Of a stretch of DNA of 25,302 nucleotides, positions 1 through 25,302 are shown one piece after another. The stretch comes from a virus: positions 1 through 25,302 of the IMG/VR virus record IMGVR_UViG_3300027129_000021. One strand, written 5' to 3'. Made by a program: the position numbers and the translations under genes. Below the pieces are notes generated by a model. That model made no database searches. It was given only the letters and a program-made list of their open reading frames with translations, and was not told where the DNA came from. Every line of letters starts with the position of its first letter. Positions within the stretch are counted from its first letter, which is position 1.

Positions 1-44
1 TTGCCAAGATCCCTAACGGTATCTGCCGCCTAAATATCGCTTAA
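1..44 (+). CDS. Major capsid protein, 3' end only (cut by window start)
   Basis: The reading frame ending at TAA 42-44 encodes AKIPNGICRLNIA, identical to the C-terminus of the complete protease-capsid fusion at 13680-15320. It differs from copy B by one synonymous base at position 41 (GCT versus GCG, Ala). It is the tail of the HK97-fold capsid gene of the preceding genome unit, and the rest lies outside the window. Confidence 0.93.
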   Translation, partial: AKIPNGICRLNIA

Positions 45-57
45 TAAATAACTAATA

Positions 58-93
58 GTCTGGTAGGGCCTTAGCCCTTTGGCTCTACCAGAC
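58..93 (+). promoter_or_regulatory. Strong RNA hairpin between capsid and head-tail adaptor genes
   Basis: GTCTGGTAG (58-66) pairs perfectly with CTACCAGAC (85-93). A G-T wobble and GCC/GGC extend the stem to about 13 bp around a 10-nt loop (71-80). No T-run follows, so it is not a textbook rho-independent terminator. It may act as a leaky attenuator or as a 3' stabiliser of the abundant capsid mRNA. The hairpin is unchanged in copy B although nearby genes have diverged. The role is inferred. Confidence 0.6.
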
Positions 94-113
94 CTACAAA
101 GAAAGGTACAAAT

Positions 114-767
114 ATGCCAGCCACATACGTTACAGCTGCAACACTTAAGGCATCACTTGGCGTAGGCACTTTGTACGATAGCTACACTTGGATAGAGGAC
201 ACCTGCCAGACGGCACAGGATCTAATAAACGGTTTTTTATGGTTTGACTCTGCACCTGTAGTTGGGACAGCGTTAGTAAGTAACGTAGCTACGGTGATGA
301 TAGCCAACCCCGGCCTATTTACTACTGGTCAAACCGTCACAGTAGCCGGGGCTGGCACTACTTTTAACGGCAGCTATACAATTACTAGCACTTTACCTTT
401 TAGCTCTGGTAGCACAAGTTTATTACCAGCGTTTAATTTACAGCTTAATTATTACCAGTACCCACAGGGCTACAGCTTTATACAATATGCAAAAACAGCT
501 AGTGATCAAAACTTTAGGCGCGTAGTACCTAGCGGCACTATGACCGGTGAGGATACAAAGACCGCAAGCTACGCAAATACACCTGCAATTAACGCTGCCG
601 CTTTGATGATAGCCGAGAATATATGGACTAGCCGATTTAGCACACAGGCAGGCGGGGTAAGCGTAGATGGCTTTAGCCCTAGCCCGTTTAAGATGAGTAA
701 TACCCTAATGGCATCTGTACGCGGCCTGCTAGCGCCGTATCTAAACCCTAGCGCTATGGTCGGATAA
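114..767 (+). CDS. Head-tail adaptor (connector) protein, probable
   Basis: This 217-aa protein is the first gene after the capsid, where HK97-like phages encode the gp6-type adaptor that docks on the portal. Residues 1-45 are helical (TAATLKASLGVG, WIEDTCQTAQDLINGFL), as expected of such adaptors. Residues about 50-110 look like an inserted beta domain with the pattern V-A-T-V ... G-Q-T-V-T-V-A-G ... F-N-G-S-Y-T-I-T-S, common in phage structural proteins. The C-terminal part returns to a helical region (AALMIAENIWTSRF). The start has GAAAGG upstream. The gene overlaps the next start by one base. About 39 base changes separate it from copy B, but only one residue differs (Asn versus Ala in SYANTP/SYAATP). 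The function rests on position and fold pattern, not on a diagnostic motif. Confidence 0.7.
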   Translation: MPATYVTAATLKASLGVGTLYDSYTWIEDTCQTAQDLINGFLWFDSAPVVGTALVSNVATVMIANPGLFTTGQTVTVAGAGTTFNGSYTITSTLPFSSGSTSLLPAFNLQLNYYQYPQGYSFIQYAKTASDQNFRRVVPSGTMTGEDTKTASYANTPAINAAALMIAENIWTSRFSTQAGGVSVDGFSPSPFKMSNTLMASVRGLLAPYLNPSAMVG

Positions 768-1159
768 TGCCAGCCGCGATAACTACCCTTAGATCTACTA
801 TAGCCGCTGCACTAGCTAATAACTCTGTCTGGTCTACCTTTAGTTTTCCACCTAGCACAATAGTAGCTAACAGCGTAGTGGTAGCGCCGGCAGACAATTA
901 CATTACGCCTAGCAATAACTCTTACGCAAGTATCGCGCCGCTAGCTAATTTTAAGATTATTATGACCGTGCCTATGTTTTCTAATGAAGGCAACCTGCAA
1001 GGCATAGAGGATACGATAGTAGCCGTGTTTGGTCTATTAGCCGCTAGCAGTATCGTATTTAATGTTACCGCTGTATCAGCACCTAGCGTATTGGCGCTGC
1101 CTAGCGGTGATTTGCTTACAAGCGATTTACAAATATCCGTACTAACGAGCTGGAGCTAA
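767..1159 (+). CDS. Neck / tail-terminator-type protein, tentative
   Basis: A 130-aa protein whose ATG shares a base with the adaptor stop (TAATG), implying translational coupling. It has an N-terminal helix (TTLRSTIAAAL) followed by alternating beta strands, and the central stretch FKIIMTVPMFSNEGNLQGIEDTI. Size and layout fit the small alpha/beta tail-terminator or head-closure proteins that lie between adaptor and major tail protein. No catalytic motif is visible. About 12 synonymous and no amino-acid differences separate it from copy B. The last difference between the copies (position 1081) falls near its 3' end, where the identical tract begins. It could instead be a stopper/head-closure protein. 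Confidence 0.55.
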   Translation: MPAAITTLRSTIAAALANNSVWSTFSFPPSTIVANSVVVAPADNYITPSNNSYASIAPLANFKIIMTVPMFSNEGNLQGIEDTIVAVFGLLAASSIVFNVTAVSAPSVLALPSGDLLTSDLQISVLTSWS

Positions 1160-1160
1160 A

Positions 1161-1289
1161 ATGGCACTTACAGATGAGGATAAAGCGTTTCTAATCAAGA
1201 TAGGGCAAGAACTGCCTAAAGAGGTTAAAGAAACAAAGCAAAAGGCAGTAAAAGACACAGAAACACCGACAACAGAAAACGAGGAATAA
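1161..1289 (+). CDS. Hypothetical 42-aa charged protein
   Basis: This short reading frame begins one base after the preceding stop and ends three bases before the major tail protein start, so it fills the gap exactly. The product (MALTDEDKAFLIKIGQELPK...) is rich in Lys, Glu and Thr, with an acidic disordered C-terminus and no membrane segment or cysteine. Both copies encode the same peptide. A very small gene here could encode a capsid/neck accessory or an assembly factor, but nothing in the sequence decides this. Confidence 0.6.
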   Translation: MALTDEDKAFLIKIGQELPKEVKETKQKAVKDTETPTTENEE

Positions 1290-1292
1290 CTA

Positions 1293-1703
1293 ATGGCAAT
1301 TTTTCTTTCTAACGGCGTAGTAGTCACGCTAAACAGCGTGGCCCTGTCGGATCACGTTACTAGCGCAACTATTAACCGTAGTTTTGATGAGCTAGAAGTT
1401 ACAGCTATGGGCGACACAGCGCATAAGTTTGTAAAAGGTTTAGAGGCCAGCACTATCACGCTTGATTTTCTAAACGATACGGCAGCATCAAACGTACTTG
1501 CAACCTTGCAAGCTGCGTGGGGTACTACTGTAGCGCTAACACTTAAGCAGACAAGCGCGGCTATATCGGCAACAAACCCAGAATATCAGACCACAGTTTT
1601 GGTCAACAATACTACAGACATTAACGGATCTGTCGCTGATATCAGTACCCAGAGCATTACATTTACTTGTAACTCACCTATCGTAGTAGACACCACACCA
1701 TAA
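1293..1703 (+). CDS. Major tail (tube) protein, probable
   Basis: This 136-aa protein lies immediately upstream of the tail assembly chaperones, the usual place of the tail tube gene. The composition is beta-rich with Thr, Val and Ser (FLSNGVVVTLNSVALSD, a DELEVTAMGDTAHKFVKGL stretch and TITLDFLND). This fits the short single-domain tube subunits of small actinophages, in which G-D-x-A-H/K-x-F...L...S-x-T-L-x-F is recurrent. The product would polymerise into the tail tube around the tape measure. The start follows the previous stop by 3 bases. Both copies encode the same protein. Confidence 0.75.
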   Translation: MAIFLSNGVVVTLNSVALSDHVTSATINRSFDELEVTAMGDTAHKFVKGLEASTITLDFLNDTAASNVLATLQAAWGTTVALTLKQTSAAISATNPEYQTTVLVNNTTDINGSVADISTQSITFTCNSPIVVDTTP

Positions 1704-1722
1704 CTAAAACAAAGGGGCAACA

Positions 1723-1980
1723 ATGGCACAGCTTAAAATAACAAGGGCAGACGGCAGCGTAAGCGAGCATAAGATTACGCCCCGTATTGAGTATGCCTTT
1801 GAGCAGTATGCTAAAAAAGGTTTTCACAAAGCCTTTAGAGATGATGAAAAGCAAAGTGATGTTTACTGGCTAGCCTGGGAGTGCCTACGCACTAGCGGCG
1901 AAGTAGTAAAAACGTTTGGGGCAGATTTTCTAGAAACCTTAGCTAAAGTTGAGGTTACAGACGATAACCCTTTGGAGTAG
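1723..1980 (+). CDS. Tail assembly chaperone, short form (gpG-like)
   Basis: An 85-aa protein between the major tail and tape measure genes, preceded by the ribosome site AAAGGGG. It is helical and charged (RIEYAFEQYAKKGFHKAF, DVYWLAWECLRTSGEVV), as in the lambda gpG-type chaperones that coat the tape measure protein before tube polymerisation. It terminates at TAG 1978-1980 just after a canonical slippery heptamer, and a long open -1 frame continues. It is therefore the unshifted product of a G/GT pair. Confidence 0.82.
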   Translation: MAQLKITRADGSVSEHKITPRIEYAFEQYAKKGFHKAFRDDEKQSDVYWLAWECLRTSGEVVKTFGADFLETLAKVEVTDDNPLE

Positions 1981-2150
1981 TGGGGCGCGGTAGTTTTGGC
2001 TATTTAATCGCACAAATTGCGGTAGAAACAGGCATAGCGCCCCAGTACTTGCTAGATCTAGATGATGTAATGTTTAGTAATATCCTAAAGGTTTTAACCG
2101 ATAGGGCTAAGGAGATGCAGGATGCCAACCGAGGTAAGAGGCGGCGTTGA
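1723..2150 (+). CDS. Tail assembly chaperone, -1 frameshift product (gpGT-like)
   Basis: A -1 slip at 1968-1974 fuses the first 84 codons of the chaperone to a 58-codon extension read from base 1974 (used twice) to TGA 2148-2150, giving about 142 aa. The extension reads G-V-V-G-R-G-S-F-G-Y-L-I-A-Q-I-A, then ETGIAPQYLLDLDDVMFSNI and a basic end (DANRGKRRR). It has no start codon or ribosome site of its own in a plausible place. The I-A...T-G-I-x-P...L-D-x-M...L pattern is typical of the T half of actinophage chaperones. The end overlaps the next gene by 29 bases. Expression by frameshifting is inferred from the sequence and from lambda/HK97 precedent. Confidence 0.82.
1968..1974 (+). promoter_or_regulatory. 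Programmed -1 ribosomal frameshift site (CCCTTTG)
   Basis: The heptamer is in frame as C CCT TTG and fits X-XXY-YYZ exactly (X=C, Y=T, Z=G). After slippage the tRNAs re-pair on CCC and TTT. It sits four bases before the 0-frame TAG and inside the overlap with the open -1 frame. It is repeated unchanged at 17244-17250. Confidence 0.82.
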
Positions 2151-2799
2151 AGCTCGCAAGGCTTTACGCAAGTATGCCCCGGATTTAGGCAAAGCTATAC
2201 AAAAAGAACTAGCCAACCTGTTAAAGCCTGTTACAAACAAAGCTAAGGGTTTTATACCTGCAGATATACCAGAACTAAGCAACTGGTCTAAGCCAGTATC
2301 TAGCGCAGAAACAATAAATTATAGAGCATTTCCAAAATTTGATGCAGGCGAAGCTAGGCGCGGTATAGGCTATAGAACAGCGCCCAGCAAGCCTAATAAA
2401 AACGGCTTTAGAGCTTTAGCGCGCATAGCCAATGTAAGCGCTGCCGGTGCTATCTATGAAACTAGCGGGCGGCTTAACCCGTTTGGCAGACCGCAAGGCC
2501 CTCTAGTAGATCGTTACATAGATGGCGTATACGACAAAACTACTGCTAGCGGTAAACAATACTCTAACAGCCTTAATCCTAACGCTGGTAAACAATTTAT
2601 AGATGCACTTAATGGCACAGGTAAAATAGTAGATGCTAATAATCAAACAGGGCGCGGGCGTAGGTCTAGAAAGATGAAAGGCCGGGCAATTTATAGAGCT
2701 TGGGCTGAGGATGGCGGCAAGACTAACGCAGCTGTAATTAAAGCTATAGAGAAAACCAAAATTGTATTTAATAAATATATCTTGCAGGCGGTAAAATAA
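2122..2799 (+). CDS. Tail/neck structural protein, HK97 gp10-like candidate
   Basis: A 225-aa basic protein between the chaperones and the tape measure gene. The N-terminal region (GVEARKALRKYAPDLGKAIQ...VTNKAKGFIP) is a long amphipathic helix, as seen in gp10-like tail-completion proteins. The middle holds GYRTAPSKPN, then ARIANVSAAGAIYETSGR with a G/N-rich stretch. The C-terminus is strongly basic (GRGRRSRKMKGRAIYRAW). The start is inside the frameshift extension, with AGGAG about 8 bases upstream. It ends by sharing a base with the tape measure ATG. The family assignment is by pattern and neighbourhood only, and a minor tail or assembly role is also possible. Confidence 0.5.
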   Translation: MPTEVRGGVEARKALRKYAPDLGKAIQKELANLLKPVTNKAKGFIPADIPELSNWSKPVSSAETINYRAFPKFDAGEARRGIGYRTAPSKPNKNGFRALARIANVSAAGAIYETSGRLNPFGRPQGPLVDRYIDGVYDKTTASGKQYSNSLNPNAGKQFIDALNGTGKIVDANNQTGRGRRSRKMKGRAIYRAWAEDGGKTNAAVIKAIEKTKIVFNKYILQAVK

Positions 2800-4712
2800 T
2801 GGCTGTAGATCCGCAAGTAGTAGTAAATATAGCCTCTGAGTTTACAGGCAAAAAAGCGTTTAAGGAAGCGGAAACTGCGACTACAAAACTAAGTAAAAAT
2901 GTAAAAAGTTTAGCTAAAACTTTAGCTGTAGCATTTAGCGTAACAGCTGTATTAAGGTTTGGTAGAGCAGCAGCTAGATCATTTGCAGAGGCAGAAAAAG
3001 AGGCCAAGTTATTAGGGGCGCAATTAGATGCTGTTAATTTAGGCTTTGCTGCGCCTTTTCTTAACTCATTTATAGACAAGCTAGCCCTAGCTACAGGTAT
3101 AGGCGGGGGCGATTTAACGCGCGCGTTTGTATCCTTATCACAAGCTACAGGTGATGCTACGCAAGCGCAAAAACTATTGCAGACCGCGCTAGATGTAAGC
3201 TTAGCAACAGGCAAAGATTTACAAGCTGTTAGTAATGGCCTAGCTCGTGCCTTTAAGGGTGAAACTACCGCGCTAGCTAGGTTACGCATAGGTTTTACTA
3301 CAGCTGAGCTAAAAGGTAAAAGCTTTAATGAAATATTAGAATTACTTAATGGCAAGTATTTAGGTGCAGGCGCTAAGGCCTTAGACACCTACGCAGTTAA
3401 AATAGCCAGGTTAGCCGAGGCAGGAGATCAAGCTAAAGAGGCGCTAGCTAGAGGGTTTGTAGATGGCCTAGAGGCTAGCGGTATGAGCGTAGAGGATTTC
3501 CAAGAAAAGATTATAGAACTAGGCACACAGATAGGCACAGCGTTAGGTAAAGCTGCAGGCGCATTTGATAAGTTTGAGGTTAAATTAGAGGAACTGAGTA
3601 AAAACCCAGCTATAAAACTTATATTAAAAGCCTTTGATGCGCTTATAGGCCTAGACCCTATTATTGGTAGCGCGGCAGATCAACTAGATAAGACTAATAA
3701 ACTACGCAAAAAACAAGCTGAGGCATACGCTAAAGAACTAAGTAACAGGGGCATCTTACTAAAAATAGCCCAGGCAGAGGCTTTAGCTGCTAAAAAAAGA
3801 TTAAATGAGCAAAAACTTATAACAAAAGAAAAGGCAAATCAATTAGCCTTAGATAAGGCTGCCCTAGCTTTAGGCAAAGGTACAGATGTATTTGACTTGG
3901 ACAAGATACAGGTGGCAGCGGCGCTAGCAGCCAAACAGGATGAAATAAACAAGCTAGGTGCAGCTGCGACAGATCAACAAAAACTAAGCCTAGCTAATGA
4001 CCTTGTACGCTTAACGCTCAAAAAAGATATGGCGGCGCTAGAGGATGCTATAGCTGCTAAAGATGTAGTAGCTGCCACGGCACTAGCTAAAAAGATAAAC
4101 CTTAATTTAGCAATACTAGGCGCGTTGCAGGCACAAGATTTTAAGCTACAAGATATAAACGCCATATTAGAAAAGTTTAAGCCTAAAGCGCTTATAGACC
4201 TACAAAACCTAAACGAAGCGCTAGCTCTGTTGATGAAAATGGCAGGCCTACAGATTAACCCATTAGGAATAGGTGCAGGCGGTGCAGTTGGCGGTGGTGC
4301 AGTTGGCGGCGGTGCAGTAGGCGGCGTTGCAGTAGGCGGCGGTGCAGTAGGCGGCGGTGCAGTAGGAGGCGGTGCTATTGCCAATTTATTAGCGCTGCGA
4401 GCAACTACAGATCCTGGCACAGGTATCAATGTTTTACTTAAAGAGCATATAGACACATTATTAGCGCAACCTTTTATGGACAGTATGTTAGGTGATGAGC
4501 AGTTACGGTTAGCACAAATGCGTATAATGGAAAGACCAGGCATAGGGGCAGACTCTGGCTTTGACCCTGCCCGCTTTAGGATGGGTGATAACTACATAAC
4601 AGTAAATGCAGGTGTAGTAGGTAGTGAGGACACAATAAGCCAAGCTGTACAAAAAGCCATATTAGACCTAGAGCGCAAGGGTGACCCGTTGCGTTACACC
4701 GGTGGGCTATGA
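2799..4712 (+). CDS. Tape measure protein
   Basis: At 637 aa this is the longest gene in the unit, immediately after the chaperones and before the minor tail genes. It is rich in Ala, Lys and Leu with long helices and heptad-like stretches (TATTKLSKNVKSLAKTLAVA, RAAARSFAEAEKEAKLLGAQ), as expected of a protein that spans the tail lumen and sets its length. A hydrophobic patch occurs near residues 40-55. Residues 495-524 are a (G-A-V-G-G) repeat, which separates the helical body from a C-terminal domain (about 525-637). At the usual ~1.5 angstrom per residue it predicts a tail of roughly 90-100 nm. It overlaps the next gene by ATGA. Both copies encode the same protein. Confidence 0.92.
   Translation: MAVDPQVVVNIASEFTGKKAFKEAETATTKLSKNVKSLAKTLAVAFSVTAVLRFGRAAARSFAEAEKEAKLLGAQLDAVNLGFAAPFLNSFIDKLALATGIGGGDLTRAFVSLSQATGDATQAQKLLQTALDVSLATGKDLQAVSNGLARAFKGETTALARLRIGFTTAELKGKSFNEILELLNGKYLGAGAKALDTYAVKIARLAEAGDQAKEALARGFVDGLEASGMSVEDFQEKIIELGTQIGTALGKAAGAFDKFEVKLEELSKNPAIKLILKAFDALIGLDPIIGSAADQLDKTNKLRKKQAEAYAKELSNRGILLKIAQAEALAAKKRLNEQKLITKEKANQLALDKAALALGKGTDVFDLDKIQVAAALAAKQDEINKLGAAATDQQKLSLANDLVRLTLKKDMAALEDAIAAKDVVAATALAKKINLNLAILGALQAQDFKLQDINAILEKFKPKALIDLQNLNEALALLMKMAGLQINPLGIGAGGAVGGGAVGGGAVGGVAVGGGAVGGGAVGGGAIANLLALRATTDPGTGINVLLKEHIDTLLAQPFMDSMLGDEQLRLAQMRIMERPGIGADSGFDPARFRMGDNYITVNAGVVGSEDTISQAVQKAILDLERKGDPLRYTGGL
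4281..4370 (+). repeat. 15-bp minisatellite inside the tape measure gene (6 units)
   Basis: Six in-frame units of GGTGCAGTAGGCGGC or one- to two-base variants run 4281-4295, 4296-4310, 4311-4325, 4326-4340, 4341-4355 and 4356-4370. Each encodes G-A-V-G-G, with one unit V-A-V-G-G. Slippage in whole units would change the protein by five residues without a frameshift. Confidence 0.9.
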
Positions 4713-5947
4713 CCCTACCTGTAGTAAATGCGGTAATTAACTTTAGTACCGGGCCTAGCTTTGCTCAAGCTATGATTTTAGATACAGGCATACTAGATAC
4801 AAACGTGCTAGCAGATAGCGCGGCAGTAATTGTAGATGTGTCTAACGTAGTAGATACAATACAAACTAACAGAGGCCGTAACCCACAGGCTGACCAATTC
4901 CAAACAGGTACGCTAACTATGCGTATTGTTGACCAAAACGGCGATTTTAACCCACAAAATACTAGCGGCCCTTATTATGGCTTGCTAGACCCTATGCGTA
5001 AAGTGCAGATAACAGCTACCTACGCTAGTACTACTTACCCTATCTTTAGCGGTTTTATTACTAGCTACACTACTACTACACCTAAAAACGCAGATGAGGT
5101 TACTTATACCACGATTACGGCGGTAGATGCGTTTAGACTTGCCCAAAATGCACAGATAGCAACGGTAGCAGGGGCTACAGCTGGTGACTTATCAGGTACG
5201 CGAGTTAATCAAATATTAGATCAAATAGGCTGGCCTAGCTCTATGCGTGATGTAGATGCAGGGCTAACTACAATGCAGGCAGACCCCGGCACAGCGCGTA
5301 CTAGTCTTGCAGCTCTTAACACAGTAACCCTAAGTGAATACGGCGCTTTTTATGTTGATGCTCTCGGCTCTTTCGTCTTCCAAGATAGAAACGTGACCAC
5401 GGCTAGCATAGGCGGCACACCTACCGTGTTTAACGATAACGGCACGGCTATAGGCTATTTTAACGCTGTTTGGCGCTTAGATGATACGTTGGTATTTAAT
5501 GCGGCTAGCATCACGCGTACAGGCGGTACTACACAGGTAGCTACAGATGCAGCCAGTATTGCCAAGTACTTTACACACAGCTATAACCAACAAAATCTAC
5601 TAATGCAGACAGATGCGGTAGCCCTAGATTACGCTCAAGCCTATGTAGCTAGCCGTAAAGAAACGTCTATAAGATGTGATGCCATTACCCTAGATTTATA
5701 CACAGATAACTATAATGCCGGCATAATCGCCGCCCTAAATCTAGATTTTTTTGACCCTATAACGATTACTACTAACCAGCCAGGCTCATCTACATTAACT
5801 AAGACTTTGCAGGTGTTTGGCGTAGCTATGGCAATTACGCCCGGCAGCTGGAAAACGACACTAACAACACTAGAGCCGATAATAGACGGCTTTATACTAG
5901 ACTCAAGCATATACGGCCTGCTAGACACAGGCGTACTTGCTTATTAA
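4709..5947 (+). CDS. Minor tail protein (distal tail / hub-type)
   Basis: A 412-aa protein directly after the tape measure, the usual place for distal tail or hub proteins at the tail tip. The N-terminal part carries the pattern V-D-V-S-N-V-V-D-T-I-Q-T-N-R-G-R, then DQFQTGTLTMRIVDQNGDF and N-T-S-G-P-Y-Y-G-L-L-D-P-M-R. This is a recognisable signature of actinophage minor tail proteins. The remainder is beta-rich (Thr/Asn/Asp) and ends in LLDTGVLAY, echoing LDTGILDT near the N-terminus. No enzymatic motif is visible. The start overlaps the tape measure stop by four bases, and its stop lies inside the ribosome site of the next gene. Confidence 0.82.
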   Translation: MTLPVVNAVINFSTGPSFAQAMILDTGILDTNVLADSAAVIVDVSNVVDTIQTNRGRNPQADQFQTGTLTMRIVDQNGDFNPQNTSGPYYGLLDPMRKVQITATYASTTYPIFSGFITSYTTTTPKNADEVTYTTITAVDAFRLAQNAQIATVAGATAGDLSGTRVNQILDQIGWPSSMRDVDAGLTTMQADPGTARTSLAALNTVTLSEYGAFYVDALGSFVFQDRNVTTASIGGTPTVFNDNGTAIGYFNAVWRLDDTLVFNAASITRTGGTTQVATDAASIAKYFTHSYNQQNLLMQTDAVALDYAQAYVASRKETSIRCDAITLDLYTDNYNAGIIAALNLDFFDPITITTNQPGSSTLTKTLQVFGVAMAITPGSWKTTLTTLEPIIDGFILDSSIYGLLDTGVLAY

Positions 5948-5956
5948 GGAGATGCT

Positions 5957-6565
5957 ATGGCAGCGGGCTTAGGATTTAAGACCTTTACCACAGGTGAGGT
6001 TTTAACTGCCGCGGATGTAAACGGGTATTTAATGCAAGGTATATTAGTTTTTGCCACAGAGGCAGCGCGTAACAGCGCAATAACTAGCCCACAAGAAGGT
6101 CAGTTTGCATTTACTAAAGATACTAACACTACTTGGTATTACACAGGCAGCGCGTGGGTAGTCAGCGGAGCAACAGGTGATATAGAGGGCATAACTACAG
6201 GCACAGACTCAGGGCTATCAGGCGGCGTGACTAGCGGTACAGCTGTACTTAGATTAAAACTAGAGTTTGATGCAGAAACAGGCACTACATATACGCTATT
6301 AGCAGCTAACCTTAATCAGCTAGTAACCCTTAACAATGCAAGCGCAATAACGCTAACTGTGCCGCCATCTGTATTTAGTGCAGGTGATGTAATAAATATA
6401 GCGCAGATCGGAGCAGGCCAAGTAACGCTAGCGCAAGGCGCAGGTGTAACAATAACTAGCACAGGTGCAACCTCTAGCGCCCCTAAACTACGCGCGCAAC
6501 AAAGCGCAGCTAGCATTATCTGCACAGCATCAAATACGTTTTTGGTCGTAGGAGATATAGCGTAA
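5957..6565 (+). CDS. Tail fibre / minor tail protein
   Basis: A 202-aa protein preceded by a strong ribosome site, AAGGAG at 5946-5951, one of the best in the window. The N-terminus (GFKTFTTGEVLTAADVNGYLMQGILVFATEAAR) matches the common phage pattern F-x-x-G-E-V-L-T-A-A-x-V-N-x-Y-L-M-x-Q of tail-fibre attachment regions, followed by F-T-K-D-T-N-T-T-W-Y-Y-T-G-S-A-W. The C-terminal half is a Thr/Val/Ala beta-rich region (ITLTVPPSVFSAGDVINIAQ) typical of fibre stalk or receptor-contact domains. It shares a base with the next ATG. Its exact receptor role cannot be read from the sequence. Confidence 0.75.
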   Translation: MAAGLGFKTFTTGEVLTAADVNGYLMQGILVFATEAARNSAITSPQEGQFAFTKDTNTTWYYTGSAWVVSGATGDIEGITTGTDSGLSGGVTSGTAVLRLKLEFDAETGTTYTLLAANLNQLVTLNNASAITLTVPPSVFSAGDVINIAQIGAGQVTLAQGAGVTITSTGATSSAPKLRAQQSAASIICTASNTFLVVGDIA

Positions 6566-7482
6566 TGAGTTTATTGGGCATTATTGCTAGTCAAAATTAT
6601 CCGCGCACTTTTACTGTTGATTATCTTGTTGTTGCTGGTGGTGCTGGTGGTGGCTCACGGCAGCACGGCGGTGGCGGTGGAGCTGGTGGTCTGCGTTGCA
6701 CAGTTACAGCAACAGGCGGCGGCGGCAGTTTAGAAAATGCGATAAGTCTCTCAAATGGACAAAATTACACAGTATCTATTGGCGGGGGCGGTGCTGGTGG
6801 AAGTAATACTGGTAGCCCAAACAATAACCCAGGCACAAATGGCACAGACTCATACATATCTGGAACAGGCATTACGACAATAACTAGCGTTGGCGGTGGT
6901 GGTGGTGGTGCATTTAATGATAGTTCTACAAACGCTGGAAACGCAGGTGGTTCAGGTGGCGGTCAAGGTGGTGGAACTTTTGCAGGCGGTGGTGGGGCTA
7001 GACAAACTGGGCAAGGTTTTGCAGGTGGAGCATATAGCTCAGCAGATGGCCCTGGTTCTGGTGGCGGTGGTGCAGGAGTAATTGGGGGAAATGCAAGCGG
7101 CACATTTCCTGCTGGCGTTGGTGGTAATGGTGGTAATGGTGTTGCAACTAGCATTACAGGTTCATCTGTTACTTATGCAGGTGGTGGCGGTGGAGCTAGA
7201 CAACAAAATGGTTCAGGTGGAACTGGTGGAACAGGTGGTGGCGGTTCAGCCACAAGTTCTGATAGAAATGGCTTAGTCAATACTGGTGGCGGTGGCTCTG
7301 GTGGATATTGGGATGGCAACACTTCAGGCGGTAATGGCGGTAAGGGTGTAATTATTTTGCGATATCCAGATACAAGAACAATAACTTTTGGTGCAGGTGT
7401 AACAGGAACAGAAAGTGCGGCTAGTGGTGGATATAAAAGAGCTACTATTACAGACGGCACAGGAAATGTGAGTTTCTCATAA
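6565..7482 (+). CDS. Glycine-rich tail adhesin-like protein
   Basis: A 305-aa protein with FTVDYLVVAGGAGGG at the N-terminus and many short runs of Gly (GGGGGAGGL, GGGGGGAF, GGGGSGGYWDG), closing with GVIILRYPDTRTITF. This is the glycine-rich domain pattern common in aquatic phage tail proteins. By analogy with glycine-rich adhesins such as S16 gp38, such regions may fold as polyglycine-II bundles with variable receptor-binding loops. It sits at the end of the tail genes, as an adhesin should. Base use differs from neighbours: GGT/GGC repeats and about 5 CTAG per kb instead of 15-18. Acquisition from another aquatic phage is likely. Reading frames on the other strand and in the +2 frame here are by-products of the GGT repeats. 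Confidence 0.8.
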   Translation: MSLLGIIASQNYPRTFTVDYLVVAGGAGGGSRQHGGGGGAGGLRCTVTATGGGGSLENAISLSNGQNYTVSIGGGGAGGSNTGSPNNNPGTNGTDSYISGTGITTITSVGGGGGGAFNDSSTNAGNAGGSGGGQGGGTFAGGGGARQTGQGFAGGAYSSADGPGSGGGGAGVIGGNASGTFPAGVGGNGGNGVATSITGSSVTYAGGGGGARQQNGSGGTGGTGGGGSATSSDRNGLVNTGGGGSGGYWDGNTSGGNGGKGVIILRYPDTRTITFGAGVTGTESAASGGYKRATITDGTGNVSFS

Positions 7483-7826
7483 TGGCACATTACGCATTTT
7501 TAGATGAAAATAATATAGTAACTGAGGTAATTTCGGGCATTGATGAAACTGAACTGATTGAAGGTTTAGATACCGAAACTTGGTATGGCAATTTTAGAGG
7601 ACAAACTTGCAAGCGCACTTCATACAATAACAGTATTCGCAAACAATATGCAGGCATAGGTTATAGCTATGATCCTGTGGCAGATGTGTTTATTGCGCCA
7701 CAGCCTTATCCATCTTGGTCGCTAGATGAGAACTATGAGTGGCAACCGCCAACTCCAAAACCTGCGGAAATGGGTTGGTATTGGGATGAGGCAGAGCAGG
7801 TTTGGCTAAATGCTACAGAGCTATAA
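7482..7826 (+). CDS. Conserved aquatic-phage tail-associated protein
   Basis: A 114-aa protein beginning MAHYAFLDENNIVTEVI and containing C-K-R-T-S-Y-N-N, R-K-Q-Y-A-G-I-G-Y-S-Y-D-P, P-Q-P-Y-P-S-W-S-L and W-Y-W-D-E-A-E-Q-V-W. I recognise this as a hypothetical protein widespread in cyanophages and other aquatic phages, usually next to tail-fibre genes. No biochemical role is known to me, and a fibre accessory or chaperone role is only a guess. Its start shares a base with the adhesin stop, and it overlaps the endolysin gene by 17 bases. Codon use resembles the adhesin gene more than the rest of the genome, so the two probably travelled together. Confidence 0.75.
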   Translation: MAHYAFLDENNIVTEVISGIDETELIEGLDTETWYGNFRGQTCKRTSYNNSIRKQYAGIGYSYDPVADVFIAPQPYPSWSLDENYEWQPPTPKPAEMGWYWDEAEQVWLNATEL

Positions 7827-8295
7827 CGGCTGGCCTGCCAGTAAAGACCCCACAGAGATAGGCATAAAAAGTTATGCAGTACCCGGAACTAATAGAAAAC
7901 TTAAATGCGCTGAGGCTGTAGCACCTTTACTAATTGGTTTTGCCGCTGAGTTCCACGCGCTAATAGAGCCAATAGATGAGGGCGCGCTAGATGAGTGGGG
8001 CTACTGTTTTAGAGATGTGCGCGGCGTACCGGGCAAGCTAAGTAATCACGCAAGCGGTACAGCTATAGATCTAAACGCTACTAAACACCCGCTGACTAAG
8101 CGCGGTACATTTCCAGCCGAGAAAGTGCCAATGATTAAGGCGCTAGCTAAAAAGTACGGGCTAGCCTGGGGCGGCGAGTGGACCAGGGCAGATGAAATGC
8201 ACTTTGAGGTAGCTGTAAATGAGGCTAAAGCTGCCAAAATAATACTAAGGTTAAGCAAGGGCAAAACACAAGGGGCAGAGCAGGTAGCACAATGA
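7810..8295 (+). CDS. Endolysin, M15-family (VanY-like) zinc peptidase
   Basis: A 161-aa protein with the two hallmark motifs of LAS/M15 metallopeptidases: S-N-H-A-S-G-T-A-I-D (residues 78-87; H80 and D87 as zinc ligands) and W-G-G-E-W...D-E-M-H-F-E (120-133; H131 as third ligand with an adjacent acidic residue as base). Family members cleave peptide cross-links of peptidoglycan, and phage versions act as endolysins at host lysis. There is no signal peptide, so export depends on the holin just downstream. It has no separate cell-wall-binding domain; the last ~20 residues are a short basic/Gln-rich tail. The start overlaps the preceding gene by 17 bases, and the end overlaps the holin start by ATGA. 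Confidence 0.92.
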   Translation: MLQSYNGWPASKDPTEIGIKSYAVPGTNRKLKCAEAVAPLLIGFAAEFHALIEPIDEGALDEWGYCFRDVRGVPGKLSNHASGTAIDLNATKHPLTKRGTFPAEKVPMIKALAKKYGLAWGGEWTRADEMHFEVAVNEAKAAKIILRLSKGKTQGAEQVAQ

Positions 8296-8486
8296 ATAGA
8301 AAGCAACTAGAGGCAGCGGCCTATAGTTACGGGCGCGCGGCTTTAGCTAGCGTTGCAGCTTTGTACCTAGCAGGCATAACAGACCCTAAAGTATTAGCTA
8401 ATGCTTTTTTAGCTGGTCTTATCGGGCCAGTACTAAAAGCTATACAGCCTAACGAAAAGCAATATGGCATAGGATCTAAGAAGTAA
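8292..8486 (+). CDS. Holin, r1t-like
   Basis: A 64-aa protein with two hydrophobic segments (about residues 14-27, RAALASVAALYLAG, and 37-50, NAFLAGLIGPVLKA) and the signature A-G-I-T-D-P-K-x-L-A-N-A-F-L-A-G-L-I-G-P-V, typical of r1t-type holins of actinophages. The C-terminus is polar (QPNEKQYGIGSKK). It would form the membrane lesion that releases the M15 endolysin encoded immediately upstream. It is coupled to both neighbours by overlapping start/stop codons. Confidence 0.88.
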   Translation: MNRKQLEAAAYSYGRAALASVAALYLAGITDPKVLANAFLAGLIGPVLKAIQPNEKQYGIGSKK

Positions 8487-8701
8487 TGTCTACAGCTCAA
8501 GCCTTACTAAGTATTGCGCTGGCTATATGCGCTCTTACAGGTGTAGGGCTTGGGCTGATTAGGCATTTAGTTAGGCATTATCTAAGCGAGCTGCTACCAG
8601 ATAACAACGGAAACCATAATTTAAGAGGTCGCGTAGAGCGTATAGAGCAGCGCGTAGATAAAATTTATGAGCTATTGCTTGAGGAACGACTAGCCCGCTA
8701 G
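8486..8701 (+). CDS. Small membrane protein with coiled coil (second holin / lysis accessory candidate)
   Basis: A 71-aa protein with one membrane segment (about residues 5-26, QALLSIALAICALTGVGLGL). A basic patch (RHLVRHY) follows, then a predicted coiled coil (about 46-70, L-R-G-R-V-E-R-I-E-Q-R-V-D-K-I-Y-E-L-L-L). Such proteins often follow the holin in actinophage lysis cassettes. The role may be a second holin, antiholin or envelope-disrupting factor, and sequence alone does not decide. The start shares a base with the holin stop. Confidence 0.65.
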   Translation: MSTAQALLSIALAICALTGVGLGLIRHLVRHYLSELLPDNNGNHNLRGRVERIEQRVDKIYELLLEERLAR

Positions 8702-8804
8702 CGTGTCGGGTTGCTTTATGTCGGTGCTAGCCTTCATACTTTTAGCTACACGCTGAGAGGGCTACTTAGCAGGTAGAGCTATCAGCCATAACTAAAGGGG
8801 CTGT

Positions 8805-8957
8805 ATGTTAATAGATCTAGCAGTAATTTTATTTACGGTGCTAATGGTAGGTATGTTTATGTTAGCTGCCTATCGCACAGGCTACCGCGAGGGCCACGGT
8901 GACGGTTATCTACGCGGTAAAAATATTTCTAAGGCGCTAAGAGAGGCCAATAAATGA
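8805..8957 (+). CDS. Hypothetical 50-aa single-span membrane protein
   Basis: The reading frame starts at ATG 8805 after AAAGGGG (8794-8800) and ends in an ATGA overlap with the next gene. It encodes MLIDLAVILFTVLMVGMFML, a clear membrane segment (about residues 3-22). A short charged cytoplasmic-type tail (YRTGYREGHGDGYLRGKN...) with a G-x-G-D-G-Y motif follows. Copy B changes I-S-K-A-L-R to I-A-K-A-L-K, conservative changes that support real coding. The first difference after the 7.8-kb identical tract (8900) lies in this gene. A lysis accessory or membrane-anchoring role is possible, but the function is unknown. Confidence 0.72.
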   Translation: MLIDLAVILFTVLMVGMFMLAAYRTGYREGHGDGYLRGKNISKALREANK

Positions 8958-9607
8958 GCAATTTTTTAGAGGGCTATGAGGATGTAAACGCAAGGATAAC
9001 TAGGGCGCGTGCAGAATATCCGGGCTTGCGCCTAGTTGCATACATTGAGGATATAAGCCTAAAAGATGGCTACATATTGGTAAGAGCTGAGGCCTATAAA
9101 AACTATGATGATGAAAAGCCAAGCGCTGTAGATTATGCTTTAGAGGTTAGGTCAGACCGTGGCGTAAATGCTAATTTTTGGGTAGAGAACTGCGTTACTA
9201 GCGCCTATGGCCGCGTTATAGGCCTGCTTACCCCTGGTGGCATAGGTAGACCTACACGGCAGGATATGGACAAGGCACAAGGCCTTACAGGGCCTACAAA
9301 GCCTACAAAGACAGGCGCTATAGACGTACCCAATGAGCCTAGCTGTAAACACGGTTTTAGGATGTTGCTAGAGGGCATAGGCAAGACAGGTGCGCCATAC
9401 AAAGGCTGGATGTGCCGCGAGAAGGTCAAGGCTAACCAATGCCAGCCAATATGGATGCGTAAATATGATGCACAATGGCTTATGCCAGAGGATTACACAG
9501 AGGTAGTTACAGAGGCAGGGCTAAACCTAGATCCTGTAGCCGAGCGCGAGCCTGTGCCAGATGCATTTATGAGCGATAGCGAAAGGGCAGCCCGTGGAGC
9601 CAATTAG
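8954..9607 (+). CDS. Candidate ERF-like single-strand annealing / DNA-binding protein
   Basis: A 217-aa protein starting MSNFLEGYEDVNARITRARAEYPGLRLV. The N-terminal half alternates strands and helices and contains V-T-S-A-Y-G-R-V-I-G-L-L (residues 81-92). This resembles the T-S-A-x-G-R-A-L-G-x-L core of ERF/SAK-type annealing proteins. A Pro/Thr/Lys linker (about 110-128) leads to a C-terminal module with C131, H133, C154 and C163 (C-K-H-G...G-W-M-C...C-Q-P-I-W), a probable zinc-binding unit often seen at the end of actinophage recombination or ssDNA-binding proteins. Copy B differs by about 29 bases but only three residues (G110S, G113A, V125L, all near the linker). The function is inferred from patterns; a phage SSB-like role is the main alternative. 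Confidence 0.5.
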   Translation: MSNFLEGYEDVNARITRARAEYPGLRLVAYIEDISLKDGYILVRAEAYKNYDDEKPSAVDYALEVRSDRGVNANFWVENCVTSAYGRVIGLLTPGGIGRPTRQDMDKAQGLTGPTKPTKTGAIDVPNEPSCKHGFRMLLEGIGKTGAPYKGWMCREKVKANQCQPIWMRKYDAQWLMPEDYTEVVTEAGLNLDPVAEREPVPDAFMSDSERAARGAN

Positions 9608-10043
9608 ACAAATAAAGGCAGATTATGGGCGTGAGCAAAGGCTAGCTAATTACCTAGAAAGTGTACTGCCCTGGTCGCTTACGGCTACGCCTGCATTTTA
9701 CTTTACTGATTACCACATAAATAAGAAGCTAGAGCAGCATAGAGAAAGCTACATAGGTGATGTGGAGATGAAGTGGCTTAACACTCCGAGCAGCCAGGTA
9801 GCTATATTTAACTACAACAAACTACAGCTTATGGCAGCTGTGCCGGTGTACACACAGGGCGTAGACAGCTATCACCGTATCTGTTTTAGGTTTACAGACG
9901 GGCTATTGCTAGTGCCTGCCCTGGCCTTGCTACGCCTGCCCCCTGTGCTATTTACTAGATCTGATACACACGAAACCGATTTAGTAGTAAAAGTAAAAGC
10001 TAGCGATTTTGCCACCTGTTTTAGACCTGAGCGCGTAGATTAG
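9594..10043 (+). CDS. PD-(D/E)XK-type nuclease candidate
   Basis: A 149-aa protein starting at GTG 9594, overlapping the preceding gene by 14 bases. Its layout fits a PD-(D/E)XK nuclease core: a helix with E14 (YGREQRLANYL), an acidic residue D39 (YFTDYH), then E58-x-K60 in G-D-V-E-M-K-W. A helix with K76 (YNKLQLM) and a strand R-I-C-F-R-F-T-D-G-L-L-L-V-P follow, as in many short phage members. Paired with the annealing-protein candidate upstream, it would make an exonuclease/annealase or resolvase module for recombination or concatemer processing. Copy B changes A31 to Pro and others are largely silent. The exact substrate and activity cannot be read. Confidence 0.5.
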   Translation: MEPIRQIKADYGREQRLANYLESVLPWSLTATPAFYFTDYHINKKLEQHRESYIGDVEMKWLNTPSSQVAIFNYNKLQLMAAVPVYTQGVDSYHRICFRFTDGLLLVPALALLRLPPVLFTRSDTHETDLVVKVKASDFATCFRPERVD

Positions 10044-10047
10044 GACT

Positions 10048-10227
10048 ATGGAAACTATGCTTTACATAGAGGCTAAGTGCAGACAATGCAAGACCGTAAC
10101 GCTACAGCTAGAGCGCGTGGTATCAGACCACCTGCCACCTAACGTAAAGTGCCTACAATGCACTAGGTGCGGGCTACTAGATATAACTATGGTAGATGTG
10201 AATAACGCTAGACAGGTGCGCAATTAA
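10048..10227 (+). CDS. Zinc-ribbon microprotein (59 aa)
   Basis: ATG at 10048, four bases after the preceding stop, opens a frame to TAA 10225-10227. The product has C11-x2-C14 and C35-x2-C38-x2-C41 (K-C-R-Q-C-K ... K-C-L-Q-C-T-R-C-G), the classic spacing of a zinc ribbon, with ~20 residues between the knuckles. It could bind nucleic acid or a host protein. It ends two bases before the first DnaA box, so an origin-associated or transcription-modulating role is conceivable but unproven. The window ends before this gene in copy B, so no comparison is available. Confidence 0.68.
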   Translation: METMLYIEAKCRQCKTVTLQLERVVSDHLPPNVKCLQCTRCGLLDITMVDVNNARQVRN

Positions 10228-10228
10228 G

Positions 10229-10289
10229 TTATCCACAGGGGCGCAAAACCTGTGGACAACACGCCCAAGCCCCGTTCAAGTTATCCACA
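10229..10289. promoter_or_regulatory. Cluster of three DnaA boxes (putative replication origin or DnaA-titration site)
   Basis: TTATCCACA occurs at 10229-10237 and again at 10281-10289. TGTGGACAA at 10251-10259 is the inverted form of TTGTCCACA. The first is the classical DnaA consensus and the second is the variant common in actinobacteria. Boxes 1 and 2 face each other and form an 8-bp perfect inverted repeat (TCCACAGG/CCTGTGGA, 10232-10239 and 10249-10256). I found no other match in the window. The unit lacks recognisable replication proteins, so a host-DnaA-dependent origin is the simplest reading. Sequestration of host DnaA is the alternative. Confidence 0.68.
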
Positions 10290-10291
10290 AT

Positions 10292-10723
10292 ATGGCTAAA
10301 TGCTTGACTAGCCCAGTACGATTACTGCGCGCAGGCAGAGCCGCCCTAGCGGATAGCTCAGACCAGCTGCGTAATCTTAGGGTAATTCTATGCCTAGTCA
10401 TAGGCTCTATCTTTACACAAAATGTTTCGGCTAACGCTGATCTAAATGCTACAGATGCTTACAAAATATATGCACATATAAAGATAGGCAGTTATAAGCA
10501 ATTTATATGTTTAGAGAAGCTATGGACTAAAGAGAGTAATTGGCGGCCTAAAGCAACTAATCCTAAATCTACAGCTTATGGCATACCACAGCTATTAAAG
10601 CTAAAAGAAACTAACCCTTACAAACAAATAGACTTAGGGCTAAAGTACATAGATAAGCATAGAATATACAAAGGTAACGCCTGCTTAGCGTGGGCTCATT
10701 ACAAGAAGCATAGGTGGTACTAA
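10292..10723 (+). CDS. Secreted lysozyme/transglycosylase-like protein
   Basis: A 143-aa protein. The N-terminus has a long basic region (residues 1-30), a hydrophobic core (about 31-42, VILCLVIGSIFT) and V-S-A-N-A (45-49), a good signal-peptidase site. The mature part carries L-W-T-K-E-S-N-W (E81 as catalytic candidate), A-T-N-P-K-S-T-A-Y-G-I-P-Q (88-100), L-G-L-K-Y-I and C-L-A-W-A-H-x(5)-W-Y. This is the pattern of actinobacterial SLT/lysozyme-like domains, with C73 and C131 able to form a disulfide. It would cleave peptidoglycan glycan strands outside the membrane. A second lytic enzyme, placed next to the origin and far from the holin, is unusual. The start (ATG 10292) is two bases after a DnaA box and has no clear ribosome site, so a later start is possible. 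Confidence 0.75.
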   Translation: MAKCLTSPVRLLRAGRAALADSSDQLRNLRVILCLVIGSIFTQNVSANADLNATDAYKIYAHIKIGSYKQFICLEKLWTKESNWRPKATNPKSTAYGIPQLLKLKETNPYKQIDLGLKYIDKHRIYKGNACLAWAHYKKHRWY

Positions 10724-11064
10724 TGGCTAAGTCTGGTGACCCTAGATTAAAGCGTGCCTATCGTGATGGCTTTAGATCTAAAGTATTAGCTAGAGATGGC
10801 TACACCTGTGCATACTGTGGGCAAGAGGCAGACCAGGTAGACCACGTAATACCTATTAGCAAAGCCCCAGAGTTAGTAGTTAATTTAGATAACGCGGTGG
10901 CCTGTTGTCGCAGATGCAACATAAGCAAGGGCAATAGATCTCAAGGCGTTTTTTTAGCAAGGTCTGCTACCCCCCCTGTCTTTTCAGGCAATATCTCTCC
11001 GAAAACGGACATAACGCCACAAAGCGGGCCCTGTTTGGGCCAGCCTGAACAGAGCGCTAACTAA
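10723..11064 (+). CDS. HNH endonuclease (packaging-associated)
   Basis: A 113-aa protein from ATG 10723, which shares a base with the preceding TAA. A GTG at 10714 would add three residues but is less likely. The HNH core is intact: C29-x2-C32 (C-A-Y-C-G), D40-H41 (Q-V-D-H-V-I-P), N57 in N-L-D-N-A, then C62-x2-C65-N and K69. The Cys pairs bind structural zinc, while the His/Asn residues hold the catalytic metal. HNH proteins adjacent to the large terminase in HK97-like phages work with it in cutting DNA at the packaging site, which suggests defined (cos-type) ends. The last ~35 residues are Pro/Ser-rich and probably disordered. The stop overlaps the terminase ATG. Confidence 0.88.
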   Translation: MAKSGDPRLKRAYRDGFRSKVLARDGYTCAYCGQEADQVDHVIPISKAPELVVNLDNAVACCRRCNISKGNRSQGVFLARSATPPVFSGNISPKTDITPQSGPCLGQPEQSAN

Positions 11065-12482
11065 TGACTAGTAAACCTAAACAGCCGCTCCGGGGGCTAG
11101 CGAAACCGCGCTTGCATAACGCTTTGTTATCTGGGCCTACACGCGGCGGCGAGGTTGCAGAGCTAGCAGAGAAAATAGGGCTGCCGCTTTTACCCTGGCA
11201 GCGCCTAGTGCTAGACGATATGCTGACAATAGATAAAAATAAAATGTTCGTACGCAAGACCTGCCTCGCCATTACAAGCCGTCAAAACGGAAAGACACAT
11301 TTAGCGCGTATGCGTATATTAGCTGGCCTGTTTTTGTTCAATGAGCGTAATCACATAATTATTAGCTCTGCTAGATCTATGGCCCTTACTACCTTTAGAG
11401 AGGTAGCTAATGCAATAGAGGATAACCCAGAGCTAAAGAAGCAACTAAAAAAGATACTTTACACAAACGGTAATGAGGCAATAATCTTAAAAAGCGGGGC
11501 TAGGCTAGATGTAAGAGCTGCTACCCGCGATAGCTCGCGCGGTGCTAGCGCTGACTTTCTATTTATAGATGAGCTACGCGAGATAACACAGGAAGCCTTC
11601 GCAGCTGCTACTCCTGTTACCCGCGCAAAACCTAATAGCCAAACTTTATTGTGTAGCAACGCTGGTGATGCGTTTAGCACTACGCTAAATGAGCTACGCG
11701 AGCGCTGCCAGGCTAACCCGCCGCCGTCTATGGGCTATTACGAATATAGCGCCCCGCCATTTTGCGCTTTAGATGATCGTAAAGCTTGGGCATCTGCTAA
11801 CCCAGCGCTAGGCATACTAATAACTGAGGAAGCGCTAGCCGAGGCGCTAACGGTGCAGACTACAGAGCAGTTTAGGACAGAGAGCCTTAGCCAATGGATA
11901 GACAGCTTACAAAGCCCGTGGCCGTTTGGCGCTGTTGAGGATGCAAGCGACATAAACCTAAAAATGAGCCCTGGCCCGCTTACTGTATTTGCCTTTGATG
12001 TAAGCCCTAGCCGCCGAGATGCCAGCTTAGTAATGGGCCAAGTATTGCCAGACGGCAAGATAGGCGTTGCAGTACTAGAAACCTACAGCTCACAGGTAGC
12101 AGTAGATGAAATAGTTATAGCAGCTAGTATAAAAAAGTGGTCAGATCTGTATTACCCGCGTTTAGTCTGCTACGACAAATACACTACTGCCAGTATTGCG
12201 CAAAGGCTACAAAATGCAGGCGTACAGACCCGTGATGTATCTGGACAGAGCTTTTATACCGCTTGTAGCGATATGTATGATGCTTTAGTTAATAATAGGC
12301 TTAGGCATAGCGGGCAAGATGCGCTTATACAGCAAATGGCTAACTGTGCAGCTAAACAGACCCCGGATGCGTGGCGTATTGTGAGGCGCAAGTCTGCCGG
12401 ACCTGTAGATATACCTATTGGCCTTGCTATGGTTATACACATAATGGCTCAACCTGTAGCTGAGGCTAAGGTATACGCCTAG
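11064..12482 (+). CDS. terL: Terminase large subunit
   Basis: A 472-aa packaging motor. The N-terminal ATPase has an adenine-binding L-P-L-L-P-W-Q-R-L-V-L (about 40-50), Walker A T-S-R-Q-N-G-K-T (71-78), Walker B F-L-F-I-D-E (165-170; D169, E170 catalytic) and the coupling motif L-L-C-S-N-A-G-D (195-202). The C-terminal RNase-H-like nuclease begins at F-A-F-D-V-S-P (D312), with later acidic residues in the C-Y-D-K-Y region. It translocates genomic DNA into the prohead through the portal and cuts concatemers. It is coupled to the HNH gene by TAATG. No gene resembling a small terminase subunit lies beside it. Confidence 0.93.
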   Translation: MTSKPKQPLRGLAKPRLHNALLSGPTRGGEVAELAEKIGLPLLPWQRLVLDDMLTIDKNKMFVRKTCLAITSRQNGKTHLARMRILAGLFLFNERNHIIISSARSMALTTFREVANAIEDNPELKKQLKKILYTNGNEAIILKSGARLDVRAATRDSSRGASADFLFIDELREITQEAFAAATPVTRAKPNSQTLLCSNAGDAFSTTLNELRERCQANPPPSMGYYEYSAPPFCALDDRKAWASANPALGILITEEALAEALTVQTTEQFRTESLSQWIDSLQSPWPFGAVEDASDINLKMSPGPLTVFAFDVSPSRRDASLVMGQVLPDGKIGVAVLETYSSQVAVDEIVIAASIKKWSDLYYPRLVCYDKYTTASIAQRLQNAGVQTRDVSGQSFYTACSDMYDALVNNRLRHSGQDALIQQMANCAAKQTPDAWRIVRRKSAGPVDIPIGLAMVIHIMAQPVAEAKVYA

Positions 12483-12538
12483 ACACGCCCAAAGCGTATG
12501 GTAAAGATATACTTGACCTTTAGGCAATAATACGCTCT
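12483..12538 (+). promoter_or_regulatory. Terminase-portal intergenic segment with competing inverted repeats
   Basis: GCGTAT at 12494-12499 can pair with ATACGC at 12473-12478 (inside the terminase 3' end). With one more base (AGCGTAT, 12493-12499) it can pair with ATACGCT at 12530-12536, beside the portal start. A TTGACC hexamer lies at 12513-12518, but no -10 hexamer sits at a proper distance. No T-run follows either stem. The segment may modulate portal translation or transcription, but support is weak. Confidence 0.3.
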
Positions 12539-13696
12539 ATGGGATTACTGCAAACACTAGGCATAGGCAAAAAAGATATAGAGGCGCAATTATCGCCGCC
12601 TATTATGTCGCAGACATACGGCGCGGGTGTTTATAGTTTTGGCGGTTTATACAATACAAACGGCGTACCGTTTATAGATAGAAACTTGGCTCTCCAAGTA
12701 CCCGCAGTTTCTAGATGCCGTAACTTAATCTGTGGCGTTATTGCAAGTATAGATTTAGAGCTAATACAAAAAAGTACAGGGCGTAAATTAGAAAACCCAG
12801 TTTGGTTAGATCAATTTGACCTAAGACAGCCACGCAGCGTAACTATTGCTTACCTAGTAGAGTCATTATTATTTTACGGCGTAGGTTATTTGCGTGTTAA
12901 TTCTGTTTACCAAGATGATTTAAGGCCTAGCGGCTTTGAGTGGGTAGCTAATACACGCGTTACAGTAACTACAGATAAATACGGTGATGAGGTTGATTAC
13001 TACTCTATAAACGGGCAACGCGTACCAGATAGCGGCGTAGGATCTCTAGTTACTTTCCAAAGTTTGTTACCAGGTGTATTAGAAACAGGCGGGCGCACAA
13101 TACAGGCCGCGTTAGATATACAAAAAGCGGCTAGCGTTGCAGCTGCTACGCCTATGGCTACAGGGTTTATTAAGAATAGTGGGGCAGATTTACCAGAGGC
13201 ACAAATTAGTGGGCTGCTAGCCGCGTGGAAGGCAGCGCGTAATAATCGCAGCACCGCTTACCTAACTAGCACCTTAGATTATCAGCCTGTGGGCTACTCA
13301 CCTAAGGACATGACCTATAATGAAAGTAGCCAGTACTTAGCAACGGAAATAAGCAGATTAATGAACGTACCGGCTTTTTACATTAGTGCAGATATGAACG
13401 CTAGCCTTACATACTCTAACACTATAGAAAACAGGAAAGATTTCGTTTCGTACTCATTACAGCCATTTTTAAGCTCTATAGAAAACCGCTTGTCTATGGA
13501 TGATATCACCCGGCGCGGCAACATAGTTAGATTTGCACTTGATGAAACATTTTTACGCGCTGATACGCTAAAAAGACTAGAGGCAATAGAGAAAATGCTA
13601 ACACTTGACCTAATTACAGTAGAGCAGGCGCGAGCGTTAGAGGAATTAAGCCCAGATGGACTAGATAAAGGAATAGTAAATGCTACTAACATTTAG
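12539..13696 (+). CDS. Portal protein (HK97-type)
   Basis: A 385-aa protein between terminase and protease/capsid. Typical features of HK97-family portals are visible: V-P-A-V-S-R-C-R-N-L-I-C-G-V-I-A-S near residues 54-70, G-V-G-Y-L-R-V-N, and S-P-K-D-M-T-Y-N-E-S-S-Q-Y in the crown/stem region. A-T-E-I-S-R-L-M-N-V-P-A-F-Y-I and YSNTIENRKDFVSYSLQPFL follow. Twelve copies would form the ring at one capsid vertex through which DNA is pumped. The length is near the short end for the family, fitting a small genome. Its start has no strong ribosome site; the 3' end overlaps the protease-capsid gene by 17 bases. Confidence 0.9.
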   Translation: MGLLQTLGIGKKDIEAQLSPPIMSQTYGAGVYSFGGLYNTNGVPFIDRNLALQVPAVSRCRNLICGVIASIDLELIQKSTGRKLENPVWLDQFDLRQPRSVTIAYLVESLLFYGVGYLRVNSVYQDDLRPSGFEWVANTRVTVTTDKYGDEVDYYSINGQRVPDSGVGSLVTFQSLLPGVLETGGRTIQAALDIQKAASVAAATPMATGFIKNSGADLPEAQISGLLAAWKAARNNRSTAYLTSTLDYQPVGYSPKDMTYNESSQYLATEISRLMNVPAFYISADMNASLTYSNTIENRKDFVSYSLQPFLSSIENRLSMDDITRRGNIVRFALDETFLRADTLKRLEAIEKMLTLDLITVEQARALEELSPDGLDKGIVNATNI

Positions 13697-15320
13697 CGGC
13701 AACATAGAGGCAGTAGATAACGGCGATAGGCGCACGATTAGCGGCAAAATTGCGCCTTATGGCGAGGTAGGCAACACAAGCGCCGGGCGCGTAGTGTTTG
13801 CAGAAAACTCTATAACCGTGCCAGAGCCAAGCAAGGTTAAGCTTTTGATGTCTCACGATAATTCTAAGCCGGTAGGGCGTATGCAGAGTGTTACCAGTAA
13901 TAAAACGGGTTTGTATGGCAGCTTTAAGGTAAGCGCTAGCACCCGCGGTAGTGATGCAATTTTGCTCGCACAAGAACAGCTAATGGATGGGCTTAGCGTA
14001 GGTGTAGAGGTAGAGGACTCACGCCAAGAAAAAGATTATCTGCTAGTTACGGCTGCTACCTTGAAAGAGGTATCTCTAGTAGAGAGCGCTGCATTTCCAA
14101 GCGCTGCCGTGTTAAAAATTGCTGCACAAGAAAACGCAGTAGATCCAAACCAACCAACAGAAACGACAGGAGAAACCGTGGATAAAGCCCCGGAAGAAAT
14201 GGCAGCGGAAGGTACTTACCTACCAGACGGTGCGACAGTAACGCTAAAGAGCGTTAGCTATGAGTCAAAAGATGCCGAGGGCGTTACCGAACCGGTAGAG
14301 GCCAGCCGCAGAATTATTAAGCCAAGTGCGCTTAACTCACAGAGAGTACGCACACCGATTACATCTATGGGCGCATACACAGAGCATAAAATCAAAGCTG
14401 CTTTAGGTAATGATGAGTCAAAGCTATATGTAACAGCTGCAGATGATAGCTGGACAACAAATCCAAGTTTTAACCCCACCCAGTACCTAACAGAATTCAT
14501 TTCTAACACACGTTTTCCACGCAGCGCTGTAGATGCTTGCAGCCGTGGAGTTTTGCCACCTAAGGGCAACACAATTAACGTGCCTGCACTTGTAGACTCA
14601 AACGGCGGGCTAAATGGTGTAGCACCTACCGTTACTGTAGAGGCAGAAGCCGGCGCTGTATCTAATACAGGTATGGTAACTGAGTATCTAACTGGAACTG
14701 TAAATAAGTATGCTGGTATGAACACTCTGTCTGTAGAACTACTAGAGCGTACAGATAATCCGGGCTTTTTTGCTGAATTAACACAGCAAATGCAGAACGC
14801 ATATATGAACGCAACAGATAGCGCTGTTATTAGTGCAATTAACGCAACAGGCTTTACTAGCACAGGCGTAGCAGCTACAGCGGCAGGTTTGATTTCTTAT
14901 ACCGCTGAAAGTACAGCTAACGTTTACAAGAACAGCGGCTACTTTGCACAAAACTTTGTAGGCAGCACAGGTATTTATAATCTGCTATTAGGTGCAGTAG
15001 ATACCACAGGCCGCCCAATTTTTAACGCTTACCAGCCAAACCCATCTGCACTTGCTAACGCAGCTGGTCAGGTAGCTAATAACTCTGTACGCGGTAACGT
15101 ATTAGGTCTAGATCTCTATGTAGATAGATTTATGACCGCTGGAGTCGTTGATAACTCTGCGTTTATTCTTGCGCCAGAGGCATTTACTGTTTATGAAAGC
15201 CCACAGGCTTACATGAGCGTAAACGTAGTATCAAATCTACAAGTACAGGTAGCTATTTACGGCTTTATGGCAACTATTGCCAAGATCCCTAACGGTATCT
15301 GCCGCCTAAATATCGCGTAA
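13680..15320 (+). CDS. Prohead protease-major capsid protein fusion
   Basis: A single 546-aa frame. Residues about 1-150 are an HK97/S78-type prohead protease: the S-H-D-N-S-K-P-V-G-R motif supplies the catalytic histidine (H59), D-G-L-S-V-G-V-E the serine (S106), and L-K-E-V-S-L-V-E-S-A-A-F-P is the usual closing motif with the acidic partner. Residues about 150-230 are an acidic, Glu/Pro/Thr-rich linker resembling a delta/scaffold domain. From about 230 to the end is the HK97-fold coat protein (F-I-S-N-T-R-F-P-R-S-A-V-D-A, the E-Y-L-T-G-T-V-N-K-Y region, T-G-R-P-I-F-N-A-Y-Q-P). Self-cleavage would release the mature coat. No internal stop or frameshift occurs. The same fusion is known to me from the smallest actinophages. 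It overlaps the portal end by 17 bases. Confidence 0.9.
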   Translation: MLLTFSGNIEAVDNGDRRTISGKIAPYGEVGNTSAGRVVFAENSITVPEPSKVKLLMSHDNSKPVGRMQSVTSNKTGLYGSFKVSASTRGSDAILLAQEQLMDGLSVGVEVEDSRQEKDYLLVTAATLKEVSLVESAAFPSAAVLKIAAQENAVDPNQPTETTGETVDKAPEEMAAEGTYLPDGATVTLKSVSYESKDAEGVTEPVEASRRIIKPSALNSQRVRTPITSMGAYTEHKIKAALGNDESKLYVTAADDSWTTNPSFNPTQYLTEFISNTRFPRSAVDACSRGVLPPKGNTINVPALVDSNGGLNGVAPTVTVEAEAGAVSNTGMVTEYLTGTVNKYAGMNTLSVELLERTDNPGFFAELTQQMQNAYMNATDSAVISAINATGFTSTGVAATAAGLISYTAESTANVYKNSGYFAQNFVGSTGIYNLLLGAVDTTGRPIFNAYQPNPSALANAAGQVANNSVRGNVLGLDLYVDRFMTAGVVDNSAFILAPEAFTVYESPQAYMSVNVVSNLQVQVAIYGFMATIAKIPNGICRLNIA

Positions 15321-15333
15321 TAAATAACTAATA

Positions 15334-15369
15334 GTCTGGTAGGGCCTTAGCCCTTTGGCTCTACCAGAC
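15334..15369 (+). promoter_or_regulatory. Strong RNA hairpin after the capsid gene (copy B)
   Basis: The same 9-bp perfect stem (GTCTGGTAG/CTACCAGAC) extended by wobble and GCC/GGC pairs as at 58-93, without any base change. It lies 13 bases after the capsid stop, with no T-run downstream. A leaky terminator or a protector of capsid mRNA is the likely role. Confidence 0.6.
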
Positions 15370-15389
15370 CTACAAAGAAAGGTACAAAT

Positions 15390-16043
15390 ATGCCAGCCAC
15401 ATACGTAACAGCTGCAACACTTAAAGCATCATTAGGCGTAGGCACTTTGTACGATAGTTACACTTGGATAGAGGACACCTGCCAAACGGCGCAAGATTTA
15501 ATAAACGGTTTTTTATGGTTTGACTCTGCACCTGTAGTGGGAACTGCGTTAGTAAGTAACGTAGCTACAGTAATGATAGCCAACCCCGGCCTATTTACTA
15601 CTGGCCAAACCGTCACAGTAGCCGGGGCTGGCACTACTTTTAACGGCAGCTACACAATTACTAGCACCCTGCCTTTTAGCTCTGGTAGCACTAGCCTTTT
15701 ACCAGCGTTTAATTTACAGCTTAACTATTACCAATACCCACAGGGTTATAGCTTTATACAATATGCAAAAACAGCTAGTGACCAAAACTTTAGGCGCGTA
15801 GTACCTAGCGGCACTATGACGGGTGAGGATACAAAGACCGCAAGCTACGCGGCTACACCTGCAATTAACGCTGCCGCTTTGATGATAGCTGAGAATATCT
15901 GGACTAGCCGATTTAGCACACAGGCAGGCGGGGTAAGCGTAGATGGCTTTAGCCCTAGCCCATTTAAGATGAGTAATACTCTTATGGCATCTGTACGCGG
16001 CCTACTAGCGCCGTATCTTAACCCTAGCGCTATGGTCGGATAA
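15390..16043 (+). CDS. Head-tail adaptor (connector) protein, probable (copy B)
   Basis: The 217-aa counterpart of 114-767: helical N-terminus, beta insert at about residues 50-110, helical C-terminus, placed straight after the complete capsid gene and hairpin. It should join the portal to the tail. About 39 base substitutions distinguish it from copy A (6%), including several Leu codon switches (CTT/TTA, TTA/CTG, TTA/CTT). Only one residue changes (AAT Asn to GCT Ala, a two-base codon replacement). This shows purifying selection and two genuine strain variants. Confidence 0.7.
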   Translation: MPATYVTAATLKASLGVGTLYDSYTWIEDTCQTAQDLINGFLWFDSAPVVGTALVSNVATVMIANPGLFTTGQTVTVAGAGTTFNGSYTITSTLPFSSGSTSLLPAFNLQLNYYQYPQGYSFIQYAKTASDQNFRRVVPSGTMTGEDTKTASYAATPAINAAALMIAENIWTSRFSTQAGGVSVDGFSPSPFKMSNTLMASVRGLLAPYLNPSAMVG

Positions 16044-16435
16044 TGCCAGCCGCGATAACTACGCTTAGATCTACTATAGCCGCTGCACTAGCTAATAACT
16101 CTGTTTGGTCTACCTTTAGCTTTCCACCTAGCACAATAGTAGCTAACAGCGTAGTAGTGGCTCCGGCAGACAATTACATTACGCCTAGCAATAATTCTTA
16201 CGCAAGTATTGCGCCGCTAGCAAATTTTAAGATTATTATGACCGTGCCTATGTTTTCTAATGAAGGCAACCTGCAAGGCATAGAGGATACGATAGTGGCT
16301 GTGTTTGGTCTATTAGCCGCTAGCAGTATCGTATTTAATGTTACCGCTGTATCAGCTCCTAGCGTATTGGCGCTGCCTAGCGGTGATTTGCTTACAAGCG
16401 ATTTACAAATATCCGTACTAACGAGCTGGAGCTAA
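16043..16435 (+). CDS. Neck / tail-terminator-type protein, tentative (copy B)
   Basis: The 130-aa protein is the same as in copy A; the gene has about 12 silent differences, all before 16358. The remaining bases to the stop are the same in both copies, so the identity boundary lies inside this gene. It is coupled to the adaptor by TAATG. A small alpha/beta neck protein is inferred from size and position between adaptor and tail tube. Confidence 0.55.
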   Translation: MPAAITTLRSTIAAALANNSVWSTFSFPPSTIVANSVVVAPADNYITPSNNSYASIAPLANFKIIMTVPMFSNEGNLQGIEDTIVAVFGLLAASSIVFNVTAVSAPSVLALPSGDLLTSDLQISVLTSWS

Positions 16436-16436
16436 A

Positions 16437-16565
16437 ATGGCACTTACAGATGAGGATAAAGCGTTTCTAATCAAGATAGGGCAAGAACTGCCTAAAGAGG
16501 TTAAAGAAACAAAGCAAAAGGCAGTAAAAGACACAGAAACACCGACAACAGAAAACGAGGAATAA
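16437..16565 (+). CDS. Hypothetical 42-aa charged protein (copy B)
   Basis: Lys/Glu/Thr-rich peptide fitted between the neck gene (one base away) and the major tail gene (three bases away). It matches 1161-1289, with a hydrophobic patch A-F-L-I-K-I near the start and a disordered acidic end. The function is unknown. Confidence 0.6.
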   Translation: MALTDEDKAFLIKIGQELPKEVKETKQKAVKDTETPTTENEE

Positions 16566-16568
16566 CTA

Positions 16569-16979
16569 ATGGCAATTTTTCTTTCTAACGGCGTAGTAGT
16601 CACGCTAAACAGCGTGGCCCTGTCGGATCACGTTACTAGCGCAACTATTAACCGTAGTTTTGATGAGCTAGAAGTTACAGCTATGGGCGACACAGCGCAT
16701 AAGTTTGTAAAAGGTTTAGAGGCCAGCACTATCACGCTTGATTTTCTAAACGATACGGCAGCATCAAACGTACTTGCAACCTTGCAAGCTGCGTGGGGTA
16801 CTACTGTAGCGCTAACACTTAAGCAGACAAGCGCGGCTATATCGGCAACAAACCCAGAATATCAGACCACAGTTTTGGTCAACAATACTACAGACATTAA
16901 CGGATCTGTCGCTGATATCAGTACCCAGAGCATTACATTTACTTGTAACTCACCTATCGTAGTAGACACCACACCATAA
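16569..16979 (+). CDS. Major tail (tube) protein, probable (copy B)
   Basis: The same 136-aa beta-rich protein as 1293-1703, directly upstream of the frameshifting chaperone pair. The subunit would stack into the tail tube. No difference from copy A was seen at protein or base level. Confidence 0.75.
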   Translation: MAIFLSNGVVVTLNSVALSDHVTSATINRSFDELEVTAMGDTAHKFVKGLEASTITLDFLNDTAASNVLATLQAAWGTTVALTLKQTSAAISATNPEYQTTVLVNNTTDINGSVADISTQSITFTCNSPIVVDTTP

Positions 16980-16998
16980 CTAAAACAAAGGGGCAACA

Positions 16999-17256
16999 AT
17001 GGCACAGCTTAAAATAACAAGGGCAGACGGCAGCGTAAGCGAGCATAAGATTACGCCCCGTATTGAGTATGCCTTTGAGCAGTATGCTAAAAAAGGTTTT
17101 CACAAAGCCTTTAGAGATGATGAAAAGCAAAGTGATGTTTACTGGCTAGCCTGGGAGTGCCTACGCACTAGCGGCGAAGTAGTAAAAACGTTTGGGGCAG
17201 ATTTTCTAGAAACCTTAGCTAAAGTTGAGGTTACAGACGATAACCCTTTGGAGTAG
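16999..17256 (+). CDS. Tail assembly chaperone, short form (gpG-like, copy B)
   Basis: An 85-aa helical chaperone ending at TAG 17254-17256, with AAAGGG about 8 bases before its ATG. It is the abundant, unshifted partner of the G/GT pair that holds the tape measure protein during tail assembly, and matches 1723-1980. Confidence 0.82.
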   Translation: MAQLKITRADGSVSEHKITPRIEYAFEQYAKKGFHKAFRDDEKQSDVYWLAWECLRTSGEVVKTFGADFLETLAKVEVTDDNPLE

Positions 17257-17426
17257 TGGGGCGCGGTAGTTTTGGCTATTTAATCGCACAAATTGCGGTA
17301 GAAACAGGCATAGCGCCCCAGTACTTGCTAGATCTAGATGATGTAATGTTTAGTAATATCCTAAAGGTTTTAACCGATAGGGCTAAGGAGATGCAGGATG
17401 CCAACCGAGGTAAGAGGCGGCGTTGA
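16999..17426 (+). CDS. Tail assembly chaperone, -1 frameshift product (gpGT-like, copy B)
   Basis: The frame shifts at 17244-17250 and continues from base 17250 to TGA 17424-17426, giving about 142 aa. The T-type extension contains G-Y-L-I-A-Q-I-A, I-A-P-Q-Y-L-L-D-L-D-D-V-M and the basic terminus G-K-R-R-R. It overlaps the next gene by 29 bases, as in copy A. Confidence 0.82.
17244..17250 (+). promoter_or_regulatory. Programmed -1 ribosomal frameshift site (CCCTTTG, copy B)
   Basis: In-frame C CCT TTG four bases before the 0-frame stop, matching the X-XXY-YYZ rule. It is identical to 1968-1974. Confidence 0.82.
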
Positions 17427-18075
17427 AGCTCGCAAGGCTTTACGCAAGTATGCCCCGGATTTAGGCAAAGCTATACAAAAAGAACTAGCCAACCTGTTAA
17501 AGCCTGTTACAAACAAAGCTAAGGGTTTTATACCTGCAGATATACCAGAACTAAGCAACTGGTCTAAGCCAGTATCTAGCGCAGAAACAATAAATTATAG
17601 AGCATTTCCAAAATTTGATGCAGGCGAAGCTAGGCGCGGTATAGGCTATAGAACAGCGCCCAGCAAGCCTAATAAAAACGGCTTTAGAGCTTTAGCGCGC
17701 ATAGCCAATGTAAGCGCTGCCGGTGCTATCTATGAAACTAGCGGGCGGCTTAACCCGTTTGGCAGACCGCAAGGCCCTCTAGTAGATCGTTACATAGATG
17801 GCGTATACGACAAAACTACTGCTAGCGGTAAACAATACTCTAACAGCCTTAATCCTAACGCTGGTAAACAATTTATAGATGCACTTAATGGCACAGGTAA
17901 AATAGTAGATGCTAATAATCAAACAGGGCGCGGGCGTAGGTCTAGAAAGATGAAAGGCCGGGCAATTTATAGAGCTTGGGCTGAGGATGGCGGCAAGACT
18001 AACGCAGCTGTAATTAAAGCTATAGAGAAAACCAAAATTGTATTTAATAAATATATCTTGCAGGCGGTAAAATAA
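17398..18075 (+). CDS. Tail/neck structural protein, HK97 gp10-like candidate (copy B)
   Basis: The same 225-aa basic protein as 2122-2799, starting inside the frameshift extension and ending on the first base of the tape measure ATG. A long N-terminal amphipathic helix and an Arg/Lys-rich C-terminus are the visible features. The assignment rests on location. Confidence 0.5.
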   Translation: MPTEVRGGVEARKALRKYAPDLGKAIQKELANLLKPVTNKAKGFIPADIPELSNWSKPVSSAETINYRAFPKFDAGEARRGIGYRTAPSKPNKNGFRALARIANVSAAGAIYETSGRLNPFGRPQGPLVDRYIDGVYDKTTASGKQYSNSLNPNAGKQFIDALNGTGKIVDANNQTGRGRRSRKMKGRAIYRAWAEDGGKTNAAVIKAIEKTKIVFNKYILQAVK

Positions 18076-19988
18076 TGGCTGTAGATCCGCAAGTAGTAGT
18101 AAATATAGCCTCTGAGTTTACAGGCAAAAAAGCGTTTAAGGAAGCGGAAACTGCGACTACAAAACTAAGTAAAAATGTAAAAAGTTTAGCTAAAACTTTA
18201 GCTGTAGCATTTAGCGTAACAGCTGTATTAAGGTTTGGTAGAGCAGCAGCTAGATCATTTGCAGAGGCAGAAAAAGAGGCCAAGTTATTAGGGGCGCAAT
18301 TAGATGCTGTTAATTTAGGCTTTGCTGCGCCTTTTCTTAACTCATTTATAGACAAGCTAGCCCTAGCTACAGGTATAGGCGGGGGCGATTTAACGCGCGC
18401 GTTTGTATCCTTATCACAAGCTACAGGTGATGCTACGCAAGCGCAAAAACTATTGCAGACCGCGCTAGATGTAAGCTTAGCAACAGGCAAAGATTTACAA
18501 GCTGTTAGTAATGGCCTAGCTCGTGCCTTTAAGGGTGAAACTACCGCGCTAGCTAGGTTACGCATAGGTTTTACTACAGCTGAGCTAAAAGGTAAAAGCT
18601 TTAATGAAATATTAGAATTACTTAATGGCAAGTATTTAGGTGCAGGCGCTAAGGCCTTAGACACCTACGCAGTTAAAATAGCCAGGTTAGCCGAGGCAGG
18701 AGATCAAGCTAAAGAGGCGCTAGCTAGAGGGTTTGTAGATGGCCTAGAGGCTAGCGGTATGAGCGTAGAGGATTTCCAAGAAAAGATTATAGAACTAGGC
18801 ACACAGATAGGCACAGCGTTAGGTAAAGCTGCAGGCGCATTTGATAAGTTTGAGGTTAAATTAGAGGAACTGAGTAAAAACCCAGCTATAAAACTTATAT
18901 TAAAAGCCTTTGATGCGCTTATAGGCCTAGACCCTATTATTGGTAGCGCGGCAGATCAACTAGATAAGACTAATAAACTACGCAAAAAACAAGCTGAGGC
19001 ATACGCTAAAGAACTAAGTAACAGGGGCATCTTACTAAAAATAGCCCAGGCAGAGGCTTTAGCTGCTAAAAAAAGATTAAATGAGCAAAAACTTATAACA
19101 AAAGAAAAGGCAAATCAATTAGCCTTAGATAAGGCTGCCCTAGCTTTAGGCAAAGGTACAGATGTATTTGACTTGGACAAGATACAGGTGGCAGCGGCGC
19201 TAGCAGCCAAACAGGATGAAATAAACAAGCTAGGTGCAGCTGCGACAGATCAACAAAAACTAAGCCTAGCTAATGACCTTGTACGCTTAACGCTCAAAAA
19301 AGATATGGCGGCGCTAGAGGATGCTATAGCTGCTAAAGATGTAGTAGCTGCCACGGCACTAGCTAAAAAGATAAACCTTAATTTAGCAATACTAGGCGCG
19401 TTGCAGGCACAAGATTTTAAGCTACAAGATATAAACGCCATATTAGAAAAGTTTAAGCCTAAAGCGCTTATAGACCTACAAAACCTAAACGAAGCGCTAG
19501 CTCTGTTGATGAAAATGGCAGGCCTACAGATTAACCCATTAGGAATAGGTGCAGGCGGTGCAGTTGGCGGTGGTGCAGTTGGCGGCGGTGCAGTAGGCGG
19601 CGTTGCAGTAGGCGGCGGTGCAGTAGGCGGCGGTGCAGTAGGAGGCGGTGCTATTGCCAATTTATTAGCGCTGCGAGCAACTACAGATCCTGGCACAGGT
19701 ATCAATGTTTTACTTAAAGAGCATATAGACACATTATTAGCGCAACCTTTTATGGACAGTATGTTAGGTGATGAGCAGTTACGGTTAGCACAAATGCGTA
19801 TAATGGAAAGACCAGGCATAGGGGCAGACTCTGGCTTTGACCCTGCCCGCTTTAGGATGGGTGATAACTACATAACAGTAAATGCAGGTGTAGTAGGTAG
19901 TGAGGACACAATAAGCCAAGCTGTACAAAAAGCCATATTAGACCTAGAGCGCAAGGGTGACCCGTTGCGTTACACCGGTGGGCTATGA
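18075..19988 (+). CDS. Tape measure protein (copy B)
   Basis: A 637-aa Ala/Lys/Leu-rich helical protein that sets tail length, identical to 2799-4712 including the number of G-A-V-G-G units. It ends in an ATGA overlap with the minor tail gene. Identity even in the slippage-prone repeat argues that this stretch is either very recently duplicated or the same assembled sequence used twice. Confidence 0.92.
   Translation: MAVDPQVVVNIASEFTGKKAFKEAETATTKLSKNVKSLAKTLAVAFSVTAVLRFGRAAARSFAEAEKEAKLLGAQLDAVNLGFAAPFLNSFIDKLALATGIGGGDLTRAFVSLSQATGDATQAQKLLQTALDVSLATGKDLQAVSNGLARAFKGETTALARLRIGFTTAELKGKSFNEILELLNGKYLGAGAKALDTYAVKIARLAEAGDQAKEALARGFVDGLEASGMSVEDFQEKIIELGTQIGTALGKAAGAFDKFEVKLEELSKNPAIKLILKAFDALIGLDPIIGSAADQLDKTNKLRKKQAEAYAKELSNRGILLKIAQAEALAAKKRLNEQKLITKEKANQLALDKAALALGKGTDVFDLDKIQVAAALAAKQDEINKLGAAATDQQKLSLANDLVRLTLKKDMAALEDAIAAKDVVAATALAKKINLNLAILGALQAQDFKLQDINAILEKFKPKALIDLQNLNEALALLMKMAGLQINPLGIGAGGAVGGGAVGGGAVGGVAVGGGAVGGGAVGGGAIANLLALRATTDPGTGINVLLKEHIDTLLAQPFMDSMLGDEQLRLAQMRIMERPGIGADSGFDPARFRMGDNYITVNAGVVGSEDTISQAVQKAILDLERKGDPLRYTGGL
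19557..19646 (+). repeat. 15-bp minisatellite inside the tape measure gene (copy B)
   Basis: Six units of the GGTGCAGTAGGCGGC family, with the same variant order as at 4281-4370 and the same phase (GAVGG, one unit VAVGG). Confidence 0.9.
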
Positions 19989-21223
19989 CCCTACCTGTAG
20001 TAAATGCGGTAATTAACTTTAGTACCGGGCCTAGCTTTGCTCAAGCTATGATTTTAGATACAGGCATACTAGATACAAACGTGCTAGCAGATAGCGCGGC
20101 AGTAATTGTAGATGTGTCTAACGTAGTAGATACAATACAAACTAACAGAGGCCGTAACCCACAGGCTGACCAATTCCAAACAGGTACGCTAACTATGCGT
20201 ATTGTTGACCAAAACGGCGATTTTAACCCACAAAATACTAGCGGCCCTTATTATGGCTTGCTAGACCCTATGCGTAAAGTGCAGATAACAGCTACCTACG
20301 CTAGTACTACTTACCCTATCTTTAGCGGTTTTATTACTAGCTACACTACTACTACACCTAAAAACGCAGATGAGGTTACTTATACCACGATTACGGCGGT
20401 AGATGCGTTTAGACTTGCCCAAAATGCACAGATAGCAACGGTAGCAGGGGCTACAGCTGGTGACTTATCAGGTACGCGAGTTAATCAAATATTAGATCAA
20501 ATAGGCTGGCCTAGCTCTATGCGTGATGTAGATGCAGGGCTAACTACAATGCAGGCAGACCCCGGCACAGCGCGTACTAGTCTTGCAGCTCTTAACACAG
20601 TAACCCTAAGTGAATACGGCGCTTTTTATGTTGATGCTCTCGGCTCTTTCGTCTTCCAAGATAGAAACGTGACCACGGCTAGCATAGGCGGCACACCTAC
20701 CGTGTTTAACGATAACGGCACGGCTATAGGCTATTTTAACGCTGTTTGGCGCTTAGATGATACGTTGGTATTTAATGCGGCTAGCATCACGCGTACAGGC
20801 GGTACTACACAGGTAGCTACAGATGCAGCCAGTATTGCCAAGTACTTTACACACAGCTATAACCAACAAAATCTACTAATGCAGACAGATGCGGTAGCCC
20901 TAGATTACGCTCAAGCCTATGTAGCTAGCCGTAAAGAAACGTCTATAAGATGTGATGCCATTACCCTAGATTTATACACAGATAACTATAATGCCGGCAT
21001 AATCGCCGCCCTAAATCTAGATTTTTTTGACCCTATAACGATTACTACTAACCAGCCAGGCTCATCTACATTAACTAAGACTTTGCAGGTGTTTGGCGTA
21101 GCTATGGCAATTACGCCCGGCAGCTGGAAAACGACACTAACAACACTAGAGCCGATAATAGACGGCTTTATACTAGACTCAAGCATATACGGCCTGCTAG
21201 ACACAGGCGTACTTGCTTATTAA
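19985..21223 (+). CDS. Minor tail protein (distal tail / hub-type, copy B)
   Basis: A 412-aa tail-tip protein with the same signature as 4709-5947 (V-D-V-S-N-V, N-R-G-R, the Q-T-G-T-L region, P-Y-Y-G-L-L). It follows the tape measure with a four-base overlap. No difference from copy A was seen. Confidence 0.82.
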   Translation: MTLPVVNAVINFSTGPSFAQAMILDTGILDTNVLADSAAVIVDVSNVVDTIQTNRGRNPQADQFQTGTLTMRIVDQNGDFNPQNTSGPYYGLLDPMRKVQITATYASTTYPIFSGFITSYTTTTPKNADEVTYTTITAVDAFRLAQNAQIATVAGATAGDLSGTRVNQILDQIGWPSSMRDVDAGLTTMQADPGTARTSLAALNTVTLSEYGAFYVDALGSFVFQDRNVTTASIGGTPTVFNDNGTAIGYFNAVWRLDDTLVFNAASITRTGGTTQVATDAASIAKYFTHSYNQQNLLMQTDAVALDYAQAYVASRKETSIRCDAITLDLYTDNYNAGIIAALNLDFFDPITITTNQPGSSTLTKTLQVFGVAMAITPGSWKTTLTTLEPIIDGFILDSSIYGLLDTGVLAY

Positions 21224-21232
21224 GGAGATGCT

Positions 21233-21841
21233 ATGGCAGCGGGCTTAGGATTTAAGACCTTTACCACAGGTGAGGTTTTAACTGCCGCGGATGTAAACGG
21301 GTATTTAATGCAAGGTATATTAGTTTTTGCCACAGAGGCAGCGCGTAACAGCGCAATAACTAGCCCACAAGAAGGTCAGTTTGCATTTACTAAAGATACT
21401 AACACTACTTGGTATTACACAGGCAGCGCGTGGGTAGTCAGCGGAGCAACAGGTGATATAGAGGGCATAACTACAGGCACAGACTCAGGGCTATCAGGCG
21501 GCGTGACTAGCGGTACAGCTGTACTTAGATTAAAACTAGAGTTTGATGCAGAAACAGGCACTACATATACGCTATTAGCAGCTAACCTTAATCAGCTAGT
21601 AACCCTTAACAATGCAAGCGCAATAACGCTAACTGTGCCGCCATCTGTATTTAGTGCAGGTGATGTAATAAATATAGCGCAGATCGGAGCAGGCCAAGTA
21701 ACGCTAGCGCAAGGCGCAGGTGTAACAATAACTAGCACAGGTGCAACCTCTAGCGCCCCTAAACTACGCGCGCAACAAAGCGCAGCTAGCATTATCTGCA
21801 CAGCATCAAATACGTTTTTGGTCGTAGGAGATATAGCGTAA
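21233..21841 (+). CDS. Tail fibre / minor tail protein (copy B)
   Basis: A 202-aa protein with the G-E-V-L-T-A-A-D-V-N-G-Y-L-M attachment pattern and a beta-rich C-terminal half, preceded by AAGGAG. It matches 5957-6565 and is coupled by a shared base to the glycine-rich adhesin gene. Confidence 0.75.
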   Translation: MAAGLGFKTFTTGEVLTAADVNGYLMQGILVFATEAARNSAITSPQEGQFAFTKDTNTTWYYTGSAWVVSGATGDIEGITTGTDSGLSGGVTSGTAVLRLKLEFDAETGTTYTLLAANLNQLVTLNNASAITLTVPPSVFSAGDVINIAQIGAGQVTLAQGAGVTITSTGATSSAPKLRAQQSAASIICTASNTFLVVGDIA

Positions 21842-22758
21842 TGAGTTTATTGGGCATTATTGCTAGTCAAAATTATCCGCGCACTTTTACTGTTGATTAT
21901 CTTGTTGTTGCTGGTGGTGCTGGTGGTGGCTCACGGCAGCACGGCGGTGGCGGTGGAGCTGGTGGTCTGCGTTGCACAGTTACAGCAACAGGCGGCGGCG
22001 GCAGTTTAGAAAATGCGATAAGTCTCTCAAATGGACAAAATTACACAGTATCTATTGGCGGGGGCGGTGCTGGTGGAAGTAATACTGGTAGCCCAAACAA
22101 TAACCCAGGCACAAATGGCACAGACTCATACATATCTGGAACAGGCATTACGACAATAACTAGCGTTGGCGGTGGTGGTGGTGGTGCATTTAATGATAGT
22201 TCTACAAACGCTGGAAACGCAGGTGGTTCAGGTGGCGGTCAAGGTGGTGGAACTTTTGCAGGCGGTGGTGGGGCTAGACAAACTGGGCAAGGTTTTGCAG
22301 GTGGAGCATATAGCTCAGCAGATGGCCCTGGTTCTGGTGGCGGTGGTGCAGGAGTAATTGGGGGAAATGCAAGCGGCACATTTCCTGCTGGCGTTGGTGG
22401 TAATGGTGGTAATGGTGTTGCAACTAGCATTACAGGTTCATCTGTTACTTATGCAGGTGGTGGCGGTGGAGCTAGACAACAAAATGGTTCAGGTGGAACT
22501 GGTGGAACAGGTGGTGGCGGTTCAGCCACAAGTTCTGATAGAAATGGCTTAGTCAATACTGGTGGCGGTGGCTCTGGTGGATATTGGGATGGCAACACTT
22601 CAGGCGGTAATGGCGGTAAGGGTGTAATTATTTTGCGATATCCAGATACAAGAACAATAACTTTTGGTGCAGGTGTAACAGGAACAGAAAGTGCGGCTAG
22701 TGGTGGATATAAAAGAGCTACTATTACAGACGGCACAGGAAATGTGAGTTTCTCATAA
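21841..22758 (+). CDS. Glycine-rich tail adhesin-like protein (copy B)
   Basis: A 305-aa protein with many Gly runs between short loop sequences, identical to 6565-7482. In a gene expected to vary fast between strains (receptor binding), complete identity next to diverged flanks is striking. Its GGT-rich composition differs from the rest of the unit. Confidence 0.8.
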   Translation: MSLLGIIASQNYPRTFTVDYLVVAGGAGGGSRQHGGGGGAGGLRCTVTATGGGGSLENAISLSNGQNYTVSIGGGGAGGSNTGSPNNNPGTNGTDSYISGTGITTITSVGGGGGGAFNDSSTNAGNAGGSGGGQGGGTFAGGGGARQTGQGFAGGAYSSADGPGSGGGGAGVIGGNASGTFPAGVGGNGGNGVATSITGSSVTYAGGGGGARQQNGSGGTGGTGGGGSATSSDRNGLVNTGGGGSGGYWDGNTSGGNGGKGVIILRYPDTRTITFGAGVTGTESAASGGYKRATITDGTGNVSFS

Positions 22759-23102
22759 TGGCACATTACGCATTTTTAGATGAAAATAATATAGTAACTG
22801 AGGTAATTTCGGGCATTGATGAAACTGAACTGATTGAAGGTTTAGATACCGAAACTTGGTATGGCAATTTTAGAGGACAAACTTGCAAGCGCACTTCATA
22901 CAATAACAGTATTCGCAAACAATATGCAGGCATAGGTTATAGCTATGATCCTGTGGCAGATGTGTTTATTGCGCCACAGCCTTATCCATCTTGGTCGCTA
23001 GATGAGAACTATGAGTGGCAACCGCCAACTCCAAAACCTGCGGAAATGGGTTGGTATTGGGATGAGGCAGAGCAGGTTTGGCTAAATGCTACAGAGCTAT
23101 AA
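22758..23102 (+). CDS. Conserved aquatic-phage tail-associated protein (copy B)
   Basis: The 114-aa protein (A-F-L-D-E-N-N-I-V-T-E-V-I; Y-A-G-I-G-Y-S-Y-D; Y-P-S-W) is the same as 7482-7826. It lies between adhesin and endolysin and overlaps the latter by 17 bases. The role is unknown, but it is found beside tail fibres in many aquatic phages. Confidence 0.75.
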   Translation: MAHYAFLDENNIVTEVISGIDETELIEGLDTETWYGNFRGQTCKRTSYNNSIRKQYAGIGYSYDPVADVFIAPQPYPSWSLDENYEWQPPTPKPAEMGWYWDEAEQVWLNATEL

Positions 23103-23571
23103 CGGCTGGCCTGCCAGTAAAGACCCCACAGAGATAGGCATAAAAAGTTATGCAGTACCCGGAACTAATAGAAAACTTAAATGCGCTGAGGCTGTAGCAC
23201 CTTTACTAATTGGTTTTGCCGCTGAGTTCCACGCGCTAATAGAGCCAATAGATGAGGGCGCGCTAGATGAGTGGGGCTACTGTTTTAGAGATGTGCGCGG
23301 CGTACCGGGCAAGCTAAGTAATCACGCAAGCGGTACAGCTATAGATCTAAACGCTACTAAACACCCGCTGACTAAGCGCGGTACATTTCCAGCCGAGAAA
23401 GTGCCAATGATTAAGGCGCTAGCTAAAAAGTACGGGCTAGCCTGGGGCGGCGAGTGGACCAGGGCAGATGAAATGCACTTTGAGGTAGCTGTAAATGAGG
23501 CTAAAGCTGCCAAAATAATACTAAGGTTAAGCAAGGGCAAAACACAAGGGGCAGAGCAGGTAGCACAATGA
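23086..23571 (+). CDS. Endolysin, M15-family zinc peptidase (copy B)
   Basis: A 161-aa VanY-like peptidase with H80, D87 and H131 as zinc ligands and no signal peptide, identical to 7810-8295. It degrades peptidoglycan cross-links once the adjacent holin opens the membrane. Confidence 0.92.
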   Translation: MLQSYNGWPASKDPTEIGIKSYAVPGTNRKLKCAEAVAPLLIGFAAEFHALIEPIDEGALDEWGYCFRDVRGVPGKLSNHASGTAIDLNATKHPLTKRGTFPAEKVPMIKALAKKYGLAWGGEWTRADEMHFEVAVNEAKAAKIILRLSKGKTQGAEQVAQ

Positions 23572-23762
23572 ATAGAAAGCAACTAGAGGCAGCGGCCTAT
23601 AGTTACGGGCGCGCGGCTTTAGCTAGCGTTGCAGCTTTGTACCTAGCAGGCATAACAGACCCTAAAGTATTAGCTAATGCTTTTTTAGCTGGTCTTATCG
23701 GGCCAGTACTAAAAGCTATACAGCCTAACGAAAAGCAATATGGCATAGGATCTAAGAAGTAA
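23568..23762 (+). CDS. Holin, r1t-like (copy B)
   Basis: A 64-aa two-span membrane protein with the A-G-I-T-D-P-K signature, overlapping the endolysin stop (ATGA) and sharing a base with the next gene. It matches 8292-8486. Confidence 0.88.
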   Translation: MNRKQLEAAAYSYGRAALASVAALYLAGITDPKVLANAFLAGLIGPVLKAIQPNEKQYGIGSKK

Positions 23763-23977
23763 TGTCTACAGCTCAAGCCTTACTAAGTATTGCGCTGGCT
23801 ATATGCGCTCTTACAGGTGTAGGGCTTGGGCTGATTAGGCATTTAGTTAGGCATTATCTAAGCGAGCTGCTACCAGATAACAACGGAAACCATAATTTAA
23901 GAGGTCGCGTAGAGCGTATAGAGCAGCGCGTAGATAAAATTTATGAGCTATTGCTTGAGGAACGACTAGCCCGCTAG
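23762..23977 (+). CDS. Small membrane protein with coiled coil (copy B)
   Basis: A 71-aa protein: one membrane span near the N-terminus, then a basic patch and a coiled coil. It matches 8486-8701. A second holin or lysis accessory is the likely class. Confidence 0.65.
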   Translation: MSTAQALLSIALAICALTGVGLGLIRHLVRHYLSELLPDNNGNHNLRGRVERIEQRVDKIYELLLEERLAR

Positions 23978-24080
23978 CGTGTCGGGTTGCTTTATGTCGG
24001 TGCTAGCCTTCATACTTTTAGCTACACGCTGAGAGGGCTACTTAGCAGGTAGAGCTATCAGCCATAACTAAAGGGGCTGT

Positions 24081-24233
24081 ATGTTAATAGATCTAGCAGT
24101 AATTTTATTTACGGTGCTAATGGTAGGTATGTTTATGTTAGCTGCCTATCGCACAGGCTACCGCGAGGGCCACGGAGACGGTTATCTACGCGGTAAAAAT
24201 ATAGCTAAGGCGCTAAAAGAGGCTAATAAATGA
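24081..24233 (+). CDS. Hypothetical 50-aa single-span membrane protein (copy B)
   Basis: An N-terminal membrane segment followed by YRTGYREGHGDGYLRGKN and IAKALKEANK. Five base changes from copy A (8805-8957) alter two residues conservatively (Ser to Ala, Arg to Lys). It is coupled to the following gene by ATGA. The first divergent base after the identical tract is 24176, inside this gene. Confidence 0.72.
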   Translation: MLIDLAVILFTVLMVGMFMLAAYRTGYREGHGDGYLRGKNIAKALKEANK

Positions 24234-24883
24234 GCAACTTTTTAGAGGGTTACGAGGATGTAAACGCCCGCATAACTAGGGCGCGGGCAGAATATCCGGG
24301 CTTGCGCCTAGTTGCATACATAGAGGATATAAGCCTAAAAGATGGCTACATACTGGTAAGAGCTGAGGCCTATAAAAATTATGATGATGAGAAGCCAAGC
24401 GCTGTAGATTATGCGCTAGAAGTTAGGTCAGACCGTGGCGTTAATGCTAATTTTTGGGTAGAGAACTGCGTTACTAGCGCTTATGGTCGCGTTATAGGCC
24501 TGCTAACTCCTGGTGGCATAGGTAGACCTACACGGCAGGATATGGACAAGGCACAAAGCCTTACAGCCCCTACAAAGCCTACAAAGACAGGCGCTATAGA
24601 CCTACCTAATGAGCCAAGCTGTAAACACGGTTTTAGGATGTTGCTAGAGGGCATAGGCAAGACAGGTGCGCCATACAAAGGTTGGATGTGCCGCGAGAAG
24701 GTCAAGGCTAACCAATGCCAGCCAATATGGATGCGTAAATATGATGCACAATGGCTAATGCCAGAGGATTACACAGAGGTAGTTACAGAGGCAGGGCTAA
24801 ATCTAGATCCTGTAGCTGAGCGCGAGCCTGTGCCAGATGCATTTATGAGCGATAGCGAAAGGGCAGCCCGTGGAGCCAATTAG
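24230..24883 (+). CDS. Candidate ERF-like annealing / DNA-binding protein (copy B)
   Basis: A 217-aa variant of 8954-9607 with the T-S-A-Y-G-R-V-I-G core and C131/H133/C154/C163 all retained. Roughly 29 silent or near-silent base changes. The three residue changes (S110, A113, L125) cluster in the Pro/Thr linker, consistent with two constrained domains joined by a free linker. Confidence 0.5.
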   Translation: MSNFLEGYEDVNARITRARAEYPGLRLVAYIEDISLKDGYILVRAEAYKNYDDEKPSAVDYALEVRSDRGVNANFWVENCVTSAYGRVIGLLTPGGIGRPTRQDMDKAQSLTAPTKPTKTGAIDLPNEPSCKHGFRMLLEGIGKTGAPYKGWMCREKVKANQCQPIWMRKYDAQWLMPEDYTEVVTEAGLNLDPVAEREPVPDAFMSDSERAARGAN

Positions 24884-25302
24884 ACAAATAAAGGCAGACT
24901 ATGGGAGAGAGCAAAGGCTAGCTAACTACTTGGAGAGTGTATTACCCTGGTCGCTTACGCCTACGCCTGCATTCTACTTTACTGATTACCACATAAATAA
25001 GAAACTAGAGCAACACAGAGAAAGCTACATAGGTGATGTAGAGATGAAGTGGCTAAACACGCCTAGCAGCCAAGTAGCTATATTTAATTATAACAAACTA
25101 CAGCTTATGGCAGCTGTGCCGGTGTACACACAGGGCGTAGACAGCTATCACCGTATCTGTTTTAGGTTTACAGACGGGCTGTTGCTAGTGCCTGCCCTGG
25201 CCTTGCTACGCCTGCCCCCTGTGCTATTTACTAGATCTGATACACACGAAACCGATTTAGTAGTAAAAGTAAAAGCTAGCGATTTTGCCACCTGTTTTAG
25301 AC
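24870..25302 (+). CDS. PD-(D/E)XK-type nuclease candidate, 3' end cut by window end (copy B)
   Basis: GTG start at 24870 as in copy A; 144 of 149 codons are present. E14, D39, E58, K60 and K76 are all conserved. A31 becomes Pro (S-L-T-P-T-P). Most other changes are silent. Truncation is due to the window boundary, not a mutation. Confidence 0.5.
   Translation, partial: MEPIRQIKADYGREQRLANYLESVLPWSLTPTPAFYFTDYHINKKLEQHRESYIGDVEMKWLNTPSSQVAIFNYNKLQLMAAVPVYTQGVDSYHRICFRFTDGLLLVPALALLRLPPVLFTRSDTHETDLVVKVKASDFATCFR

Follow-up and report, generated by a model that had tools for sequence, protein, structure and literature searches.

A conserved DnaA-box array as the best candidate for the replication start of tiny freshwater tailed phages

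The window analysed here, a stretch of 25,302 nucleotides (25.3 kb), consists of a 15,276-bp unit followed by a 10,026-bp second pass of the same unit with 108 mismatches, and its 25-kb length is itself an assembly artefact. When the two passes were compared (positions 1-10026 against 15277-25302), the differences were found in two patches, 41-1081 and 8900-9905, with identical sequence in between, a pattern that suggests a chimeric wrap-round assembly of mixed strains. The second pass ends about 200 bp short of the point where the DnaA boxes described below would recur. All genes have one strand direction and follow the order terminase, portal, protease-capsid fusion, tail, lysis, a 217-aa protein, a 149-aa protein, a zinc ribbon, the box array, a transglycosylase, an HNH endonuclease and the end of the genome (Table 1). 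We noted that 18 contigs start exactly 80 bp 5' of the terminase gene and that others stop about 13 bases earlier. These contig end positions point to a linear molecule whose ends are cohesive and which starts at position 10984.

Table 1. Features around the DnaA-box array and the genome ends (positions in the window)
Feature	Position	Strand	Basis or remark
217-aa probable single-strand annealing protein	8954-9607	+	RAD52-like N-terminal fold, tentative
149-aa probable PD-(D/E)XK nuclease, Holliday-junction-resolvase-like	9594-10043	+	predicted structure
59-aa zinc-ribbon protein	10048-10227	+	conserved neighbour of the array
DnaA box A	10197-10205	-	TTATTCACA; one mismatch; within 3' end of the zinc-ribbon ORF
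DnaA box B	10229-10237	+	TTATCCACA; conserved AAG precedes
DnaA box C	10251-10259	-	TTGTCCACA; conserved CACGCC after it, on the + strand
DnaA box D	10281-10289	+	TTATCCACA; conserved AAG precedes
Transglycosylase (SLT)	10304-10723	+	probable TTG start, inferred from conservation; in-frame ATG at 10292
Conserved covarying stem-loop	10320-10376	+	within the first, signal-peptide-coding part of the transglycosylase ORF, directly after the array
AT-rich, low-stability stretch, possible unwinding element (function inferred)	10451-10525		stability calculation
HNH endonuclease	10714-11064	+	right end of the linear genome
Inferred cos overhang, about 13 nt	10971-10983		CCCCCCTGTCTTT conserved; contig ends (start 10984, stop near 10970); overhang type inferred
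Terminase large subunit	11064-12482	+	Pfam/PHROGs scan

A sequence-only reading of this DNA had described three DnaA boxes, two TTATCCACA sites around an inverted TTGTCCACA within 61 bp, and we confirmed them exactly, in both sequence and position. Boxes B, C and D are the sole strict TTRTCCACA sites across the 15,276-bp unit. A first-order model expects 0.1 strict boxes per unit by chance and about 6e-9 three-box clusters within 61 bp, which rules out chance clustering. Together with box A, which is mismatched in the window copy and perfect in many relatives, the array has the geometry A-, B+, C-, D+, with 61 bp from B to D. It is intergenic, with 15 bp between the end of box D and the probable TTG start of the transglycosylase. 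The claim that the first two boxes form an inverted repeat was also borne out: B and C can pair into a hairpin with a DnaA box in its stem (DNA fold z = -3.9). The array is not an assembly artefact, because many independent contigs have the same layout.

To judge conservation we used relatives that had been fetched by their terminase, 217-aa and 149-aa proteins separately, without reference to the boxes. Among distinct 1-kb regions upstream of the HNH gene, at least two strict boxes were found in 78 of 79 and at least three in 60 of 79; absence of the boxes in close relatives, the result that the sequence-only reading had named as speaking against an origin, was thus not seen. Clade 1 (mostly TerL 88% or more) has the layout B+ 22 C- 30 D+, and A- frequently precedes it by 32 bp. 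In clade 2 (TerL about 80-85%) an extra box 13 bp upstream of B is common, and many members have a one-letter change in box C, giving TCGTCCACA (TGTGGACGA); the strict sites left in them are then + 13 + 50-52 + or + 51 +. The layouts of both clades are united in L355 and L356 (+ 13 + 22 - 30 +), whose TerL is 32% identical, and the 22/30 layout is also present in L359 (TerL 62%). The flanks are conserved too, in a set chosen by box pattern, with AAG before B and D and CACGCC after C. A pattern scan found the exact three-box layout in at least 119 viral-contig stretches. Conservation is weakest in L039, where four boxes form a degenerate cluster within 97 bp directly before the transglycosylase gene, and in L080, where the region read contains no box and no recognised initiator.

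Two further observations concern the surroundings of the array in relatives. In L086, L024 and L089, box B lies several hundred bases farther from box A, or from where box A would be, which points to insertions of about 555-620 bp. Clade-2 relatives carry one or two further strict minus-strand boxes just past the terminase gene (L343, reverse strand 1512-1538; L345, 1624-1650).

In Pfam and PHROGs scans of the right-arm and packaging genes, and of part of the tail genes, no product was recognised as an initiator, helicase, primase or polymerase; searching 19 miniphage-size relatives for DnaB_C likewise gave no match. The earlier statement that the phage has no replication genes therefore holds for these four functions in the scanned genes, but it had left out two recombination genes. 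The 149-aa protein (AlphaFold pLDDT 89) resembles PD-(D/E)XK nucleases, with a probability of 1.00 for the archaeal resolvase Hjc and no match passing E 0.001. Judged by this predicted structure, it is probably a PD-(D/E)XK resolvase-like nuclease. A RusA-like resolvase occupies the same module in L080 and L039. The first match of the 217-aa protein (pLDDT 69) was RAD52 at E 0.045, so we call it a RAD52-like single-strand annealing protein only tentatively. In staphylococcal phage 80alpha such recombinases are required for normal replication (PMC5499656).

The 149-aa gene was found in larger phages too, and since in most of them a WhiB gene adjoins it, this neighbourhood points to actinobacterial hosts. 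We counted the gene family at 69 loci whose downstream sequence extends for 700 bp or more. A box cluster without an initiator match was present at 24 of these loci, all miniphage-like; a BLAST-recognised initiator without a box at 14; and neither box nor recognised initiator at 31, which belong to large phages. In the larger, mostly WhiB-carrying phages, an initiator gene follows the nuclease gene at 14 of 45 loci, one of which (L107) encodes a match to PHROG 270 'replication initiation protein' (E 6e-33), and box arrays are found at 0 of 45. This distribution suggests that initiator gene and DnaA array may be alternative solutions in related phages.

None of 16 small isolated phages, taken by capsid type or size and mostly from other actinobacteria, has a strict box, which rules out the array as a general trait of small actinophages. 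The small-genome actinobacteriophages (among them Arthrobacter AN, Microbacterium EE and Rhodococcus RRH1) are like the phage studied here in having a 14-18-kb genome, a protease-capsid fusion and an HNH gene near the right end, but they differ in lacking strict boxes. O-like initiators are encoded by the AN-type phages Maggie and Kels, whereas matches were weaker for Berka and RRH1 and lacking for Corgi; in contrast, no O-like or RepA-like initiator, a feature of the right arm in some AN/EE/RRH1-type members, was recognised in the unit (Pfam, PHROGs). Boxes are absent from Atraxa, Adaia, Noelani and EricDab, whose 24 right-arm proteins gave no replication initiator among the best 25 of 62 families, so the absence of an initiator alone does not imply the use of DnaA. 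When three isolated miniphages were searched for iteron-like repeats, their non-coding gaps yielded just short two-copy repeats. Among freshwater phages that encode a primase-helicase and a polymerase themselves, only 6 of 32 loci carry arrays. The 22/30 spacing was also seen in some members only of a few unrelated primase-helicase/polymerase phages (L272 115-341, L295 333-452, L300 4683-4960), which were originally picked by that pattern.

We then consider the DNA beyond the boxes. At 10463, about 170 bp beyond box D, begins the 50-bp segment that ranks second lowest in stability across the unit, within an AT-rich stretch that starts about 160 bp from box D; the DNA between box D and this stretch is GC-rich, and no AT-rich element lies directly beside the boxes. 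A GC-skew minimum near 10.2 kb, which the sequence-only reading had put forward as a check, is absent, and the skew extremes lie at the inferred cos ends. The skew, however, neither supports nor decides the matter, because all genes point one way and extremes are expected at the ends. Nothing was found to support the suggestion that the zinc-ribbon gene regulates the site. In a bacterial genome collection, compared without the host's own oriC, the exact three-box layout was found in Thermonema only, so the array does not simply reproduce an oriC already known.

The stem-loop downstream of the array is common to 20 diverse relatives. In these, 88.3% of cells are paired, whereas shuffles reach 69.2% and sliding the structure gives no more than 40.5%, the latter a control biased in its favour because the structure was defined from folds of the same sequences; both sides have changed in 13 of 21 pairs. 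Comparison with Rfam gave no family match, so no known RNA family accounts for the element. G-T and A-C mismatches, which would tell RNA from DNA, were too few to discriminate. A similar hairpin, read by eye, lies at 3855-3890 of L080, which is box-less, and the array and the stem-loop are thus separable.

Because the array is conserved and an initiator follows the shared nuclease gene in some larger relatives, we favour the view that an initiator-less miniphage starts its replication here, at an origin fired by host DnaA, and on the comparative sequence evidence we think this probable. The sequence-only reading had proposed the same, and the proposal remains the best-supported one as regards the conserved place and spacing and the initiator found instead in some larger relatives, although the expected skew minimum is missing. 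DnaA also regulates promoters, for example lambda pR, and might act here as a transcription factor, the array being an operator upstream of the transglycosylase gene that makes right-end and packaging expression depend on host DnaA or on phage copy number. The intergenic position 15 bp before the probable TTG start would suit an operator, as would the inverted box C in a genome with all genes in one direction and the covarying stem-loop that this ORF carries at its 5' end. However, a search over 1.2 kb around the array returned, for the promoter types covered, a lone promoter-like match, no more than shuffles did, and an operator would leave unexplained how copying starts in a genome without replication genes; we regard this as rather unlikely.

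The sequence-only reading had also considered a decoy like datA, a titration locus with DnaA boxes outside oriC. Such an array would titrate DnaA, block host initiation and free the replisome, with the phage origin elsewhere. High-affinity boxes on a multicopy genome would indeed bind DnaA, and the lack of a skew minimum and of an adjacent AT-rich element at the array fits titration. A pure sink, however, needs number, not geometry, whereas here only three to four boxes are present and their spacing and flanking bases are fixed across very divergent phages; the array is like datA in having boxes outside oriC and unlike it in lying on a phage with conserved geometry and flanks. The decoy is therefore the less likely alternative, and we hold it to be improbable. 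Finally, the downstream stem-loop might itself be the core origin, either primed by RNA as in ColE1 or of a single-strand, primosome-loading kind, and the boxes would then do no more than help to load the helicase. The pairing above shuffles (88% against 69%), the 13 of 21 doubly changed pairs, the similar hairpin in L080 and the B-C hairpin with a DnaA box in its stem would agree with this, but the element falls within the first part of the SLT coding sequence, whose mRNA it may serve, it matches no RNA family, and as single-stranded DNA the window copy folds no more stably than shuffles do (z -0.6). We consider a stem-loop origin very improbable.

If the array is an origin fired by host DnaA, the cohesive ends would join after injection to give a 15-kb circle, which would present the DnaA of the host, which we infer to be an actinobacterium, with three to four predicted high-affinity boxes in fixed geometry. 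DnaA would assemble at the array and may open the nearby AT-rich DNA, and the host helicase and replisome would then be loaded for theta replication. The phage would supply only recombination functions, namely the annealing protein and the resolvase-like nuclease. Recombination would convert the copies into concatemers, and HNH endonuclease and terminase would cut these at cos.

Such an origin would be like bacterial oriC and oriC-type minichromosomes in its cluster of perfect DnaA boxes, its fixed geometry, a possible AT-rich region nearby and, as proposed here, its use of host DnaA. It differs from bacterial oriC in having only three to four boxes, in lying on a tailed phage and in the distance of about 160 bp to the AT-rich region. 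DnaA boxes on small extrachromosomal elements are also found in plasmid origins of the P1, R6K and ColE1 type; P1 and R6K, however, have their own initiator and ColE1 an RNA primer, and neither was recognised in the miniphage. By description only, the phage is like the approximately 15-kb freshwater tailed 'miniphages', some of them predicted to infect Actinobacteria, of Kavagutti et al. 2019 (PMC6802176), in size, habitat and tail; the main text of that paper mentions neither 'DnaA' nor 'replication'. At the level of titles and abstracts we found nothing relevant on DnaA-box arrays in such phages, and the searched literature offered no explanation of how replication starts in the smallest tailed phages without replication genes.

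In these tiny freshwater tailed phages of about 15 kb, which form a large family, the array, at one fixed place, is thus the best candidate for the replication start, and as a short segment it is directly testable. We put at about even the chances of the broader proposal, that a widespread lineage of tailed phages lost or never had an initiator, that host DnaA starts its replication at a compact array of fixed geometry, possibly together with the stem-loop, and that it has kept its own recombination genes. If true, copying of the phage would be directly subject to the cell-cycle switch of its host, and it would become clear why a genome of about 15 kb is enough.
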